The translations under genes and the position numbers were made by a program. The notes below the pieces were generated by a model. The model worked only from the letters and a program-made list of their open reading frames with translations, was not told the DNA's origin and searched no databases. Below are positions 1 to 64,000 of a DNA stretch of 64,000 bases, one piece after another (positions within the stretch are counted from its first letter, which is position 1; the number at the start of each line of letters is the position of its first letter). Source of the stretch: Asanoa ferruginea (GTDB taxonomy: Bacteria; Actinomycetota; Actinomycetes; Mycobacteriales; Micromonosporaceae); the NCBI RefSeq assembly GCF_003387075.1, contig NZ_QUMQ01000001.1, forward strand, positions 5,332,001-5,396,000, written 5' to 3'.

Positions 1-512
1 AGGCCAAGCAGTTGCTCCAGGAAGCCGGCGTGCAGGTGCCCTACACCATCAACATGCTGGCCTCGAACACTCCCGACACGCTGCGGCTCGCCCAGGCGCT
101 TCAGTCGATGGTCAAGGACGGCGGCTTCGACATCAAGATCAGCCCGGTCGAATACTCCTCGCTGCTCGACGAGCAGGACCGGGGCAACTTCGAGATCCTC
201 CAGTTGGGTTGGAGCGGTCGCATCGACCCCGACGCCAACATCACGAACTTCGTGGGTACGGGCGGCAGCCAGAACGTCGGCGGCAGCAGCAACCCGGAGC
301 TGGACGCCGTGCTCGACAAGGCCCGCCAGTCGACCGACCTCAACGAGCGCAAGCAGCTCTACGGACAGGCGGTCGGCCTGCTCCAGGACCAGAACCCGCT
401 CATCTACCTCTACCGGCAGGCCAACCTGACCGCCTTTTCCAACAAGGTCAAGGGCGTCCAGGTGTATCCCGACGGCGTCATCCGCGCGGCCTTCGCCGGA
501 TTCGCCAAGTAG
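1..512 (+). CDS. ABC transporter peptide-binding protein, C-terminal part (5'-truncated by window edge)
   Basis: The reading frame is open from base 3 and stops at 510-512, so only the last 169 or so residues of an extracytoplasmic solute-binding protein (SBP_bac_5, DppA/OppA type) are seen. The tail is typical of the family: a LGWSGRIDPDAN stretch, a VGTGGSQN loop, and a final part with YLYRQANLTAF and a VYPDGVI strand. It would capture peptides outside the membrane and deliver them to the two permeases that follow 6 bp downstream. The start, signal peptide and lipobox lie outside the window. The family assignment is secure; the ligand cannot be told from this fragment. Confidence 0.88.
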   Translation, partial: AKQLLQEAGVQVPYTINMLASNTPDTLRLAQALQSMVKDGGFDIKISPVEYSSLLDEQDRGNFEILQLGWSGRIDPDANITNFVGTGGSQNVGGSSNPELDAVLDKARQSTDLNERKQLYGQAVGLLQDQNPLIYLYRQANLTAFSNKVKGVQVYPDGVIRAAFAGFAK

Positions 513-518
513 GTTCCC

Positions 519-1475
519 GTGGCCCGGTACCTACTGACCCGCGCGTGGCACTCGGCGCTGACCCTGGTGTTGGCGACGGTGGTGGTCTTCCTCGGAATCC
601 GTGCGCTTCCGGGTGACCCCGCGCTGTCGCTGGCGGGGGAGGACCGTTCGCCCGAGGCACTGGCGGCGATCCGCACGGAGTACGGACTGGACCGTCCCGT
701 CACGGTCCAGTTCGGACACTACGTGGAACGCGCGATCCAGGGTGACTTCGGCAGCTCGATCCGCACGGGCATCCCGGTGTCCGACATGATCCGCACCGCC
801 CTGCCGGTCACCGTCGAGCTATCCGTGCTGGCCATCCTCATCGCCGCGCTGCTGGGCATCGGTGCCGGGGTGGTCGCGGCCGTGCGCCGGGGCCGCCCGG
901 CCGAGTGGGTGGCCAACGCGCTGGCCCTGATCGGGTTGTCGGTGCCGCATTTCTGGCTCGGCCTGCTCGCCATCCTCTATCTTTCCGTGGCGACCGGCCT
1001 GTTCCCGGCTTCCGGGTTCGTTCCGCTGCTGGAAGACCCGGTGGGCAACCTGCACCACATCATCCTGCCCGCGGTGATCCTCGGCACCGGCCTGGCGGCG
1101 ATCATCATGCGGCAGACCCGGTCGGCGATGCTCGACTCACTCTCGGCCGACTACGTGCGCACGGCGAAGGCCAAGGGCCTGTCGCCGCGCGCCGTGATCG
1201 GCCGGCACGCGCTGCGCAACAGCCTCATCGTGGTCGTCACGATCGTCGGCCTGCAGCTCGGCGGCCTCATCTCCGGCGCGGTTGTGACCGAGTCGATCTT
1301 CGGTCTGCCCGGCTTCGGCAAGATGACCATCGACGCGGTGTTCCAGCGGGACTACCCGGTGATCCAGGCGGTCGTCCTGCTGACCGCTACGGCGTACATC
1401 GTGATCAATTTCCTGGTCGACCTGCTCTATTCGGTCATCGACCCGCGCATCCGGGTGGCGGGTGAGGCGGCATGA
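519..1475 (+). CDS. ABC peptide importer permease, DppB/OppB type
   Basis: This is a 318-residue inner-membrane permease of the BPD_transp_1 family. The GTG start at 519 lies 6 bp after the binding-protein stop. The N-terminus has the family's first membrane helix followed by the GIRALPGDPAL stretch seen in DppB proteins. The cytoplasmic EAA coupling loop is visible as DYVRTAKAKGLSPRAVIGRHALRNS, and the C-terminus ends in the usual LVDLLYSVIDPRIR. Its stop overlaps the next permease start by 4 bp (ATGA), so the two halves of the channel are probably translationally coupled. Length is normal for the family. Confidence 0.93.
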   Translation: MARYLLTRAWHSALTLVLATVVVFLGIRALPGDPALSLAGEDRSPEALAAIRTEYGLDRPVTVQFGHYVERAIQGDFGSSIRTGIPVSDMIRTALPVTVELSVLAILIAALLGIGAGVVAAVRRGRPAEWVANALALIGLSVPHFWLGLLAILYLSVATGLFPASGFVPLLEDPVGNLHHIILPAVILGTGLAAIIMRQTRSAMLDSLSADYVRTAKAKGLSPRAVIGRHALRNSLIVVVTIVGLQLGGLISGAVVTESIFGLPGFGKMTIDAVFQRDYPVIQAVVLLTATAYIVINFLVDLLYSVIDPRIRVAGEAA

Positions 1476-2353
1476 CCATCGTGACCGTTCCGATCGTCGA
1501 GAGCCCGGCCGGCCTCACCCGGCGCACGCGCGTGTTCCGGCGGCTGCGGCGCAACCCGCTGGCCATCATCAGCTTCGTGGTGCTCGCGGCCGCGGTGCTG
1601 GTCGCCGTGCTCGCACCATGGATCGCGCCGCACGCGGTGGAGGACACCGACTTCGGCCATCTCTTCGCGTCGCCGGGCACGGCCGGGCACCTGCTCGGCA
1701 CCGACGACCTGGGCCGCGACGTGTTGTCGCGCATCATCTTCGGCATCCGGGCCTCGCTCGAGGTCGGGCTGCTCGCGGTCGTCACCGCCTTGGTCGTCGG
1801 CGTGCCGCTCGGGCTGGCCGCGGGCTATTTCCGGGCCGTCGACGCCGTGATCAGCCGGTTCACCGACCTGCTGCTGGCGTTTCCGTTCCTCATCCTCGCG
1901 GTGGGGCTGGCCGCCATCCGCGGCGCGAGCCTCAGCAATGCGGCCGTGGCGATCGGCATCGCGCAGATCCCCGGGGTGATCCGGGTCATCCGCTCCGACA
2001 CCCTGCGCCTCAAGTCGCTCGACTTCGTCGCCGCGGCGGTGGTCGACGGCGCCAGCGACCTGTGGGTCCTCACCCGACATATCCTGCCCAACGCCACCTC
2101 GGTGATCCTGGTGCAGGCCACGGTGACGCTGCCGGTCGCGATCCTGGGCGAGGCGGTGCTTTCCTTCCTCGGCCTGGGCATCCAGCCGCCCTCGCCCAGC
2201 TTGGGCACGATGCTGGCGACCGCCCAGCAGTTCGCGGCCAAGGCACCGTGGGCGGCGACCTTCCCGGGCGTCGCGATCATGGTGCTGGCGTTGACGTTCA
2301 ACGTGTTCGGCGACGCACTCCGCGACGCCCTCGACCCGAAAGGCGACCGATGA
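1472..2353 (+). CDS. ABC peptide importer permease, DppC/OppC type
   Basis: This 293-residue protein is the second permease half. An N-terminal cytoplasmic segment with the RRLRRNPLAIISF motif precedes the first helix, as in DppC proteins. It also shows the LLGTDDLGRDVLSRIIFG signature and the coupling loop DFVAAAVVDGASDLWVLTRH. It overlaps the upstream permease by 4 bp and the downstream ATPase by 4 bp. With the flanking genes it completes the classical five-gene dipeptide/oligopeptide importer. Confidence 0.93.
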   Translation: MTIVTVPIVESPAGLTRRTRVFRRLRRNPLAIISFVVLAAAVLVAVLAPWIAPHAVEDTDFGHLFASPGTAGHLLGTDDLGRDVLSRIIFGIRASLEVGLLAVVTALVVGVPLGLAAGYFRAVDAVISRFTDLLLAFPFLILAVGLAAIRGASLSNAAVAIGIAQIPGVIRVIRSDTLRLKSLDFVAAAVVDGASDLWVLTRHILPNATSVILVQATVTLPVAILGEAVLSFLGLGIQPPSPSLGTMLATAQQFAAKAPWAATFPGVAIMVLALTFNVFGDALRDALDPKGDR

Positions 2354-3353
2354 CGGCCCCGATCCTTGCGGTCGACGACCTCTCGGTCTCGTTCGTGACG
2401 GAGAGCGGGAACGTCTCCGCGGTCGACCACGTCAGCCTCGAAATGGCCGCCGGCGAGATCGTCGGCGTCGTCGGCGAATCCGGCTGCGGCAAGAGCGTCA
2501 CGGCGATGAGCCTGGCCGGCCTGCTGCCGGGCAGCGCCCGCGTCACCGGCTCGGTCCGGCTGCGCGGCACAGAGCTGATCGGGGCACGGGAGACAGAGCT
2601 TCGACGGGTACGCGGCAAGGAGATCGCCTACATCTTCCAGGAGCCGATGACCTCGCTGAACCCGGTGCTCACCGTCGGCCGCCAGATCGGCGAGGTGCTC
2701 GAGGTGCACGAGCGGCTCTCCCGCAAGCGGGTGCGGGAGCGGGCGGTCGAACTGCTGTCGCTGGTCGGCATCCCGTCCGCCGCGAAGCGGGTCGACAACT
2801 ATCCACACCAGCTATCCGGCGGCATGCGGCAACGCGTGATGATCGCGATGGCGGTGGCCTGCAACCCGACGGTCCTGGTCGCCGACGAACCGACGACCGC
2901 CCTCGACGTCACCGTGCAGGCCGGCATCCTCAAGGTGTTGCGCGACCTGCGCGACCGGCTGGGCACGAGCATCCTGATCATCACCCACGACCTGGGCGTG
3001 ATCGCCGACATCGCCGACCGCGTGGTCGTCATGTATGCCGGCCGCGTCGTAGAGCAGGCCCCGGTCACCGAGCTGTTCGCCCACCCGCACCACCACTACA
3101 CCGACGGGCTGCTCAACGCGTCCCCGATTCCGGGGCGGCACGCCGGCACCGAGCGGTTGCAGGAGATCCCCGGGCTCGTGCCCGTCCTGGCCACCCAGCC
3201 CGACGCCTGCACGTTCGCCGATCGGTGCCCGGCCGCCGACGACACCTGTCGCGCTTCCGCGCCGCCGCTGGAGCGCCTTGGCGGCTCCGATCACCGCGCC
3301 GCGTGCTGGCATCCGGTCCCCTCGGCACGGGCCGCACGGCAGGAGACGATTCG

Positions 3354-3357
<4 letters not shown>
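2350..3357 (+). CDS. ABC peptide importer ATP-binding protein, DppD/OppD type
   Basis: The 335-residue protein starts at the ATG overlapping the DppC-like stop (ATGA); the frame is open much further upstream, but that part is a shadow of the permease gene. Walker A is GESGCGKS at about residues 42-49, the signature is LSGGMRQRV and Walker B is [12 protein letters not shown]. The C-terminal oligopeptide-transporter extension contains the cysteine pattern [14 protein letters not shown], which in this family can bind an iron-sulfur cluster. It powers import together with the next gene. Confidence 0.93.
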
Positions 3358-4330
<973 letters not shown>

Positions 4331-4334
<4 letters not shown>

Positions 4335-6091
4335 CGTTCACCACCAGGCCGACCCTGCAAGGAACATTCGGCATGGTGTCATCTACACATTGGCTCGCCA
4401 GCCAGGCGGCGATGGGAGTTCTCGAGCGGGGCGGCAACGCCTTCGACGGGGCGGTGACCGCGGGCTTCGTTTTGCACGTCGTGGAGCCACACCTCAACGG
4501 GCCGGGCGGCGAGGTGCCCGCCATCGTGGCTACCGCGGCCGACCCCCGCCCGCGCGTGTTGTGCGGCCAGGGCACCGCACCCGCCGGCGCCACCATCGGT
4601 CACTTCCGGTCGCTCGGCATGGAGCTCATCCCCGGCTCCGGCCCGCTGGCCGCCACCGTGCCCGGCGCTGTCGACGCGTGGCTGCTGCTGTTGCGCGACC
4701 ACGGCACCCGGTCGCTGCGGGAAGTGCTGACACCCGCCATCGAGTACGCGACCACCGGGCACCCACTGGTCGCGCGCGCGTGGGAGACCGTCGAGGCGGT
4801 GCGCTCGCTGTTCGAGCAGCACTGGCCGACATCGGCGGAGCTCTGGCTGCGCCAGCGTGGTGGCCTGTTCACCAACCCGGCTTACGGGGACACGTTGGCC
4901 CGGCTGGTGAGCGCCTCGGAAGCGGACGGCCTGGACCGTGAGGGTGGGATCGAGGCGGCTCGGCACGCGTGGCGGGAAGGGTTCGTCGCCGAAGCGATCG
5001 ACCGCTTCTCCCGGCGGCCGTTCCGGGACTCCAGTGGCGAGGCGCACGCCGGCGTGGTGACCGGTGACGACCTGGCCGGCTTTTCCGCTACCTGGGAAGA
5101 GCCGGTCACGCACGAGTGGAACGGCTACACGCTGGCGAAAACCGGCCCGTGGGGTCAGGGACCGGTGCTGTTGCAGACGCTGTCGATCCTCGACGCCCTC
5201 GACGATTCCACTGTGTATGACCCGTCGACGACGCGCGGCATCCACGCCCAGGCCGAGGCGCTCAAGTTGGCGTTCGCCGATCGCGAGGCCTGGTATGGCG
5301 ACGCGGGCGACGTACCCATGAAAGCGTTGCTGTCCCGGGATTACGCGTCGTCGCGGGCGGCCCTGATCGGCGATTCGGCCACTGTGGACCTGCGGCCCGG
5401 CCGACCCAACGGTGCTGAACCGCGCCTTCCCCAGCAGATTTCGGGCGTGTTCGCCGCCGACCCGACCACCGGCGAGCCGACGGTCAAGCCCAACGGCGTG
5501 ACCCGCGGCGACACCTGCCACGTCGACGTCGCCGACCGCTGGGGCAACATGATCTCCGCTACGCCCAGCGGCGGCTGGTTGCAGAGTTCGCCCACCATCC
5601 CCGAGTTGGGCTTCCCGCTCGGCAGCCGGCTCCAGATGTTTTGGCTGGAGGAGGGGCTGCCGTCGTCGCTCGCACCGGGCCGGCGGCCGCGCACGACGCT
5701 CAGCCCGACCATGGTGCACCGCGACGGGCAGCCCGTGCTGGCCTGCGGCACGCCCGGCGGCGACCAGCAGGACCAGTGGCAGTTGCTGTTCCTGCTCCGG
5801 CATCTGGCCGGCGGCCAGTCGTTGCAGGAAGCCATCGACGCGCCGACCTGGCACACGACCAGCTTCCCGTCGTCGTTCTACCCGCGGGAGACCGAGCCCG
5901 GGGTCCTGGTGCTGGAGGACCGCGTGGACGCCTCGGTTTTGAGCGCGCTCGGCGCGCTCGGGCATCGGGTCCGGCTGTCCGGGTCGTGGAGCCTCGGCCG
6001 GATGTGCGCGGTGTCCCGCGACCCCGCGACGGGGCTCCTGGCCGCGGGGGCGAACCCGCGCGGCATGCAGGGCTACGCGGTCGGCCGATAG
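4331..6091 (+). CDS. Gamma-glutamyltransferase (gamma-glutamyltranspeptidase family, Ntn-hydrolase)
   Basis: The 586-residue protein would cleave gamma-glutamyl bonds, for example in glutathione or its conjugates. The start at 4331 overlaps the importer ATPase stop (ATGA). The family cleaves itself before a catalytic threonine; here the residue is Thr395 in GDTCHVDVAD, followed by the expected WGNMISATPSGGW. A large-subunit region with NPAYGDTLARL and a small-subunit GTPGGDQQ motif are also present. No signal peptide or membrane segment is seen, so it probably acts in the cytoplasm on imported peptides. The arrangement recalls bacterial glutathione importers linked to an Ntn-hydrolase. The role of this pairing is inferred from context. 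Confidence 0.9.
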
Positions 6092-6176
6092 CTCCCGTCG
6101 TCTCGTCCGGCGTGGGCCGTAGCCCCGGGGCTGCGGGGCTACGCGGGCGGGCGCTAGCTCTCCGTCGTCTCGTGCG
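6071..6176. repeat. Imperfect direct repeat spanning the convergent ggt-like/gntR junction
   Basis: About 38 bp beginning GGCTACGCGG at 6071 recur at 6137 with a few mismatches and one indel, an offset of about 66 bp. The first copy encodes the last residues and stop of the gamma-glutamyltransferase. The second copy, read on the other strand, encodes the last residues (HETTES) and stop of the GntR regulator. It looks like a small tandem duplication of the enzyme gene's 3' end. Confidence 0.6.
6118..6143. terminator. Hairpin between convergent genes, likely bidirectional terminator
   Basis: A perfect 10-bp stem CGTAGCCCCG / CGGGGCTACG with a 6-nt loop lies between the gamma-glutamyltransferase stop (6091) and the GntR stop (6154). 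There is no U-run, which is common in high-GC actinomycetes. Confidence 0.65.
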
Positions 6177-6819
6177 CGGCCATGGAGGCCGCGCCGAGGT
6201 GGGCGAGCGCGACCGACTCGGCCAACTCGCCATCCCCGGACTCGATGGCGTCGACCAGCTTGATGTGCTCGTGGGCCGAGTGCGGTGCCCGCTCCTTGGC
6301 TGTCATCTGGAAGACCCACTGCACGTGCAGGTAGAGCGCCTTGGCGATGGACGCCAACCAGGGATTCCCGCTGATCTCGAGGATCTGAAGATGCAGGGCG
6401 CTGTTCAACTCGGCGACGCGGCGCAGGTCCTGCTGCTCGGTCGCCAGGAGGGCCTGGCCCAGCAGGGCCCGTAGCGTCGTCACGTCGCCGGGCGTCGCCC
6501 GCTGGGCAGCGAGGCGGGCGGCCAACGGTTCGAGGCGCTCGCGTACGGCGAAGATGTCATCGATCGTCGCACTGCTCGGAGACGCGACGACGGCGCCGCG
6601 GCGAGGCAGGATGACCACGAACCCCTCCGCCTCGGCCACGCGCAGGGCCTCGCGGACGGGGTTGCGGGAAACCCCGAAGTCTTCCGCCAACCGGTCTTCG
6701 GTCAGCCGCTCACCGGGCGGATAGTCGCCGCTGATGATCCCCTTCCGGAGAGCATCGAGCACCTGGTCACGGAGCGGCAGGTGCTGAGCGCCGATCTTGC
6801 CCGGCAGGTCCGTGTCCAC
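6154..6819 (-). CDS. GntR-family transcriptional regulator, FadR/FCD subfamily
   Basis: The winged helix-turn-helix occupies roughly the first 75 residues (LPLRDQVLDALRKGIISGDYP, then RLAEDFGVSRNPVREAL) and is followed by an all-helical FCD ligand-binding domain. The frame is open to a GTG at 6873, but that codon touches an inverted repeat. I prefer the GTG at 6819, which has a GAGAGG ribosome site a few bases upstream and gives 221 residues. The gene faces the importer/gamma-glutamyltransferase operon and may control it, or may control the divergent cysteine-rich peptide operon. Neither link can be shown from sequence alone. Confidence 0.85.
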   Translation of the reverse strand: MDTDLPGKIGAQHLPLRDQVLDALRKGIISGDYPPGERLTEDRLAEDFGVSRNPVREALRVAEAEGFVVILPRRGAVVASPSSATIDDIFAVRERLEPLAARLAAQRATPGDVTTLRALLGQALLATEQQDLRRVAELNSALHLQILEISGNPWLASIAKALYLHVQWVFQMTAKERAPHSAHEHIKLVDAIESGDGELAESVALAHLGAASMAAHETTES

Positions 6820-6849
6820 CCAGCCGCCTCTCACAATGAAGTCTGACGA

Positions 6850-6872
6850 TGATTGTATACGAAGAACAATCA
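6850..6872. promoter_or_regulatory. Inverted repeat TGATTGT-N9-ACAATCA, candidate GntR operator/promoter
   Basis: Two perfect 7-bp arms (6850-6856 and 6866-6872) flank a 9-bp spacer. The minus strand also reads TATACAAT here, a good -10 element for the gntR gene. The site lies in the shared region between gntR and the divergent peptide operon, so binding could affect both. FadR-type regulators often bind short palindromes and control their own genes; that this one does so is inferred. Confidence 0.55.
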
Positions 6873-6958
6873 CCCGTACCGCAGCGCGATCGCAGCGGCT
6901 TCGCAGCGCCCTCCCTCATGGTGATGACCAGCACGTTTCCTACCACCAGGGAGGTCTG

Positions 6959-7207
6959 ATGACGCGAGTCATGAACCGGCTGGGTGACCGGATGCTCGGT
7001 CTACTCATCCAACGCAGCGACGCGGGTGCCTGTGTGCCCGAGATGGGGCAGTCCTGCGGCTGCTTCGGTGACGAGGCCAGGGCCTACTGCATCGGCAACC
7101 AGACGCTCCGGCGCCCGAAGTACATCCAGAAGATCTCGTGCACCGGCGGGTGCTACTGGACCAACACCCTGTGCGGCTACGAGAACATCTATCGCTCCTA
7201 CTGCTGA
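6959..7207 (+). CDS. Cysteine-rich peptide precursor (82 aa, 24-aa leader, 8 Cys) of a probable disulfide-rich secreted peptide
   Basis: I do not recognise a named family. The ATG at 6959 has a strong GGGAGG ribosome site. Residues 1-24 form an amphipathic leader (RLGDRMLGLLIQRSDAGA) that lacks the long hydrophobic core of a Sec signal but ends in an Ala-Gly-Ala cleavage motif. The predicted 58-residue product then begins at Cys25. Cysteines lie at 25, 33, 35, 44, 61, 65, 72 and 82, the last being the C-terminal residue, giving up to four disulfides. The four genes after it encode MauE-like and MauD-like redox proteins, an ABC exporter and a signal peptidase, exactly what such a product would need. 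In methylamine dehydrogenase, MauD and MauE are required for the disulfide-rich small subunit. The extension to this peptide is inference; its activity is unknown. Confidence 0.75.
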   Translation: MTRVMNRLGDRMLGLLIQRSDAGACVPEMGQSCGCFGDEARAYCIGNQTLRRPKYIQKISCTGGCYWTNTLCGYENIYRSYC

Positions 7208-7215
7208 TCTGTCCT

Positions 7216-7246
7216 GGCGGGTGGGCGCCAACGGCGCCTACCCGCC
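7216..7246 (+). terminator. Strong hairpin between the peptide gene and its processing genes, likely attenuator/mRNA stabiliser
   Basis: A 14-bp stem with one G-U wobble and a 3-nt AAC loop (arms about 7216-7229 and 7233-7246) begins 9 bp after the peptide stop. There is no U-tract, and the next gene's ribosome site follows at once. Hairpins here are common in precursor-peptide operons, where they keep the precursor transcript more abundant than the enzyme genes. Confidence 0.65.
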
Positions 7247-7263
7247 GCACCGAAAGGGTGGCC

Positions 7264-7821
7264 GTGGCGTATCTGCTGTTGATGTGTCGAGTCCTGTTGC
7301 TGCTGGTCTTCCTCGCGGCGGCCGTGGGAAAGGGCAGGCCGGGCTCCCTCGACCGATTCGCGCGGTCATTGGGTGAGTACGAATGGATCCCGCCGCGCCT
7401 GCGCCGGTCGATCGCCTACGGTGTCGTCCTGAGCGAAGCCGCGATCGCGCTGCTGCTTCTCCTGCCACGCTGGTGGTGGCTCGGGTTCGCCCTGGCGTTG
7501 CTCCTGACCTCCGCGTTCACCGCCGTCACCGCGGCATCCCTCGTGCGCGGCAAGCGAACGACCTGTCAGTGCTTTGGCACCAGCGGGACCATGCCGCAGG
7601 GTGCACCGCACCTGGTCCGCAATTTCCTCCTCATCGGTGCGGCCGGAGCCGGGATCGCGGGATGGATGACGGCCGCCCCCGGCGGAGTCTCGCCCACCGG
7701 TGCCGTCGTTGCGACAGCCACCGCGGTGATCGGGGCGGTAGCTGTGGTGCGGATGGAGGATCTCGTCTTTCTCGCGGCCCGCGCTCCGCGGGCTCACCAA
7801 CAGATCGGAGGCAGGTCGTGA
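7264..7821 (+). CDS. MauE/DoxX-like redox-associated membrane protein
   Basis: The 185-residue protein starts at GTG 7264 behind an AAAGGG site. It has four hydrophobic segments (about residues 3-22, 50-68, 72-92 and 119-135) and a further C-terminal one near 146-163. The characteristic MauE motif TCQCFG with Cys101 and Cys103 lies between segments, and a further Cys8 is in the first helix. MauE proteins act with MauD in forming disulfides outside the membrane during methylamine dehydrogenase maturation. Here no dehydrogenase genes are present, and the likely client is the upstream eight-cysteine peptide. It overlaps the next gene by 4 bp (GTGA). Confidence 0.85.
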   Translation: MAYLLLMCRVLLLLVFLAAAVGKGRPGSLDRFARSLGEYEWIPPRLRRSIAYGVVLSEAAIALLLLLPRWWWLGFALALLLTSAFTAVTAASLVRGKRTTCQCFGTSGTMPQGAPHLVRNFLLIGAAGAGIAGWMTAAPGGVSPTGAVVATATAVIGAVAVVRMEDLVFLAARAPRAHQQIGGRS

Positions 7822-8378
7822 TTAACACGTTGCTGGCGTGTGTGGTTGTGCTGGCCGCCATCACCATCCTCAACCTGGTGCTCTGCTTCGCCATCATTCG
7901 CAAACTCCGCGATGCCGGCTCCCACGACGGTGCGGAGCTCGACCTACCCGCGACCGGGGCCCAGGTGGGCGACTTCGTCGCTCGTGACATCGACGGCGCG
8001 GCCGTGTCGACGGCGGATCTGGCCGGGCGGTCAACGGTTGTCGGCTTCGTGATGCCCGGCTGTGGTCCCTGCCGAAGCCTCGTCGACGCGGCTCGGGAGG
8101 GACGAATCTCCGCGGGCACCTCGGCGTTGTTCTTCGTGCGCGGAGAAACCCCGGCGACGGACGAGGTCCAGTATCTGGTCGACAATCTGCGGGACACGGC
8201 CCGGGTGGTCCTGATCTCCGGAGAGCTCGACGAGGTCGTTAGCGGTGCGTTCGGCGGAATCGTCGGCTACCCCACGCTGGTGCGGGTGGACGACGGCGTC
8301 GTCACCGCCGCCGGAAGGTCGTTCGACTCGGTGGGCGCGGAGCGGCGCGAGCCGGTCCTGACCGAGTCATTGACGTGA
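7818..8378 (+). CDS. Membrane-anchored thioredoxin-like protein, MauD/TlpA type
   Basis: This 186-residue protein starts at GTG 7818 with a GGAGG site and overlaps the MauE-like stop. An N-terminal transmembrane helix (about residues 4-26) anchors a thioredoxin domain facing outward. The active-site motif is PGCGPCRS (Cys82, Cys85) and the cis-proline motif is GYPTL (Pro152). It would make, break or shuffle disulfides in the exported peptide, with the MauE-like protein as electron partner. The stop overlaps the ABC exporter start by 4 bp. Confidence 0.88.
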   Translation: MINTLLACVVVLAAITILNLVLCFAIIRKLRDAGSHDGAELDLPATGAQVGDFVARDIDGAAVSTADLAGRSTVVGFVMPGCGPCRSLVDAAREGRISAGTSALFFVRGETPATDEVQYLVDNLRDTARVVLISGELDEVVSGAFGGIVGYPTLVRVDDGVVTAAGRSFDSVGAERREPVLTESLT

Positions 8379-10213
8379 GCGGGGGCGACAACCACGTCGC
8401 CGGGCGCCGGCATTCCCAGCTGAGGCTGGCGGTCAAGGCCCTCGGGCTGGGCTGGCGGGCGGCCCGGGCCGAGACCCTGATTCTGCTGGTGCTGACCTGT
8501 GCCGCGGCGGCATTGCCCGGCGCTGCGGCCTGGCTGGGCAAGCTGCTCCTGGACGAGTTGGCGTTGGGTAGTGCGGCGACTATGAGTCGGGTCACGACCC
8601 TGGTGGTGCTGGCCGGCGTGATCGCGGCGATGACCGCGGCGATCGGGCACGTGTCCGGGCTGGTCGAGCTCAGGCAGCGGCACGCCACCAGCATTCGGGT
8701 CACCGACCAGCTTTATCGGCGGGTGAACGCGATTTCCGGACTCCGGCACTTCGAGGATCCGTCCTTTCTGGACCAGCTGCGGCTGGCCGAGCAGGGCGCT
8801 CAGGGTGCTCCCGACGAGGTGGCCGGCTTCGCCCGCGAGACGGTGCGATCTGTGGTTACGCTGGCCTCGTTCGCCGGAGTGCTGATCGTGATCTGGCCGC
8901 CGATGGCACTGCTGCTCATCGTCGTCGCGGTGCCGGCGACCCTGGTGCATCTGCACATCGCCCGGCTCGAGGTGCGGGCGGCGGAGCAGGCTACCGGCCG
9001 CCACCGACGCCGCGCGTTCTTCGCCACCATGCTCACGGACCCGCGAGCGGCTAAAGAGATCCGCCTCTTCGGCCTTGGCCGGGTCTTTCACGACCGCATG
9101 ATCCGCCTACAGCGCAGCGCCGCGGGCCTGGAGTTGCGGGTGGCGGGGCGGACCGCGGTCGCGCAGACGCTTCTCACCACTGTCGGTGCGGCGGTTGTCG
9201 GCCTCGGTGGCCTGGTCGTGGCGCGCGGGGTGCTGTCCGGGCGGTTGACCATCGGCGACGTCGGGCTGTTCGGTGCCGCCGTCGCGGGCGTTCAGGGTGC
9301 GCTGTTCGGCATGGTCTTCAAGACGGGCCAGCTCACCTCGGCACTGTCGCTGTTCAGGTCGTTCGTCACCGTGCTCGAGACCCCGGCGGACCTGCCGAGC
9401 GGCCGGCGCACCGTGCCGCCGCTGCGCATCGGCATCGAGTTCCGCGATGTCTGGTTCCGGTATGGCACCGGTGCCTGGATTCTGAGCGGCGTCAGCCTGG
9501 TCGTCCCGCACGGCACCTCGGTCGGACTGGTGGGTGCCAACGGTGCCGGGAAGAGCACCATGACGAAGCTGCTCTGCCGCTTCTACGATCCCGACCGCGG
9601 GCAGATCCTGTGGGACGGCATCGACATCAGAGAGTTCGACATCGAGCAGCTTCGGAGCCGGATCCAGGCCACGTTCCAGGACTACATGAACTTCGACCTC
9701 ACGGCGAGGGAGAACATCGGGATCGGCGACATCGGCCGGGTCGACGACCGCGCCCGGATCCGGCAGGTCGCCGAGATGGCCCAGATCCACGAGATGATCT
9801 CGGGGCTTCCGCGCCAGTACGACGCCATGCTGAGCCGGGCATTCCTCGACGAGGAGACGCAGGAACGGGGGGTGCTCCTCTCCGGAGGGCAATGGCAACG
9901 CGTCGCGCTCGCCAGATCGCTGATGAGAGAAGACGCCGATCTGCTGATCCTCGACGAGCCCAACTCCGGCCTCGACGTCGTCGCCGAACACAGCATTCAC
10001 CACACGCTGCACCAACACCGGCGCGGCCGGACCAGCCTGCTGGTGTCGCATCGGCTGGCGGCACTCCGTGACGCCGACCTGATCGCGGTGCTGGTGGGCG
10101 GCCGGATCGCGGAGCGGGGGAGTCACGACGTGCTGATGGCGGCCGACGGTGAGTATGCCGGGCTGTTTCGGCTCCAGGCGTCGGGCTATCAGGACGAGCG
10201 GGTCGCCGGATGA
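8375..10213 (+). CDS. ABC exporter, fused permease-ATPase (612 aa), probable peptide exporter
   Basis: This is a type I exporter half-transporter acting as a homodimer. The six-helix membrane domain spans about residues 30-330. The ATPase domain has Walker A GANGAGKST (387-395), a Q-loop in ATFQDYMNFD, signature LLSGGQWQRVAL and Walker B LLILDEPNSGLD. There is no N-terminal C39 peptidase domain, so unlike bacteriocin PCAT exporters it cannot remove the leader itself; that job falls to the next gene. Translational overlap on both sides (GTGA and ATGA) places it firmly in the peptide operon. Confidence 0.88.
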   Translation: MSGGDNHVAGRRHSQLRLAVKALGLGWRAARAETLILLVLTCAAAALPGAAAWLGKLLLDELALGSAATMSRVTTLVVLAGVIAAMTAAIGHVSGLVELRQRHATSIRVTDQLYRRVNAISGLRHFEDPSFLDQLRLAEQGAQGAPDEVAGFARETVRSVVTLASFAGVLIVIWPPMALLLIVVAVPATLVHLHIARLEVRAAEQATGRHRRRAFFATMLTDPRAAKEIRLFGLGRVFHDRMIRLQRSAAGLELRVAGRTAVAQTLLTTVGAAVVGLGGLVVARGVLSGRLTIGDVGLFGAAVAGVQGALFGMVFKTGQLTSALSLFRSFVTVLETPADLPSGRRTVPPLRIGIEFRDVWFRYGTGAWILSGVSLVVPHGTSVGLVGANGAGKSTMTKLLCRFYDPDRGQILWDGIDIREFDIEQLRSRIQATFQDYMNFDLTARENIGIGDIGRVDDRARIRQVAEMAQIHEMISGLPRQYDAMLSRAFLDEETQERGVLLSGGQWQRVALARSLMREDADLLILDEPNSGLDVVAEHSIHHTLHQHRRGRTSLLVSHRLAALRDADLIAVLVGGRIAERGSHDVLMAADGEYAGLFRLQASGYQDERVAG

Positions 10214-10629
10214 CCTATCTCGCGGCCGCCGCACTCCTGCTCGCCGCGGGGGTGGGTGTAGGTGTCGTTCGGCGGCGCTTCCAGCTGATCGTCGTGCGGG
10301 GAAGCAGCATGAGCCCGACCTATCAGGACCGCGACGTCCTGCTGGTGAGGGTCCATCGCCGCCCGCGCCTCGGCGACGTGGTCGTCTTCCGGATGCCGGA
10401 CCAACACAAGGACGACGGCCCGGCGTGGATGGTCAAGCGGGTCGCCGCTGGGCCGGGCGACCGGGTGCCGGCCGACGAACGCCGGATCGTCGCGGAGTCC
10501 ACTGTGGCGGACGGGTGTCTCCTGGTCCGGGGTGACAACCCCGAAAGCCACGACTCCCGGCACTTCGGATACGTGCCGATCGACACCGTGCTCGGGGTGG
10601 TGGTGCGACCGGTCACACCATGGAACTGA
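10210..10629 (+). CDS. S26-family signal peptidase (139 aa), probable leader peptidase of the peptide operon
   Basis: A single N-terminal membrane helix (about residues 3-20) anchors a type I signal-peptidase fold. The nucleophile is Ser33 in GSSMSPTYQDRD, the catalytic lysine is Lys76 in WMVKRVAAGPGD, and the conserved GDNPESHDSRHFGYVP box follows. At 139 residues it is shorter than housekeeping LepB. Its position as the last gene of the operon and the Ala-Gly-Ala site before Cys25 of the precursor make it the likely processing enzyme. Its 3' end overlaps the convergent SARP gene by 17 bp. Confidence 0.87.
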   Translation: MTYLAAAALLLAAGVGVGVVRRRFQLIVVRGSSMSPTYQDRDVLLVRVHRRPRLGDVVVFRMPDQHKDDGPAWMVKRVAAGPGDRVPADERRIVAESTVADGCLLVRGDNPESHDSRHFGYVPIDTVLGVVVRPVTPWN

Positions 10630-13393
10630 GCTTCTCGCGTACGCGTACCGATTCGTCGTTGCCCAACTCGTCGAGGAGGTCCGCGGCCCTCTTCCAGGCA
10701 TCGCGTGCGGCGTCGAGATTTCCCGCCTCGTGGTGGACGTCGCCCAGGCGATCGAGGATCACCGTCTGTCCGTAGCGGTCGCCGAGGGACTGACAGAGAT
10801 CGAGGGCGTGGGCGTAGTGCCGCACCGCCTCGTCGTGCTGGCCGAGATGGTGGTGGGCGTAGCCGAGGCTCTCCGACGCCGAGGCCTCGCCATGCTGGTC
10901 GCCGTTTCGCTGGTGCAGGGCGAGCGCGTCGACCAGGTATCGGCGGGAGCGTTCGTGGTCACCCTGGCGCGCCCAGGACCAGCCGACCGACGCGAGCGAG
11001 TGCGCCTCCTTGTGCGTGTTTCCGATGGCCCGGTATAACGCGAGCGCCTGCTCCGCGTGCTGCGCCGCCTCGGCATAAGCCTGCTGGGTGTCATGCAGCC
11101 AGGACAGGTCCAGGTGGACGTGCGCCTGGCCGGACGGGTCACCCAACTCGTCGAAGCACCGCAGCGACGCGGCCAGCGCCGCTTCGGCCTCGCCCAGGTC
11201 GCCGAGGCGGATGTAGGAGCGGCCCAGCCCGCGATGGCTCTGCGCGAGGCCGGCCAGGTCGCCGATCCGGGTCGCCGACCGCTGCGCGGCCCGCTGCGTG
11301 CGCGCCCAGTCCTGCCAGTGGCCCTGCCAATCGAAGAAGTCGCCCAACGACCACGCCAGCCGCCAGGCGTATTCCTCGATGCCGCCCTGCTCGGCGGCCA
11401 GATCGATCAGCGCGAGCAGCACCCGGTGCTCGTTGTCGAACCACCGCATCGCCTGTTCCCGGCCGGTCACCTGGTCCTGGGTGACGTGGGTGGCCGGCTC
11501 GGGCAGGGTGAGGGGGTCGCGGTGCGGCGCCAACAGGAGCGCGGCGGTGTGTGCGGTGTGCAGATAGTGGTCGAGCATCCGGCGCGACGCGAGCTCCCGT
11601 TCGGCGACCCGCAGGCGGGTGTCCGACAGCTCCCGTGCATAGGCCCGGAGCAGGTCGTGGTGGCCATACCGGCCAGGACCGACCTCGACGACCAGGTGGG
11701 CCCGCGCGAGCTCGTGGAGCATCGCCCTGACCCGCGCCGCCGGCACGCCGGCGAGGCTGGCGGCGGCGTTTTCGGCGATGTCCGGGCCCGGGTGCAGGCC
11801 GAGGAGGGTGAACAGGCCCGCGGCCTGGTCGCTGACCGCGCCCAACGACCAGGAGAAGACCGCCCGCACGTCGGTGCTGGCGTCGCCGCCGTCGAGCTGG
11901 TCGAGGTCGCTCCCGGCCTGGCGCATGTGGTCCGCGAGCCTGTCGAGCGCGGCGGACGGGTGCATCGCCGCTCGGGCCGCCACGATGGCGAGGGCGAGCG
12001 GTAAGCGCGCGCAATGGGTGATGAGGGTGTCGATGGCCGCCGGTTCGGCGGCCACCCGGTCGCTGCCGATGCGCTGTGCCAACAGCTGCCGCGCATCGCC
12101 GTGGCTGAACAGGTCCAACGGCACCGGGTGGGCGCCTTCGACCGCGATCAGGCCGGTCAGCTGGGTCCGGCTGGACACCAGCACGAGGCAACCGGGCGAG
12201 CCCGGCAACAGTGGACGGACCTGCTCGATGTCGCGGGCATTGTCGAGCACCACCAGCACCCGGCGACCGGCCAGCAGGCTGCGGTAGAACCCCACCTGGG
12301 CGGCCAGGTCGACGGGAATGCGATGGGGCGCCACCTCGAACGCGTCGAGGAAACCCCGCAGCGCCTCGGTCGGATGCACGGCCGAGCCGCTCGAATCGAA
12401 CCCGCGAAGATTGACGTAGAGCTGCCCGTCGGGGAAGTGGCCGGCGACGCTGTGCGCCCAGTGCACCGCAAGGGCGGTCTTGCCGACGCCCGGGGTGCCG
12501 GAAATGACCGCGACGGTGACGGCGGCCGATCGGTGGTGGTTGAACAACACGGCGTCGAGGCGCTCGAGCTCCCCGCCGCGCCCGACGAATCCGCCGACCG
12601 CGGCGGGAAGCTGGGCCGGGGTCGGACCCGCGGATGGCGTGGCAGGAGCCGGCCCCAGCACCTCCGGGTCGTCGACGAGCACGAGCTGCCGAAGGCGCTG
12701 GAGCTCGGTGCCGGGGTCCAGGCCGAACTGGTCGGCCAGAACGGCGGCGCCCTCGGCATACACGTGTAGCGCGTCGGCTTTCCTGCCGGCGCGGTGCAGG
12801 GCCACCATCAGCAGGCCCCGGAGCCTCTCGTGCAGCGGGTCCGCGGCGACCAGGCCCGCCAGCTCGGTCACCACGGCCTGTTGGTCGCCGCAGGCCAACC
12901 TGGCGCTCGCCCACTCGGCGAGCGCCGTCCGCCGCAGTTCGGTGAGGCGCGTCGCCTCGCCGCGCACCAGGGCCGAGTCGACACCGTCGAAGGCGGGCCC
13001 ACGCCACAGTGCCAGCGCCGCCTCGAAAAGCGCCGACGCGTCAGCGTGGGCTCCGCGTTCGGCCGCCGCCCGGCCGAGCCGCACCTGGGTCTCGAACTGA
13101 GCCGCGTCGTAGCCGGCGTCGTCGATCCGCAGGAGATAGCCGGTCGAGTGGGTGACCACCACGGCACGGTCGTCGAGAGCCCGGCGAAGCGACGAGACCA
13201 ACGCCTGAATCCGGTTGCGGGCCGACGTGGGTGGGTGTTCGTCCCACAGCCCCTCGATCAGGCGGTCGACCGAGACGACGCGATTGGCATGGGCGGCCAG
13301 ATTGGCCACCAGGCTCTTTTCGAGGCGACCAAGGCTGACCGGGGCACCCGAGCTGACTATCTCGACCGGGCCGAGGACACACACGGCAGGCAC
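10613..13393 (-). CDS. SARP/AfsR-type regulator: DNA-binding, BTAD, NB-ARC ATPase and TPR domains
   Basis: The frame is open far upstream, but I place the start at GTG 13393 behind GGACGGAG, giving 926 residues. Residues 1-90 are the OmpR-like winged helix of SARPs (VCVLGPVEIVSSGAPVSLG). About 96-240 is the bacterial transcriptional activation domain. From about 265 an NB-ARC ATPase follows with Walker A GTPGVGKT near 299-306. The C-terminal third is tetratricopeptide repeats. AfsR-type proteins switch on secondary-metabolite genes. Its neighbours are the cysteine-rich peptide operon on one side and the NRPS further on the other, so it could control either; the target is not determined. Confidence 0.9.
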   Translation of the reverse strand: MPAVCVLGPVEIVSSGAPVSLGRLEKSLVANLAAHANRVVSVDRLIEGLWDEHPPTSARNRIQALVSSLRRALDDRAVVVTHSTGYLLRIDDAGYDAAQFETQVRLGRAAAERGAHADASALFEAALALWRGPAFDGVDSALVRGEATRLTELRRTALAEWASARLACGDQQAVVTELAGLVAADPLHERLRGLLMVALHRAGRKADALHVYAEGAAVLADQFGLDPGTELQRLRQLVLVDDPEVLGPAPATPSAGPTPAQLPAAVGGFVGRGGELERLDAVLFNHHRSAAVTVAVISGTPGVGKTALAVHWAHSVAGHFPDGQLYVNLRGFDSSGSAVHPTEALRGFLDAFEVAPHRIPVDLAAQVGFYRSLLAGRRVLVVLDNARDIEQVRPLLPGSPGCLVLVSSRTQLTGLIAVEGAHPVPLDLFSHGDARQLLAQRIGSDRVAAEPAAIDTLITHCARLPLALAIVAARAAMHPSAALDRLADHMRQAGSDLDQLDGGDASTDVRAVFSWSLGAVSDQAAGLFTLLGLHPGPDIAENAAASLAGVPAARVRAMLHELARAHLVVEVGPGRYGHHDLLRAYARELSDTRLRVAERELASRRMLDHYLHTAHTAALLLAPHRDPLTLPEPATHVTQDQVTGREQAMRWFDNEHRVLLALIDLAAEQGGIEEYAWRLAWSLGDFFDWQGHWQDWARTQRAAQRSATRIGDLAGLAQSHRGLGRSYIRLGDLGEAEAALAASLRCFDELGDPSGQAHVHLDLSWLHDTQQAYAEAAQHAEQALALYRAIGNTHKEAHSLASVGWSWARQGDHERSRRYLVDALALHQRNGDQHGEASASESLGYAHHHLGQHDEAVRHYAHALDLCQSLGDRYGQTVILDRLGDVHHEAGNLDAARDAWKRAADLLDELGNDESVRVREKLSSMV

Positions 13394-13421
13394 GTTGGCT
13401 CCGTCCGATGGTGGGGGAGCG

Positions 13422-14015
13422 TCATGAATACGATTGGACCCACAACTGGTAGTTGTAGCTGTTGTTGCCATCGTGTGGCCGCATCTCGCCCCAGAAGGCG
13501 GGGCACGCGCTGGAGGCCTGCCACGGGCCGAAGAACAGGCCGTGACAGTTGCGGCAGTAGGCCCAGCCCGATTGGCTCTGCGGCAGGGATCCGAAGTAGA
13601 TGGAATAGTCGAAGCTGCCGGTGCCGTCGTGCGTCTGCCTGCCGCCGGGGCAGTGGCCGTCCAATCCATAGCCGAAATACATGCTGCTGCAAAGACGGCA
13701 GTATTTCCAGTTGGATTGGAAGTCCGTACCCGCGTTGGTGTTGAAGAGGAACTTGTAATCCCAACTGCCGGCGGTGTTGTGTTTGGCCACCCGTGAATCC
13801 CCACACTTGCCGACCATCCCGTTGCCCCAGACCATGGTCTTGCACTCGTGGCAGACGCGCCAGCCGCTCTGGTAGCCCCCCGCGAACGCGGGCGTGGCCG
13901 TCAGTGTGCTGGCGCCCAGGAGGGCGGCACCGCCGACTCCGATGACGGCGGCCCTGCGGAGCAGCTCGCGCCGGCTGGTCGTCGTCGGCGTGGTCGTGCG
14001 ATCGTTCGGCTCCAT
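13422..14015 (-). CDS. Tat-exported protein with three CxxC...C...H repeats
   Basis: This 197-residue protein has a GGGGAG ribosome site before its ATG. The N-terminus carries a twin-arginine signal (SRRELLRR, then a hydrophobic stretch) with a likely cleavage after ATPAFA at residue 45. The mature part is three repeats of about 48 residues, each with an aromatic-rich W-x(2-3)-C-x2-C start, a third cysteine and a histidine: C55/C58/C71/H79, C106/C109/C122/H129, C154/C157/C171/H181. The pattern suggests three zinc-ribbon-like sites, and Tat export would suit a protein folded around metal before export; disulfides are an alternative. I do not recognise the family. Confidence 0.8.
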   Translation of the reverse strand: MEPNDRTTTPTTTSRRELLRRAAVIGVGGAALLGASTLTATPAFAGGYQSGWRVCHECKTMVWGNGMVGKCGDSRVAKHNTAGSWDYKFLFNTNAGTDFQSNWKYCRLCSSMYFGYGLDGHCPGGRQTHDGTGSFDYSIYFGSLPQSQSGWAYCRNCHGLFFGPWQASSACPAFWGEMRPHDGNNSYNYQLWVQSYS

Positions 14016-14122
14016 CGTGTTCTCCCCGTTTCCGTGCCCGCGCCGGGCATTCCCATGGTGCGGGGCGGGGAGCCAGACCTGGTTGGCTTTGCGCGCACGG
14101 TTGTTGACCGTCGGCGCACAGC

Positions 14123-15490
14123 TCAGTCGCCGGGATCCCGCGGTCGTGGTCGCAGCCACGGGGAGAGTCTGGCCGCGGTGACCCAGGCGACCACGACGGC
14201 GACGATCACCACCGAGATGAGGTTGGTCGCCTCGCTCTGGAGGAACAGCAGCGTCAGCAGAACGGCGGTCAGGGGAAGGCCGCCGAGCATGACCACGGTC
14301 ATCGCGCCGACGCCCATCCCGACGCCGGCGGTCAGCGGCAGGCCGGCCAGGTGGGACAGGGCGATCCCGCCGGCCGCACCGATGAACATGCCGGGGAACG
14401 TCGGGCCACCGCGGAAACTGCTCAACGAGACGCTGTACGCCAGGCTCTTGCACACGACGAGCAGCACCAGTTCGCCGACCGACCAGGCGCCGGCACCCTG
14501 GATGAGGGCCGGGAGGGCGGTCTGCCCCGAGAACAGCACCTCCTCGGCACCCTTGTCGGTGGCCGCGACGAAGATGGCCGCGAGCCCGCCGACGACCAGG
14601 CCCGCGATGGGAGTGACCAGCAGCGGGCGGGGCGGCACCGTCGCCTGGATCTGGAAGGCGAGCCGGCGGATCGCGGTGCCGACGACCCCGGCGGCCAGCC
14701 CGATGGCCAGGGCCCAGCCGAACTCGCCCACGGTCGGCGTTCCGAGGGCCGGGATGTGCGGCACCGCCAGCGAGAACGTGCCGAATCCGGTGATGTGGTC
14801 GAGGCCCACGAAGATGAGCGCGCCGATGCCGGCCGCGAGCAGCCCGGGCGCCAGCACCACGCTGGCCATGCTCCCGCCGACGCCGACCGCCTCCAGGAGC
14901 AGGAACGCGCCCGCGAGCGGCGAGATCAGCAGCGTCGAGATGGCCGCGAAGCTGCCGGCCGCGCCGACCAGGACCAGCGCCTTCTCGGGGGTGTCGCGCT
15001 TGATCAGCCGCGCGATCAGCACCGCCAGGCCCGAGCCGATGAGCACCAGCGGGCCCTCCGGACCGAGCACCGCACCGAACGCCAGCGTCGCCAGCGACGC
15101 GAAGGCGACGCCGGGCAGGTCGCGAGCGCTGACGGTCGGACCCGAGGCGAAGCCCTCGGCCGGGTTGTGCCCCCCGTTGCCCGGCAGATATCGCAGGCTC
15201 AGCCCGACCAGCACGCCGCCGACCGCGACCATCGGGATCGGCCACCACACCGGCGTGCCGGCGAACCCGAGGTGGTGGGGCAGGTCGGTGAGGAAGAAGG
15301 GCTGGGCCTTGTTGACCAACTCCAGGTAGAAATACGCGACGATCGCCACGGGTACGCCGACCGCCGCGCCCAGGATCAGCAGCGCCACGTAGCCGCGGCT
15401 GCGCAGCATCTCCATCGGGCTGGGCGAGGTCGTCGGTGAGCTGGCCACGACGTTGATCTTCCGGAGGTTCCGCCGCCCGCGGGCCGACAT
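14123..15490 (-). CDS. ClC-family chloride channel or proton/chloride antiporter
   Basis: The 455-residue membrane protein has about ten or more hydrophobic helices. The GPEGP motif with the gating glutamate (Glu145) is intact, as is the RGGPTFPGMFIGA stretch. The first selectivity motif, usually GSGIP, reads GNGGHNPAEG here, which points to the broader voltage-gated ClC family rather than a close EcClcA relative. No ribosome site precedes the ATG; a GTG 42 bp further in, with GGAAG upstream, is an alternative start. Function (channel or exchanger, anion preference) cannot be settled from sequence. Confidence 0.85.
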   Translation of the reverse strand: MSARGRRNLRKINVVASSPTTSPSPMEMLRSRGYVALLILGAAVGVPVAIVAYFYLELVNKAQPFFLTDLPHHLGFAGTPVWWPIPMVAVGGVLVGLSLRYLPGNGGHNPAEGFASGPTVSARDLPGVAFASLATLAFGAVLGPEGPLVLIGSGLAVLIARLIKRDTPEKALVLVGAAGSFAAISTLLISPLAGAFLLLEAVGVGGSMASVVLAPGLLAAGIGALIFVGLDHITGFGTFSLAVPHIPALGTPTVGEFGWALAIGLAAGVVGTAIRRLAFQIQATVPPRPLLVTPIAGLVVGGLAAIFVAATDKGAEEVLFSGQTALPALIQGAGAWSVGELVLLVVCKSLAYSVSLSSFRGGPTFPGMFIGAAGGIALSHLAGLPLTAGVGMGVGAMTVVMLGGLPLTAVLLTLLFLQSEATNLISVVIVAVVVAWVTAARLSPWLRPRPRDPGD

Positions 15491-15538
15491 CGCGAAATTC
15501 GGCGAAGCCGGCCCACGAACGGCTGACGGACCAGGCGG

Positions 15539-18500
15539 CTACGGGAGGAAGCCGGTCCGCCGGAAATAGTCGACGTAGGTCTCGAGGAGCCCGGCGTGCG
15601 GCGCCGGACACGTGGCGCCGCTCGGACCGGGCTCGAGGAACACCTCGTGGTCGGGTCCCCAGGCCGTCGCGGCGAAGCTGTCGACCAGCGCGTGTGCTGC
15701 GTTGGCCGGGTCGGCACCGACCAGGTCGGTCCACTTGCGACGGTCGAGGTCGGTGAGCGGATAGCCGGCCCGCCGCACCTGGTCGACGAGCGCCGTGAAC
15801 GTCACCGGCACCGGGTTGGCCTGGTGGTGCGTGCCGCCCGTGCCCAACCGCACCAGGTCGGCGATCGCCCGGGCCGCATGGTCGACCGGGACGAGGTCGA
15901 ACGCCAGGTCGGTGTCGGCCGGCACACCGCCGATTTGGACGCACCCCTTGAGGATCCGCCAGAGGAAGTCGTCACGCTGGCACGCGCCGGTGGTCGCGGC
16001 GCCGCTGACCCGGGCGAGCCGGTGGATGGTCACCGGAATGCCGCGGGACCGGGCCACTTCGCACACGCCCTCGGCGACCCATTTCGACCGCTGGTAGCCG
16101 GTGACCAGCCGGTCCGGCGGTGGCAGCGGTGCGTCGGCCGTCGCCCGGCCGGCGCCGCGGGGGGCGTAGCCGAACACGCCCATCGACGAGAGATGGTGGA
16201 CGACGGCGCCCGTGTCGGCCGCCACCTCGAGGATCCGTCGTGTTCCGCCGACGTTGGTCGCGGCGAGCTGGTGGTAGGGCCGGAGGAAATGCACGTCGGC
16301 CGCCGCGTGCACGATCGTGTCGATCCGCTCGGGCAACCCGGTCGGCGCGCTGTCCACGGCCAGGTCGGCGATGCGCACGTCGACGTTGCCGGTCGGCTCG
16401 GCCAGGCCGTACCCCCGCAGGTTCTTCCTGATCCGGTCGAGTCCGTCGGTCGAGCGCACGACGCAGGTGACCCGCACCGCGGGGTCCGCGGCCAGCTCGT
16501 GGAGCAGGAAGGCGCCGAGGAAACCGGTCGCACCCGTCAACAGAACGTGCCGGGGCGACCGGCGGCGCGGCACCACCTCGGGCGCCAGGCTGACCTCGGC
16601 CACCAGGTCGACCGGCTCCTGCGGCGCGGCGAATCCGTCGAGTCGCGCGGCGAGACGGGCCGCGGTCGGTGCGGCGAACAGGTCGGCGACGGTCAACACC
16701 AACCCGGCGTCGCGCGCGGCGCTGATCAGGCCGACCGCGCGCAGGCTGTCGCCTCCGGCGGCGAAGTAGTCGTCGTCGGAACCGATGTCGCGGCCGAGGC
16801 TGGCCCCGAAGAGCGCGCAGAGCTGCCGCTCCCGGACCGTTTCCGGCCGGCGGGACGTCGGCTCGGCGGTCAGGGCGGGCGCGGGCAGGGCTCCACGGTC
16901 GACCTTGCCGTTGGCGGTGAGCGGCAACGCGTCCAGCACCGTCACACTGGCCGGCACCATGTAGTCGGGCAGCCGCCGCCCGGCCGCCGCCCGCAACACT
17001 CCGATGTCGACGGTTCGGCCGGGAGCCGCCGTGACATAGGCGGCAAGCGTGGCCTCGGTGTCGTCCCGCCGGGCCACCACGACCGCGCTGCCGACCTCGG
17101 CCGCCGCGGCGAGAACGGCCTCGATCTCGCCGAGCTCGATCCGGAACCCACGGATCTTCACCTGGTGGTCGGTGCGGCCGAGGAACTCGAGCGCGCCGCC
17201 GGCGGTGCGGCGCACCAGGTCTCCGGTGCGGTAGAGCCGCCCCTGGTCGGCGAACGGATCCTGCCGGAACCGGTCGGCGGTCAGCGTGGGCCGGTCGAGG
17301 TAGCCGTCGGCGACCCCGTCGCCGCCGATGCACAGCTCACCGGGCACCCCGACAGGCAGCGGCCGCAACTGGTCGTCGAGCACGTAGAGGCGGGTGTTGG
17401 CCACCGGTTGGCCGAGGGTGATGGGCGCTCCGGCGACGACGCGGCTCACCGTCGACCAGACCGTCGTCTCGGTCGGGCCGTAGAGGTTCCAGACGGCCTC
17501 GGCGCGGATGCGGAGCCCGTCGGCGAGGTCGCGGGTCAACGCTTCACCGCCGCACCACGCGCGCAGGCCGGGCGAGCCGCCCCAGCCCGCCGCGATGAGC
17601 ATCTTCCAGGTGACCGGCGTGGCCTGGAGCACGGTCGGCCGCTCCCGCCCGATCAGCTCGCACAAGGCGTGCCCGTCCCGTGCCGTGTCGGCGTCGGCGA
17701 GGTGCACAGCGCCGCCGACCAGCAACGGCCCGAACAGCTCCAGGACGGCGATGTCGAAACAGACCGTCGTGACGGCGAGCATCCGATCGCCGGCGGTCAG
17801 CCCGGGTTCGCGGACCATCGAGGAGAGGAAGTTGGTCAGCGCGCGGTGGCCGATCTGCACACCCTTGGGCCGGCCGGTGGACCCGGAGGTGTAGATGACA
17901 TAGGCCCGGTCGTCCGGGTCGGCGGCATCCGGGTGATCCTTGGCGGGGGCCGGGCCGAGCTGGCCCAGGTGCAGGATCGCCGGTGCGGCGGCGGCCACGC
18001 GGGGATCGGGCGCGCTGTCCGCGACGAGCAGCCGCACCCGCGCGTCGTCGAGCATCGTCGCGATGCGCTCGGGCGGGTAGACCGGGTCGAGCGGCACGTA
18101 GGCCGCGCCGGTTCGCAGCACCGCCAGCAGCGTGGCCACCAGGTCCGGCGTGCGTCCGACCGAGACACCGACGAGGTCACCCGGGCCGACGCCGTGCGCC
18201 GCGATGTGGGCGGCGAGTTCGTGGGTCCGCGCGTGTAGTTGCCGGTAGGTCAACTGCTGTCCGGCCGAGGTGACGGCCGGCACGTCGGGTGTGCGGTCGA
18301 CCTGGTCGGCGATGAGCTGGTGGATACAGCGGTCACGCGGATAGTCGACCGGCGCGACGGTGGGGGCAGCGGTCAGCAGGGGCGTGGTGTCCGGCGCCCC
18401 GCCACCGGCGAGCCCAGACCGGAACATGGCGAACGCGTCGACCAGCGCGCGGGCCTCGGTCGCGGCAGCGACGCTGTCGGCCACCCACCAGCGGCACGAT

Positions 18501-20098
18501 CCGTCGGGGTCGACCGTGATCCGCAGGACCACCGCCGGACCGGCGGCCGCCGGCTGCCCGGTCAGGTCGAGCTCGATCGGGAACCCGTCGTCGAGCTGGC
18601 GGGCGTCGTGCAGGCGGGGATGTCGCACGAACACGTCGCGCAGGTAGGTCCCCGACGCGCGCGCCGCGTCGAGCCGTGCCGCGACCTCGCCCGCGTAGCC
18701 GGTGAAGTCCGGCGTCAGGGCCGGCACCGCGAACGGCACCAGAGGCGCCAGGAGGCCGTCGGCGTCGCCGGTCGGCACCCGCAGGCCGATGTCGCCGGGC
18801 TCGCCCCGACCGATCCGGGCAAGGAAAGCGCACACTGCCGCGGCCGTCGCCGGTGTACCGGGCACGTCGAACCGGTGCCGGACGGTCGGTAGCGCGGTGG
18901 TCGTGGGTGCGCCGCTGGGGTCGGGCACGTCGAATTGGTGCCAGGCGGTCGGGTGCGCGGCGGTCGCGGGTGCGCCGCCGGGGTCGGGCTCGTCGAACCG
19001 GTGCCAGGCGGTCGGGGGCGCGGCGGTCGTGGGTGCGCCGCCGGTGGCGGGCACGTCGAATCGGTGCCAGGCGGTCGGTGGCGTCGCCGTCTGCCGGTAG
19101 GGCACGTCCATCGGCCGGGTCGTTGCCAGCCGCGTCACCCACGCGCGTTCGTGCCGGATGGTGGCGCGCTGCGCCGCCGTAAGCGCCGCGGCCCCCTGGC
19201 CGTCGAGTGCGGGCAACACCCGGCCCACCGACTCGCTCAGGTTGACCGGAAGCCCGGCGATGGTGGCGACCGCGTCGAGAACGAGGTCGTGGGTCGCCGT
19301 CGCGACCGTCAGCGATCGCTCACCGCACCCCACCACCGTGCCGGGCGGCGCGGTGGACCGCGCTTCGCTGACGCGCGCGCCGCCCACCGAGAGCAGCCGC
19401 CCACCTTCGTAGGCGATCTTCGCCGTGCCGAACTCGTTGGCGTGCGGGCCGAACGCGGTGGCGCGCACCAGTGCGGCGATCCGGCCGGCCGGCTCGGTCC
19501 AGTCGATCGTCAGCGCGGCGGTGGGCCGGTCGGCGGCTCCGTGGTAGGTGCGCCGGTGCAGGTCCTGCGCCGCGGGACGGAGCGTGCCGGCGTCCAAGCG
19601 GTCGACGAGCTCGCCGAAGGCGTCGAGCCCGGCTGCGAAGCAGCGGGTGTTGAGGTCCCAGCTCGTGTCGTCCGGGCCCACCTCGACCCGCCGCTGCACA
19701 AGGACGTCGCCGGCATCGGCCCGCTCGGTCATCACGTGCCAGGTGACCCCGTGCGTCGTCGCGCCCCGCAGGATCGCCCACGCGCTGGCGTGCAGGCCCG
19801 CGTCGACGGGCAGCAGCCCGTCGTGGAAGTTGACCGCGAGCCGCCGCGCCCGGCGCAGCACCGCGGCCGGCAGCAGGCGCAGGTTCACCACGCTGAACAG
19901 GTAGTCGAACGGCGCGTCGAGCAGGTCGACCCGCCCGGCCTGGCGGATGCCGCGCAGCCGGGCCCACTCCCGCACCGATTCGACATCGCTGGCGACTCCG
20001 GCTATCTCGTGACCGGCCGCCAGCCAGCGCTCAGCACACCCGACGGTGAGCGCGTTCTCCCCGACGAAGACCGCGGTCCGCGGCTCCACATTGCTCAT
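15539..20098 (-). CDS. Single-module NRPS: formyltransferase, partial C domain, A domain (Gly-like code), PCP, reductase
   Basis: The 1519-residue enzyme starts at the ATG at 20098 with GGGGGAAGG upstream. Domains in order: formyltransferase about 1-310, with catalytic Asn90, His92 and Asp128; a repeat-rich linker about 338-420; the C-terminal lobe of a condensation domain about 425-575 without an HHxxxDG motif; adenylation domain 590-1075; carrier domain with Ser1118 in GGDSL; and a short-chain-type thioester reductase 1183-1519 (TGATGFLG, YQRSK). Specificity residues read D-I-L-Q-W-G-L-V-W-K, close to the glycine code DILQLGLIWK as I recall it. This predicts loading of glycine, N-formylation and reductive release as an aldehyde or alcohol. 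No further NRPS module is nearby. Confidence 0.9.
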   Translation of the reverse strand: MSNVEPRTAVFVGENALTVGCAERWLAAGHEIAGVASDVESVREWARLRGIRQAGRVDLLDAPFDYLFSVVNLRLLPAAVLRRARRLAVNFHDGLLPVDAGLHASAWAILRGATTHGVTWHVMTERADAGDVLVQRRVEVGPDDTSWDLNTRCFAAGLDAFGELVDRLDAGTLRPAAQDLHRRTYHGAADRPTAALTIDWTEPAGRIAALVRATAFGPHANEFGTAKIAYEGGRLLSVGGARVSEARSTAPPGTVVGCGERSLTVATATHDLVLDAVATIAGLPVNLSESVGRVLPALDGQGAAALTAAQRATIRHERAWVTRLATTRPMDVPYRQTATPPTAWHRFDVPATGGAPTTAAPPTAWHRFDEPDPGGAPATAAHPTAWHQFDVPDPSGAPTTTALPTVRHRFDVPGTPATAAAVCAFLARIGRGEPGDIGLRVPTGDADGLLAPLVPFAVPALTPDFTGYAGEVAARLDAARASGTYLRDVFVRHPRLHDARQLDDGFPIELDLTGQPAAAGPAVVLRITVDPDGSCRWWVADSVAAATEARALVDAFAMFRSGLAGGGAPDTTPLLTAAPTVAPVDYPRDRCIHQLIADQVDRTPDVPAVTSAGQQLTYRQLHARTHELAAHIAAHGVGPGDLVGVSVGRTPDLVATLLAVLRTGAAYVPLDPVYPPERIATMLDDARVRLLVADSAPDPRVAAAAPAILHLGQLGPAPAKDHPDAADPDDRAYVIYTSGSTGRPKGVQIGHRALTNFLSSMVREPGLTAGDRMLAVTTVCFDIAVLELFGPLLVGGAVHLADADTARDGHALCELIGRERPTVLQATPVTWKMLIAAGWGGSPGLRAWCGGEALTRDLADGLRIRAEAVWNLYGPTETTVWSTVSRVVAGAPITLGQPVANTRLYVLDDQLRPLPVGVPGELCIGGDGVADGYLDRPTLTADRFRQDPFADQGRLYRTGDLVRRTAGGALEFLGRTDHQVKIRGFRIELGEIEAVLAAAAEVGSAVVVARRDDTEATLAAYVTAAPGRTVDIGVLRAAAGRRLPDYMVPASVTVLDALPLTANGKVDRGALPAPALTAEPTSRRPETVRERQLCALFGASLGRDIGSDDDYFAAGGDSLRAVGLISAARDAGLVLTVADLFAAPTAARLAARLDGFAAPQEPVDLVAEVSLAPEVVPRRRSPRHVLLTGATGFLGAFLLHELAADPAVRVTCVVRSTDGLDRIRKNLRGYGLAEPTGNVDVRIADLAVDSAPTGLPERIDTIVHAAADVHFLRPYHQLAATNVGGTRRILEVAADTGAVVHHLSSMGVFGYAPRGAGRATADAPLPPPDRLVTGYQRSKWVAEGVCEVARSRGIPVTIHRLARVSGAATTGACQRDDFLWRILKGCVQIGGVPADTDLAFDLVPVDHAARAIADLVRLGTGGTHHQANPVPVTFTALVDQVRRAGYPLTDLDRRKWTDLVGADPANAAHALVDSFAATAWGPDHEVFLEPGPSGATCPAPHAGLLETYVDYFRRTGFLP
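18839..19081. repeat. 63-bp in-frame tandem repeat in the NRPS interdomain linker (about 3.8 copies)
   Basis: Units of 63 bp (19019-19081, 18956-19018, 18893-18955 and a partial 18839-18892) encode 21-residue repeats with the core PTAWHRFDVP followed by a Gly-Ala-Thr-rich tail. They sit between the formyltransferase and the condensation-domain remnant and keep the frame. Confidence 0.85.
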
Positions 20099-20134
20099 TG
20101 ATCTTGCGCCTTCCCCCGTTTGACCTGCGAAAAC

Positions 20135-20163
20135 ATAATGATCATGGGGTACGGGTGGAGCAA
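20135..20163 (-). promoter_or_regulatory. Candidate promoter of the NRPS gene
   Basis: On the minus strand a TTGCTC -35 and a CATTAT -10 are separated by 17 bp, about 35 bp upstream of the ATG, in a locally AT-rich patch. The matches are modest (3/6 and 4/6). Confidence 0.35.
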
Positions 20164-20197
20164 GTTCGCACAACCTTTAGCCGCGTGTCGCCCCTGC

Positions 20198-21247
20198 TCA
20201 GTGGCGGGTGCTCGCCCGGCGGACGACCGACCAGCGGTTGGCGTAGGAGGCCGGCTTCTCGCCCAGCGCGGCGTGGGCGCAGGCCGCGCCCTGGTCCCGC
20301 AGTGACTGCGCGACGGTGGTCAGCCCGAGCTGTGCGGCGACGGCCGCGTCGTCCCATCCGGTGACCGCGACGTCGCCCGGGATCGCGCGATCGGCCGCGT
20401 GGCAGGCGGCGACCACGCCGGCCGCCTGCCGGTCGCTCATGGCGGCGATCGCGTCGGGCGGCGCGGCGGAGGTCAGCAGGCTCGTCGCGAGGTGTTCGGC
20501 CTCGGCCGCGTCGTTGGTCGCGCACACGGCGACCGTCACGTCCCGCCACGGGATGCCCGCGGCCTCGGCCGCCTGCCGGTAGCCCTCGAGCCGGTGCCGG
20601 GTCACCGGAAACAGCACGTCGGCGGGGTCCGGGCCGGGGCCGATGGTGCTGATCCGCTCGCGGGAGAGCGGGAAGCTGACGACCGCGGGCCGTTTCGCGC
20701 CGGCGAACGCGGCCGTGCCTACCGCGTACGCCGCCGCCTTGTTGTCGATGGTCACCAGGGCCAGGCCTGGCGTCGCCGGTCCACCGTGGACCGTTGCGGG
20801 GCGCTTCATCGACCGCACGGCCGTGAGGATCGGGTCGTCGTCGGAGGTGGTCCAGACGACGTAGCCGTCGACGGCGGCGTCCTCGATCCGGGCCCGGTCG
20901 TCGGCGGCGCCGGTGATCGGCAGGATCGTCATCCCGTAGCCCCGCGCGGCGCACACGTCGGCGATCCCGGCCAGGAAGGACACCGCCTGCGGGTCGTCGA
21001 ACGCGTAACTCAGGTGCTCGCCCAGCACCACGCCGAGCGTGCGGGTGCTGCCGCGGCGCAGGGAGCGGGCGCTCGGGTCCGGGCCGGCGTAGCCCAGTCG
21101 CGCCGCCGCCTTGAGCACCTTGGCCCGGGCCTGGTCCGACACCCGGTCGGGCCGGTTGTAGGTGTAGGAGGCGGTCATCACGGACACGCCCGCCAGGTCG
21201 GCCACCTGGGCCAGGGTCACCCGCTTCGCGCCGGCAGACGATTCCAC
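20198..21247 (-). CDS. LacI-family transcriptional regulator
   Basis: The 349-residue protein starts at GTG 21247. The N-terminal helix-turn-helix and hinge are typical (VTLAQVADLAGVSVMTASYTYNRPDRVS), followed by a periplasmic-binding-protein-like effector domain that ends near the NRW SVV segment. The long open frame upstream is an artefact of the repeats in the opposite-strand MFS gene. It is divergent from the MFS transporter, with a LacI-type palindrome between them, so it probably represses the transporter and itself. The effector is unknown. Confidence 0.9.
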   Translation of the reverse strand: MESSAGAKRVTLAQVADLAGVSVMTASYTYNRPDRVSDQARAKVLKAAARLGYAGPDPSARSLRRGSTRTLGVVLGEHLSYAFDDPQAVSFLAGIADVCAARGYGMTILPITGAADDRARIEDAAVDGYVVWTTSDDDPILTAVRSMKRPATVHGGPATPGLALVTIDNKAAAYAVGTAAFAGAKRPAVVSFPLSRERISTIGPGPDPADVLFPVTRHRLEGYRQAAEAAGIPWRDVTVAVCATNDAAEAEHLATSLLTSAAPPDAIAAMSDRQAAGVVAACHAADRAIPGDVAVTGWDDAAVAAQLGLTTVAQSLRDQGAACAHAALGEKPASYANRWSVVRRASTRH

Positions 21248-21270
21248 AGTGTGCAGCCTATCGAATGTCT

Positions 21271-21284
21271 GTGTATCGTTACAC
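21271..21284. promoter_or_regulatory. Candidate LacI operator GTGTATCGTTACAC
   Basis: A 14-bp inverted repeat (GTGTA/TACAC) with the central CG typical of LacI-family operators lies in the 39-bp gap between the divergent lacI-type and MFS genes, 2 bp before the MFS ATG. Binding there should block both transcripts. Confidence 0.65.
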
Positions 21285-21286
21285 GG

Positions 21287-22720
21287 ATGCGTGCTTCCGC
21301 GTACGTGGCGTTCGCCGCCTTCGGCGCCTTCTGGGGGGTGTGGGGCGCCTCGGTGCCCCGGGTGCAGCAGCAGGCCGGCATCGGCGACGGCGAGCTCGGG
21401 TTCGCGCTGCTGTTCGTCGGCGCCGGCGCGCTGCCCGCGATGCTGCTGGTGGGCCGGGCACTCGATCGGTGGGGGCCGCGGGTCGCGGCACTGGTCATCG
21501 CCGCCCTCGGCGGGGTGGGCGCGGTGCTGGCGGTCGCCGCGGTCGACCTGGCCAGCCTGTGCGTCGGCCTGGCCCTCGTCGGCGCCACCAGCGGAGCGGC
21601 CGACGTGGCCATCAATGCGGTCGCCGGGCGAGCCGAGCAGCTCGCCGGCCGGCCGGTCATCACCCGGGCGCACGGCGTCTTCTCCAGCCTGGTGGTCCTG
21701 GCCAGCCTCGCCACCGGCGTCGCGTCGGGCGCGTCCCTGCCGCTCGCCGTTCCGTTCCTGGCGGTCGCCGTCCTCTCGGTGATCGCGGGCGTCGCCATGC
21801 TCAATACGCTGCCGGCGACCGCCGTCCCGGACCGGCCTGCGCGGGCCGCTGTCCCGGACCGGCGTGTGCGGGCCGCTGTCCCGGACCGGCGTGTGCGGGC
21901 CGCTGTCCCGGACCGGCGTGTGCGGGCCGCTGTCCCGGACCGGCGTGTGCGGGCCGCTGTCCCGGACCGGCGTGTGCGGGCCGCCGTCCCGGACCGGCCT
22001 GCGCGGGCCGCCGTCCCGGACCGGCGTGCACGGGCCGCCGTCCCGGACCGGCGTGCACGGGCCGCCGTCCCGGACCGTCGGGTGCGGGCCGCCACCACGT
22101 CTCCGTCGCGGATCGCGCCGTTGCTGCTGGTCGGTGTGCTCGGCGCGCTCGCGTTCGCCAGCGAGAACGCGCACCAGAGTTGGAGCGCGGTTTTCGCACA
22201 CGATGAACTGCACGCGGGGGTGGGGCGCAGCGCCGTCGCGCCGGCGGTCTTCGCCGCGGTCGTGGCGGTGACCCGGTTCGCTACCGGCGGCCTCCCGGCC
22301 GCGCACGCCCGCACGGTGCTGGTCACCGGCGCGTTCGCCGCCGCCGCCGGCACGGCGCTGATCGCCGCCGCGCCCACGCTGCTCGTCGCCGGCCTCGGTC
22401 TCGGGGTCGCCGCGGCCGGCACCGCCGTGCTGTTCCCGACTCTCGTCGGCGTCGTCTCGCGAAACGTCGACGAGTCCCGCCGGGGCCGCGCGACCTCGAT
22501 CGTCACGACGGTCTCCTACCTTGGCTTCCTGCTCGGGCCCGTGTATGTCGGCCTGTGGGCGGACGCCGTCGGGCTGCGCGGCGCGATGCTCGCCGTGGCG
22601 GCGCTCGCGGCGGGCCTGCTCGTCCTCACCCGGCCGCTGCTGCGGCTCACCGGCTTCGCCCCGACCGGCCACCGCGACCCGGCCTCGACGAGGTGGGCCG
22701 ACGCTGCCCTACGGCGGTAA
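21287..22720 (+). CDS. MFS transporter with a repeat-expanded central loop
   Basis: This 477-residue permease has six N-terminal and about six C-terminal hydrophobic helices. It has the RALDRWGPR motif after helix 2 and resembles the YbjJ/FucP-like MFS group. The loop between helices 6 and 7 is expanded by ten 9-residue arginine-rich repeats, adding about 90 positively charged, proline-rich residues on the cytoplasmic side. No ribosome site precedes the ATG, and the transcript may be nearly leaderless. It is probably controlled by the divergent LacI-type protein. Its cargo is unknown; export of the NRPS product is possible but unsupported beyond proximity. Its 3' end overlaps the next, convergent gene by 12 bp. 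Confidence 0.85.
   Translation: MRASAYVAFAAFGAFWGVWGASVPRVQQQAGIGDGELGFALLFVGAGALPAMLLVGRALDRWGPRVAALVIAALGGVGAVLAVAAVDLASLCVGLALVGATSGAADVAINAVAGRAEQLAGRPVITRAHGVFSSLVVLASLATGVASGASLPLAVPFLAVAVLSVIAGVAMLNTLPATAVPDRPARAAVPDRRVRAAVPDRRVRAAVPDRRVRAAVPDRRVRAAVPDRRVRAAVPDRPARAAVPDRRARAAVPDRRARAAVPDRRVRAATTSPSRIAPLLLVGVLGALAFASENAHQSWSAVFAHDELHAGVGRSAVAPAVFAAVVAVTRFATGGLPAAHARTVLVTGAFAAAAGTALIAAAPTLLVAGLGLGVAAAGTAVLFPTLVGVVSRNVDESRRGRATSIVTTVSYLGFLLGPVYVGLWADAVGLRGAMLAVAALAAGLLVLTRPLLRLTGFAPTGHRDPASTRWADAALRR
21818..22087. repeat. Ten 27-bp in-frame tandem repeats inside the MFS gene
   Basis: Each unit encodes a variant of AAVPDRRVR; copies 2-6 are identical at protein level and copies 1 and 7-10 vary at two positions (RPAR, RRAR). 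Unit length is a multiple of three, so copy number can change without breaking the frame. All six frames stay open through the array. Confidence 0.95.
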
Positions 22721-23320
22721 CAGCGCCGGGCGGGGTGGTGCGTTGAAGCAGTTGGCCGGCGGGTTGTCACCGGCGATGTCGTACTCGTGGCAGGTGGTAA
22801 ATCTGAAGTTGAACTGACCGACCAGCAGGGCGGTCACCCCGACGATCACCACGATGGTCGCGACCGCGACCCGGAATCGCCGGTCGGGCAGTTCGAAGTA
22901 TTCGGGGGCCACGATCCGGGCCGCGGCCCAGAGGGTGAACGGCACGGACACGAGCATGACGGTAATGAGCGTCAGGTCCAGGATGTGCGCCGCGCGTGAG
23001 GTCCGGCCGAAGGGCGCGATCAGCCGCATCGCCAGCCAGACCAGCGGCACGGACAGCACCGCGCGGGTCCAGGGCCGCACGCTGATGTAGCGGCGCAGCA
23101 CGATCGTGCCGAGCAGCAGCGTGCTGGACAACACCAGGATCTGGAAGAGCCGCGAATAGAAGACCGTGTGGTAGGCGCCGAGGGTGAACATCAGATCCCA
23201 GGCCACCAGCGATGCCGTGATCGTGGTCGCGAAGAACGCTCGCAACTCCTGGGTGTGCTCGGTGTGGCTGAACCCGGACAGCAGGTCGTCACGTGGTCGC
23301 TTGCGGCGCTCGGGTGGCAT
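22709..23320 (-). CDS. Integral membrane protein of unknown function
   Basis: The 203-residue protein has a charged N-terminus (MPPERRKRPRDD) and about five hydrophobic helices. A C-terminal tail carries two cysteines (TCHEYDIAGDNPPANC), probably outside the membrane and able to form a disulfide. I do not recognise a named family. It is convergent with the MFS gene (12-bp overlap) and downstream of the esterase gene's terminator, so it is likely a single-gene unit. Confidence 0.75.
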   Translation of the reverse strand: MPPERRKRPRDDLLSGFSHTEHTQELRAFFATTITASLVAWDLMFTLGAYHTVFYSRLFQILVLSSTLLLGTIVLRRYISVRPWTRAVLSVPLVWLAMRLIAPFGRTSRAAHILDLTLITVMLVSVPFTLWAAARIVAPEYFELPDRRFRVAVATIVVIVGVTALLVGQFNFRFTTCHEYDIAGDNPPANCFNAPPRPALLPP

Positions 23321-23345
23321 GTGGATGGCCGCCTAACTCAACTGC

Positions 23346-23376
23346 TTCGGGCCGCCCCGGGTAGAGGCGGCCCGAA
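23346..23376 (-). terminator. Terminator hairpin of the beta-lactamase-fold gene
   Basis: An 11-bp perfect stem (TTCGGGCCGCC / GGCGGCCCGAA) with a 9-nt loop starts 5 bp after the stop of the minus-strand gene ending at 23382. Confidence 0.7.
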
Positions 23377-23381
23377 CAAGG

Positions 23382-24605
23382 CTAGTCGTCGAGGGCCTGG
23401 TAGGTCGTGGTCCAGAAGTCGTGGATCACGTGTGCCTGATCCGGGGTGGACGCGCCGACCTGCGTCAGCAGGATGCCAGTGAGCTGGTTTTCCGGGTCGG
23501 CGTAGGTCGCGGTGCCGCTTCCGCCGTCCCAGCCGAACTGGCCGATGGGCGCGTAGTCGCCGCGGTAGGTGCGCACCGCCATGCCCAGACCCCAGCCGCC
23601 GTGCTGCCCCTGGCCGAACGAGATGTGGACGTTGTTGACGGCCATGGCGTGCCGGGCGGCCTGCTGCTCGGGGTCGAGGCGGTTGGTGGTCATCAGCTCG
23701 ACGGCGGGCCGGGACAGGATCCGCTCGCCTTCGTGCACGCCGTGATTGAGCAGCATCCGGAAGTAGGCGTGGTAGTCGTCGACGGTCGAGACCAGCCCGC
23801 CTCCGCCGCCCTGGAAGGCCGGCGGCTGGCTCCACCGGCCGCCTTCGGCCTCGTCCCACACGTGGAACTCGCCGGTCTGCGGGTCGGGGGCGTAGAGGGT
23901 CGGCAACCGGTCGATCTTGTCTTCGGGTACGTGGAAACCGGTGTCCTTCATCCCCAGCGGCTCGAAGATCCGCTCCCGCAGGAACGTCTCGAACGGCTGG
24001 CCGGTGACCCTGGCGACGAGCACACCGAGCAGGTCGCTGCTGAGCTGGTATTGCCAACGCTCGCCGGGCTGGTGCATCAGCGGAAGCGTGCCGAGGCGGC
24101 GCATCCACTCGTCCGGCTCGGGCATCGGCTCGGGCAGGTTGGGGGTGAGCCCTTGCTCGAAGACCGCGCCCATGATCGGGGTGCCCAGCGCGGTCATGTC
24201 CATGCCGAGCCCGAACGTGGACGTCAGGACATCCCGCACGGTGATCGGTCGCCGCGCCGGCACCGTGTCGTCGAGCGGGGCGTCGATCCGCGCCAGCACC
24301 CGCCGGTCGGCGAGCTCCGGCAGCCACGGCTCGACCGGGTCGTCGAGTCGCAGCCGGCACTCGTCGAGCAGCACCATCGCGGCCGCGATCGTGACCGGCT
24401 TCGACGTCGATGCCATCCGGAAGATCGTGTCGCGGCGCATCGACGGGCCACCGTCGTGGCGGAAGGTCCCCAGCGCCTCGACGTGTGTCTCACCGCCGCG
24501 GCTGACCATGGCGACGAGCCCAGGAATCCGGCCGGAGTCGACATGCCGTGCCAGCACGTCACTCAGTTTGCCGAGGCCCGCCTTGGTGAAGCTGCCAGTT
24601 GCCAT
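23382..24605 (-). CDS. Serine hydrolase, class C beta-lactamase fold (esterase/EstB-like)
   Basis: The 407-residue protein starts at the ATG with GGGAG upstream (24605); the open frame before it is not needed. The nucleophile motif SxxK is STSK in FRMASTSKPVT, and the second motif is YQLSSDLLG in place of YxN. The third motif is probably the GWDGGSGT segment. No signal peptide is visible, which argues for an esterase or transesterase in the cytoplasm rather than a resistance beta-lactamase. It is divergent from a LysR-type regulator. Confidence 0.87.
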   Translation of the reverse strand: MATGSFTKAGLGKLSDVLARHVDSGRIPGLVAMVSRGGETHVEALGTFRHDGGPSMRRDTIFRMASTSKPVTIAAAMVLLDECRLRLDDPVEPWLPELADRRVLARIDAPLDDTVPARRPITVRDVLTSTFGLGMDMTALGTPIMGAVFEQGLTPNLPEPMPEPDEWMRRLGTLPLMHQPGERWQYQLSSDLLGVLVARVTGQPFETFLRERIFEPLGMKDTGFHVPEDKIDRLPTLYAPDPQTGEFHVWDEAEGGRWSQPPAFQGGGGGLVSTVDDYHAYFRMLLNHGVHEGERILSRPAVELMTTNRLDPEQQAARHAMAVNNVHISFGQGQHGGWGLGMAVRTYRGDYAPIGQFGWDGGSGTATYADPENQLTGILLTQVGASTPDQAHVIHDFWTTTYQALDD

Positions 24606-24781
24606 CGTGAATCTCCCTACAGTCGCCGAACCGCTCATGGACCCACCGTCGCCGACCCCGCTGACACGGGGCAGACACGGCGCTGACACCCGCACCGGCC
24701 GCCGGGCGCGCTGGTAACAGGCTGGGCGCGCGGCGACCGCCGAACAACGGCGATGTCAGCAAGGCAGCGTTGCCCGACGGG

Positions 24782-24814
24782 TCATCGTTGCGGGTTTGGT
24801 CAACGCAGCGATGA
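24782..24814. promoter_or_regulatory. 11-bp inverted repeat, candidate LysR operator
   Basis: Arms TCATCGTTGCG (24782-24792) and CGCAGCGATGA (24804-24814) match at 10 of 11 positions around an 11-bp spacer, 30 bp before the LysR start. LysR-type proteins typically bind interrupted dyads in the shared promoter of a divergent target gene. Confidence 0.55.
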
Positions 24815-24843
24815 TCAGTAGGTTCATGATCCAAGGGGGGTTC

Positions 24844-25725
24844 GTGGAGCTTCGGGACATCGAGATCTTCCTGGCGTTGGCCGAGGAACTGCACTTCGGT
24901 CGTACGGCGGAGCGCCTGCGGGTGACCCCGTCCCGGGTCAGCCATGTCATCAAGAAGGCCGAACGCCGCATCGGCGGGCCGCTGTTCGAGCGCACGTCTC
25001 GCACCGTCCGGCTCACTCCGTTGGGCGAGCGGCTCCGGGACGACCTCTTGCCGGCGCACACGCAGATCCAGCGCGCCGTCGACCGCGCCGTTGCCGGAGC
25101 GCGTGGCATCAGCGGCACACTGCGCGTCGGCTACAGCACGCCGTGGTGCGCCGACCTGGCACTCCAGGCGGCGAAGGTGCTTCGGACCAGATATCCGGGC
25201 TGCGTCGTGCGAACCCAGGAGATCCAGTTCAACGAACCGTTCGGGCCGCTGCTCCGGGGCGAACTGGACCTCCAGATCAGTGAGTTTCCGGTGCGGACCC
25301 ACGGTGTCACCGAGGGCCCGGTCCTGCTCCGCGAGCGTCGGGCGTTGATGGTCCCGGCCGACCATCCGCTGGCCCACCAGGAGAGCGTGTCAATGGAAGA
25401 CCTGGCTGAGGTGCCCCTCATCAGGTCGGACGGGGGTCTGCCGGCGTCGCTGCGGGATCTGCACATGCCCGTCCGCACGCCGATGGGTCGGCCGATCCCG
25501 CATGGGCCGTCGTACACCTTCTGGCCCGAGGTTTTGGCGCTGGTCGCCGCCGGTCTCGGTGCCTCGATCGTGGCGGCCCGCGCCGCCAGCTACCACGCCC
25601 GGCCCGGCATCGCCTTCGTCCCGTTCGCCGATGGTCCGACGGTCGACTACGGCGTGCTGTGGCCGGCGACCGGGCAGGCGCAACTCGCGATGACGTTCGT
25701 CGACGTGCTCGTCGACCTGCGGTAG
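24844..25725 (+). CDS. LysR-family transcriptional regulator
   Basis: I choose the GTG at 24844, preceded by AAGGGGGG, giving 293 residues that begin with the usual ELRDIEIFLALAEELHFGRTAERL winged helix. The second helix reads RVTPSRVSHVIKKAERRIGGPLFERT. The C-terminal part is the LysR substrate-binding fold (GTLRVGYSTPWCADLAL). An ATG at 24826 is possible but badly spaced. It is divergent from the beta-lactamase-fold hydrolase and likely its regulator, and it ends 4 bp from the convergent epimerase gene. Confidence 0.9.
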   Translation: MELRDIEIFLALAEELHFGRTAERLRVTPSRVSHVIKKAERRIGGPLFERTSRTVRLTPLGERLRDDLLPAHTQIQRAVDRAVAGARGISGTLRVGYSTPWCADLALQAAKVLRTRYPGCVVRTQEIQFNEPFGPLLRGELDLQISEFPVRTHGVTEGPVLLRERRALMVPADHPLAHQESVSMEDLAEVPLIRSDGGLPASLRDLHMPVRTPMGRPIPHGPSYTFWPEVLALVAAGLGASIVAARAASYHARPGIAFVPFADGPTVDYGVLWPATGQAQLAMTFVDVLVDLR

Positions 25726-25729
25726 CGGC

Positions 25730-26701
25730 TCACACCTTCAGTGGGTTGGCGACGTCGAGTTGGTCCTGGTCGATGAGCCAGCGCACCGACTCGAGCACGG
25801 CCTCTTCCGGCTCGTAGCGCGGTGCGTATCCCAGCACCGCCCGCGCCTTCTCGATGCTGAAGTAGTGGTCGCGCATGAGATGTTCCCAGCTCATCTGGGC
25901 GGCTTCGGCCTCCGTGTCGTGCCGGAACTGCTCCCAGGTCACCGGGCGCAGGTCGGCGCTCTGGCCGAACCAGGACGCGGCGATCTGGGCGTAGCCGCGC
26001 ACGTTGAGCGCCGACGGCGCGACGACGCTGAAGTCTTCGCCGGCTGCGGCGTCGCGGCGGGCCAGCGCGGCTTCGAAGGCCTGTGCCACGTCGTCGGCGT
26101 GCACGTGGTGCATGAACTCCGCGCCGATCCCGGGCACGTCGATCGGCTCGCCGGCCGAGAGCCGGCGCCAGACCGTGGGGTCGAGGTTGCCGAGCGGGCC
26201 GATTGGGTGCCAGCCGGGGCCGACGATGTGGCCGGGGTGTAGCGAGGTGGTGACCAGCCCACCGGACCTGGTCTCCTGCTCGAGCATCTCGGCGATGGCG
26301 GCCTTCGCGATGCCGTACCCACCGACTGGCGGTGTTCCGGTGTCTTCGGTGACCGGCACCTTCAGGCTCGGGCCGCTGCGCCAGATCGTGCCGCAGTGCA
26401 GCAGGTGCCCGGTCGCGCCGCGGAGCCGCTCGACGAGCGCCGTCGCGGAGTCGAGGTCGAAGCAGATCAGGTCGACGACGGCGTCCGGCTCGAGCCCGGC
26501 GACCCGGTCGGCGAAGGTGCCCGCGCGGTCTTCGGCCTCGCGGTCGGCGGTCACCGGGCGCACGTCGTGCCAGGCCGGGTCGTCGACGTAGCCGGCTCGT
26601 TGCCCTCGGCTGATGTTGACCACGTCGTGACCGGCGCGGACCAGCCGCGGGATCAGGAACGTGCCGATGTGCCCGCTACCACCGATGACAACAACTTTCA
26701 C
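25730..26701 (-). CDS. NAD-dependent epimerase/dehydratase (extended SDR family)
   Basis: The 323-residue protein has the Rossmann motif GGSGHIG near its N-terminus and the catalytic YGIAK (YxxxK). Other extended-SDR landmarks are HPGHIVGPGWHP and HVHADDVAQAFEAAL. The GTG start overlaps the upstream ECF sigma factor stop by 4 bp (GTGA), so they form an operon. The substrate, probably a nucleotide sugar or similar, is not predicted. Confidence 0.88.
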   Translation of the reverse strand: MKVVVIGGSGHIGTFLIPRLVRAGHDVVNISRGQRAGYVDDPAWHDVRPVTADREAEDRAGTFADRVAGLEPDAVVDLICFDLDSATALVERLRGATGHLLHCGTIWRSGPSLKVPVTEDTGTPPVGGYGIAKAAIAEMLEQETRSGGLVTTSLHPGHIVGPGWHPIGPLGNLDPTVWRRLSAGEPIDVPGIGAEFMHHVHADDVAQAFEAALARRDAAAGEDFSVVAPSALNVRGYAQIAASWFGQSADLRPVTWEQFRHDTEAEAAQMSWEHLMRDHYFSIEKARAVLGYAPRYEPEEAVLESVRWLIDQDQLDVANPLKV

Positions 26702-27189
26702 GGCGCCAGGCTACCCAACGCCCGCCGCAGCGCCGTCCGGGCGGCGAACGATCGTGACTTGACCGTTCCCGCCGGCACGTTGAGCGTGGCGGCCAGTTCG
26801 CTGGGTGTGTCGCCCTGGTAGTAGAGCGCGAACAGCAGCCGGCGCTGGTCGGGCGCCAGCGTGGAGATGGAGTCCCGGACGCTGCGAACCGCGACGACCC
26901 GGTCGGCGAGGTCGGTCTCGTCGGAGAGCTTGTCGGGGTCGGCGCCGGCGGCTTCGACCGGGCGGGCGCGGCGGGCCCGGAGCCGATCGATGACGAGGTT
27001 GCGGGCGACCGTGAACAGCCACGGCCGCAGGATGGCCGGATCGCTGTCCGCTTGCCGCCAGGCGCGCAGGAAGACCTCCTGCACGAGGTCTTCGGCGAGC
27101 GCATGGTCGCCGAGCGTCATCCGGTTGAGATAGGCGAGCAGCGGGCCGCGGTTGCGCTGATACATCGCGGCGAAATCGGCGGGTGCCAT
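26698..27189 (-). CDS. ECF-type RNA polymerase sigma factor
   Basis: The 163-residue protein contains region 2 (AEDLVQEVFLRAWRQ, then ILRPWLFTVARNLVIDRLR) and region 4 (TLAPDQRRLLFALYYQGDTPSELAATLNVPAGTVKSRSF). The start at ATG 27189 is chosen for homology; no clear ribosome site is visible, and an in-frame start 75 bp upstream is possible. There is no adjacent anti-sigma factor gene. The co-transcribed epimerase gene is the only obvious partner. Confidence 0.88.
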   Translation of the reverse strand: MAPADFAAMYQRNRGPLLAYLNRMTLGDHALAEDLVQEVFLRAWRQADSDPAILRPWLFTVARNLVIDRLRARRARPVEAAGADPDKLSDETDLADRVVAVRSVRDSISTLAPDQRRLLFALYYQGDTPSELAATLNVPAGTVKSRSFAARTALRRALGSLAP

Positions 27190-27223
27190 GGGCTCAGCGT
27201 CGTGCCGCCGCCCGGCGTGAACA

Positions 27224-27240
27224 TCACTGAACCTCAGTGA
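27224..27240. promoter_or_regulatory. 17-bp palindrome upstream of the ECF sigma gene
   Basis: TCACTGA-ACC-TCAGTGA is perfect over both 7-bp arms and lies 35-51 bp upstream of the sigma factor ATG. It could be an operator; the binding protein is unknown. Confidence 0.45.
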
Positions 27241-27246
27241 GATCAG

Positions 27247-27277
27247 AGGGCGGGCTCGCGACATGCCAGCCCGCCCT
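27247..27277 (-). terminator. Terminator hairpin of the alpha/beta-hydrolase gene
   Basis: A perfect 10-bp stem (AGGGCGGGCT / AGCCCGCCCT) with an 11-nt loop begins 9 bp after the stop of the minus-strand hydrolase gene. Confidence 0.7.
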
Positions 27278-27286
27278 GCCGCGGTC

Positions 27287-27976
27287 TCAGCCCGCCTGCG
27301 CGGCCTTCTTGATCAGCTCGGCCACGGCCTCCGGGCGGGAGACGTAAACCGAGTGGCTGCCCGGCACCTCGACGACCTGCGCGCCGGCCCGTTGTGCCAT
27401 CGCGCGCTGCGCCGGCGGCGGGATCATGCGGTCGTCGGTCGCGACCAGGTAGTAGCTGGGCTTGCTGCGCCACGCGGGCTCGGTGACGGCGCCGCCCAGC
27501 GCGTCGACGCCCCAGGGGAGCTGGGAGTCGGCCATGAACGCGGCCTCGTCGGCCGGCAGGTCACCGGCGAACGACGCGTGGAACTTGTCGCGGTCGAGGA
27601 ACAGGAAGCCGTTGACCGGCGGCAGGATCGGCGGCACCGGGGCGCCGGGCGGCGGGTCGGCGATCAGGGTGTTGACCGACTCGCCCTTGTCAGGGGCGAA
27701 CGCCGCGACGTAGACCAACGCGGCGACCTTGTCGTGGGTGCCGGACTCGCTGACGACGACGCCACCGTAGGAGTGGCCCACCAGGATCGTCGGGCCGTCC
27801 TGTGCGTCGAGCACCTCCCGGGTCGCCGCGACGTCACCGGCCAGCGAGATCGTGGGGTGCTGCACGACCGAGACCCGGAAGCCGTCGGCGGTCAGCAGGT
27901 GGTAGAGCCGAGCCCAGCCCGACCCGTCGACAAATCCGCCGTGTACGAGGACGACGTTGGTGATTGACCCACTCAT
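27287..27976 (-). CDS. Alpha/beta-hydrolase (esterase), paralogue of the gene at 37,557
   Basis: The 229-residue enzyme starts at an ATG behind GGAAGGAG. It has the oxyanion segment VLVHGGFVDGSGW, nucleophile Ser69 in VGHSYGG, an acid in ATDDRMIPPP and the catalytic histidine in PGSHSVY. This is the small esterase/hydroxynitrile-lyase-like branch of the fold. It is nearly colinear along its whole length, with long identical stretches, with the hydrolase at 37,557-38,246. It is divergent from an AAA-LuxR regulator that is probably its activator. Confidence 0.88.
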   Translation of the reverse strand: MSGSITNVVLVHGGFVDGSGWARLYHLLTADGFRVSVVQHPTISLAGDVAATREVLDAQDGPTILVGHSYGGVVVSESGTHDKVAALVYVAAFAPDKGESVNTLIADPPPGAPVPPILPPVNGFLFLDRDKFHASFAGDLPADEAAFMADSQLPWGVDALGGAVTEPAWRSKPSYYLVATDDRMIPPPAQRAMAQRAGAQVVEVPGSHSVYVSRPEAVAELIKKAAQAG

Positions 27977-28107
27977 GAGTGGTGCTCCTTCCGAGCTGTC
28001 GATGTCGCTCACCACTACGAAATCGGGGCGCCCGGGTTCGCGGTGATTTCCGGGGTGGTGGCCCGGGCTCGCGCGGTGGTGGACTGGGCGCGGAGGTGTG
28101 GCGTCGG

Positions 28108-30840
28108 GTGTCGAGGAACGAACTGGTCGGCCGGGACCGCGAGGTGGCCCTGTTGCGCGCGGCGGTGGAGTCGGTCGCCGACGGGCGCGGCGGATCGCTC
28201 TGGATCGACGGCGAGCCGGGCGTCGGCAAGACGAGCCTGCTCGCCCTGGTCCCCGAGTTCGCCGCCGGGTGCCACGTGATGGCCGGCCGGGCCAGCGAGC
28301 ACAGTGCGGTGTTCCCGCTGCGCGTGCTGCTCGACACCGTCGCGGGCCACCCGCCCGGATCCGGGCCGATCGTCGACCCGGTCGCCGCCGACGCCGAACG
28401 CGTGCTCCTCGAGATCGACCGGTGGTGCGCCTCGGGGCCGGTCGTCGTCTGCGTCGACGACCTCCAGTGGGCCGACGACGCCAGCCTCGCGGTGTGGGCC
28501 CGGCTGGCCGAAGCGACCCGGCAGCTGCCGTTGTTGCTGATCGGAGCCGCGCGGTCGGTCCCGATCAGAGCCGACGTGCTGCGCCTGAGCCGGGCGTTGA
28601 GCGGCTCCGGAACCACGATGCTGACGCTGGAGCCACTCGACCACGCAGCCGCAGTGGCGGTCGTCGAGCGGCTGCTCGCCGCCCGTCCCAGCCGGTCGGT
28701 CGAGGACCTGGTCCGCCAGGCCGGCGGCAACCCGCTCTACCTCCGCGTACTCGTGGAGGCTCTGCTCCTCGACTGCGGCATCACGGTCGCCGACGGCGTG
28801 GCGACCGCGGCGGCCCCGGCGACGCCGACGCCGCCGACGTTGGTCACCGCGATCGGCGCGCGGCTCGGGTTCCTCACCACGACCGCACTCCAGACGTTGC
28901 GGCTCGCGGCCGTGCTGGGGCCCGAGTTCCGGCTGACCCACCTCGCCCTGCTGTCCGACCGTCCGATGGCCACCCTGGCCGAGGTGGTCGAAGAGGGCCT
29001 CGCCGCGGGCGTGCTGACCGAGGCCGGCAGCGCGCTCGCGTTCCGCCACGCGCTGATCCACCGGGTCAGCTACGAGTCGATGCCCGAGGCGGTGACCGCC
29101 GCGCTGCACGAACGCGCCGCCCGGATGCTCGCCCTGGCCGGCGAACCCGACGAAGACGTGGCCGCACACCTGCTGGCCGCCCCCGACGCAGACGCCAGGT
29201 GGGTGGCCGACTGGCTGGACCGCGCGTCACCCGGGCTGCTGGCCCGCAGCCCCGGGGGCGCGGTGACGCTGCTGGAGCGGATCCGGGCCGGCGCGGCCGG
29301 GTCGCGACTGGACCACCATCTCGCGGAGGGCCTGTTCCGGCTGGGTCGCTACGCGGAGATCGAGCCGCTGGTCTGGCCACGTCTGGTGGAGGCGCGGCGC
29401 AGCGCGGAAGTGGGTCCGCTCACCTGGCGGCTGGCCTACACCCAGCGGCTGCTGGGCCGGTTGGAGCGGGCCCTCGAGGTGCTCGACGACGTGCTGCGCC
29501 ACGCAAGCCTCGACGAACGCTGGCGGGCCCGGCTGGCCGCGCTGCGGGCCAACGTGCTGATGGGACTCGGGCGGCCCACCGAAGCGGTCGACGCCGCGAC
29601 CGACGCCCGCGCGGCCGGCGAAGGCGCCGGCGACCGCACCGCGATCGGCTGGGCCATGTTCACCTGGGCGATGGCCGCGGCGGTGCACGGTGAGGATCAC
29701 GCGGCCGCCGTGAGCGCCGCCGAAACCGCGTCGCTGGTTGTCGGCGACGACCCGGAGACGACCGAACTGCGGCTCCTACTGCTGCTCAACCGCGCCTCGG
29801 GCACCTGGAACCTGGGCCGCTACGACGAGTCCCGGCGGCTGGTCGGCGAGGCCTTCGCGCTCGCCGAGCGTGCCGGCGCACCGCACCGGATGGCGTCGCT
29901 GCGGGTGCTCGCGGCCGAGATGCGCTTTCACGAGGGCGCCTGGGACGACGCGCTCACCGAGCTGGAGTCGGGCACCGATGTGCCAACCCAGAATCCAACC
30001 CGGGTCATGTTGTACGGGATCCGCGCGCTGATCGCCGTCCATCGCGACGAGCCGGACGACGGGGTCGGCGACATTCCGAACCATTCCCTCCGGATGGCCG
30101 ACAACCTGCTGACCGCCCGGGCCCTGACGATGGACCGCGACGGGCAACCGCAGCGGGCCCTGGCCGCTTTCCTGGAGCTGCTCGACCCAGGGTCCACACT
30201 GGAATTTCCCGACCTGACGCTCGACAAATGCCTGTGGCTCACCCATGCCGTGCGCATCGCGGCCGGGCTCGGTGCGCGGCCCGTGGTGGTCGCGGCCGCC
30301 CGGGCCTGCTCGGCGGCGGCCGCCGCCCAGCACCTGCCGGCGATCGCCGCCGCCGCGCAGCTATGCCGCGGACTGGCCGACGACGACGCCGACCTCGTCC
30401 TGGCCGCGGCCGACGCGTTCGGTCGACAGCTCCCGCTCTTCGCGGCGACCGCGCGGGAGAACGCCGCGGCGATGCTCGCGACCGCCGACCCGGCCCGGTC
30501 GCGGGTGGCCCTCGCGGAGGCCGTCGCGACCTACTCCGACCTGGGCGCGACCTGGGACATCCGCCGGGCCGACGCCCGGCTGCGCAAGGCCGGCATCCGG
30601 CGCGGCGCGCGTGGGTCGCGACGGCGTTCCGCGACCGGCTGGGAGTCCCTGACCCCGACGGAACGCACCGTCGCCCGGCTCGTGGCGCAGGGCCACTCCA
30701 ATCCGGATATCGCGGTCGCGTTGTATCTGTCGCGGAACACCGTGCAGACCCACGTGTCACACATCCTCGGCAAACTGAGCTGCCACTCCCGGCGCGAGGT
30801 GGCCGCGCACGTCGCCACCGAGCCGGTCACCTCGTCGTGA
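28108..30840 (+). CDS. Large LuxR-family regulator with AAA ATPase domain (LAL/MalT-like)
   Basis: The GTG at 28108 with GGAGG 9 bp upstream gives 910 residues; an earlier GTG at 28096 is possible. Walker A is GEPGVGKT (35-42), Walker B is VVVCVDDLQWADD, and the centre is alpha-helical, TPR-like. The C-terminal 65 residues are a LuxR helix-turn-helix (LTPTERTVARLVAQGHSNPDIAVALYLSRNTVQTH, shown here as family evidence only in part). Such proteins are ligand- and ATP-dependent activators. It is divergent from the hydrolase at 27,287 and convergent with a SnoaL-like gene (14-bp overlap). Confidence 0.88.
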   Translation: MSRNELVGRDREVALLRAAVESVADGRGGSLWIDGEPGVGKTSLLALVPEFAAGCHVMAGRASEHSAVFPLRVLLDTVAGHPPGSGPIVDPVAADAERVLLEIDRWCASGPVVVCVDDLQWADDASLAVWARLAEATRQLPLLLIGAARSVPIRADVLRLSRALSGSGTTMLTLEPLDHAAAVAVVERLLAARPSRSVEDLVRQAGGNPLYLRVLVEALLLDCGITVADGVATAAAPATPTPPTLVTAIGARLGFLTTTALQTLRLAAVLGPEFRLTHLALLSDRPMATLAEVVEEGLAAGVLTEAGSALAFRHALIHRVSYESMPEAVTAALHERAARMLALAGEPDEDVAAHLLAAPDADARWVADWLDRASPGLLARSPGGAVTLLERIRAGAAGSRLDHHLAEGLFRLGRYAEIEPLVWPRLVEARRSAEVGPLTWRLAYTQRLLGRLERALEVLDDVLRHASLDERWRARLAALRANVLMGLGRPTEAVDAATDARAAGEGAGDRTAIGWAMFTWAMAAAVHGEDHAAAVSAAETASLVVGDDPETTELRLLLLLNRASGTWNLGRYDESRRLVGEAFALAERAGAPHRMASLRVLAAEMRFHEGAWDDALTELESGTDVPTQNPTRVMLYGIRALIAVHRDEPDDGVGDIPNHSLRMADNLLTARALTMDRDGQPQRALAAFLELLDPGSTLEFPDLTLDKCLWLTHAVRIAAGLGARPVVVAAARACSAAAAAQHLPAIAAAAQLCRGLADDDADLVLAAADAFGRQLPLFAATARENAAAMLATADPARSRVALAEAVATYSDLGATWDIRRADARLRKAGIRRGARGSRRRSATGWESLTPTERTVARLVAQGHSNPDIAVALYLSRNTVQTHVSHILGKLSCHSRREVAAHVATEPVTSS

Positions 30841-31216
30841 CCGCCGTGTCGGCGTAGAGCTGGACATTGACGATGCGGCCGTCCTCGACTCGGAAAAACC
30901 AGAGATTCTGGAAGACCACCGGCTTGCCCGTCGCCTTGGGCACGGCCGTGTTGGTGAGCCGGGCGATGACGTGATCGTCGGCGGCGAGGACGTCGTCGAC
31001 GACGATGTCGAACGAGCTCCAGACGTCGCCGCTGGCCGGGCTCTTCGCGAAGAACTCGTCGAAGGCCGCGCGCCCGGTGAACACGCCGCCGTAGGGCAGG
31101 GTGGCGGGCAACGTGAGCACGACATCGTCACTGAGCATCGGCAGGATGTGGCTCCGGTCGTGTTCCTGGAACAACTGCGCGACGGCGTCCCTCAACTCCG
31201 CCTTGCTGTAGGACAT
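30827..31216 (-). CDS. SnoaL-like/NTF2-fold protein
   Basis: This 129-residue protein starts behind a strong GAGGGAGGAC site. It has the cone-shaped NTF2-like fold pattern: an N-terminal helix (KAELRDAVAQLFQEHD), a strand with DDVVLTLPATLPYGGVFTGR, and C-terminal strands with VVFQNLWFFRVEDGRI. The family includes isomerases, cyclases and ligand-binding proteins, and the specific role is unclear. It lies 14 bp downstream of the amidase in the same orientation, suggesting an operon. Confidence 0.82.
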   Translation of the reverse strand: MSYSKAELRDAVAQLFQEHDRSHILPMLSDDVVLTLPATLPYGGVFTGRAAFDEFFAKSPASGDVWSSFDIVVDDVLAADDHVIARLTNTAVPKATGKPVVFQNLWFFRVEDGRIVNVQLYADTAVTTR

Positions 31217-31230
31217 GAGCGTCCTCCCTC

Positions 31231-32637
31231 TCAGAGGGCGGGGTGCAGGTCGCGGACCGGGCTCACCGATTCGAGCAGCGAGGCCATGTGCAGGATCGTC
31301 GACTCCGCGTGCCAGTTGGCCACGAGCTGCACGGCGATCGGCATGCCGTCGCTGCTCGTGCCGAACCGCATCGACAGGGCCGGAAGCCCGGTCAGGTTGA
31401 ACGGGACGGTCGTCGAGCTCACGTGGAACGCGTTCACCGTCTGGCCGTCCACGGTCACGTCCGTGATCCCGTGCGCGTGCGCGGGGAACGTCGTCACCGG
31501 GAGCAGCAGCAGGTCGTACCGCGAAAAGTATTCGGTGAAGCCGTCCCGGAGCCGCTCGCGGCCCTCGTCGGCGTCGACGAAGTCCGCCGCGGCGGTGTCG
31601 GGTAGGCCGAGCAAGGTCTTGGAGTAGCGGAACATCTCGTCTTCGTGACCCGCGGTGACCTCCCGGACCGGAGGCTTCATCTCCATGTTGTGCTCCCGCA
31701 TCCACAGGTCGAGCGGGTTGTCCCGCTCGAGAGCCGGAATGCTGACCGCGTCGACCTCCGCCCCCGCCGCTGCGAGCGCGTCGGCGGCCGCGCGCACCGT
31801 TGCGGTGACCTCGGGATCGACCGGGCCAAGGCCCGAGTCGACGAGCCAGCCGACGCGGACGGGGCGGTCGGGTGCCTCGCCGAGGCCGGCGTCGAACTCG
31901 CGCGGGAAGTCGGAGTAGCCGTCGAAGCCGTCCGGACCGGCCAGCACCGAGTAAGCCAGTTTGAGGTCGCGAATGGAACGGGCCAGCGAACCGGCGTGCC
32001 AGTCGCGGCGCGGCTCCCGTGGCCAGATCCCCGTCATCGGCACGCGCCCGTGCGTCGCCTTGAATGCCACGATGCCGGTGTCCGCCGCGGGCCCACGCAG
32101 CGAGATGGACAGGTCGCTGCCGAGTCCGATCGGGGACATCCCGGCCGCGATCGCCGCGGACTCGCCGCCGCTGGAACCGCCGGGCGAGCGTTCGAGGTCC
32201 CAGGGGTTGTTCGTCCGGCCGGTGAGGAGGTTGTCGGTCTCGATCCAGTAGGAGAACTCCGGCAGATTGGTCTTCGCCATGACGATCGCGCCGGCACCCT
32301 TCATGCGGGCCACGGCGGTGGCGTCCGTGTCCGGAACGCGCCCCTTGAAGATCGGCGAACCGCGCTGGGTGGCCACTCCCGCGGTGTCGAACGAGTCCTT
32401 GACCGTCATGGGCACGCCGTGCAGCGGCCCTACCTCTTCGCCCGCCGCGAGCGCGGCGTCGGCTGCCCGTGCGGCGTCCAGCGCGCCGCCGGCGAGCGTG
32501 ACGATGGCGTTGGTCTTGGAATCGATGGCCTCGATGCGGTCCAGGTGCGCCTGCAACGCCTCGACCGAGGACACCTTCCTGGTGCGGATGAGATCGGCGA
32601 GTTCGGTCGCGTCGACGTAGGTGAGGTCAGTGCTCAT
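31231..32637 (-). CDS. Amidase-signature family hydrolase with variant oxyanion loop
   Basis: The 468-residue enzyme has the Ser-cisSer-Lys triad: Lys80 in PMTVKDSF, Ser155 in SPGGSSGG and Ser179. The segment around the nucleophile is GSDLSISLRGPAADTG; in most amidases it is GSDxGGSxRxPA, so the two glycines before the serine are replaced by Ser and Ile. Substrate and activity may therefore differ from the standard enzymes. It is followed by a SnoaL-like gene and is divergent from a TetR gene. Confidence 0.87.
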   Translation of the reverse strand: MSTDLTYVDATELADLIRTRKVSSVEALQAHLDRIEAIDSKTNAIVTLAGGALDAARAADAALAAGEEVGPLHGVPMTVKDSFDTAGVATQRGSPIFKGRVPDTDATAVARMKGAGAIVMAKTNLPEFSYWIETDNLLTGRTNNPWDLERSPGGSSGGESAAIAAGMSPIGLGSDLSISLRGPAADTGIVAFKATHGRVPMTGIWPREPRRDWHAGSLARSIRDLKLAYSVLAGPDGFDGYSDFPREFDAGLGEAPDRPVRVGWLVDSGLGPVDPEVTATVRAAADALAAAGAEVDAVSIPALERDNPLDLWMREHNMEMKPPVREVTAGHEDEMFRYSKTLLGLPDTAAADFVDADEGRERLRDGFTEYFSRYDLLLLPVTTFPAHAHGITDVTVDGQTVNAFHVSSTTVPFNLTGLPALSMRFGTSSDGMPIAVQLVANWHAESTILHMASLLESVSPVRDLHPAL

Positions 32638-32675
32638 GGTGTGACGTCCCCTCCCGAGGCAAGGTCAAGATCCGT

Positions 32676-32699
32676 ATATTTCGCAGATTAACGAGATAT
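32676..32699. promoter_or_regulatory. Inverted repeat in the amidase/TetR gap, candidate TetR operator
   Basis: Arms ATATTTCG (32676-32683) and CGAGATAT (32692-32699) match at 7 of 8 positions around an 8-bp spacer, within an unusually AT-rich patch between two divergent genes. Confidence 0.5.
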
Positions 32700-32749
32700 T
32701 TGGATGTTCGCAGGCTCTTACATGAGAAAAAACATCTAAGCTGGAAGCC

Positions 32750-33352
32750 ATGAGCCGGGTATCGCAAGCACAGGCCCGCGAGAACCGCCAGCGAGTGGTC
32801 GAGATAGCCGCGCGGCTGTTCCGCGAGCGCGGCGTGGCCGAGGTGAGCCTGGCCGACGTGATGGCCGGGGCCGGCCTGACGCACGGCGGCTTCTACAAGC
32901 AGTTCGCGTCGAAAGACGCCCTGGTCGTCGAGGCGCTGACGCAGGGACTGACCGAGATCAGCTCGCGCCTGGCCCCGATCGGCGAGACCGGCCGCGCGAG
33001 ATTCCTGGATTACTACCTCTCGCCCGCACACCGCGACGCGCCAGGCGACGGCTGCCCGGTGGCCGGCTTCGTGCGCGACATGCCCGGCGCCGACGCCGAC
33101 CTGGCCGCGACCTACGCCGCGGGAGTCGAATACTTCGCCGACAAGCTGGGCGGCACGGCCGCGGCAAGCACGGCAGTGGGCGCCCTGATCCTCGCGCGGG
33201 CAACGGCCGGCACCCCACTCAGCGACCGCATCCTGACCGAAGCGCTGGCCTCGTTGTCCTCATTGGACGAGGTTGTTGGCGTTCCAACTGGCCAGAAGCC
33301 GGAGCGCGTCGGCCTCGGGACTGCCGGGTCGGGGAGTGTAGACGCTGATTAG
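32750..33352 (+). CDS. TetR-family transcriptional regulator
   Basis: The 200-residue protein has the TetR helix-turn-helix at about 12-58 (RQRVVEIAARLFRERG, then MAGAGLTHGGFYKQFASKDAL). It resembles the subgroup with a GGFY recognition helix and a CPVAGFVRDMP segment. It is divergent from the amidase gene, its probable target. The last 31 codons overlap the 3' end of the convergent MmyB-type gene by 93 bp, and the C-terminal tail there looks non-conserved, suggesting a stop was lost and the frame extended. Confidence 0.88.
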   Translation: MSRVSQAQARENRQRVVEIAARLFRERGVAEVSLADVMAGAGLTHGGFYKQFASKDALVVEALTQGLTEISSRLAPIGETGRARFLDYYLSPAHRDAPGDGCPVAGFVRDMPGADADLAATYAAGVEYFADKLGGTAAASTAVGALILARATAGTPLSDRILTEALASLSSLDEVVGVPTGQKPERVGLGTAGSGSVDAD

Positions 33353-34129
33353 CTGGCTGGACACGGCGTCGATGCGCAGGGTCTCGTAGGGCAACGTCAC
33401 CCGGCCGATGAGCGGATGCCGGAAGGTCTTCGTGCCGGCTCTGGGTGCTCGCACGTCGTTGGTCGCCCACCGCGCCCGGAATTCGGTGCTGCGCGTCGCG
33501 AGTTGCCCGATCAGCTCGGTCAAGTCAGGGTCGTCGGGGTGCCGGCCGGCCTCGATCCGCAGCATTGCCACGGTGTCCGCCGTGATCCGATCCCACTGGG
33601 GAAACAGGTCGCGCGCCCTCGCCTCGTCGAGGAAGAGGAAACGGGCACTGTTCGGCCGTCCCGGCAGGTCGAACACCGGCGCCAGGAGCGCGCGCCCGAG
33701 CGCGTTGGTCGCGAGGATGTCGAACCTGCCGTTGAAGACCACCGCGGGCAGGTGGTCCAGCGAATCCAGCAGCACGCGGACTCCGGGCGTGACCTGGTCC
33801 TTCTCCACGCTACGACGCCGCTTGCGGGTGGCGGGGCTCAGCGCGGCGAGCAGCCGGCCGAGATGGGCGCGTTCGTCATCGTCCAGCCGCAGCACGCCGG
33901 CGACGGCGTCGACGACCCCTGCCGAGGGCCCGGTCGCCTGGCCACGCTCGAGCCGCACGTAGTACTCCGGGCTGACCCCGGCGAGCAACGCGACCTCCTC
34001 CCTGCGCAGCCCGGTCACCCGACGGCGGGCGCCCTGGTGCGGAAGGCCGGCGTCGGCCGGGGTGACCCGGGCGCGACGGGTGGTGAGGAACTCGCGGACC
34101 GCTGCCCGCGCGGCCTCCTTCTCCTGCAT
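33260..34129 (-). CDS. Helix-turn-helix regulator with MmyB-like sensor domain
   Basis: I choose the ATG at 34129, giving 289 residues. The XRE-type helix-turn-helix reads RRVTGLRREEVALLAGVSPEYYVRLERG and is followed by the MmyB-like PAS-type domain (VVFNGRFDILATNALGRALL, then HPLIGRVTLPYETL). The family commonly controls a neighbouring oxidoreductase or small-molecule enzyme gene. Here it is divergent from a SnoaL-like gene and convergent with a TetR gene. Confidence 0.88.
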   Translation of the reverse strand: MQEKEAARAAVREFLTTRRARVTPADAGLPHQGARRRVTGLRREEVALLAGVSPEYYVRLERGQATGPSAGVVDAVAGVLRLDDDERAHLGRLLAALSPATRKRRRSVEKDQVTPGVRVLLDSLDHLPAVVFNGRFDILATNALGRALLAPVFDLPGRPNSARFLFLDEARARDLFPQWDRITADTVAMLRIEAGRHPDDPDLTELIGQLATRSTEFRARWATNDVRAPRAGTKTFRHPLIGRVTLPYETLRIDAVSSQLISVYTPRPGSPEADALRLLASWNANNLVQ

Positions 34130-34231
34130 GAGACCGAGGGTAGGCCCGGGTCCCGCCGCGGAAAGGGTCTCTGTGAGTACCCCTCTTCGCAGGATCTCCC
34201 CGGACGTGATCAACCGACGTTGACTGGGTCC

Positions 34232-34636
34232 ATGACCTCAGCTACATCATTGACCGAGCAGAACCGGGCAGTCGTCGAGGCGATGTTCGCAGCGGCGAAC
34301 AAAGGCGACGTCGAGGGAGTCTTCTCCTATCTGTCCGACGACGTCACCGTCATCGAGCCCCTGTTCCTGCCCTTCGGGAAGGCCTACCACGGCAAGGACG
34401 AATTCCTCGGCCTGGCCCAGGTCTTGCCGAACTATCTCGACATCTCCTCGATCACGGTGCACTACACGATCGCCGACGGCGACCGCGTCGCCGCGTGCGT
34501 CGGCATCACGGACATCGCGACCGGAGAGCTGACCCACTTCATCGAACAGTTCACCGTCCAGAACGGCAAGATCGTCGAGAATCGGCTGTTCTACCACGAC
34601 GCCGGGACGCTGATCGACCAGCCCAAAGCAGCCTGA
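34232..34636 (+). CDS. SnoaL-like/NTF2-fold protein
   Basis: The 134-residue protein starts at ATG 34232. It shows the family pattern with an N-terminal helix (NRAVVEAMFAAANKGDVEGVFSYLSDDVTV), GKAYHGKDEFLGL and terminal strands ending in QFTVQNGKIVENRLFYHDAG. It is divergent from the MmyB-type regulator, which probably controls it, and is upstream of an AAA-LuxR gene in the same direction. Substrate unknown. Confidence 0.83.
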   Translation: MTSATSLTEQNRAVVEAMFAAANKGDVEGVFSYLSDDVTVIEPLFLPFGKAYHGKDEFLGLAQVLPNYLDISSITVHYTIADGDRVAACVGITDIATGELTHFIEQFTVQNGKIVENRLFYHDAGTLIDQPKAA

Positions 34637-34756
34637 ACCGCAGGTCCGTCCATGGTGGAGCCGACGCGGGCACAGGAATCCCACAGGGTTCGTCACGCGC
34701 GGCGGCTCTAGCATGGGTCGGTGCGGGCGCTCGGTCGGTTCGGTTCCGCGTAGGCG

Positions 34757-37516
34757 GTGGTGGGTTTGACGTCGGATCTGATCGGGCGTGTTGACGACCT
34801 TGCCCGGTTGTCCGCGTTCGTCGATCGTGCGCGGCACGGTGGCGGCGCGCTGCTGCTGTCGGGCGAGCCCGGCGTCGGCAAGTCGGCGCTGCTGGCTGCC
34901 GCCACCGCGCACGCGCAGGCCGCCCGGACCAGGATCCTGCGGGCCGACGGTGCGCAGTTCGAGTCCACCCAGAGCTTCGCCGCCGTCCACCAGGTGCTGC
35001 ATCCGCTGCTCGGCACGATCGAGTCGTTGGGCCTGGCGCAGCAACGGGTCCTCGACCTGGCGCTGGGTCTCCGCCGCGGGTCGCCGCCCAGCCTGCTGGT
35101 GATCGCCGACGCGGCGCTGGCCCTGCTCGCGCAGGCGGCCGAAGCCGGCCCGGTCCTGGTCGTCGTCGATGACCTGCCGTGGCTCGACCGGGCCAGCGCC
35201 CTGGTGCTGGCCATCGTCGCCCGGCGGCTCCAGCACCTGCCGATCGGCTTCGTGGCCGCCTACCGGTCGGGCGCGGAGGGCTTCTTCGACCGGGCCGGGC
35301 TGCCCGAGCACGAGGTGCGGCCGCTCGACGCCGATGCCGCGACCACCCTGGTCGGCCGGGAGTTTCCGGCGCTGGCACCGGCCGTACGCCGGCGTCTGGT
35401 CGACGAGGCCCAGGGCAATCCGCTGGCGCTGCTCGAGCTCCCGGTCGCCCTGACGACGCGGGAGCGGTCCGGTGCCGACCACCTGCCCGACGTGTTGCCG
35501 CTGACCCGGCGGCTGCAGACGGTCTTCGAGAGTCGGGTCGAAGGGCTGCCGGCCCGCACCCGGCAACTGCTGCTCGCCGCGGTGCTCGACGGCACCGGCG
35601 TCCTGCGGGTCGTCGCGGCCGATGGCGCCGGCCTGGCCGACCTGGCGCCGGCCGAGCGGGCCGGGCTGATTCAGGTCGATGAACGCGCGGGCCGGGTGAC
35701 CTTCCGCCATCCGTTGACCCGCTCGGCGGTGATGGACCTGTCGACGGCGCAGGATCGGGTACGCGCCCACGCCGCGCTGGCCGAACACCTGACGGACAGC
35801 CCCGAACGGCGGGCGTGGCACCTCGCCCACGCCACCGTCGGGCCCGACGAGCACGTGGCGGCGCTCCTCGAAGACGCGGCGCATGCCTTCCGCAGCCGCG
35901 GTGACGCGGCCGGCTCGGTCAGCGCCCTGTTACGGGCCGCGGACCTGAGCCCCGCCGGAGCGGATCGGAGCCGTCGGCTGGCCGAAGCGGCCTACCTGGG
36001 CGCGGTGGTCACCGGCGACCTGCGCGATGTTCCCCGGCTGCTGGCCGACGCCCGCCGGGGTGAAGACGGTCGGGCCAGGTCGCTGGGGTCAGCGGTCGCG
36101 GCCGCGCACCACCTGCTGCTCAGCGGTGAGGGTGACGTCGACACCGCCCACCGGTTGTTGGTCGGTGCCATCGAGATGCAGCCGGCGCCCTACGACAGCG
36201 GCGACGCCACCTTGGTCGAGGCCTTCTACACGCTGGCGTGGGTGTGCTATTTCGGTGGTCGCGCCGACCTCTGGGTGCCCTACCACCGCTGCTACGCGCA
36301 GCTGACCGAGCCGATCCCGGAGCTGCTCGCCCTGGTCACCGGCACCTTCGCCGACCCGGCTCGCACCGCACCGGCCTTGCTGGGCCGCATCGACGCCGCC
36401 ATCGCCGCGCTCGACCACGGGACCGATCAGATCTGGAGCATCCGGGTCGGGCTCGCCGCCATGTTCGTCGACCGGCTCTCCGCGTGTCGCACCGCGCTGT
36501 CGCACGTCCTGCACGACGAACAGGGCGGCGCCACTGTGACGCTGCACGCCCGCTCGCTGCTCGGCCTCGACCAGCTGATGACCGGCGAGTGGGACGCGGC
36601 GCAGGTCCTGGCCGAGGAACACATCGAGCTCAGCCGGTCGCTCAACTACCAGTTGCTGGAGTGCCTCGGGCTGTATGTGCGGGCGATGGTCGCCGCCCTC
36701 CGCGGCGACCGCGACACGGCGCGGGCCCTCACCGACCGCATGACGATGTGGGCGACGCCGCGCAGCGCCGGGCTGGTCCTGCGGATCGCCACGCAGGTGC
36801 GGATGATGGATGCGCTCGGCCGCGGTGAGTTCGAGGCCGCGCTGCGCCACGCCACGGCGATCACCCCGGTTGGCGAGCTGGCGGCCGACGTACCCCATGC
36901 GTTGTGGGTCATCATGGATGTCGTCGAGGCGGCGGTCCGAACCGGCCGCGCGACCGAAGCGGCCGCCCACGTCGCCGCGGCGCGCGCGAGCGGGGCCGCC
37001 GACATCTCGCCGCGGCTGGCCATGACCATCGAGGCCGCGGCGGCGATGGCCGCACCCGACCGGGAAGCCGCCGAGTTGTTCGACCGCGCGCTCGCCGTCT
37101 CCGGCGGCGAACGGTGGCCGTTCGACCAGGCCCGGATCGCTCTGGCCTACGGGGAGCGGCTGCGTCGGGCCCGGGCCACCGCAGAGGCCAGGGACCAACT
37201 CAGCCGCGCGCTGGATACGTTCCGCCGGCTCGACGCGCGCCCCTGGATGGACCGGGCCGCGAAGGAGTTGCGGGCCACCGGTCACGCCGCGGGCGACCGT
37301 GTGCCGGCGCGACTCGCCGCGCTCACGCCACAGCAGCGCGAGATCGCCGAGCTCGCGGCCGGCGGCCTGTCCAACAAGCAGATCGGCGAACGGCTGTTCC
37401 TGTCCCCGCGTACCGTCGGAACCCATCTTTATCAGCTCTTTCCGAAGCTCGGCATCACCTCGCGAGCCGCGCTCCGGGACGCGTTGGCACAGACCGACGA
37501 CGGACCAGTCATTTGA
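34757..37516 (+). CDS. Large LuxR-family regulator with AAA ATPase domain (second copy type)
   Basis: The 919-residue protein starts at GTG 34757 without a clear ribosome site. Walker A is GEPGVGKS (36-43) and the Walker B region is VLVVVDDLPWLDRAS. A long helical central region follows, and the C-terminus carries the LuxR helix-turn-helix (LTPQQREIAELAAGGLSNKQ and SPRTVGTHLYQLFPKLGI). It lies 40 bp upstream of an alpha/beta-hydrolase that is a close paralogue of the one beside the first AAA-LuxR gene, so the pair probably duplicates the same regulator-enzyme logic. Confidence 0.88.
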   Translation: MVGLTSDLIGRVDDLARLSAFVDRARHGGGALLLSGEPGVGKSALLAAATAHAQAARTRILRADGAQFESTQSFAAVHQVLHPLLGTIESLGLAQQRVLDLALGLRRGSPPSLLVIADAALALLAQAAEAGPVLVVVDDLPWLDRASALVLAIVARRLQHLPIGFVAAYRSGAEGFFDRAGLPEHEVRPLDADAATTLVGREFPALAPAVRRRLVDEAQGNPLALLELPVALTTRERSGADHLPDVLPLTRRLQTVFESRVEGLPARTRQLLLAAVLDGTGVLRVVAADGAGLADLAPAERAGLIQVDERAGRVTFRHPLTRSAVMDLSTAQDRVRAHAALAEHLTDSPERRAWHLAHATVGPDEHVAALLEDAAHAFRSRGDAAGSVSALLRAADLSPAGADRSRRLAEAAYLGAVVTGDLRDVPRLLADARRGEDGRARSLGSAVAAAHHLLLSGEGDVDTAHRLLVGAIEMQPAPYDSGDATLVEAFYTLAWVCYFGGRADLWVPYHRCYAQLTEPIPELLALVTGTFADPARTAPALLGRIDAAIAALDHGTDQIWSIRVGLAAMFVDRLSACRTALSHVLHDEQGGATVTLHARSLLGLDQLMTGEWDAAQVLAEEHIELSRSLNYQLLECLGLYVRAMVAALRGDRDTARALTDRMTMWATPRSAGLVLRIATQVRMMDALGRGEFEAALRHATAITPVGELAADVPHALWVIMDVVEAAVRTGRATEAAAHVAAARASGAADISPRLAMTIEAAAAMAAPDREAAELFDRALAVSGGERWPFDQARIALAYGERLRRARATAEARDQLSRALDTFRRLDARPWMDRAAKELRATGHAAGDRVPARLAALTPQQREIAELAAGGLSNKQIGERLFLSPRTVGTHLYQLFPKLGITSRAALRDALAQTDDGPVI

Positions 37517-37556
37517 CGCAAGCGGGCACCACGGCCGGCGCCATAGCGTCACCGGC

Positions 37557-38246
37557 ATGACTTCTCCAGCAGCAACGAACGTCGTGCTCGTGCACGGCGG
37601 GTTCGTCGACGGATCCGGTTGGCGGCCCGTCTACGACCTGCTGACCCAGGACGGATTCCGGGTCAGCGTGGTGCAGAACCCCACCCTGTCACTCGACGGC
37701 GACGCCGCGGCGACGCGGCAGATCCTGGACCGGCAGGACGGCCCGACAGTCCTGGTAGGACACTCCTACGGCGGCGCGGTGATCAGCGAAGCCGGGACCC
37801 ACGACAAGGTCTCCGCATTGGTGTACGTCTGCGCGTTCGCTCCCGACAAGGGCGAGTCCGTGAACACGCTGATCGCCGACCCGCCGCCGGGCGCCCCGGT
37901 GCCGCCGATCCTGCCGCCGGACAACGGTTTCCTGTTCCTCGACCGCGACAAGTTCCACGCGTCGTTCGCCGGTGACATTCCGGCGGCGGACGCCCAGTTC
38001 GCCGCCGACTCACAGGTGCCGTGGGGTCTGGACGCGCTCGGCGGCGCGGTCAGCGAACCGGCCTGGCGCCACAAGCCGAGCTGGTATCTCGTGACGACCG
38101 AAGACCGCATGATCCCGCCGCCGGCGCAGCGGGCCATGTCCGAGCGCGCCGGCTCGACCGTCGTCGAGGTCGACGGCAGCCACGCGATCTACCTCTCCCA
38201 GCCCCAGGCGGTGGCCGACCTCATCAAGCGGGCCGCCAACGGCTGA
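37557..38246 (+). CDS. Alpha/beta-hydrolase (esterase), paralogue of the gene at 27,287
   Basis: The 229-residue enzyme has nucleophile Ser70 in VGHSYGG, acid in TTEDRMIPPP and histidine in DGSHAIY. It is the same length as the paralogue 10 kb upstream and shares long identical blocks, for example SVNTLIADPPPGAPVPPI. The codirectional AAA-LuxR gene ends 40 bp upstream, so the two may be co-transcribed. The start is the ATG at 37557. Natural substrate unknown. Confidence 0.88.
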   Translation: MTSPAATNVVLVHGGFVDGSGWRPVYDLLTQDGFRVSVVQNPTLSLDGDAAATRQILDRQDGPTVLVGHSYGGAVISEAGTHDKVSALVYVCAFAPDKGESVNTLIADPPPGAPVPPILPPDNGFLFLDRDKFHASFAGDIPAADAQFAADSQVPWGLDALGGAVSEPAWRHKPSWYLVTTEDRMIPPPAQRAMSERAGSTVVEVDGSHAIYLSQPQAVADLIKRAANG

Positions 38247-38267
38247 ACCGGAGCAACGGTTTTGCCT

Positions 38268-38304
38268 GCTCGGTGGGCGGCCGGCGCAGGGCCGCCCACC
38301 GAGC
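38268..38304. terminator. Strong bidirectional terminator hairpin
   Basis: A perfect 15-bp stem (arms 38268-38282 and 38290-38304) with a 7-nt loop lies between the convergent hydrolase (ends 38246) and aldo/keto reductase (ends 38315). A short T-run precedes it, giving an A/U-rich tail in the minus direction. Confidence 0.8.
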
Positions 38305-38314
38305 ATCCGGTCGG

Positions 38315-39397
38315 TCAGTAGCGCACCGAGCTGGCCGTCAGCAGCGGCGACACGGGGCTGCGCACGCCGTCGACGGAGGCGCCGCCGAAGCCGAGTGACG
38401 GCGCGAGCAGCCGGTTGTTCTCGGCGGGGAAGTTGAGCGACGGCTCCGACGCCTCGTTGAGCACGGCCACCTGCGCGTCGCTCAGGTGCACGTCGAGCGA
38501 GGCCAGGTTGGCCCGGAACTGGTCCAACCGCCGCGCCCCGACCAGGGTCGAGGTCACGCCCGGCCGCTGGCGGACCCACGCGAGCGCGGCCGCCGCCGGG
38601 GTGACGCCGATCTCCTGTGCGACCTTCTCGAGCACGTCGATGACGTCGTAGTCCTTCTCGCTCGGCCCGCCGACCAGCCCGCTGCGCAGGGTGTCGACCG
38701 CGCCGGCGCGGTGGCGCGAATACTTCCCCGACAGGAAGCCGCTCTTCAGCGGGCTCCACGGCAGCACGCCGAGACCGTGCTCCTGGGCCATCGGGATCAG
38801 CTCGCCCTCGCTGGTGCGCTCCAGCAGCGAATATTCGGCCTGAAGGCCGATCGCCGGCGCCCAGCCGTGTGCCCGCGCCGTGAGCTGTGCTTCGACGGCC
38901 TTCCACGCGGGCAGGTCGGAGAGGCCGAGGTAGCGGATCTTGCCGGCCGTGACCAGGTCGTCGAGGGTACGCATGGTTTCTTCGATCGGCGCGGTGCGGT
39001 CCCAGTTGTGCAGCCAGTAGATGTCGACGTAGTCGGTCCGCAGCCGGCGCAGCGAGTTTTCCAGCGCGGCCACGATCGACTTGCGCCCGGCGCCGCCGCC
39101 GTTGGGGTCGCCCTCGAAGAGGTTGGCGAAGAACTTGGTGCCGATGACGACCCGGTCGCGCAGGCCGGGCCGGGCGGCGAACCAGTCGCCGATGATCTTC
39201 TCCGAGTGGCCGTTGGTGTAGATGTTGGCGGTGTCGATGGAGTTGCCGCCACGGTCCAGATACTCGGCGATGATCGCCTCGGACTCTTCGACCGACGTGC
39301 CCCAGCCGTGGTCTTCACCAAAGGTCATGGCACCCAGCGTCAACGGGCTGACGCGCAGTCCCGACCGGCCGAGGGTGACATATGAATCGAGAGACAT
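38315..39397 (-). CDS. Aldo/keto reductase
   Basis: The 360-residue NADPH-dependent oxidoreductase starts at the ATG behind GGAAGGG. The catalytic tetrad can be placed: Asp in SIDTANIY, Tyr in the same motif, Lys in VIGTKF and His in DIYWLHNWD. The N-terminus LGRSGLRVSPLTLGAMTFG is typical of the YajO/AKR12-like group. It is divergent from an AraC-type regulator 117 bp away, a common arrangement for aldehyde-responsive reductases. Confidence 0.9.
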   Translation of the reverse strand: MSLDSYVTLGRSGLRVSPLTLGAMTFGEDHGWGTSVEESEAIIAEYLDRGGNSIDTANIYTNGHSEKIIGDWFAARPGLRDRVVIGTKFFANLFEGDPNGGGAGRKSIVAALENSLRRLRTDYVDIYWLHNWDRTAPIEETMRTLDDLVTAGKIRYLGLSDLPAWKAVEAQLTARAHGWAPAIGLQAEYSLLERTSEGELIPMAQEHGLGVLPWSPLKSGFLSGKYSRHRAGAVDTLRSGLVGGPSEKDYDVIDVLEKVAQEIGVTPAAAALAWVRQRPGVTSTLVGARRLDQFRANLASLDVHLSDAQVAVLNEASEPSLNFPAENNRLLAPSLGFGGASVDGVRSPVSPLLTASSVRY

Positions 39398-39514
39398 GCT
39401 TTGTGGCCCTTCCGTTCGTGTGCCTCCTAGTAGACTTCGGGGCCAAGGGCGGCGGTAGGCGAAGGCTTCCATCGTCTTGCCTAATCCTTCCACCGTTGGA
39501 ATTATCGGGTAGGT

Positions 39515-40408
39515 ATGGAACAGCTCGACGAACTCCGCACCCTGATCTCCCGGCAAGCCGTCGGCCGCTACCGGCAGACCCGGCTGCCCGGTGTGCTGGT
39601 GATGGAGTCCTTCGCACCCACCGAGCCGTTGACCGCGGTGGCGCAGCCGTCGTTCGCCCTCGTGGCCCAGGGGCTCAAGCGCACGATCCTGGCCGACCAG
39701 ACCTTCGACTACGGCCCCGGGCAATACGTGGTCATCTCGCTCGACCTCCCGGTCACCGGTCACGTCGTGCGGGCCGCCCCCGACCAGCCCTTCCTCGGCA
39801 TGGGCCTGACCCTCGACCCGGCCCGGATCGCGTCTTTGCTGCTGGAGGCACCGACCGCCGCCCGCACCGACCCCGCCGGCATCGCGGTCAGCGACGCCAC
39901 CGGCGACCTGCTCGACCCGATCCTGCGGCTGCTCCGCCTGCTCGACCGGCCCGAAGACATCCCCGTGCTGGCCGCACCCATCGAGCGCGAGATCCTGTGG
40001 CGCTTGATAAACGGCGCGCAGGGCGGCACCATCCGCCAGATCGGCCTCGCCGACAGCCGTCTTTCGCAGGTCTCCCGGGCCATCCGGCGCATCCGCACCG
40101 ACTACGCCGACCCACTGCCCATAGTGGAGCTGGCGAAGACCGCCGGGATGAGCGTCACCTCGTTCCACCGCCATTTCCGCGCGGTGACCGCGATGAGCCC
40201 CCTACAGTTCCAGAAGCAGATCCGTCTCCAGGAGGCCCGCACCCGCCTGATCGCCGACTCGCACGACATCGCCGCGGTCGGCCGCGCCGTCGGCTACGAC
40301 AGCCCCACCCAGTTCAACCGCGAATACCGCCGGCTGTTCGGCGCACCGCCGGGCCGTGATGCCGCCCGCTTGCAGGCCCTGCCGCCGCTCGATCCTGCGA
40401 TGGTCTGA
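39515..40408 (+). CDS. AraC-family transcriptional regulator (AraC_N + HTH)
   Basis: The 297-residue protein has an N-terminal AraC_N cupin-like domain (QPSFALVAQGLKRTILADQTF, broken here to show the core LVAQGLKRTILAD) and a C-terminal double helix-turn-helix (IVELAKTAGMSVTSFHRHFR, then AVGYDSPTQFNREYRRLFG). The start is ATG 39515. It is divergent from the aldo/keto reductase and probably activates it, as YqhC-type proteins do for their reductases. An LLM oxidoreductase follows 35 bp downstream. Confidence 0.9.
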   Translation: MEQLDELRTLISRQAVGRYRQTRLPGVLVMESFAPTEPLTAVAQPSFALVAQGLKRTILADQTFDYGPGQYVVISLDLPVTGHVVRAAPDQPFLGMGLTLDPARIASLLLEAPTAARTDPAGIAVSDATGDLLDPILRLLRLLDRPEDIPVLAAPIEREILWRLINGAQGGTIRQIGLADSRLSQVSRAIRRIRTDYADPLPIVELAKTAGMSVTSFHRHFRAVTAMSPLQFQKQIRLQEARTRLIADSHDIAAVGRAVGYDSPTQFNREYRRLFGAPPGRDAARLQALPPLDPAMV

Positions 40409-40443
40409 CCACGGGCCGGCACCGCGGCGGTTACGGTTGGGGA

Positions 40444-41325
40444 ATGCCCGACCATGGCCGCGGTCTGACGTTCGGATCCTTCCTGGTCCCCACGGCGGGC
40501 GAGCCGCTGCTCGCCGCGGCGCGCGAGATCGAAGAGCGCGGCCTGGACTGGATCGGCATCCAGGATCATCCCTACCAGCGACGGTTCGTCGACACGTTCG
40601 CCCTGCTGAGCGCGATCGCCGCGGTCACCACGCGGGTGGGCGTCTTCCCCGACGTGGCCAATCTGCCGTTGCGGCCGCCGGCGATGCTGGCCAAGGCCGC
40701 GGCCAGCATCGACGTGCTCAGCGGTGGCCGCTTCGAGCTCGGTCTCGGTGCCGGCGGGTTCTGGGACGCGATCGAGGGATACGGCGGGCCGCGCCGCGCG
40801 CCCGGCGAGGCGCTCGCCGCGCTCGAGGAGGCGATCGCCGTCATCCGGCTGGTCTGGAGCGGTGAGCGCAACCTGCGCTTCGACGGCCGGCACTACCGGC
40901 TCGCCGGTGTCCACTCCGGACCCGTGCCGGCACACGACATCGGGATCTGGCTCGGCGTGTACGGACCGCGCGCGCTCGCGTTGGCCGGCCGGCTCGCCGA
41001 CGGTTGGGTGCCGTCGTTCCGCGGCGAGATCGCCCCACTCGCGGCCGCCGCGGCGCGGCTCGATGACGCCGCGGCCGCCGCGGGCCGCGGCCCGGGCGAG
41101 ATCCGCCGGGTGCTCAACGTCAACGGCCAGATCACCGGCGGTGCACGCGAAGGCGTGTTGCGGGGGCCGGTCGACCAGTGGATCGACGAGCTGACCGACC
41201 TGGCCGTCGGCTACGGGTTCGACACGTTCCTGTTCTGGGGCGAGGGCGCCGACCAGGTGCCCCGCTTCGCGGAAGAGGTCGTGCCCGCGGTGCGCGCGCA
41301 GGTCGCCGCCGAACGCGCCGGGTAA
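40444..41325 (+). CDS. LLM-class flavin-dependent oxidoreductase
   Basis: The 293-residue protein is a luciferase-like monooxygenase. Typical segments are FGSFLVPT at the N-terminus, ERGLDWIGIQDHPY, the LSGGRFELGLGAG loop and GIWLGVYGPRALALAGRLADGW. It uses FMN or F420; actinomycete members of this branch often use F420, but the cofactor cannot be decided here. It lies 25 bp upstream of the pyruvate oxidase and probably shares its transcript. Confidence 0.87.
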   Translation: MPDHGRGLTFGSFLVPTAGEPLLAAAREIEERGLDWIGIQDHPYQRRFVDTFALLSAIAAVTTRVGVFPDVANLPLRPPAMLAKAAASIDVLSGGRFELGLGAGGFWDAIEGYGGPRRAPGEALAALEEAIAVIRLVWSGERNLRFDGRHYRLAGVHSGPVPAHDIGIWLGVYGPRALALAGRLADGWVPSFRGEIAPLAAAAARLDDAAAAAGRGPGEIRRVLNVNGQITGGAREGVLRGPVDQWIDELTDLAVGYGFDTFLFWGEGADQVPRFAEEVVPAVRAQVAAERAG

Positions 41326-41350
41326 GGCAAACAGAAACGGGGGAGCGCAG

Positions 41351-43087
41351 ATGGCACGCACGGTGGCTCAGGCGATGGTCGCGACGCTCAAGGACTCGGG
41401 CGTCCGGCGGGTGTACGGCATTCCCGGTGACTCGCTCAACGGCTTCACCGATGCGCTGCGCCGTGACGGGGGACTGGCGTGGGAACACGTGCGCCATGAG
41501 GAAGCGGCGGCGTTCGCCGCGTCCGGTGAAGCCGCGGTCACCGACCAGCTCGCCGTGTGCGCGGGTAGCTGCGGTCCGGGAAACCTGCACCTGATCAATG
41601 GTTTGTACGACGCCAACCGCAGCGGCGTCCCGGTGCTGGCGATCGCGGCCCACATCCCGGCCCCGGAGATCGGCAGCGGCTACTTCCAGGAGACCCATCC
41701 GCAGCAGCTCTTCGCCGAATGCAGCGTCTACTGCGAGCTGGCCAGCATCCCGGAACAGGTGCCGCGACTGCTGGAGATGGCGATGCGGGCCGCGCTGCAG
41801 CGCCGCGGTGTCGCCGTGCTGGTCATTCCCGGCGAGCTGTTCCTCGCCGACGCCGGCACAGGTCCGTGGCCGGCCGCCGTGCGGCGGGCGCAAGCGGTGA
41901 TCCGGCCCGACGACGCGTCGCTCGCCGCCGCGGCGGAGGTCCTCAACCAGGCTCGGCAGGTGACCATCCTGGCCGGTGCGGGCTGCGCCGGGGCGCACGA
42001 GCAGTTGGTCGCCATCGCCGGCGCGCTCAAGGCCCCGACCGTGCACGCGTTGCGCGGCAAGGAGTATGTCGAGCACGACAACCCGTACGACGTCGGCATG
42101 ACCGGTCTTATCGGGTTCAGCTCCGGCTATCGGGCGATGGAGCACTGCGATGCCCTGCTGATGCTCGGCACCGACTTTCCCTACCGCCCGTTCTATCCCG
42201 ACAACGTGCCCGTGGTCCAGGTCGACGTGCGCGGCGAGCGGATCGGCCGCCGGGTGCCCGTCCGGGTCCCGCTGGTCGGCACCGTCAAGGACACCGTCGA
42301 CGCGCTGCTGCCGCTGATCACGCCGAAGACCGACACGACCCACCTCGACCGGATGACCGCCCACTACCACCGGGCCCGGGCCCGGCTGGACCGACTCGCG
42401 GACCCGGGCCGCGGCAGCGGCCCGCTGCACCCGCAGCACGTCGCGGCGATGCTCAACCGGCTCGCCACCGACGACGCGGTGTTCACTGTGGACGTCGGGA
42501 CGCCGTCGATCTGGGCCGCCCGCTACGTGCACATGAACGGCCGCCGCCGGCTGATCGGCTCGTTCACCCACGGCAGCATGGCCAACGCGCTGCCACAGGC
42601 GATCGGTGCCCAGGCCGCCGACCGCAAGCGGCAGGTGATCGCGATGTCCGGCGACGGTGGGCTGGCGATGCTCCTCGGCGAGCTGCTCACGCTGCGCCAG
42701 CAACGGCTGCCAGTGAAGATCGTGGTGTTCAACAACACCGCGCTGTCGTTCGTCGAGCTCGAAATGAAGGCCGGGGGCATCATCACCTACGCCACCGAGC
42801 TGTCCGACTCCGACTTCGCCGCGATCGCCACCGGGGCGGGGCTGTTCGGCGTGCGGGTCAACACCGCCGACGAGCTCGAAGCCGGGCTGCGCGACGCCCT
42901 CGCCCACGACGGGCCCGCGGTGGTCGACGTGCGCACCGCCCGCCAGGAGCTGTCACTGCCGCCGAAGGTGACGTATGGGCAGATCAAGGGCTTCACCTTG
43001 TATGCCACCCGCACGATCCTGTCCGGCAACGCCGACGAGATCGTTGAACTCGCACAAACCAACCTGCGACAGCTCGACCGCGAATGA
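41351..43087 (+). CDS. poxB: Pyruvate oxidase/dehydrogenase (quinone), ThDP-dependent, PoxB type
   Basis: The 578-residue enzyme converts pyruvate to acetate and CO2, passing electrons through FAD to quinones. The ThDP-activating glutamate is Glu50 in VRHEEAAAFAASGEAA. The FAD domain is in the middle, and the ThDP motif is GDGGLAMLLGELLTL ending in VVFNNTAL. The C-terminus includes a segment (KGFTLYATRTIL) resembling the membrane-association tail of PoxB. A ThDP carboligase of related type is a less likely alternative. Confidence 0.87.
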   Translation: MARTVAQAMVATLKDSGVRRVYGIPGDSLNGFTDALRRDGGLAWEHVRHEEAAAFAASGEAAVTDQLAVCAGSCGPGNLHLINGLYDANRSGVPVLAIAAHIPAPEIGSGYFQETHPQQLFAECSVYCELASIPEQVPRLLEMAMRAALQRRGVAVLVIPGELFLADAGTGPWPAAVRRAQAVIRPDDASLAAAAEVLNQARQVTILAGAGCAGAHEQLVAIAGALKAPTVHALRGKEYVEHDNPYDVGMTGLIGFSSGYRAMEHCDALLMLGTDFPYRPFYPDNVPVVQVDVRGERIGRRVPVRVPLVGTVKDTVDALLPLITPKTDTTHLDRMTAHYHRARARLDRLADPGRGSGPLHPQHVAAMLNRLATDDAVFTVDVGTPSIWAARYVHMNGRRRLIGSFTHGSMANALPQAIGAQAADRKRQVIAMSGDGGLAMLLGELLTLRQQRLPVKIVVFNNTALSFVELEMKAGGIITYATELSDSDFAAIATGAGLFGVRVNTADELEAGLRDALAHDGPAVVDVRTARQELSLPPKVTYGQIKGFTLYATRTILSGNADEIVELAQTNLRQLDRE

Positions 43088-43201
43088 CACCCTACCTTTG
43101 ATCATCGGCGCAAGCCCGACTCTTAGGAAATTTCAGCACACTCTCGACAATAGGTGGTTTCACGCAGTTGGCGGGTAACGGCGGTGAGAGAGGAGTACGA
43201 C

Positions 43202-44026
43202 ATGATCACCAGTCAAGACGCCGCCAAGCTGACCGGCCGCGACGTGTACGGCAGCTCTGGCGACAAGATCGGCACTGTCGGACATATCTGGGGCGACCCG
43301 AGCGGCGCGCCCGCTTGGGCCAGCGTGAAAACGGGCTTGTTCGGGGCGAAGGAGTCGATGGTTCCGCTCGCGGACGCTAACTTGCGGCGGGGCCGGTTGA
43401 TGGTGCCGTTCAACAAGTCGCAGGTGAGGGACGCGCCACGCATCGACGGGTCGACCACCGAACCGCTCGCGGCGAACGAGTTCGCCCAGCTCTACGACTA
43501 CTACGGCCAGGACTTCCACAGTGGACAGGCCGCGAGCGGCCAGGCTGCGAGTGGCCAGGCCTCCGCACGGTCCTCCGGCGCCGCCGGCGGATACACCGCC
43601 GACGACGTGGTCGACGACCGGTCGGTGGCCGACAACCGGGCCACGGCCGACGACATCATGACCCGCTCGGAGGAGCGGCTCACGGTCGGCACCGAGCGGG
43701 AACGCATCGGCGTCGCACACCTACGCAAGTATGTGGTGACCGAGGAACAGCAGATGACCGTGCCGGTGTCCCACGAAGAGGTCCGCCTCGTGCGGGAACC
43801 GATCACCGGGGAAAACTGGTCGGCGGCGACGCAAGGGCTCACCGAGTCTGAACTCGACGTCGAGCTGTTCGCCGAGCGGGCGGTCATCAACAAGGAGACC
43901 ATCCCGGTCGAACGGGTTCGGATGGTCAAGGAGACCGTGACCGAGCAACAGACCGTTCGCGGCGAGGTGCGCAAAGAGCACATCGAAGCCGCTCTGCCCA
44001 ACGAGGACAAGCGGGAACTCGACTGA
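43202..44026 (+). CDS. PRC-barrel and DUF2382 domain protein
   Basis: The 274-residue protein starts at ATG 43202 behind GAGAGGAG. Residues 1 to about 75 are a PRC-barrel (GRDVYGSSGDKIGTVGHIW) and about 150-265 a DUF2382/YsnF-like region (SEERLTVGTERERIGVAHLRK). A low-complexity linker (GQAAS repeated three times) joins them. Proteins of this build are frequently stress-induced in actinobacteria. It is a single gene, ending in a good terminator. Confidence 0.85.
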   Translation: MITSQDAAKLTGRDVYGSSGDKIGTVGHIWGDPSGAPAWASVKTGLFGAKESMVPLADANLRRGRLMVPFNKSQVRDAPRIDGSTTEPLAANEFAQLYDYYGQDFHSGQAASGQAASGQASARSSGAAGGYTADDVVDDRSVADNRATADDIMTRSEERLTVGTERERIGVAHLRKYVVTEEQQMTVPVSHEEVRLVREPITGENWSAATQGLTESELDVELFAERAVINKETIPVERVRMVKETVTEQQTVRGEVRKEHIEAALPNEDKRELD

Positions 44027-44043
44027 TCGACGACGACATCGGC

Positions 44044-44072
44044 TGGGGTCCCGCGTCTCTGGCGGGACCCCA
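44044..44072. terminator. Terminator hairpin between convergent genes
   Basis: A perfect 11-bp stem (TGGGGTCCCGC / GCGGGACCCCA) with a 7-nt loop lies between the PRC-barrel gene stop (44026) and the ABM-like gene stop (44083). Confidence 0.75.
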
Positions 44073-44082
44073 ACCGCGTGGC

Positions 44083-44673
44083 TCACACGAGTTCGGGCAC
44101 CCGCAGGTGTGCCAGCGCGAGCTCGAAGTCGGCCACCTCGATGATCTCCGGTCCTTCGGCCTGCGCCCCGGTCTGGTCGAGGGCACTCATGCTGTCGAAG
44201 ACCACGTTCGAGGCGGCCCGGCCGGTCTCCCGGTTGAGTAGCAGACTGGCGCTGCAGAACCCGGGGGAGCTTTCGATCGCCGGCAGGAGCGACTTGAAGG
44301 TCTCGATCGACTGGTCCGCACGGGCCGGGTCGGCCCGCAGGTAGGTGACGCGGGCGTAAGCACCGTCAGCGGAGCGGTGCTCGCGGTGCATGACCACGAC
44401 TTCCCATTCGTCGTTGGTGACGCCGGTCGCGCCGAAAGCACTCATCAGGCGCTTGCGGATCGGCGACGCGGGGCTTTCGCTCGCGCGCATCGCCTCCTCG
44501 CTCTGCCACGAGGACGTGGCGACGCAGCGACCGGTCTGCCGATCCACCAACAGCGAGATGCCGACGCAGCCCTCGATGGCGAGCATCTGGGGCATCACCT
44601 CGTTGCCGAGGAACGCGATGCCGCGGTCGAGCGAAGACGTCCGGGCAAGCATGGTCGAAGAACGCGCGTACAT
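44083..44673 (-). CDS. Two-domain dimeric alpha/beta-barrel protein (ABM-like)
   Basis: The 196-residue protein appears to hold two ferredoxin-like ABM halves in tandem: residues about 10-85 (VMPQMLAIEGCVGISLLVDRQ as the conserved core) and about 105-190 (LLPAIESSPGFCSASLLLNRE). Both halves share the pattern of a mean/proline turn, a Gly-Cys/Phe-Cys strand and an R-x-TGR loop. Single ABM domains include quinone-forming monooxygenases and heme-degrading enzymes, but the catalytic role here is not evident. Start is ATG 44673. Confidence 0.75.
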   Translation of the reverse strand: MYARSSTMLARTSSLDRGIAFLGNEVMPQMLAIEGCVGISLLVDRQTGRCVATSSWQSEEAMRASESPASPIRKRLMSAFGATGVTNDEWEVVVMHREHRSADGAYARVTYLRADPARADQSIETFKSLLPAIESSPGFCSASLLLNRETGRAASNVVFDSMSALDQTGAQAEGPEIIEVADFELALAHLRVPELV

Positions 44674-44787
44674 GTTTCCCTCCGTGCGAGGTCGGGGGTG
44701 GCACCGTCGCGGCGGCGCCACGGTTCACTTCCAGCCTCCTCCCCGTGGCGCCCCGACGCAGGCGGTCCGGCTTGTCGGCGACCTGGT

Positions 44788-44808
44788 TGTTCTATTACTA
44801 TGCGAACA
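44788..44808. promoter_or_regulatory. Inverted repeat TGTTC-N11-GAACA at the GntR gene start, candidate operator
   Basis: Two 5-bp arms flank an AT-rich spacer (TATTACTATGC) that also resembles a -10 element. The right arm touches the ATG at 44808, fitting YtrA-type autorepression and a leaderless or short-leader transcript. Confidence 0.45.
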
Positions 44809-45155
44809 TGCTGTTCACGGTCGACCACGCGTCGCCGCTGGCATTGGCCGACCAGATCGCCGGCCAGGTGCGCGGCGGCCTGGCCCGCGGCGAGATCGAG
44901 CCCGGCGAGCGGTTGCCGCCGGCCCGTGACCTGGCGACGGCGCTCGAGGTCAACATGCACACGGTCCTGCGCGCTTACGCCCAGCTTCGCGACGAGGGCC
45001 TCATCGACCTGCGCCGGGGCCGCGGCGCCGTCGTCCGCCGGCACGTCAGCGCCGAGCGGATCAGGCTGACCGAGCTGGCCCGCGCATTCGTCACCGAGGC
45101 CCGCCGGCTCGGCCTGGGCGACGACGACATCACCGCGCTCATCAAGGAGTTGTAG
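44808..45155 (+). CDS. GntR-family regulator, YtrA subfamily
   Basis: I place the start at ATG 44808, giving 115 residues. The winged helix spans about residues 8-78 (ADQIAGQVRGGLARGEIEPGERLPPARDLA..., with VNMHTVLRAYAQLRDEGLI), followed by only one or two short helices, the hallmark of YtrA proteins, which lack a large ligand domain. Such regulators normally repress an adjacent membrane-protein operon; here the DUF1648 gene starts 2 bp after its stop. Confidence 0.88.
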   Translation: MLFTVDHASPLALADQIAGQVRGGLARGEIEPGERLPPARDLATALEVNMHTVLRAYAQLRDEGLIDLRRGRGAVVRRHVSAERIRLTELARAFVTEARRLGLGDDDITALIKEL

Positions 45156-45157
45156 TC

Positions 45158-46114
45158 ATGACGCCACGTCTTCGCGCCGCCCTCGCGGCGATCGCCAGCT
45201 GGGTGCCCGCCGGTGTGCTGCTCGCATCGCCACCCGGCCGCTGGCACGACCTGCCGGCGACCGTGGCGACGCACTGGGGCACGTCCGGCCGCCCCAACGG
45301 CTTCACCGGCACGAACACAACGTGGACGGTGACGCTGGCCGCCACGCTGCTCGCCGGCGCTGTGGCCATCGCGGCGGCGGCCACCGCGAAGCGGTTCGGC
45401 CTCGGGTCCCGACTGCTGCTCGGCGCCGCCGGTGGCGTCGGCGGCGCCGCGGCCGGCCTGTGGCTCGTGATCGCGGCCGCGACGGCCGGCGCGGGATCGG
45501 CCGCCGACGCGCGCCTGGGCTGGGGTCTGGTCTGGTTCTTCCTCGGTCTCGCCTACGGAATCCCGGTGTACGCGCTGGCCGGCCCGCAACCGGCGACCCG
45601 CGAGCCGTTCGAGAGCGTCACGCCCGACGCGATGCCGCTCGGCCCGACCCAGCAGGCAGCGTGGACGACCGTGCTGCGTTCGCCGCTGCTGATCGGCGCC
45701 GCCGCTGCGGCCCTGCTGGTCGGCGCCCTCGCCACGGCGACCATCGCACCGCGACCGTGGACCTGGGCGATCCTGGTGATTCCGGCCGCGGTCCTGCTCA
45801 CCCTGGCCGAGGTGCGGGTCTCGGCCGACCGCCGTGGCCTGCGGCTGACCGCGGGCCTGCTGCGCCTGCCGTTCAAGCGCATCCCGCTGCACCGCATCGC
45901 CCGCGCTTCCGTCGAGCACATCGATCCGCTCCGCTGGGGCGGCTGGGGATACCGGATCGTCGTTCCCGACAGGTCCGCGTTCGTCACCCGTTCCGGCCCC
46001 GGCCTGGTCCTCGACCTCACCAACGGGCACCGGTTCGCGGTCACGGTCGCCGACCCGGAGGTGCCCGCCGCGCTCCTCAACGCCCTCCGCGACCGCGAGC
46101 CCGTTGACATGTGA
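45158..46114 (+). CDS. DUF1648-domain membrane protein
   Basis: The 318-residue protein has the DUF1648 signature near the N-terminus (LPATVATHWGTSGRPNGF) and six or so hydrophobic segments, followed by a C-terminal soluble region with VSADRRGLRLTAGLLRLPFKRIPLHRI, a PH-like pattern. It is coupled to the YtrA-type GntR gene (2-bp gap). Related proteins work with immunity or membrane-stress systems in other bacteria, but no role can be assigned here. Confidence 0.82.
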   Translation: MTPRLRAALAAIASWVPAGVLLASPPGRWHDLPATVATHWGTSGRPNGFTGTNTTWTVTLAATLLAGAVAIAAAATAKRFGLGSRLLLGAAGGVGGAAAGLWLVIAAATAGAGSAADARLGWGLVWFFLGLAYGIPVYALAGPQPATREPFESVTPDAMPLGPTQQAAWTTVLRSPLLIGAAAAALLVGALATATIAPRPWTWAILVIPAAVLLTLAEVRVSADRRGLRLTAGLLRLPFKRIPLHRIARASVEHIDPLRWGGWGYRIVVPDRSAFVTRSGPGLVLDLTNGHRFAVTVADPEVPAALLNALRDREPVDM

Positions 46115-46128
46115 CCAATGGGTCACAT
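46109..46128. promoter_or_regulatory. Perfect 8-bp inverted repeat, candidate ArsR operator
   Basis: ATGTGACC and GGTCACAT flank AATG, just upstream of the ArsR-type gene start (46140) and overlapping the end of the DUF1648 gene. A TATCTT -10-like element follows. The geometry is typical of an autoregulated ArsR-family operator. Confidence 0.7.
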
Positions 46129-46139
46129 ATCTTCTGGCG

Positions 46140-46454
46140 GTGGACGAGGTGTTCAAGGCGCTCGCCGACCCGACCCGGCGGTTCCTGCTCGACCTGCTCT
46201 TCGCGCGTGACGGCCGCACGCTCACCGAGCTGGAGTCCGGGCTGGAGATGTCGCGCTTCGGCGTGATGAAGCACCTCCGCGTGCTCGAAGACGCGGGCCT
46301 GGTGGTCACCCGCCGGTCGGGCCGGGAGAAGCTGCACTTCCTCAACCCCGTCCCGATCCGGCTGATCCACGACCGCTGGATCGACAAATACACCGAACGC
46401 CAGGCGTCGGCGCTGGCGGAGTTGAAGACTGAGCTGGAGAAACCTGATGAGTGA
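46140..46454 (+). CDS. ArsR-family transcriptional regulator (SRPBCC-linked type)
   Basis: I choose the GTG at 46140 (104 residues, MDEVFKALADPTRRFLLDLL) because the upstream ATG at 46104 lies inside the palindrome region. The winged helix reads LTELESGLEMSRFGVMKHLRVLEDAGLVVTRRSGREKL in pattern, with no metal-binding cysteines, so it is not a metal sensor. This subgroup is typically paired with an AHSA1/SRPBCC gene, as here (8-bp overlap). Confidence 0.9.
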   Translation: MDEVFKALADPTRRFLLDLLFARDGRTLTELESGLEMSRFGVMKHLRVLEDAGLVVTRRSGREKLHFLNPVPIRLIHDRWIDKYTERQASALAELKTELEKPDE

Positions 46455-46938
46455 CAGCGACATCGTGCAGGTCCATCGCGTCTACATCAAGGCGACCGCC
46501 AACGCGATCTGGGACGCCATCACGAAGCCGGAATGGACGGCGCGCTACGGCCATCGCGGCCTGAGCGACTACGACCTGCGCCCCGGCGGCGCGTTCAAGG
46601 GCCGGGCCAACGAGGGCATGATCGCGCGCGGCGTGCCGGAAGTGGCCGTCGACGGCGAGGTCGTCGAGGCCGACCCGCCCCGCCGGCTCGTGCAGACCTT
46701 CCGCATGCTGATGGACCCGGGGCTCGCGGCCGAGGGTTTCAGCAGGCTGACCTACGAGATCGACGAACGCGACAACGGCGTCTGCACCCTGACCGTCACC
46801 CACGACCTTTCTGGCGCCCCGGGCCTGGCGGCTCTGATGCGCGGCGACTACGAGGCGATGGGCGCCGGCGGCGGTTGGCCGTGGACCCTCAGCGGCCTCA
46901 AAACGCTGCTGGAGACGGGCAAGGAGATGGACTCGTGA
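46447..46938 (+). CDS. SRPBCC/AHSA1-like domain protein
   Basis: The 163-residue protein has the START/Bet v1-like fold pattern: VHRVYIKATANAIWDAITKPEW at the N-terminus, a hydrophobic-pocket region with VEADPPRRLVQTFRMLMDP, and a C-terminal helix with GGGWPWTLSGLKTLLET. It probably binds a hydrophobic ligand. It overlaps the ArsR gene and is coupled to the DUF998 gene by a 4-bp overlap. Confidence 0.88.
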   Translation: MSDSDIVQVHRVYIKATANAIWDAITKPEWTARYGHRGLSDYDLRPGGAFKGRANEGMIARGVPEVAVDGEVVEADPPRRLVQTFRMLMDPGLAAEGFSRLTYEIDERDNGVCTLTVTHDLSGAPGLAALMRGDYEAMGAGGGWPWTLSGLKTLLETGKEMDS

Positions 46939-47576
46939 CCGCGGCGGTGTCGTTGCCGGCGACCCGACCGGCGACGACCCGCTCGCTGCTCGCCGCCGGC
47001 GCGGTCGGCGGCCCGCTGTTCGTGGCCGGGGTGCTGGCGCAGGCGTACACCCGGGGTGGTTTCGATCCTGGCCGGCATCCCCTGAGCTCGCTGGCGCTCG
47101 GTGAGCTGGGCTGGGTGCAGATCACGAACTTCATCGGGTACGGCGTGCTGACCCTGGCCGGCGCCGTCGGTCTGCGGCGGGCGCTCACTCCTGGCCGGGC
47201 GAGCACCTGGGGCCCGCGCCTGATCGGGGTGGGCGGTGTGGCGCTGATTCTGGCCGGCATCTTCCCCGCCGACCCCATCAACGGCTATCCGGCGGGCGTG
47301 CCCGACGCGGTCACCTGGCACGGCACGGTCCATTCGCTGGCGCCCGCGGTCGCCGGCATCGCGGGCCTGATCGCCTATGTGGCATTCGCCCGGCGGTTCG
47401 CCGCCGACCATGACCACGTCTGGCTCATGTGGACAGTGGCGGCGCCGGTCGTCATCGTTGCCACCAACGCCGTCTCCGCTGCGACCGGCGACCTACGTGC
47501 GCTGCTGATCGGGCAGGCGGTGGGTGCGGCCTGGGCCACGTCGTTCTACCTCAGGCTGCGGGCCCGCGCCTCGTAG
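46935..47576 (+). CDS. DUF998-family membrane protein
   Basis: Starting at GTG 46935 (overlapping the SRPBCC stop), this 213-residue protein has about six membrane helices. The DUF998 landmarks are visible: GFDPGRHPLSSLALGELGW, GIFPADPINGYP and a conserved WHGTVHSLA. Its place in an ArsR/SRPBCC operon is common in actinobacteria. Function unknown. Confidence 0.88.
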   Translation: MTAAVSLPATRPATTRSLLAAGAVGGPLFVAGVLAQAYTRGGFDPGRHPLSSLALGELGWVQITNFIGYGVLTLAGAVGLRRALTPGRASTWGPRLIGVGGVALILAGIFPADPINGYPAGVPDAVTWHGTVHSLAPAVAGIAGLIAYVAFARRFAADHDHVWLMWTVAAPVVIVATNAVSAATGDLRALLIGQAVGAAWATSFYLRLRARAS

Positions 47577-47977
47577 GCACTCTTGACTCGGGCGGTCGGG
47601 TCGGCGGCTTCCGGTGAGTGTTTGCGGTCCGTGAGGATGAAGCCGGGCAGCGAGAAGCGCGCCGCATGCTCGCGTTCGGACAGCACGAACGTGCCGCCCC
47701 GCGCCGCCGGCCGCCACCCGACCGTCAGGGCATAGTCGACGATCGCGCGGACGTCGGACGGTGTGGGATAGCCGCCGTCGGTCGCGCAGGCGCTCCACGG
47801 CGAGGGGCCGGTGACCGACAGCAGATCGGCCTGGAGTGCCTGGCTGGTCTTGCCCGCGCCCCAGACCCGCACGCGGATCCATCGGTGGCAGTCGCCGTTG
47901 CCCGGCAGGTGACCGATCACCGCGCGCCACGTGAAAGTCTGCGCGCCGATTCGCAGGTGCCGCAGCCGGATCCGCAC
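47546..47977 (-). CDS. Conserved hypothetical protein
   Basis: The 143-residue protein starts at GTG 47977. It shows a plausible conserved core: RIGAQTFTWRAVIGHLPG, WIRVRVWGAGKTSQALQADL and RAIVDYALTVGWRPAARGG. The pattern resembles a small family found in many actinomycetes, but I cannot name it. It overlaps the DUF998 gene by 31 bp at the 3' end and is followed upstream by pyrF in the same orientation 10 bp away. Confidence 0.65.
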   Translation of the reverse strand: MRIRLRHLRIGAQTFTWRAVIGHLPGNGDCHRWIRVRVWGAGKTSQALQADLLSVTGPSPWSACATDGGYPTPSDVRAIVDYALTVGWRPAARGGTFVLSEREHAARFSLPGFILTDRKHSPEAADPTARVKSAYEARARSLR

Positions 47978-47987
47978 GTGCGCCAGG

Positions 47988-48680
47988 CTAACCCAACTCG
48001 TGTTGGAGCTGGGCGAGGACGGCGGCCGGGTCTGGTGCCCGGGTCAGGGACCGGCCGATGACGACGTGCGTCGCGCCCGCGCGGATCGCGGCCGACGGGT
48101 GAGCCGGGCGAGCGTGCTCCGTGGTCGTCTCGCCCGCCAAGGTCACTCCGGGCGTGACGATCAGCGGGTCCGGGCCGAGTTCGGCGCGCAGGGCCGCCGC
48201 GTCCTGGGGTGAGGCGACCACTCCGTGGCAGCCGGCGCGCTGGGCCAGCCGGGCCAGCCGGGTCACCTGCTCCTCGACCGTGGCGGTCACCCCGACGGCG
48301 GCGAGGTCGGCTCCGGTGACGCTGGTGACGACCGTCAGGGCGATGACGCGTAATTGCGGGAAGTCGGCGGCTGCGCGGACGGCCGCTTCCATGATTGTCG
48401 GGCCTCCCATGGCGTGCACGGTCACCATGGTCGCGCCCAGCCGGCCCGCGGCACGGACCGGACCGGCGACCGAGGTCGGGATCTCGAACAGCTTGAGATC
48501 CATGAAGACGTCCTTGCCCTCACCGGCCAGCCTGGCCGCCAACGCCGGACCGGCGGTGGTCAGCAGTTCCAGGCCCACCTTGTATGACTGGCCAGCGTCA
48601 CCGAGCCGGTCGACGATCGCCTCGGCGTCGTCGACGGAATCGAAATCGAGGGCCACGATGACGCGGCGGGCCGGGTTCAC
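47988..48680 (-). CDS. pyrF: Orotidine-5'-phosphate decarboxylase
   Basis: The 230-residue enzyme makes UMP from OMP, the last step of pyrimidine synthesis. The catalytic loop is FMDLKLFEIPTSV (the DxKxxD-type motif with Glu in the last acidic position), and the phosphate-binding region is VTPGVTL and GATHVVIGRSLT. The GTG start overlaps the pyrE stop by 4 bp (GTGA). It is intact, unlike its pyrE partner. Confidence 0.92.
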   Translation of the reverse strand: MNPARRVIVALDFDSVDDAEAIVDRLGDAGQSYKVGLELLTTAGPALAARLAGEGKDVFMDLKLFEIPTSVAGPVRAAGRLGATMVTVHAMGGPTIMEAAVRAAADFPQLRVIALTVVTSVTGADLAAVGVTATVEEQVTRLARLAQRAGCHGVVASPQDAAALRAELGPDPLIVTPGVTLAGETTTEHARPAHPSAAIRAGATHVVIGRSLTRAPDPAAVLAQLQHELG

Positions 48681-49026
48681 AGGTCACGCCGGGTGAGAGC
48701 GGCATAAAGCTCGAGCGCCTCGGCCGCCAGGTTTTCCCGTCCGCCCTGCTCGCGATCGATGGCGCAGACCACCGAGTCGACCCGGGCGCCGTTGGCCCGC
48801 AACAGCCGGCACGACGCCAGCAACGCTCCGCCGGTGGTCACCACGTCTTCGACCACGACGACGCGCCGGCCCTCGCCTCGGCCACCTCGCGCAACAGGTC
48901 GGGCTGGCCCTCGAACAGGTATTTGTCGAAGTATTCGTCGCTCACCTGCCCGGAGCGGAGGCGGAACGATCCGGTCAGGTGGCACATCTCGTAGACGCGG
49001 CGGGCGAGCGTGGTGGGCACGGCCAC
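48677..49026 (-). pseudogene. pyrE: Orotate phosphoribosyltransferase remnant: internal deletion plus frameshift
   Basis: The N-terminal part (about residues 1-51: LARRVYEMCHLTGSFRLRSG, DEYFDKYLFEGQPDLLREVAEA) and the C-terminal part (VVVVEDVVTTGGALLASCRL through the ALTRRDL end) are both recognisable but lie in different frames. They meet near 48874. A normal PyrE has about 178 residues; here about 60 central residues are missing, including the lysine-rich loop and the orotate-binding segment. The PRPP-binding VVEDVVTTGG survives. The gene should be non-functional unless the sequence is in error. It still overlaps pyrF by 4 bp. Confidence 0.85.
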
Positions 49027-49080
49027 AACAGTTTCACAACCGGCGCCGCCTAGACATGGGGGTCACGACCGAGGAGGGGG

Positions 49081-49581
49081 ATGGCGATGGGCAAGGCGAT
49101 GGTGGCCGCGATCGCGGTGAGTCTGGTGGCGGGGTTTGGGCAGGGCGCGCCGAACCTGACGGGCAAGGGCGATGCCTGCACCGGGCCTCGGCACCTGTAT
49201 ATCAGCGACGCCAGCGGTGCCGAGGGGAACGTGCCGGCCGACAACCAGTTGGTGTTCCAGGTGCGCAGCAGCGGCTGCGGTGTGGCGATGGTGGTGCCGT
49301 TCGAGATCGGCGGCACCGAGACCAACGGGCCATCCGATGTGGTCGCCGGGTTCGGCTCGATCCAGTATGCGGAGGGTGACCTGGCGGCGCGGACGATCAC
49401 CGTGCATGTCGTGCCCGACAGCACGCCCGAGCACGACGAGGTGTTCTCCGTCTGGTTGAAGCACCCGAACGTGCGGAACGTGAAGATCGACAGGTGCGTG
49501 GCCGGCGGCACGATCGTCAACGACGACTTCGGCGTCGTGACCGAGCCGAAGGTCGGAGCGCGCCTGCACTGTTCGGAGTGA
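49081..49581 (+). CDS. Secreted protein with a single Calx-beta-like domain
   Basis: The 166-residue protein has a short N-terminal signal-like hydrophobic segment (KAMVAAIAVSLVAGFGQGA). The rest fits one Calx-beta domain: LYISDASGAEGN, a strand with QVRSSGCGVAMVVPFEI, YAEGDLAARTITVHVVPDS, the acidic EHDEVFSVWL loop and a final GGTIVNDD. Calx-beta domains bind calcium. Four cysteines in the mature part could form two disulfides. Such domains are usually repeated in large adhesins, so a lone domain is unusual. Confidence 0.78.
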   Translation: MAMGKAMVAAIAVSLVAGFGQGAPNLTGKGDACTGPRHLYISDASGAEGNVPADNQLVFQVRSSGCGVAMVVPFEIGGTETNGPSDVVAGFGSIQYAEGDLAARTITVHVVPDSTPEHDEVFSVWLKHPNVRNVKIDRCVAGGTIVNDDFGVVTEPKVGARLHCSE

Positions 49582-49644
49582 CCGGTCTTTGCGCCTTGTG
49601 GCGATGTTGTGTCGCAGCTCACGGTGTCCGCGTAGGTTTTTCTC

Positions 49645-50025
49645 ATGCCGGTGCCGCGTTCGTTCCGCAAGGTTGGCCGCACGGTCAACCCGTTCATCGT
49701 GCCGGTGGCGCGCCGGGTGTGGCCGCTCGCCGTCATCCACCATGTCGGCCGCCGTTCCGGACGGTCCTACGAGACGCCGGTGATGGCGTTTCCGGCACCC
49801 GAGGGCTGGGTGGTCGCGCTCATCTACGGCGACGACGTGCAGTGGCTGCGGAACGCCCGGGGAGCCGGGGGAGTGGCGCTGACCCGCGCCGGTCAACGCC
49901 ATCCGGTGGGCGAGGTGCGCCAACTCGACGCGCCGACCGGCGCGCCACTGGTGCCGGCCTGGGCGCGGGCGGTGCTGCGGCCGGCGCGCGTCCGCGGCTA
50001 CGTGTTGCTCGTCGCGACACGCTGA
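49645..50025 (+). CDS. Deazaflavin (F420)-dependent nitroreductase-family protein
   Basis: The 126-residue protein has the DUF385/FDOR-A pattern: RTVNPFIVPVARRVWPLAVIHHVGRRSGRSYETPVMAF, in which the HxGRxSGxxYxTP core is diagnostic, followed by VVALIYGDDVQWLRNARGAGG and a terminal strand. These proteins use F420. ATG 49645 is the start. The substrate is unknown. Confidence 0.85.
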   Translation: MPVPRSFRKVGRTVNPFIVPVARRVWPLAVIHHVGRRSGRSYETPVMAFPAPEGWVVALIYGDDVQWLRNARGAGGVALTRAGQRHPVGEVRQLDAPTGAPLVPAWARAVLRPARVRGYVLLVATR

Positions 50026-50042
50026 CGGTCGTGAGCCTGCTG

Positions 50043-50483
50043 CTATCGGTTGATGCCGCGTTGCAGGCGGCGCGCGCCGCGGTGGAGGAGCAGGAGGACG
50101 ACGCCGATGACCGCGGTGGTGATCAGGGTCCAGTAGTCGCCCAGCACCGCACGGACCACGGCGTAGGCGACCAGCGCGACGAGCACAACCAGCAGGGCTC
50201 TGCGCAGGAAGTTGAACGCCGCGCCGGCCGACTCGAGCTGGGGTCGGGAGTTGGTGTCGCCGGAGCGGGCCCGTAGGACGGTCACCACCAGCACGAGGAC
50301 GGCGAGTTGCGCGGCGAGGCCACCCACGGCGAATGGCAGGCCGGGCAGTTCGCCGGCCGCGAGCATGGCGATGCCGCCGGCGGTGAAGCCGGTGAGCAGG
50401 ATGAGCGCGGCGATACCGGCGACGACCGTGCGCCGGGCGCCGCGCCTGGCCCTGGCCGGGTTGGGCAACTCCGGCGCGTTCAC
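50043..50483 (-). CDS. Small integral membrane protein in a WXG100-like operon
   Basis: The 146-residue protein starts at GTG 50483, overlapping the upstream gene by 4 bp. It has four hydrophobic segments, at about residues 20-38, 48-66, 90-110 and 112-130, and a basic tail. I do not recognise the family. It closes the four-gene YbaB/WXG100-like operon. Confidence 0.72.
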   Translation of the reverse strand: MNAPELPNPARARRGARRTVVAGIAALILLTGFTAGGIAMLAAGELPGLPFAVGGLAAQLAVLVLVVTVLRARSGDTNSRPQLESAGAAFNFLRRALLVVLVALVAYAVVRAVLGDYWTLITTAVIGVVLLLLHRGARRLQRGINR

Positions 50484-51292
50484 GACTTGATGTTCCAGTC
50501 GAGGGTCTTCCCGCTGTCGTGGACGCGGCCGTTGGAGATGTCGGAGACCAGCGTGGGCCACTTGCCGCCGGGCAGGCCGTCGCTGTTGTGCAGGCGCTGG
50601 TCGAGGTCGCGCATCTCGGTCCACAGCGTGGTCAGGTAGGCGATGGACAGGGTCACCGCGGCCGTCACCAGCGCGATCGCCTTGGCGGTGGACGCGGCGG
50701 CCGCACCGGCCGCGGCGGGCGCGGTGACGATCCCCAGCGCGACGGCCGCTTCGGCGATCAGCTCGACGATCAACGGGATGAGGGCCGCGGCGATAGCCAG
50801 CCAGAAGGCGATGATCCCGGCGCCGATCTTCCACAGCGCGTCGTCGAGGTCGTCGGTGGCCGCCTTGATGGCGGCAAGAGCCTTGGCCTGGAGCGGCAGG
50901 ATTCCGGTGTAGGCCGTCGCGGCGGTGCCGACCCAATAGTCGTCGACGAGCATCTGCCCCGCCTCGACCTTGTTGGTCTGCTCGTGGACGGGCCCGCCGA
51001 CCTCACGGGTCCACGTCTGCCCGTGGTCGTAGAGGGTCCACGGCACGCCCCAGCGGGTGAAGAACTTGCCGACCTCGGAGAAGAATTTCATCATCAGGTC
51101 GCGGAACCTGCCGAGCAGGTCGAGCGCGCCCTGTGCGAAGGGTCCGAGGAACCGCAGCGCGTCGTTGACGCGGTCGATGAGGCCGTTGGCGAGTCCTTCG
51201 ACCCGGCGGATGCCCTCGTCGATGGTCCTGATCAGCTCGTCGAACTCGCCCTGTGACAAGGGCAAGGGTCCGAGCGGCATGGGGGTGGTCAC
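50480..51292 (-). CDS. WXG100/PPE-like protein with a central hydrophobic region
   Basis: The 270-residue protein starts at GTG 51292. The N-terminal 130 residues are helical with a segment DDYWVGTAATAYTGILPLQAKAL that resembles the WxG turn of type VII effectors. Residues about 155-225 are hydrophobic and Ala-rich, with two or three possible membrane helices. The C-terminus is polar and ends in GKTLDWNIKS. It sits between another WXG100-like gene and a small membrane protein. No ESX secretion machinery is seen in the window. Confidence 0.7.
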   Translation of the reverse strand: MTTPMPLGPLPLSQGEFDELIRTIDEGIRRVEGLANGLIDRVNDALRFLGPFAQGALDLLGRFRDLMMKFFSEVGKFFTRWGVPWTLYDHGQTWTREVGGPVHEQTNKVEAGQMLVDDYWVGTAATAYTGILPLQAKALAAIKAATDDLDDALWKIGAGIIAFWLAIAAALIPLIVELIAEAAVALGIVTAPAAAGAAAASTAKAIALVTAAVTLSIAYLTTLWTEMRDLDQRLHNSDGLPGGKWPTLVSDISNGRVHDSGKTLDWNIKS

Positions 51293-51307
51293 CGGGCGGG
51301 CCCCATT

Positions 51308-51631
51308 TCAGTAGATGTTGTTGAGGCTGTGCACGTTGTTGAGCTCGTCTTGCTCGTAGCCGTCGGCGGCCGTGCGCAGCCCGGACGCGAGCGCCTCGAA
51401 CGCGGTGCTGCCCTCGCCGAGGAGCCGGACGAGCCGGTCCTGAAGCTGTTGGTAGAGGTCGACGAGGCCGACCTGGTCGCCGATGTAGGAGAAGTGCAGC
51501 GCCGCGAGATCGAGCCGGGCACCGACCGCCGCGGCGTCGCGGAGGATGTCGGCGGAGGCGTCCCAGACACCCGCGTCGCGGCGCAGCGCGTCGATCGAGA
51601 CCTTCAGTTTCTCCGAACCGGGTGGTGGCAT
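51308..51631 (-). CDS. Small WXG100-like/ESX-type protein
   Basis: This 107-residue, helix-turn-helix-hairpin protein has the size and helical content of ESAT-6-like proteins (KVSIDALRRDAGVWDASADILRDAAAVGARL, then LGEGSTAFEALASGLRTAADGY) but no strict WxG triplet. It is 16 bp upstream of the larger WXG100-like gene and 2 bp downstream of the YbaB-like gene in the same operon. The classification rests on shape and context, not on a clear motif. Confidence 0.68.
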   Translation of the reverse strand: MPPPGSEKLKVSIDALRRDAGVWDASADILRDAAAVGARLDLAALHFSYIGDQVGLVDLYQQLQDRLVRLLGEGSTAFEALASGLRTAADGYEQDELNNVHSLNNIY

Positions 51632-51632
51632 C

Positions 51633-52355
51633 TCAGCGCTCTCCTCTCGGGTCGCGGCCGGCTAGGCCGAGGTTGGCGAACAGGGCGGCCGGGTCGGCGG
51701 TCATCCGGTCGAGTTCGCTGAACGGCCACGATGCCCGCAGCGAACGATCGTCGTGGAACGCGGTCTTGACCGCGGCGGTGATCTGCTCGCCCAGCTGTTG
51801 GGCGCCGGTCGAGGTCAGCCATGCCTCGTCGAGCCGGACGGCGCTCAGGCGCTGCCCCTCGACGGTCACGGTCACGTGGCCCTGCTCGTCGGCGGTGGTC
51901 CGGCCTTCGCGGGCATTGCGTTCGGCTTCGGCGGCGAGCTGGTCGAGTTGGGCGAAGGAGTCTTTGAGCACATAGAACAGGCCGCGCGCGTAGTCGGGCG
52001 ACAGGCGGCCGGCCGGTTGCTGGGGCGCAGGCGCGTCGCGTGGCGCGGTGTCGGTCTGGTCGGCCTCGTCGATGCCGCCTGCCCATGCCTCTGACCAGCG
52101 CTGGGTGGCCGCGTCGGCCGCGGCGACAACGGCCGTGCCCAACCGGTCCGCACCAACGCGTCTCGCCCACTCCGGGGCGACCTCGACCGCCTCGATCCGG
52201 CCGGACTGGTCGAGGACCACCCGGACGGCCTGCGCCGGGTCCCAGGCCGACGATCCAGCGGCCCGCTGATGCCCAACCGCGAGGCGACGATTGAGGTCGT
52301 CAGCCTCACGGCGAAGCCGTTGGAGCTCCGCCAACCCGTCGAGCGCGTCTTCCAT
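51633..52355 (-). CDS. YbaB/EbfC-like protein with two related halves
   Basis: The 240-residue protein contains two YbaB-like patterns: about residues 42-88 (VRVVLDQSGRIEAVEVAPEW) and about 160-205 (VTVTVEGQRLSAVRLDEAW). Each has the strand-strand-helix order of YbaB DNA-binding proteins, joined by a proline-rich linker and a helical middle. Such proteins often sit beside WXG100 genes in actinobacteria. It is the first gene of the operon, with the next start 2 bp after its stop. Confidence 0.75.
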   Translation of the reverse strand: MEDALDGLAELQRLRREADDLNRRLAVGHQRAAGSSAWDPAQAVRVVLDQSGRIEAVEVAPEWARRVGADRLGTAVVAAADAATQRWSEAWAGGIDEADQTDTAPRDAPAPQQPAGRLSPDYARGLFYVLKDSFAQLDQLAAEAERNAREGRTTADEQGHVTVTVEGQRLSAVRLDEAWLTSTGAQQLGEQITAAVKTAFHDDRSLRASWPFSELDRMTADPAALFANLGLAGRDPRGER

Positions 52356-52447
52356 CCAGGGGACCCCTGTTCGCCGCAGCCTGCCACCAGCCCACCCAAC
52401 CTAGCCTGGTAAGTGCGGCCTCGCTGCCCCCGCCAACTCCGGTCAGC

Positions 52448-52828
52448 TCACCTGGGGTCGCGCCTCAGCGGGTGGTCGGCGGGGATTTCGACGAGCACGA
52501 TTCGTACGCCATCCGGGTCTTCGATCCACATCTCGATCAGCCCCCATGGCTCTGACCGGGGTTCGCGGATGACGGTGACCCCCGCCGCCACCAGCCGCTC
52601 GTGCTCGGCCCGGACGTCACGGACCTGCAACCAGATCTGTAGTGAGCCGGCCGGTTCGCCGGTGCCGGACACTTCGAGCAGCCCTTGGCCGAGGAAGAAG
52701 ACCAGCCCGGGCTCCTGCGGCGGACCGAACTCGCGGTAGACGGCGAGCCCGAGGATGTCGCGGTAGAAGTGCTGGCTGCGTTGGCGATCGGTCGGGCGGA
52801 GCAGGATGCGGCTGCTGAGTACCTCCAT
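52448..52828 (-). CDS. VOC-family protein (glyoxalase/bleomycin-resistance fold)
   Basis: I place the start at ATG 52828 behind GGTGGAG, giving 126 residues. The fold is evident: RILLRPTDRQRSQHFYRDILGLAVYREF at the N-terminus and RSEPWGLIEMWIEDPDGVRIVLVE at the C-terminus, with candidate metal ligands in the usual places. The substrate is not predicted. Confidence 0.85.
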   Translation of the reverse strand: MEVLSSRILLRPTDRQRSQHFYRDILGLAVYREFGPPQEPGLVFFLGQGLLEVSGTGEPAGSLQIWLQVRDVRAEHERLVAAGVTVIREPRSEPWGLIEMWIEDPDGVRIVLVEIPADHPLRRDPR

Positions 52829-52927
52829 GGCTCCACCATGCCCCGCCGGTTGCGGTTCGGCGCCGTTTCGCGCCGCGACGGGCTTCAGCGGCCCGAATGC
52901 GGCGGGTCCGCGATACCCTCGCTGCAT

Positions 52928-53215
52928 ATGGCTACCTTTCGCAGTGCCTCGACGCTTCTCTCCTCTGACGGCACCAGGACCGCCGGCACCGCCGCGCTCT
53001 TCGCCGAGCCGTCGCGCAAGGGCGGAACCCCACCGTGGGCCGGCGACTTCCGGGTCGCCAACGACGCCGGCAACGGCCCCAAGAACGCGGTCGGGAAGAC
53101 CTTCACGCTCGAACTGCCCGACGGCAGCACCGGCAAGGTCGTGGTGCAGAGCCTCAAGACCGGCAAGGGCGGCGTCATCCTGGCGCTGATGGGCGAAGAC
53201 GCGCCACCCTTCTGA
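52928..53215 (+). CDS. Small hypothetical protein
   Basis: The 95-residue protein starts at ATG 52928, the start chosen because the upstream open frame overlaps the VOC gene on the other strand. It is hydrophilic and Gly/Lys-rich with a strand-rich C-terminus (TFTLELPDGSTGKVVVQSLK). No family is recognised. It ends 8 bp from the convergent DUF1349 gene. Confidence 0.6.
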   Translation: MATFRSASTLLSSDGTRTAGTAALFAEPSRKGGTPPWAGDFRVANDAGNGPKNAVGKTFTLELPDGSTGKVVVQSLKTGKGGVILALMGEDAPPF

Positions 53216-53222
53216 TCCGTCC

Positions 53223-53837
53223 CTAGGAGCCGTCGCGGAGGTCGCCGAGGCGTTCGGGTGCGAAGCGGAGCTCGTCGAAGGTCGCGCCGCATCCCTCGCC
53301 GGTCGGTGACTGGCCCTCGAGGCCGATCCGGTCGCCTGCGGTCTCGTCGTCGAGCTTGAACACGCGGATCAACTGCCAGGTCTCGCCGTCGACCGAGGCG
53401 TGGTAGGCGTAGACCCGATCGAGCCGCGACACCCGCAGCCACACCGACGGGCCGGCCACCACGAAGGCGTTCGCGTCGTCGGCGACACCGCGGCAGACGA
53501 CCGACACGATCATGGGCTCGGCCGCCGGCGAGTATTCGAAGCACAGCTTGGCCCAGCGCCGCTCGTCGAGCCAGACCAGCAGCACGCCGGCGTCGAACGT
53601 GGCCGCGAAGCTCACCGTGACCCGGGCGCTGAACTGGAAGTCACCCGCCGGCGCCGGGCCGAGCAGCGTGGCCGCGTTGAGCATGGGGTCGGCCGACCCA
53701 GCGGGGTCGATGAAGATGTCGGTGCGCGGCTGCGCCGACACCGTCACCGCGCCGGTCGTCTCGTCGACCTGCCAGAGCTCCGCGGCCGAGGGCACGAGCG
53801 GGAACGGCACACCGGGGATCCTCAATTGATCAGCCAT
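53223..53837 (-). CDS. DUF1349-domain protein (lectin-like jelly roll)
   Basis: The 204-residue protein fits the DUF1349 jelly-roll family: FDAGVLLVWLDERRWAKLCFEY, VVCRGVADDANAF and VWLRVSRLDRVYAYHASVDGE TWQ, with a final GLEGQSPTGEGCGATFD. Members are small cytoplasmic or regulatory concanavalin-like proteins of unknown activity. It ends opposite the small hypothetical gene, 31 bp after the start of which lies the MBL gene on the same strand. Confidence 0.82.
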   Translation of the reverse strand: MADQLRIPGVPFPLVPSAAELWQVDETTGAVTVSAQPRTDIFIDPAGSADPMLNAATLLGPAPAGDFQFSARVTVSFAATFDAGVLLVWLDERRWAKLCFEYSPAAEPMIVSVVCRGVADDANAFVVAGPSVWLRVSRLDRVYAYHASVDGETWQLIRVFKLDDETAGDRIGLEGQSPTGEGCGATFDELRFAPERLGDLRDGS

Positions 53838-53867
53838 GGCACAAGACCGTACAACGAAGGTCGGGGT

Positions 53868-54674
53868 TCACGCCGGCACCAGTTCCGCGGCGACCGCGTC
53901 CGCGCCGAGGCCGATCATCCAGGTCAGGGGCGCGTCCGGGAGGAACCGGGTCATTACCCCGGTCAACTGGTCGCGTTGCTCGTCGGTCAGCGTCGGCGCG
54001 CCGGCGGCGATGCGGCCGACCGTTTCCCGATACATCATGAGGTAGCGCCGTTGGTCCGCGAGCATGCCGACGTCGCCCGGGGCGCCGTGACCCGGATAGA
54101 GGGTGGCGCCGTCGAGTGCTCCGGTCAGCGTGTCCAGCGCCGTCAGCCAGTCGCCGGTGTGACCGTCCGCCGTGTATGGATGGGTGCCGTGGAAGGCCAG
54201 GTCGCCGATGAAGGCATGGTTGTCGAGGGTGAGGTAGGAGTCGGCGTGGCTCTCCGCCGCCCCGACCGAGTGCAGCGTGAAGCGCAGCCCACCCAGTTCC
54301 ACGACATCCCCTGTGGACAGTCGTTGGTCCGGCACCCGGTGGTGGTCGGGCCACTCGTCTCCGTACACCGGTTGCCATTGCTCGCGTTTCGAGTCGGCGA
54401 TCCGCGCGATCGTGTCGGCCACGTCAGTCGCCGCATACACCGGCACCTTGTCGCCGGTGAGCATCGGCAGGCCGTTGAAATGGTCGGGGTGCGCGTGCGT
54501 GACGAACGCGCCCAGCAAGGGCTTGTGCAGCGCCGCGATGCGGGCGGCCAGGGCGCGGATGTCGGACAGCAGCAGGTTCGCGTCGACCAGCACGACACCG
54601 TCGGCCGTCTCGACCAGGTAGCTGTTGACGAGCAGACCGCTTTCTGCGGCACTGTAGGTGTGGATCCGGTACAT
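53868..54674 (-). CDS. Metallo-beta-lactamase-fold hydrolase
   Basis: The 268-residue enzyme has the HxHxDH zinc motif (THAHPDHFNG) plus later ligands in SHADSY, FIGDLAFHG and YPGHG. This is the lactonase/glyoxalase-II-like branch, and the zinc residues look complete. It is divergent from an HxlR gene 108 bp away. Substrate unknown. Confidence 0.88.
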   Translation of the reverse strand: MYRIHTYSAAESGLLVNSYLVETADGVVLVDANLLLSDIRALAARIAALHKPLLGAFVTHAHPDHFNGLPMLTGDKVPVYAATDVADTIARIADSKREQWQPVYGDEWPDHHRVPDQRLSTGDVVELGGLRFTLHSVGAAESHADSYLTLDNHAFIGDLAFHGTHPYTADGHTGDWLTALDTLTGALDGATLYPGHGAPGDVGMLADQRRYLMMYRETVGRIAAGAPTLTDEQRDQLTGVMTRFLPDAPLTWMIGLGADAVAAELVPA

Positions 54675-54781
54675 GGTTGCGGTGTTCCCTTCGGCGTCTA
54701 ATGTTGACTCGACGCTAGGTCGCGCCGCGCTCGCCGGACAGAAGGCACTTCGTGGTGCCCTTCCAACAAGCGGGGGAACTC

Positions 54782-55108
54782 ATGGCGCTGGTGATACCCG
54801 ACGTGCTCGAAGAGGGCTGCACCACCCGGCAGGCGCTCGAGCGGCTCGCCTCCAAATGGCGGGTGCTGGTCATCTACGCGCTGCTCGCCGGACCCCAACG
54901 ACACGCCGAGCTGCGTCGGCGCGTCGCCGGGATCACCCAGAAGGTGCTGACCGAGACGTTGCGCGAGATGGAGCGCGACGGGTTGGTGCAGCGGCGCGTC
55001 CTGAAAGAGAAACCGCCACAACACGTCGAGTACGCGCTGACCGCGCTCGGCAAGACCCTCCAGGAACCACTGGCCGCCATCTGTTCCTGGGCAACGGAGA
55101 ACGGTTAG
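54782..55108 (+). CDS. HxlR-family transcriptional regulator
   Basis: The ATG at 54782 is preceded by GGGGGAA and gives 108 residues. The winged helix is typical (ALERLASKWRVLVIYALLAGPQRHAELRRRV..., then VLTETLREMERDGLVQRR). A conserved cysteine near the N-terminus (Cys13 in EEGCTTRQAL) could sense thiol-reactive compounds, as in several HxlR/HypR proteins. It is divergent from the MBL hydrolase and convergent with the SnoaL-hydrolase fusion, which it overlaps by 4 bp. Confidence 0.87.
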   Translation: MALVIPDVLEEGCTTRQALERLASKWRVLVIYALLAGPQRHAELRRRVAGITQKVLTETLREMERDGLVQRRVLKEKPPQHVEYALTALGKTLQEPLAAICSWATENG

Positions 55109-56331
55109 CCGAAGAACCTGGCCAGTTCGGTGGCAAGGGCCTCCGGTTGTTCCTCCGCGATGTAGTGACCGGTGTCCTCAATGGTCACGTAGCGCGTTGT
55201 GTCGGGGAAGGTGGCCGCCAGCTCCGACCTGAGGAACGGGAGCGTGACGGTGTTGCCCAGCACCAGCACCGGCATGGCCAGCCGCGGGTAGGTCGCGTTG
55301 TCGGCCACGTCCTGGTGGTAGGCGCGGTAGGTGCCGAACGCCGCCGTCACCGCCTCGGGCGACCCGTACGCCGTGGCATAGATCTCCCGGTCCTGCTCGG
55401 TGATTTTCTCGGGGTGGACGGCGAAGTGGTCGACCGCCCAGTCGACCAGCGGCCGGAACCGCCCGGCCAGCAGCTTCGCCGGCAGGTCGTCGATCTGGCT
55501 GAGCGGATACCACCAGGTGTTTCCCGCACCGGGCGGCGGGAACGCCTGCATGGTGGCGTGCGACGGGCCGAACGGTCCGCCGTCCCACACCGCCAGCTTC
55601 GCGGTGGCCTCGGGGTAGTTCGCGGCGAAGGTGTAGGCGACCATCGCGCCCATGTCGCCGCCGGCGATGTTGACCTTGTCGTAGCCCAGGCCGCGGACCA
55701 GTTCGTAGACGTCTTTGGCCATGGTCTTCTTGTCGTAGCCGTCGGCGGGCTTGTCCGAGCCGCCCTGACCGCGGTAGTCGACGGCGATGACGCGGTAGTG
55801 CTTCGCCAACTCCGACATGATCCCGTGCAGGGCGTGCGTGGTGCGGGGGAATCCTTCCAGCAGGACCAGCGGCTCGCCCGAACCGCCGATCTCGTAGTGC
55901 AGCCGCACCCCGTTGGCCACCGCGTAGCCGTGTTCGAAGCCGTCGAACGTGCCCGGCAGGGAGAACTCCTGATCGGACGGTCCGGTGTAGGCGTTCATGT
56001 GGGTGATCAGGCCATCGTCGTCGAACTCCATGACATCCAGCGATCGCACCTGGACGGGGATGCCGTCGACGACCGTCCGCAGGCTGAAGGCCATGGCGGC
56101 CGCGGCGCCGTGCGAGGTGCGGATCGGGGTGTCCAGGCTGAACGTGCTCCCCGCGGGAATCTGCTTGAACATGATGGGCAGCCGCTCGTGGGCGTCAGCC
56201 ACGCCGGTGCCGACGGGGTCCTCCAGCGTGCTGCCCTTCGCGAAGAGGGCGAGGGCCGCGCCGACGTCGAGGTTGTTGAGGGCGTCGAGGTAGGTGTGCA
56301 GTGCGGAGCGCATGGTGTCTTCGGTGGGCAT
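55105..56331 (-). CDS. SnoaL-like domain fused to an epoxide-hydrolase-like alpha/beta-hydrolase
   Basis: The 408-residue protein starts at ATG 56331. Residues 1 to about 125 are a SnoaL/steroid-isomerase-like NTF2 domain (LDALNNLDVGAALALFAKGSTLEDPVGTG). From about 145 an alpha/beta-hydrolase follows: oxyanion LLEGFPRTTHAL, nucleophile Asp in AGGDMGAMVAY, cap region with WWYPLSQ and catalytic His in EDTGHYIAEEQ. An Asp nucleophile indicates epoxide hydrolase or dehalogenase chemistry. The fusion suggests two linked steps on one substrate, which is inference. A TetR gene is divergent. Confidence 0.85.
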   Translation of the reverse strand: MPTEDTMRSALHTYLDALNNLDVGAALALFAKGSTLEDPVGTGVADAHERLPIMFKQIPAGSTFSLDTPIRTSHGAAAAMAFSLRTVVDGIPVQVRSLDVMEFDDDGLITHMNAYTGPSDQEFSLPGTFDGFEHGYAVANGVRLHYEIGGSGEPLVLLEGFPRTTHALHGIMSELAKHYRVIAVDYRGQGGSDKPADGYDKKTMAKDVYELVRGLGYDKVNIAGGDMGAMVAYTFAANYPEATAKLAVWDGGPFGPSHATMQAFPPPGAGNTWWYPLSQIDDLPAKLLAGRFRPLVDWAVDHFAVHPEKITEQDREIYATAYGSPEAVTAAFGTYRAYHQDVADNATYPRLAMPVLVLGNTVTLPFLRSELAATFPDTTRYVTIEDTGHYIAEEQPEALATELARFFG

Positions 56332-56374
56332 GGTGCCGCCTTCTCCGAGGTCGATGTGGGAGTGGAACTCTCGT

Positions 56375-56390
56375 TTCACGTTAACGCGAA
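56375..56390. promoter_or_regulatory. 16-bp near-perfect palindrome, candidate TetR operator
   Basis: TTCACGTTAACGCGAA is symmetric around GTTAAC except one pair, and lies midway in the 84-bp gap between the divergent SnoaL-hydrolase and TetR genes. Confidence 0.6.
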
Positions 56391-56415
56391 GTCGGAGTCG
56401 TGCTACCATTTCGAC

Positions 56416-56973
56416 ATGAGAGCCGCCTCACAGGCCCCGGCGCCGCGCAAAGACCAGGTGCGCAACCGGCAGCGACTGGTCGAGGCGGCCATGGCGGTCT
56501 TCCTGGAGCACGGCCCCGACGTCAAGCTCGACGAGGTGGCGCGCCGGGCCGGCATGGCGGCGAGCAGCCTCTACCGGCACTTCCCGAGCAAAGAGGATCT
56601 GATCGACGCGGTGCTCACCGAGATGATGCGCCCGGCACAGGAGGCCGCCGACCGGGCCGCGCTGATGCCCGACCCACGCGAGGCGTTCCGCACCATGTTC
56701 ACCGAGAGCTGCACCATGCCGACGGCCGAGGCAGATGCTTTCAACAAATTGGCGTACGCGAGCAGCCGCGCTCGCGATCACGCCCTGCGACTGCTGGAGA
56801 ATGTCGTGGCACCGGCGACCATCCGGCTACGCGCCGCCGGCGGCCTCCGCGAGGGCCTCACCGTCGAGGATGTCGCGATGTTCCTCCGCATGGCGAAGGT
56901 GACCGACACCCCCGAGCAGCGAGACATGGCGCTCGATGTCCTCCTCGCCGGAATGCTGTCGACCGAGAGCTAG
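56416..56973 (+). CDS. TetR-family transcriptional regulator
   Basis: The 185-residue protein starts at ATG 56416. The helix-turn-helix is at about 16-60 (RQRLVEAAMAVFLEHGPDVKLDEVARRAGMAASSLYRHFPSKEDL in pattern). The rest is a short helical ligand-binding domain. It is divergent from the SnoaL-epoxide-hydrolase-like fusion, with a palindrome between, and is convergent with the FAD monooxygenase (4-bp overlap). Confidence 0.88.
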   Translation: MRAASQAPAPRKDQVRNRQRLVEAAMAVFLEHGPDVKLDEVARRAGMAASSLYRHFPSKEDLIDAVLTEMMRPAQEAADRAALMPDPREAFRTMFTESCTMPTAEADAFNKLAYASSRARDHALRLLENVVAPATIRLRAAGGLREGLTVEDVAMFLRMAKVTDTPEQRDMALDVLLAGMLSTES

Positions 56974-58415
56974 GCCGCGAACCAGGTGTCGAGGGCCTGA
57001 CGGAGGCTCGGCGGGTCGAGAGCCTCGCCCGGTGCGGCGGCCCAGGCGATCACCCCGTCCGGGCGCAGCAGCACCGCGGCCAGGTCGGCATGGTCCAGCG
57101 AGGCCGTCGTGACCTGGTCCACCCGGCCGCCGGTGTCGATCGCGTCGGCGGCGGGATGCAGCAGCAGTGGCCGGCCGGATCGGGCGAGATCGGCCAGCGG
57201 CGTGGTGTGGTTGACGATCAGCGGCGGGCAGTGCGATCCGGTCAGCGGATGGTCGGCTGAATACGGCAATGGATAGCGGTGCGCGGTGCCGGACAGCAGC
57301 CGGCTGAGGTGCCGGTTGACCTCGGGCAGGTCCATCAGGTCGGAGACGATGTCGCGCAACGCGTCCACGTGTGGCCCCGGCCGGAGCAGAGCCGATTGGG
57401 CCCGGGTGTTGTGCAGGACCGCGGCGCCGACCGGATGCCGCTCGTCGGTGTAGGAGTCGAGCAAAGACACCTGCCCGCGGACCGTCGCGGCGAGCTTCCA
57501 GCCGAGGTTCATGGCGTCCATCAGGCCCAGGTTGAGTCCCTGGCCCCCGTTGGGTGAGTGGACATGGGCGGCGTCACCGGCAAGCAGGGTGCGGCCCTGG
57601 CGGTAGGTGTCGGCCTGCCGGGCCTGGTCGGTGAAGCGCAGACCCCCTTGGAAGGCCGTGATCGCGACGTCGACGCTGGCGACGCGGCGGACGCTGTCGC
57701 GCAGCTCCTCGGCCGACAATGGTGCGTCCCGGTCGGGGACATCGTCGGTGAAGTCGAACGTGGCGATCATGTCGCCGTCGTGGAACAGTGTGCCGCCCGC
57801 CAGCCGTCCCGGCGCTGGCAGCAGGTCGCGGCCGGCCACCTCGGCCTTGGCGTAGCGGACGGTCATCAGCGGCGGGGTTCCCGGGAAACCGAAGCCGGCC
57901 AGCTTGCGGATGGTGCTGTGCCCGCCGTCGCAGCCGACCACATAGCCGGCCGACAGCCGCCGCTCGCCCTTTGGCGTCTGCACGGTCAGCGTGACCTCGG
58001 TCGGGCTCTGCTCCCAGCCGGTCACGGTGAAACCGTGGTGCACCTCGACGCCGAGGTCGGCCAGGTGCCTCCGGAGCACCTGCTCCAGGGCGGGCTGGGC
58101 GATCAGCGCGCCGTGCCGGCCCGGGTCGGCTGCCTCCGGGTCGACCTTGTGGATCCAGGCGAAGTGCGTCTTGGTGGTGCCGTGGTCGCGCTCCAGCGCC
58201 GCGAGGCCCTTCTCGTGCTCGCGGTCGAGTTGGTCGCCCAGCCCCCTCCGGCGCAGCGCCTCGGCGGCCAGCACGCCGATGCCGCGCGCCTTCGGCGTCT
58301 CGTTGGGCCCGGCGCGGCGCTCCAGGACGATCGGGCGTACGCCCGCGAGGCTCAACTCGGCGGCCAGCAGCAGCCCTACCGGGCCGGCGCCGACCACAAC
58401 GACATCCGTGTCCAT
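56970..58415 (-). CDS. FAD-dependent monooxygenase (group A aromatic hydroxylase family)
   Basis: The 481-residue enzyme has the Rossmann motif GAGPVGLLLAAELSLAG, the DG motif GCDGGHSTIRKLAG and the GD motif GDAAHVHSPNGGQGLNLG. It resembles polyketide/aromatic hydroxylases such as those for tetracyclines, rifampin or small phenols. Its C-terminal thioredoxin-like tail is present, as in the phenol-hydroxylase branch. A divergent TetR gene with two matched palindromes probably controls it. Confidence 0.9.
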   Translation of the reverse strand: MDTDVVVVGAGPVGLLLAAELSLAGVRPIVLERRAGPNETPKARGIGVLAAEALRRRGLGDQLDREHEKGLAALERDHGTTKTHFAWIHKVDPEAADPGRHGALIAQPALEQVLRRHLADLGVEVHHGFTVTGWEQSPTEVTLTVQTPKGERRLSAGYVVGCDGGHSTIRKLAGFGFPGTPPLMTVRYAKAEVAGRDLLPAPGRLAGGTLFHDGDMIATFDFTDDVPDRDAPLSAEELRDSVRRVASVDVAITAFQGGLRFTDQARQADTYRQGRTLLAGDAAHVHSPNGGQGLNLGLMDAMNLGWKLAATVRGQVSLLDSYTDERHPVGAAVLHNTRAQSALLRPGPHVDALRDIVSDLMDLPEVNRHLSRLLSGTAHRYPLPYSADHPLTGSHCPPLIVNHTTPLADLARSGRPLLLHPAADAIDTGGRVDQVTTASLDHADLAAVLLRPDGVIAWAAAPGEALDPPSLRQALDTWFAA

Positions 58416-58434
58416 GTCGTTTCCCCCTCCGTGA

Positions 58435-58489
58435 AGACGAGACTGTCTCGTCTCGTTCCGACCGTAGACGAGACGAGACGGTCTCGTCT
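58435..58489. promoter_or_regulatory. Two matched 19-bp palindromes (tandem TetR operator)
   Basis: Perfect 9-bp arms AGACGAGAC/GTCTCGTCT surround a single central base at 58435-58453 (centre T) and again at 58471-58489 (centre G). Centres are 36 bp apart. Both lie in the 86-bp gap between the divergent FAD monooxygenase and TetR genes, an arrangement strongly indicating cooperative binding by the TetR protein. Confidence 0.85.
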
Positions 58490-58501
58490 AGCAGGGGTAC
58501 T

Positions 58502-59110
58502 ATGGCGTCCGTGACAGGCACCCAGTCGGCGGCCAAACGCCGCGCCATCCTCGACGCGGCCATCGAGGCGTTCCTCGAATCGGGCTACGCCGCCAGCGTC
58601 GACGACATCGCCGCCACCGCCGGCGTGGGCAAGCAGACCGTCTACCGGCACTTCGGCGACAAGCAGGCGCTGTTCCTCGCCGCACTGGCCGGCGCGCGCG
58701 AGGGCGTCGAAGACGGCGCGGCGAGCACTGTCGCCGACACCGGCGACCCGCTGCGGGACCTGACCCGCAGAGGCGAACGGATTCTCGGCATGGCGCTGTC
58801 ACCGACGCTCGCGGCGCTGCACCGGCTCACCATCGCCGAGATGACCAACCACCCCGAACTCGGCCGGCACTGGGGCGACACCGCCGCCCCCTACCTCGAG
58901 GAGGACCTCACCGGATATCTGCGCCGCTGCGCCGAAGCCGGCACCCTCGACGTGCCCGACCCGGCCCGCGCCGCGCGGCAGTTCGCCTACCTGCTGATCA
59001 CCGAGGGACGGGTGGCCAGCGCCTACGGGACCCGGCCGCTGAGCGCCGCTCGCCGGCGCACCATCGCCCGCGACACCGCCGACCTCATCGTGCGCGCCCA
59101 CCGCCGCTGA
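58502..59110 (+). CDS. TetR-family transcriptional regulator
   Basis: The 202-residue protein starts at ATG 58502, 12 bp after the second palindrome, so autorepression is likely. The helix-turn-helix lies at about 12-58 (RAILDAAIEAFLESG, VDDIAATAGVGKQTVYRHFGDKQAL), and a TetR_C-type domain with an AefR-like pattern follows. It is divergent from the FAD monooxygenase and convergent with the response regulator (26-bp overlap). Confidence 0.9.
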   Translation: MASVTGTQSAAKRRAILDAAIEAFLESGYAASVDDIAATAGVGKQTVYRHFGDKQALFLAALAGAREGVEDGAASTVADTGDPLRDLTRRGERILGMALSPTLAALHRLTIAEMTNHPELGRHWGDTAAPYLEEDLTGYLRRCAEAGTLDVPDPARAARQFAYLLITEGRVASAYGTRPLSAARRRTIARDTADLIVRAHRR

Positions 59111-59744
59111 CGTGCCGCAGCACCGCCAGCACCCGGCGGTTGTCGCTGTCCGACGCCGGCAGGCCGAGTTTGGCGAAAATGTTGGCCACGTGCTTCTCCA
59201 CGACTCCTGGCGTGATGACCAGCGCCGCCGCGATCCCGGCGTTGGATCGGCCCTCGGCCATCAGCGCGAGCACCTCGCGCTCCCGCGGCGTCAGCGACGC
59301 CAGCCCGGCGGTCTGCTGCCCGGCCCGCATCAGGTGGCCGACCACCTCCGGATCCAGTGCGGTGCCACCGGATGCCACCCGGGTCAGCGCGTCGACGAAG
59401 TCGGCGACGTCGGCGACGCGGTCCTTGAGCAGGTAGCCGACGCCGGTCGGCCGGTCGGCGAGCAGGCGGGTGGCATAGCGGGTCTCGACGTATTGCGAGA
59501 ACACCAGCACGCCGACGTCGGGATGGTCGCGCCGGATGTCGATCGCGGCGCGGAGTCCCTCGTCGGTGTGCGTGGGTGGCATCCGGATGTCGATGATGGC
59601 CACATCCGGTTTGTCGGCGGCGATCGCGGACCGCAGGGCGTCGGGGTCGGCCACCGCCGCGGACACCTCGAAACCGCGGTCGGTGAGCAGCCGGACGAGC
59701 CCCTCGCGCATCATTGCGGCATCCTCCGCGATCACGACCCGCAT
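59085..59744 (-). CDS. Response regulator, NarL/FixJ type
   Basis: The 219-residue protein starts at ATG 59744. Receiver domain: acidic pair in VVIAEDAAMMREG, phospho-acceptor Asp52 in VAIIDIRMPP and Lys in GYLLKDRV. Output: LuxR helix-turn-helix (LTPREREVLALMAEGRSNAG). It overlaps the upstream histidine kinase by 13 bp, its clear partner, and probably regulates the adjacent ABC transporter. Confidence 0.92.
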   Translation of the reverse strand: MRVVIAEDAAMMREGLVRLLTDRGFEVSAAVADPDALRSAIAADKPDVAIIDIRMPPTHTDEGLRAAIDIRRDHPDVGVLVFSQYVETRYATRLLADRPTGVGYLLKDRVADVADFVDALTRVASGGTALDPEVVGHLMRAGQQTAGLASLTPREREVLALMAEGRSNAGIAAALVITPGVVEKHVANIFAKLGLPASDSDNRRVLAVLRHVSGGGRAR

Positions 59745-61051
59745 GCCGCCGCCTCCAGTTCGATCTCCACCCGGGTCGGACCACCAACCGGACTGTGCAC
59801 GCGCATCCGCCCGTCCACGACACCGATGCGGCGGGCCAGGCCGGACAGGCCGGGACCGTCGGGATCGGCACCGCCGACGCCGTCGTCCTCGACGGTCAGC
59901 GTGAGGCGCGCGGACGAGACGACGGCGAGCGCGATGTGGCTCGCCCGGCTGTGTTTGGCCGCGTTCGCGAGCAACTCGGCGGCGCAGAAGTAGGCGATGG
60001 TCTCGATCGCGGGCGCCGGTCGGTCTGGCAAGTCGACCCGCACGGTGACCGGGATGGCGCTGCTCGTCGCGAGCGTCGCCAGCGCGTCGCCGAGACCGTT
60101 GTCGAGCACCGGCGGGTGGATACCGCGCACCAGGTCGCGCAGGTCGGCGAGGGCATCCTTGGCGCCGCGGTGGGCGAGCGTGACCAGTTCGCGGGCCTGG
60201 GCGAGGTCGGGCGGCGGCCCCTCGGCACCGAGCTTCTCGGTGGCCATGCCGAGGTTCATCGCCAGCGTGGCCAGCCGGATCTGCGCGCCGTCGTGCAGGT
60301 CGCGCTCCAACCTGCGCATCATCGCGGCCGCGTCGTCGATCGCGCGGGCCCGGCTGAGCTGGAGTTCGCGTACCCGCTCGGCGAGCCGGCGCGGGCCGAG
60401 CAGCCGGCGCATCGCGGCGACGTCGAGCGTCGTGCCGGCCCGCATCAACCACGGTGCGACCAGCAGCATGGCCAACCCCGCCGCCGCGATGAGGAACGTT
60501 CCGGCGAACGTGCGCGTGCTGAGCATGCCGAACGGCGTCAGTGCCCACACCGGCCCGAGGCGGGTGCCCGGCGGGTGGTTGCGGAACAGCGGCCACCACA
60601 CCGGATAGCTCAGGTTGACCAGCCCGAACACGTAGCAGAAGGCGCCGTAGCCCTGGGGGATGGCCAGCGGCACCTTGAGCAGGCCGTACCCGACCGCCCG
60701 CCAGCCCGGCCCGTCGGAGAAGCGGGCGCCGGTCCGCGGTGGCGGGCCGTCCACGTGCACGTCGAGCAGCCGGGCCGCGAGCGAGCGGTGCACGGCTCCC
60801 ATCGCGCGCCCCGTCGGGGCGGCCAGCACGACCAGCAGCGCGATGGTGACCGGGAGCAGGACCAGGAACACGGGTGCGACGACGGGTGCGGGCCGGCTGG
60901 ACATGGCGCCGGTCGCCCAGAGGACGACGACGCCGAGGGCCGGCAGGATCGCCGGCACGGCCAGGATCGCGGCCGCGCTGACCGCGCTGACGACGCAGAA
61001 CACCGCCCGGCGCAGGGCCAGGGTGGTGAACGGAGCGCGCAGCGCGGTCAT
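59732..61051 (-). CDS. Sensor histidine kinase, NarL-partner type (HisKA_3)
   Basis: I choose the ATG at 61051, giving 439 residues. The N-terminal half has about four to six membrane helices forming a sensor with no extracellular domain of size. The HisKA_3 phospho-site is in RRLERDLHDGAQIRLATLAMN, and the ATPase has ELLANAAKHS and VEDDGVGGAD. It lies downstream of the ABC-2 pair with an 18-bp gap and overlaps the response regulator. Confidence 0.91.
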   Translation of the reverse strand: MTALRAPFTTLALRRAVFCVVSAVSAAAILAVPAILPALGVVVLWATGAMSSRPAPVVAPVFLVLLPVTIALLVVLAAPTGRAMGAVHRSLAARLLDVHVDGPPPRTGARFSDGPGWRAVGYGLLKVPLAIPQGYGAFCYVFGLVNLSYPVWWPLFRNHPPGTRLGPVWALTPFGMLSTRTFAGTFLIAAAGLAMLLVAPWLMRAGTTLDVAAMRRLLGPRRLAERVRELQLSRARAIDDAAAMMRRLERDLHDGAQIRLATLAMNLGMATEKLGAEGPPPDLAQARELVTLAHRGAKDALADLRDLVRGIHPPVLDNGLGDALATLATSSAIPVTVRVDLPDRPAPAIETIAYFCAAELLANAAKHSRASHIALAVVSSARLTLTVEDDGVGGADPDGPGLSGLARRIGVVDGRMRVHSPVGGPTRVEIELEAAACGS

Positions 61052-61068
61052 CGGCCCATTGTCGCGGG

Positions 61069-61839
61069 TCACGCGTCGCGACGGCGGAGCAGTAAACCGC
61101 CGAACAGGATCGCGACGGCCGCATATCCGCACATCAGCAGCGTGCTGACCCAGCCGGCGAACAGGCCGGGGATGGGTGAGGTCACCGCGATCGAGTTGAG
61201 CAGCATCAGCAGCGGGATGAAGCGGCCGACCGAGATTCCGCTCTCGCCGAACAGGCCGGCCACGATCACCGGGACGAACGTCAGGCCGAACAGCGTGCCG
61301 ATCGCGGCGCCGGAATGCCGCACGATCGTCCCGATGCCCACGCCGATCAGCGCGGTGACGCCCAGATACACGCCGGTCAGCACGACCGGCCGCAGGATCT
61401 CCGGATCGCCGAGGGACGCCGCCGGGATAGCGGTGCCGCGGATGGCGAGCTGGCCACTCAGGTAGCCGGCGAAGCTCGCGACCAGGCCGACGCCGAGGGC
61501 CGCGCCGCCGCCGACGGCGACCTTCGCGGCCAGCACGAACCGGCGCCGCGGCACCGCGGCCAGCGTCGAGCGGATCATCCCGGAGCCGTATTCGCCGGTG
61601 ACCATCAGCACGCCGAGCGCGCCGAGGAGCAACTGGGCGACGATGGCGCCGCCGAGGCTGTTGTTCAGGATCTGGGCTGCGGTGGCGACCGGGGTGTGCG
61701 AGCGATAGCCGAGCCCGACCCCGGCACCGGCCGCGGCCATCGCGACCACCGCCGCGATCGCCAGCCACCACGTCGACCGGACGCTACGCAGCTTGATCCG
61801 TTCCATCCGGGCCGCGTGCCGCAATCCGTACCCGCTCAT
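61069..61839 (-). CDS. ABC-2 type transporter permease
   Basis: The 256-residue membrane protein has about six helices and typical ABC-2 features: an N-terminal basic segment (HAARMERIKLRSVRSTWW), MVTGEYGSGMIRSTLAAVPRR and a long helical C-terminus. It pairs with the ATPase gene upstream (4-bp overlap), making an exporter of lipid-like or drug-like compounds, possibly linked to the two-component system that follows. Confidence 0.88.
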   Translation of the reverse strand: MSGYGLRHAARMERIKLRSVRSTWWLAIAAVVAMAAAGAGVGLGYRSHTPVATAAQILNNSLGGAIVAQLLLGALGVLMVTGEYGSGMIRSTLAAVPRRRFVLAAKVAVGGGAALGVGLVASFAGYLSGQLAIRGTAIPAASLGDPEILRPVVLTGVYLGVTALIGVGIGTIVRHSGAAIGTLFGLTFVPVIVAGLFGESGISVGRFIPLLMLLNSIAVTSPIPGLFAGWVSTLLMCGYAAVAILFGGLLLRRRDA

Positions 61840-62561
61840 GACGCTCCCACTCCGCGATAGTCGGTGGCTTCCGAGGTGAGCCGGAAGAACGCGTCTTCCA
61901 GGCTGTCGTCGCCGGCGGCGAGGTCGGCGACGGTCGTCTCCGCCAGCAGCCGGCCGCGGCCGATGACCACCAGGCGGTCCGCGGTCAGCGCCATCTCGGC
62001 GATCAGGTGGCTGGAGACGAACACCGTCCGGCCTTCGGCGGCGAGGCCGCGCAGCAGGTCACGGATCCAGCGGATGCCCTCCGGATCCAGTCCGTTGACC
62101 GGTTCGTCGAGCAGGAGCACGGCCGGGTCGCCGAGCAGCGCGACCGCGACGCCGAGCCGCTGGCGCATGCCGAGCGAGTAGGTGCCGGCGCGCCGGCTCG
62201 CCGCGTCGGACAGGCCCACGACCCGCAGCACCTGCTCGACCCGGGATCCGGGGATGTCGTTGCTCGCGGCCAGCGCGGCCAGGTGTGCCCGGGCGCTGCG
62301 GCCGGGGTGGAACGCGCCGGCGTCGAGGAGCGCGCCGACCGATTTCAACGGCCAGTTCAACCGGGGGTACGCGACGCCGCCGATCAGCGCCTCGCCATGG
62401 TCCGGTGCGTCGAGGCCGAGGATCATCCGCATCGTCGTCGACTTGCCGGATCCGTTCGGGCCGAGGAAGCCGGTCACCACTCCCGGCTGGACCCGGAAGC
62501 TCAGCCGGTCGACCGCGACCCGGCGGCCGTACCGTTTGGTCAGTTCACGTAGTTCGATCAC
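61836..62561 (-). CDS. ABC transporter ATP-binding protein (CcmA/DrrA-type)
   Basis: The GTG at 62561 gives 241 residues. Walker A is GPNGSGKST, the signature is YSLGMRQRL, and Walker B is VLLLDEPVNGLD. The protein belongs to the drug/lipid exporter ATPase group. There is no good ribosome site before the start, so the transcript may be leaderless. It is the first gene of the ABC-2/two-component block. Confidence 0.9.
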   Translation of the reverse strand: MIELRELTKRYGRRVAVDRLSFRVQPGVVTGFLGPNGSGKSTTMRMILGLDAPDHGEALIGGVAYPRLNWPLKSVGALLDAGAFHPGRSARAHLAALAASNDIPGSRVEQVLRVVGLSDAASRRAGTYSLGMRQRLGVAVALLGDPAVLLLDEPVNGLDPEGIRWIRDLLRGLAAEGRTVFVSSHLIAEMALTADRLVVIGRGRLLAETTVADLAAGDDSLEDAFFRLTSEATDYRGVGAS

Positions 62562-62640
62562 ACAAAAGACGCTAGGCAGCAGCGTCAGCGGCCAGAAGCC
62601 GGCGACCACCCGACTCCGGCTGGGGGTTTTCCACCCCCGG

Positions 62641-63258
62641 CTAGTCGTAGAGCGCGGAAACCCACAGGTGGGTGAGCGTGTCGACCAGCACGGCCCGGTC
62701 GTCGAAGGGCGGCACACCGCACGCGGCCAGGTAGTAGAGCCGCTCCCCGGTCCAGGTGAGCGACGCGGCCAGCGCGGGCACATCGACGCCGGCCAGGCGG
62801 GCCGCGACGGCGGGATCGGCCTGGCGGTCGGCCTCGATCCGGGTGATCGCGGCCTCGGTGAACGTCGCCATCTGGGCCAGCCACAGCTCGCGCAGCTGCG
62901 GGTCGGACGCCCAGCTCTCCACGATCGCCCGCAGCACCGCGGCGTTGGCGAGCCACAGCCCCGCTCCGGCGTCGACGCCCGCGCGCAGCGTCTCGCGCGG
63001 GCCTGCCGTCGCCTGCACCCAGGGCTGCGCGGCCTCGTGCCCGGCGCCGACCGCGCGACGCACCAACTCGGCCAGCGCGGCCTGCTTGCCGGCGAAGTAG
63101 AAGTAGAAGCTGGCCCGGGAGATCCCCGCAGCGCTGATGATCTCGGCCACGCTGAGCGTGTCGAAGGTGCGCTCGCGGAGCAGCTCGTGCAGCGCGTCGA
63201 GGATGCGTTCGCGCAGCTCAGTGCCGCTTTCCTGGGATTCGTCACGTCGGGCCCGCAC
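62641..63258 (-). CDS. TetR-family transcriptional regulator
   Basis: I choose the GTG at 63258, giving 205 residues. The helix-turn-helix reads RERILDALHELLRERTFDTLSVAEIISAAGISRASFYFYFAGKQAAL in pattern. The ligand domain is helical and ends in WVSALYD. It is divergent from a VOC gene, with a 21-bp palindrome between. It is upstream, on the same strand, of the ABC-2 ATPase gene, but 79 bp apart and likely a separate transcript. Confidence 0.88.
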   Translation of the reverse strand: MRARRDESQESGTELRERILDALHELLRERTFDTLSVAEIISAAGISRASFYFYFAGKQAALAELVRRAVGAGHEAAQPWVQATAGPRETLRAGVDAGAGLWLANAAVLRAIVESWASDPQLRELWLAQMATFTEAAITRIEADRQADPAVAARLAGVDVPALAASLTWTGERLYYLAACGVPPFDDRAVLVDTLTHLWVSALYD

Positions 63259-63295
63259 GGGTGACAGCGTACCGTATCGGTCGTCTGGACACCCT

Positions 63296-63316
63296 GACCA
63301 GACAGGCTGTATGGTC
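63296..63316. promoter_or_regulatory. 21-bp palindrome, candidate TetR operator
   Basis: Arms GACCAGACAG and CTGTATGGTC match at 9 of 10 positions around a central G. The site lies 5 bp upstream of the VOC start, in the gap between the divergent TetR and VOC genes. A second, shorter repeat (GTCTGG/CCAGAC) overlaps it to the left at 63283-63303. Confidence 0.7.
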
Positions 63317-63321
63317 GCCTC

Positions 63322-63753
63322 ATGAACCAGATCGCGATTCATCTTGTGGTCGACGACCCCGACACCGCGGCCGCCTGGTACGCCGAGGTGCTCGGCGCCG
63401 AGCAGACCGGCCGCGTGCCGCTGCCCGACGGCCGTCCGCTCACGGTCGAGCTGCGGATCGGTGCCACCGTCGTGGCCGTCGCGGGGCAGTGGCCCGACCG
63501 CGGCCTGCGCACCCCGGCGGCGATGGGCGGCACCCCGGCCGCGTTCCACCTCGCGGTGCCCGATGTCGACGCCACCTATGCCCGCGCGATCGCCGCCGGC
63601 GCCACCGACTTCGAGGCGCCGCAGGACGCGTTCTGGGGCGACCGCACCGCCCAGTTCCTCGACCCGTCCGGGCACCGCTGGGCGGTCGACCGGCACCTGC
63701 GCGACGTTCCGGCCGACGAGGTGGCCGCACACGTCGCGGCGATGTTCGGATGA
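63322..63753 (+). CDS. VOC-family protein (glyoxalase-like)
   Basis: The 143-residue protein starts at ATG 63322. The fold is shown by HLVVDDPDTAAAWYAEVLGAEQ at the N-terminus and DAFWGDRTAQFLDPSGHRWAVD at the C-terminus. It resembles the PhnB/YciI-adjacent VOC group. It overlaps the next gene by 4 bp (ATGA), forming an operon with the reductase. Confidence 0.87.
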   Translation: MNQIAIHLVVDDPDTAAAWYAEVLGAEQTGRVPLPDGRPLTVELRIGATVVAVAGQWPDRGLRTPAAMGGTPAAFHLAVPDVDATYARAIAAGATDFEAPQDAFWGDRTAQFLDPSGHRWAVDRHLRDVPADEVAAHVAAMFG

Positions 63754-64000
63754 GATACACGACCTTAGGCCGGACCGGCCTGCGGGTGTCCGAACTGGTG
63801 CTCGGCGCCATGACGTTCGGGGAGCAGGGCGGGGTCGGCGCACCGATGCAGGAGTGCCGGCGGATCCTCGACGCCTACGCCGAGGCCGGCGGCAACATGG
63901 TCGACACGGCCATCAACTATCGCGGCGGCGCCAGCGAGGAGATCCTGGGCGAGCTGCTGGCCGGGCGGCGCGACCGCTTCGTGGTGGCCACGAAATACAC
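63750..64000 (+). CDS. Aldo/keto reductase, 3'-truncated by window edge
   Basis: The first 83 residues are visible: LGRTGLRVSELVLGAMTFGE, the DTAINY motif with the catalytic Asp and Tyr, and VVATKYT with the catalytic lysine. This is the same AKR subgroup as the gene at 38,315. The start overlaps the VOC stop by 4 bp. The rest lies outside the window. Confidence 0.87.
   Translation, partial: MRYTTLGRTGLRVSELVLGAMTFGEQGGVGAPMQECRRILDAYAEAGGNMVDTAINYRGGASEEILGELLAGRRDRFVVATKY

Follow-up and report, generated by a model that had tools for sequence, protein, structure and literature searches.

A RiPP-like gene cassette with MauE, thioredoxin, ABC exporter and S26 peptidase genes that appears to serve a cysteine-rich mini-protein in actinobacteria

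Described relatives and layout of the locus

The closest described relatives of the locus come from genome mining with decRiPPter (Kloosterman 2020, PMC7794033), which delineated three candidate RiPP families of Streptomyces containing mauE, one of them together with mauD; their precursors carry at least 8 cysteines, a role in precursor modification was proposed, and the families are presented there as uncharacterised. The mauE/mauD genes and the cysteine-rich precursors are common to these families and to our cassette, which they partly anticipate; they are set apart in that the passages describing them mention neither a common leader nor an S26 peptidase nor a topology (PMC7794033). A second likeness is to class I lasso peptide clusters, for which pairs of a DoxX-family and a thioredoxin-type protein are described (HumE/HumF, AboE/AboF, SviE/SviF and MslE/MslF; PMC7168211, PMC6409603, PMC9266682). 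As portrayed in these papers, the exporter genes are adjoined by genes for a small membrane protein and for a protein of the thioredoxin or DsbA type, and the product is a disulfide peptide, but the membrane partner is of the DoxX family instead of MauE (PF07291), the leader protease is B2 instead of S26, and there are a lasso precursor and B/C enzymes, none of which was recognised at the cassette. Genes for lasso B1/B2 proteins and cyclases were looked for by eye and none was recognised, either in positions 1-14000 of the window (the whole 64,000-nucleotide stretch of Asanoa ferruginea DNA analysed) or in the 22 largest clusters of neighbouring ORFs (≥100 aa) from 94 loci, which include at least two repeats.

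Glycocins such as sublancin are disulfide peptides with an ABC exporter. Their clusters are also described as containing oxidoreductases (PMC9266682). The likeness to our cassette lies in this combination of oxidoreductases and exporter for a disulfide peptide; the differences are that the cassette exporter has no matched peptidase domain (C39 is absent from its Pfam matches) and that a glycosyltransferase-like neighbour cluster, assigned by reading, occurs in only 4/94 cassette loci. Cinnamycin-type lantibiotics have A-x-A leaders and resemble the cassette in carrying this site on a non-Sec leader, but inspection of the 22 largest neighbour clusters by eye revealed no lanthionine-type enzyme. 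The same inspection showed no modifying enzyme, and an enzymatic crosslink was set aside for this reason. As in the maturation of methylamine dehydrogenase, a Pfam-member MauE is adjoined by a thioredoxin-fold partner; the presumed substrate of the cassette, in contrast, is a short peptide, and a search of the source genome for Me-amine-dh_L gave no match, although the positive control of that search was equally silent.

The features of the locus are as follows:

6959..7207, + strand: precursor peptide gene, 82 aa with 8 Cys (ORF and family profile)
6959-7030, + strand: leader of the precursor, 24 aa, AGA at its end
7031-7204, + strand: core of the precursor, 58 aa, first residue Cys25
7215..7247, + strand: stem-loop with an uninterrupted 15-bp stem, between precursor and maturation genes
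7264..7821, + strand: MauE (PF07291) membrane protein, GTG start, five TM helices
7564-7578, + strand: MauE CQCFG motif, located in the K/R-rich TM3-TM4 loop
7818..8378, + strand: TlpA/MauD-like membrane-anchored thioredoxin, CGPC at 8061-8072
8375..10213, + strand: ABC exporter, membrane and ATPase parts on a single chain
10210..10629, + strand: S26-type leader peptidase, Ser33 codon at 10306-10308, Lys in MVKRV box
10613..13804, - strand: AfsR/SARP-type regulator (Trans_reg_C, BTAD, NB-ARC, TPR), convergent with the operon

An earlier note on this DNA had listed an 82-aa peptide with eight cysteines and AGA before Cys25, a hairpin and four coupled partner genes, and all of these were confirmed in the sequence. 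GGGAGG stands immediately 5' of the peptide ORF, and the MauD-like, ABC and S26 genes each begin 4 bases within the preceding gene. Positions 7205-7268 have a predicted folding energy of -37.3 kcal/mol (z = -2.7), and z ≤ -2 was obtained at the same place in 10/12 folded loci (the window's own counted); an attenuator-like or mRNA-stabilising role would be conceivable. The MauE protein belongs to PF07291 (96.6 bits; cut-off 27) and is the sole match at E ≤ 1e-3 in its own 9.07-Mb genome. The thioredoxin-like protein gave weak matches only (Redoxin/ResA/TlpA); the name MauD given to it in the earlier note is loose, since the window protein fails the NCBIfam MauD profile at E ≤ 1, and 4 of 24 aligned relatives match this profile (TIGR02661) at E ≤ 1e-3 (best 2.5e-5, judged by E value rather than by a cut-off). 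The S26 protein scored 72.4 bits against TIGR02227 (cut-off 47), and we take Ser33 and the Lys of the MVKRV box to be its catalytic residues. Because its first domain begins only at residue 154, the regulator probably starts ~400 bases further downstream than listed.

The peptide family and its partner genes

Relatives of the precursor share a leader of ~24 aa with the pattern '(G/A)DRLL...A-x-A' and weak hydrophobicity. They were analysed as a set of 103 peptides, made up of 51 ORFs taken by the leader pattern only and 52 chosen by eye, from which near-identical peptides (e.g. L121 and about half of the named loci) were excluded. Identity was 0.393 in the leader (0.212 when shuffled) and 0.236 in the core without Cys (0.217 when shuffled), a leader conservation that is partly built in because the search profiles draw on the leader and family sampling is therefore biased to it. 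In sequence terms, and with this bias, the family shows the conserved leader and variable core expected of RiPPs in general. The number of cysteines is even in 98/103 peptides and 53/57 clusters; strict parity, seen in 51/51 members of the first set, was dropped because wider sampling yielded five odd-numbered peptides. Cysteine spacing varies widely from member to member, and CxC and CC motifs occur. Short members exist as well, such as the Lentzea type with a core of 29 residues. A-x-A was found inside residues 13-34 in 100/103 peptides and immediately ahead of the first Cys in only 57/103. The best leader 9-mer has a mean hydropathy of 1.29 and reaches 2.5 in 2/103 peptides, compared with 2.74-3.12 for four Sec-like signals from the loci (chosen by eye); by this measure the leaders are poor Sec signals.

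The AF2 model of the peptide (pLDDT 71, pTM 0.47) has a helical leader and a beta-rich core; it gave no Foldseek match in the PDB at E ≤ 0.001, and no PDB sequence relative was found (best E 1). None of 29 family members matched an NCBIfam profile, and a single one had a weak Pfam match (BmKX, E 0.0054). None of 13 pattern matches in viral_contigs was confirmed as a relative, and a text search of the open-licence literature for four peptide motifs found no paper. That the earlier note recognised no named family for the peptide agrees with these profile results, apart from the partial anticipation by decRiPPter noted above (PMC7794033).

A peptide-only profile matched in at least 105 of 354 genomes of the source's family (Micromonosporaceae), a count that is a lower bound because scoring covered, in each genome, the best 17 candidates out of roughly 60-260, and that includes unchecked weak matches; among these 17, up to 15 matched (E ≤ 0.01) in one genome. 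Partner genes were then counted at 46 source-family loci from 30 genomes (L010-L015 and L048-L087; high-ranking, non-random matches, several near-duplicates being omitted from the top matches behind L048-L087): MauD was found at 36, ABC at 33, S26 at 34 and MauE at 21, and at 9 no partner was present in the stretch examined. At 20 loci of other families (14 genomes, two families) the numbers were 19, 17, 20 and 19. Three or more of the four partners accompany 19/20 of these loci as against 32/46 in the source family. The 39 named loci, at least 14 of which repeat places in the other samples, gave 37, 36, 36 and 28. MauE as a partner, one of the earlier note's claims, is thus upheld at the other-family loci, but it is absent from the stretch examined at 25/46 source-family loci.

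The MauD subfamily is present in 101 of the 105 peptide-positive genomes (105 being the lower bound) and in 42 of 249 peptide-negative ones (Fisher P = 1.7e-48), and the genomes of all nine orphan peptides have a MauD gene. When 19 of the 42 MauD-only genomes were examined at loci chosen by MauD, such a peptide was found at 16/19 and none was seen at 3/19. Homologous peptides beside the same genes, on which the earlier note had staked its proposal, were found in these samples, and the co-occurrence supports a family in its own right, made up of short Cys-rich peptides that have dedicated genes for redox, export and peptidase functions. Judged from these neighbourhoods, the recurrence of leader and cysteine frame beside the same partners in relatives is beyond chance, the cassette occurs in many soil actinobacteria, and the peptide family is large and without a name. 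The motifs of the partners are constant (window included): CxxC in 56/56 MauD-like proteins, CxCF in 41/41 MauE proteins and the SM and KR boxes in 55/55 S26 proteins. At L181 and L182 the MauE and MauD domains are fused in a single reading frame. An AfsR-type regulator is a neighbour at 30/46 source-family, 11/20 other-family and 9/19 MauD-chosen loci, compared with ~5% expected from the source's own genome alone (40 BTAD matches).

Gene order, the families to which the parts belong, conserved leaders alongside diverged cores, the mostly even number of cysteines and co-occurrence together lead us to read the whole as a dedicated RiPP-like cassette for a secreted, disulfide-stabilised mini-protein, with a probability of about 0.7.

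Predicted orientation of the maturation proteins and rival explanations

Charge counts bear on the side of the membrane at which the proteins would act. In 55/55 MauD-like proteins there is no K/R ahead of the TM helix and a mean of 3.6 in the next 15 residues, assuming the shortest start. In MauE (18 proteins) the CxCFG loop carries a mean of 5.5 K/R, against 0.17 for each loop on the opposite side. A hydrophobic 19-mer ahead of the Ser is missing in 13/55 S26 proteins (L059 being borderline, 1.35); where a TM helix is present, K/R lie mostly after it in 37/42, and the 5 others comprise four proteins with ambiguous starts and one equal count. The opposite pattern was read by eye in two housekeeping signal peptidases from this genome. 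An initial count, which used the start codon nearest the domain and dropped domain calls >200 aa (S26 from 55 to 53, MauD from 56 to 55), gave N>C in 12/53 S26 proteins, mostly those without an N-terminal TM helix. The CxCFG loop, the thioredoxin domain and the S26 peptidase are thus predicted to face the cytoplasm, in which case the peptide may be oxidised and lose its leader before it is exported. The earlier picture of export first and oxidation outside is made doubtful by this predicted placement of the three catalytic sites.

Within the cassette, the AfsR-type regulator would control the locus and the leader would probably serve as an address recognised by both the ABC exporter and the maturation proteins. 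The CxxC thioredoxin domain would oxidise pairs of core cysteines with MauE as its relay partner, and the CxCFG motif of MauE would accept electrons and probably pass them to quinone; the quinone idea is a hint only, since the best PDB matches of the MauE model (pLDDT 93.9), vitamin K gamma-carboxylases, have E ≥ 0.45. S26 would cleave after A-x-A, as suggested by the motif and the active-site boxes, and the ABC transporter would move the product out. The least certain part is the order, in which the peptide would be oxidised and trimmed on the inner membrane face and then exported; it is proposed because the charge distribution puts the redox and protease sites cytoplasm-side. The variable, multi-copy cores and the regulator make a competition or signalling peptide the likely product. 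Taken in full, a new class of RiPPs whose dozens of cores look unrelated, in which an inward MauE CxCFG recharges an inward thioredoxin that oxidises the leader-addressed peptide before an inward or soluble S26 trims it and the ABC protein exports it, is put forward tentatively, as a reading somewhat less likely than not.

Signal-peptidase-type S26 enzymes normally act outside the cell, their catalytic domain following an N-in anchor. Together with the window S26 protein's score above the TIGR02227 cut-off and with A-x-A being a signal-peptidase motif, this favours export of the reduced peptide, which would then lose its leader and be oxidised on the outer side of the membrane, the arrangement assumed for MauD/MauE; we consider this rather unlikely, given the K/R bias of the MauD-like, MauE and most S26 proteins and the poor Sec character of the leaders. 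Binding of metal by the cysteines, held reduced by the redox proteins, would suit small Cys-rich peptides with CxC and CC and a thioredoxin domain predicted to be cytoplasmic, but it is very improbable in view of the leader, the adjoining exporter and peptidase genes, the predominance of even cysteine numbers and their highly variable spacing.

The oxidant role of the MauE/thioredoxin pair itself is unproven, because comparable DoxX/thioredoxin knockouts in lasso clusters kept disulfides: as described for these clusters, MS-271 is still produced without mslE or mslF (PMC9266682). The pair might instead proof-read as an isomerase or reductase, or couple export, the bonds arising without it. Deletion of mslE or mslF lowered the yield, mercapto intermediates being absent, and the product of an sviF mutant (sviceucin cluster) was retained, in mycelia only, according to the same account (PMC9266682); a cytoplasm-facing thioredoxin domain, as predicted, is equally compatible with a reductase. 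Nevertheless, the lasso E/F proteins are likened to the MauE/thioredoxin pair from descriptions alone, the MauD gene is kept in nearly all peptide-positive genomes, those of the orphan loci included, and the MauE-MauD fusions fit a relay, so that we regard this explanation as unlikely.

Returning to the cassette as a whole, the gene set appears to produce a cysteine-rich mini-protein and to provide for its folding, trimming and export. If this is right, leader and partner genes (four of them) together mark out a large class of disulfide-rich mini-proteins in actinobacteria, still without a name, that can be found by profile. It would also make testable whether a bacterium forms disulfides cytoplasm-side through a MauE/thioredoxin relay, a question left undecided by the lasso E/F knockouts. 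Disulfide formation at the inner side of the cell membrane would be unusual, and the arrangement of the parts appears compatible with such chemistry.

Organization of the locus

Re-reading the window bore out every coordinate and feature that the earlier note had given for the locus of peptide, MauE, MauD, ABC and S26 genes. The gene which opens it is:

6959-7207: peptide gene, 82 residues, with a good ribosome site upstream

In the product, AGA closes a leader of 24 residues; the core that follows has 58 residues, begins with a cysteine and contains eight cysteines in all. The gene is followed by an uninterrupted 15-bp stem-loop, then by genes for MauE, a thioredoxin-like (MauD-like) protein, an ABC exporter and an S26 peptidase; each of the last three starts four bases inside the preceding gene. 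A stem-loop 3' of the peptide gene gave z ≤ −2 in 10 of the 12 loci folded (the window counted), and such a recurrent structure would suit a precursor required in excess over its enzymes. An AfsR-type regulator gene is convergent with the operon and ends within the S26 gene. The surroundings contain:

12-6091 (+): oligopeptide-type ABC uptake genes (read by eye) and gamma-glutamyltranspeptidase
6154-6873 (-): GntR/FCD regulator, between the former genes and the peptide gene
about 13422-14050 (-): reading frame near the AfsR-type regulator; twin-arginine-like signal and cysteine-pair repeats by eye
15539-20173 (-): 1544-aa NRPS-like protein (formyltransferase, adenylation, carrier and reductase parts by eye)

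The uptake genes, the transpeptidase and the GntR/FCD regulator (the latter two assigned by Pfam matches) are apparently unrelated to the cassette.

The peptide family and its partners

The earlier note recognised no named family for the peptide, and this holds for the databases searched: no NCBIfam model matched any of 29 family members, and Pfam gave a single weak match in one of the 29. A profile built from nine relatives found matches (E ≤ 0.01, some of the weak ones provisional) in at least 105 of 354 Micromonosporaceae genomes. These represent 26 of the 44 genera, and a single genome had as many as 15 matches. A 29-row profile (E ≤ 1e-4) matched 15 of 394 genomes in a class sample, Asanoa ferruginea included, and 1 of 198 in a phylum sample, namely A. 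ferruginea's own. The closer subfamily of the window peptide comprised 39 loci in a scan of named genomes, from Micromonospora, Paractinoplanes, Catellatospora, Hamadaea, Phytomonospora, Streptomyces, Embleya, Amycolatopsis, Lentzea, Kibdelosporangium, Actinosynnema, Nonomuraea and Actinomadura, among others; five of the genera, checked for taxonomy, belong to five different families. Among the smallest cores are those from Lentzea (29 residues, six cysteines) and Amycolatopsis kentuckyensis (21 residues, four cysteines).

The sequences resemble those of precursors for disulfide-bonded RiPPs. An even count of cysteines occurs in 98/103 peptides and, after clustering at 50% identity, in 53/57 clusters (binomial P = 3e-12 by cluster, shared ancestry ignored). 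Among 56 divergent representatives, leader identity is 39% versus 21% after shuffling, a conservation that is partly a selection effect because the profiles rest on the leader; core identity without cysteines is 24% versus 22%. An A-x-A motif lies inside residues 13-34 in 100 of 103 peptides (immediately before the first cysteine in 57), and the leader, by its hydrophobicity, would make a poor Sec signal.

The earlier note had allowed that related genomes might hold no homologous peptide beside MauE, MauD, ABC and S26 genes; such peptides were found there. At 46 Micromonosporaceae loci (30 genomes) picked by the peptide alone, MauD-like genes were found at 36, ABC at 33, S26 at 34 and MauE at 21, with at least three partners at 32 and none at nine. 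At 20 such loci (14 genomes) from two other families the counts were 19, 17, 20 and 19, respectively, and all four partners were present at 17. Active-site motifs are conserved, the window included: CxxC in 56/56 MauD-like proteins, CxCF in 41/41 MauE and the SM and KR boxes in 55/55 S26 peptidases. Across the 354 genomes the peptide and the MauD subfamily are tightly linked, the latter being present in 101/105 peptide-positive versus 42/249 peptide-negative genomes. As a reciprocal check, the MauD locus was fetched for 19 of these 42 genomes: 17 loci had all four partner families, and 16 contained a leader-bearing Cys-rich ORF overlooked by the first search. Two of the three loci lacking the peptide (L181 and L182) also lack S26 and carry the MauE and MauD domains in a single frame adjoining the ABC exporter:

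L181, 6579-7952 (-): MauE-MauD-like fusion, 458 aa
L182, 5654-7027 (+): MauE-MauD-like fusion, 458 aa

Such a natural fusion would fit a direct relay between the two.

The AfsR-type regulator accompanies 30/46 Micromonosporaceae loci, 11/20 from the other families and 9/19 picked by MauD, the chance level, estimated from the A. ferruginea genome (9.07 Mb, 40 BTAD matches), being about 5% per locus. When ORFs of at least 100 aa were clustered at 94 loci, the next commonest neighbours were response-regulator-like (11) and large permease-like (9; labels by eye).

The nine loci without any partner (orphan peptides) come from four genomes, every one with a MauD gene elsewhere, which suggests maturation in trans. 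Orphan peptides lie at L013 7592-8160 (-), L015 7227-7906 (-), L079 and L081, some in tandem, on fetched stretches without partners; these genomes carry 12 or 15 peptide matches, and cores within one pair are strongly unlike.

Predicted topology and possible role of the MauE/thioredoxin pair

The thioredoxin-like protein has a single N-terminal TM; K/R are absent ahead of this helix and average 3.6 over the 15 residues that follow (55/55, counted from the shortest plausible start). MauE has five TM helices (AF2 pLDDT 93.9); 18 aligned proteins have 5.7 K/R each in loop 1-2, 5.5 in loop 3-4, which bears CxCFG, and 0.17 in each remaining loop. S26 peptidases with a TM have charges mainly after it in 37/42, opposite to two housekeeping signal peptidases of A. 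ferruginea; 13/55, including Micromonospora members, have no hydrophobic 19-mer ahead of the catalytic Ser (L059 is borderline). The positive-inside rule predicts that the catalytic sites of all three proteins face the cytoplasm, which suggests that the peptide would be oxidised and cut at the inner face of the membrane and then exported by the ABC protein, instead of being oxidised outside. The MauE fold is possibly a quinone-binding bundle. The best Foldseek match of its model (7264-7821) was vitamin K-dependent gamma-carboxylase (probability 0.85, E = 0.45, not significant).

Among systems of this kind that have been tested, the closest are the DoxX-family/thioredoxin pairs in class I lasso clusters, and results on them speak against an oxidant role. 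According to PMC9266682, an sviF mutant still produced sviceucin, confined to mycelia, and deletion of mslE or mslF left MS-271 production at lower yield, with mercapto intermediates absent. The humidimycin authors nonetheless place the lasso pair upstream of export as disulfide makers (PMC7168211). The pair in the present cassette may thus serve proof-reading or export, a reading that we consider unlikely.

Relation to known systems

In the decRiPPter study of Streptomyces (PMC7794033), three candidate RiPP families with mauE are described, one also with mauD, whose precursors have at least eight cysteines; a role in precursor modification was proposed and the families were uncharacterised. 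The cassette shares with them mauE (and, in one, mauD) and a Cys-rich precursor. No other account of the peptide family was found in openly licensed literature. Added here are (i) the common leader, (ii) the S26 and ABC partners, (iii) the regulator, (iv) the spread over five families, (v) the reciprocal test and (vi) the topology. A categorically new mechanism is possible but unproven, and we rate the cassette as a variant within a known kind, the cluster-encoded disulfide peptides.
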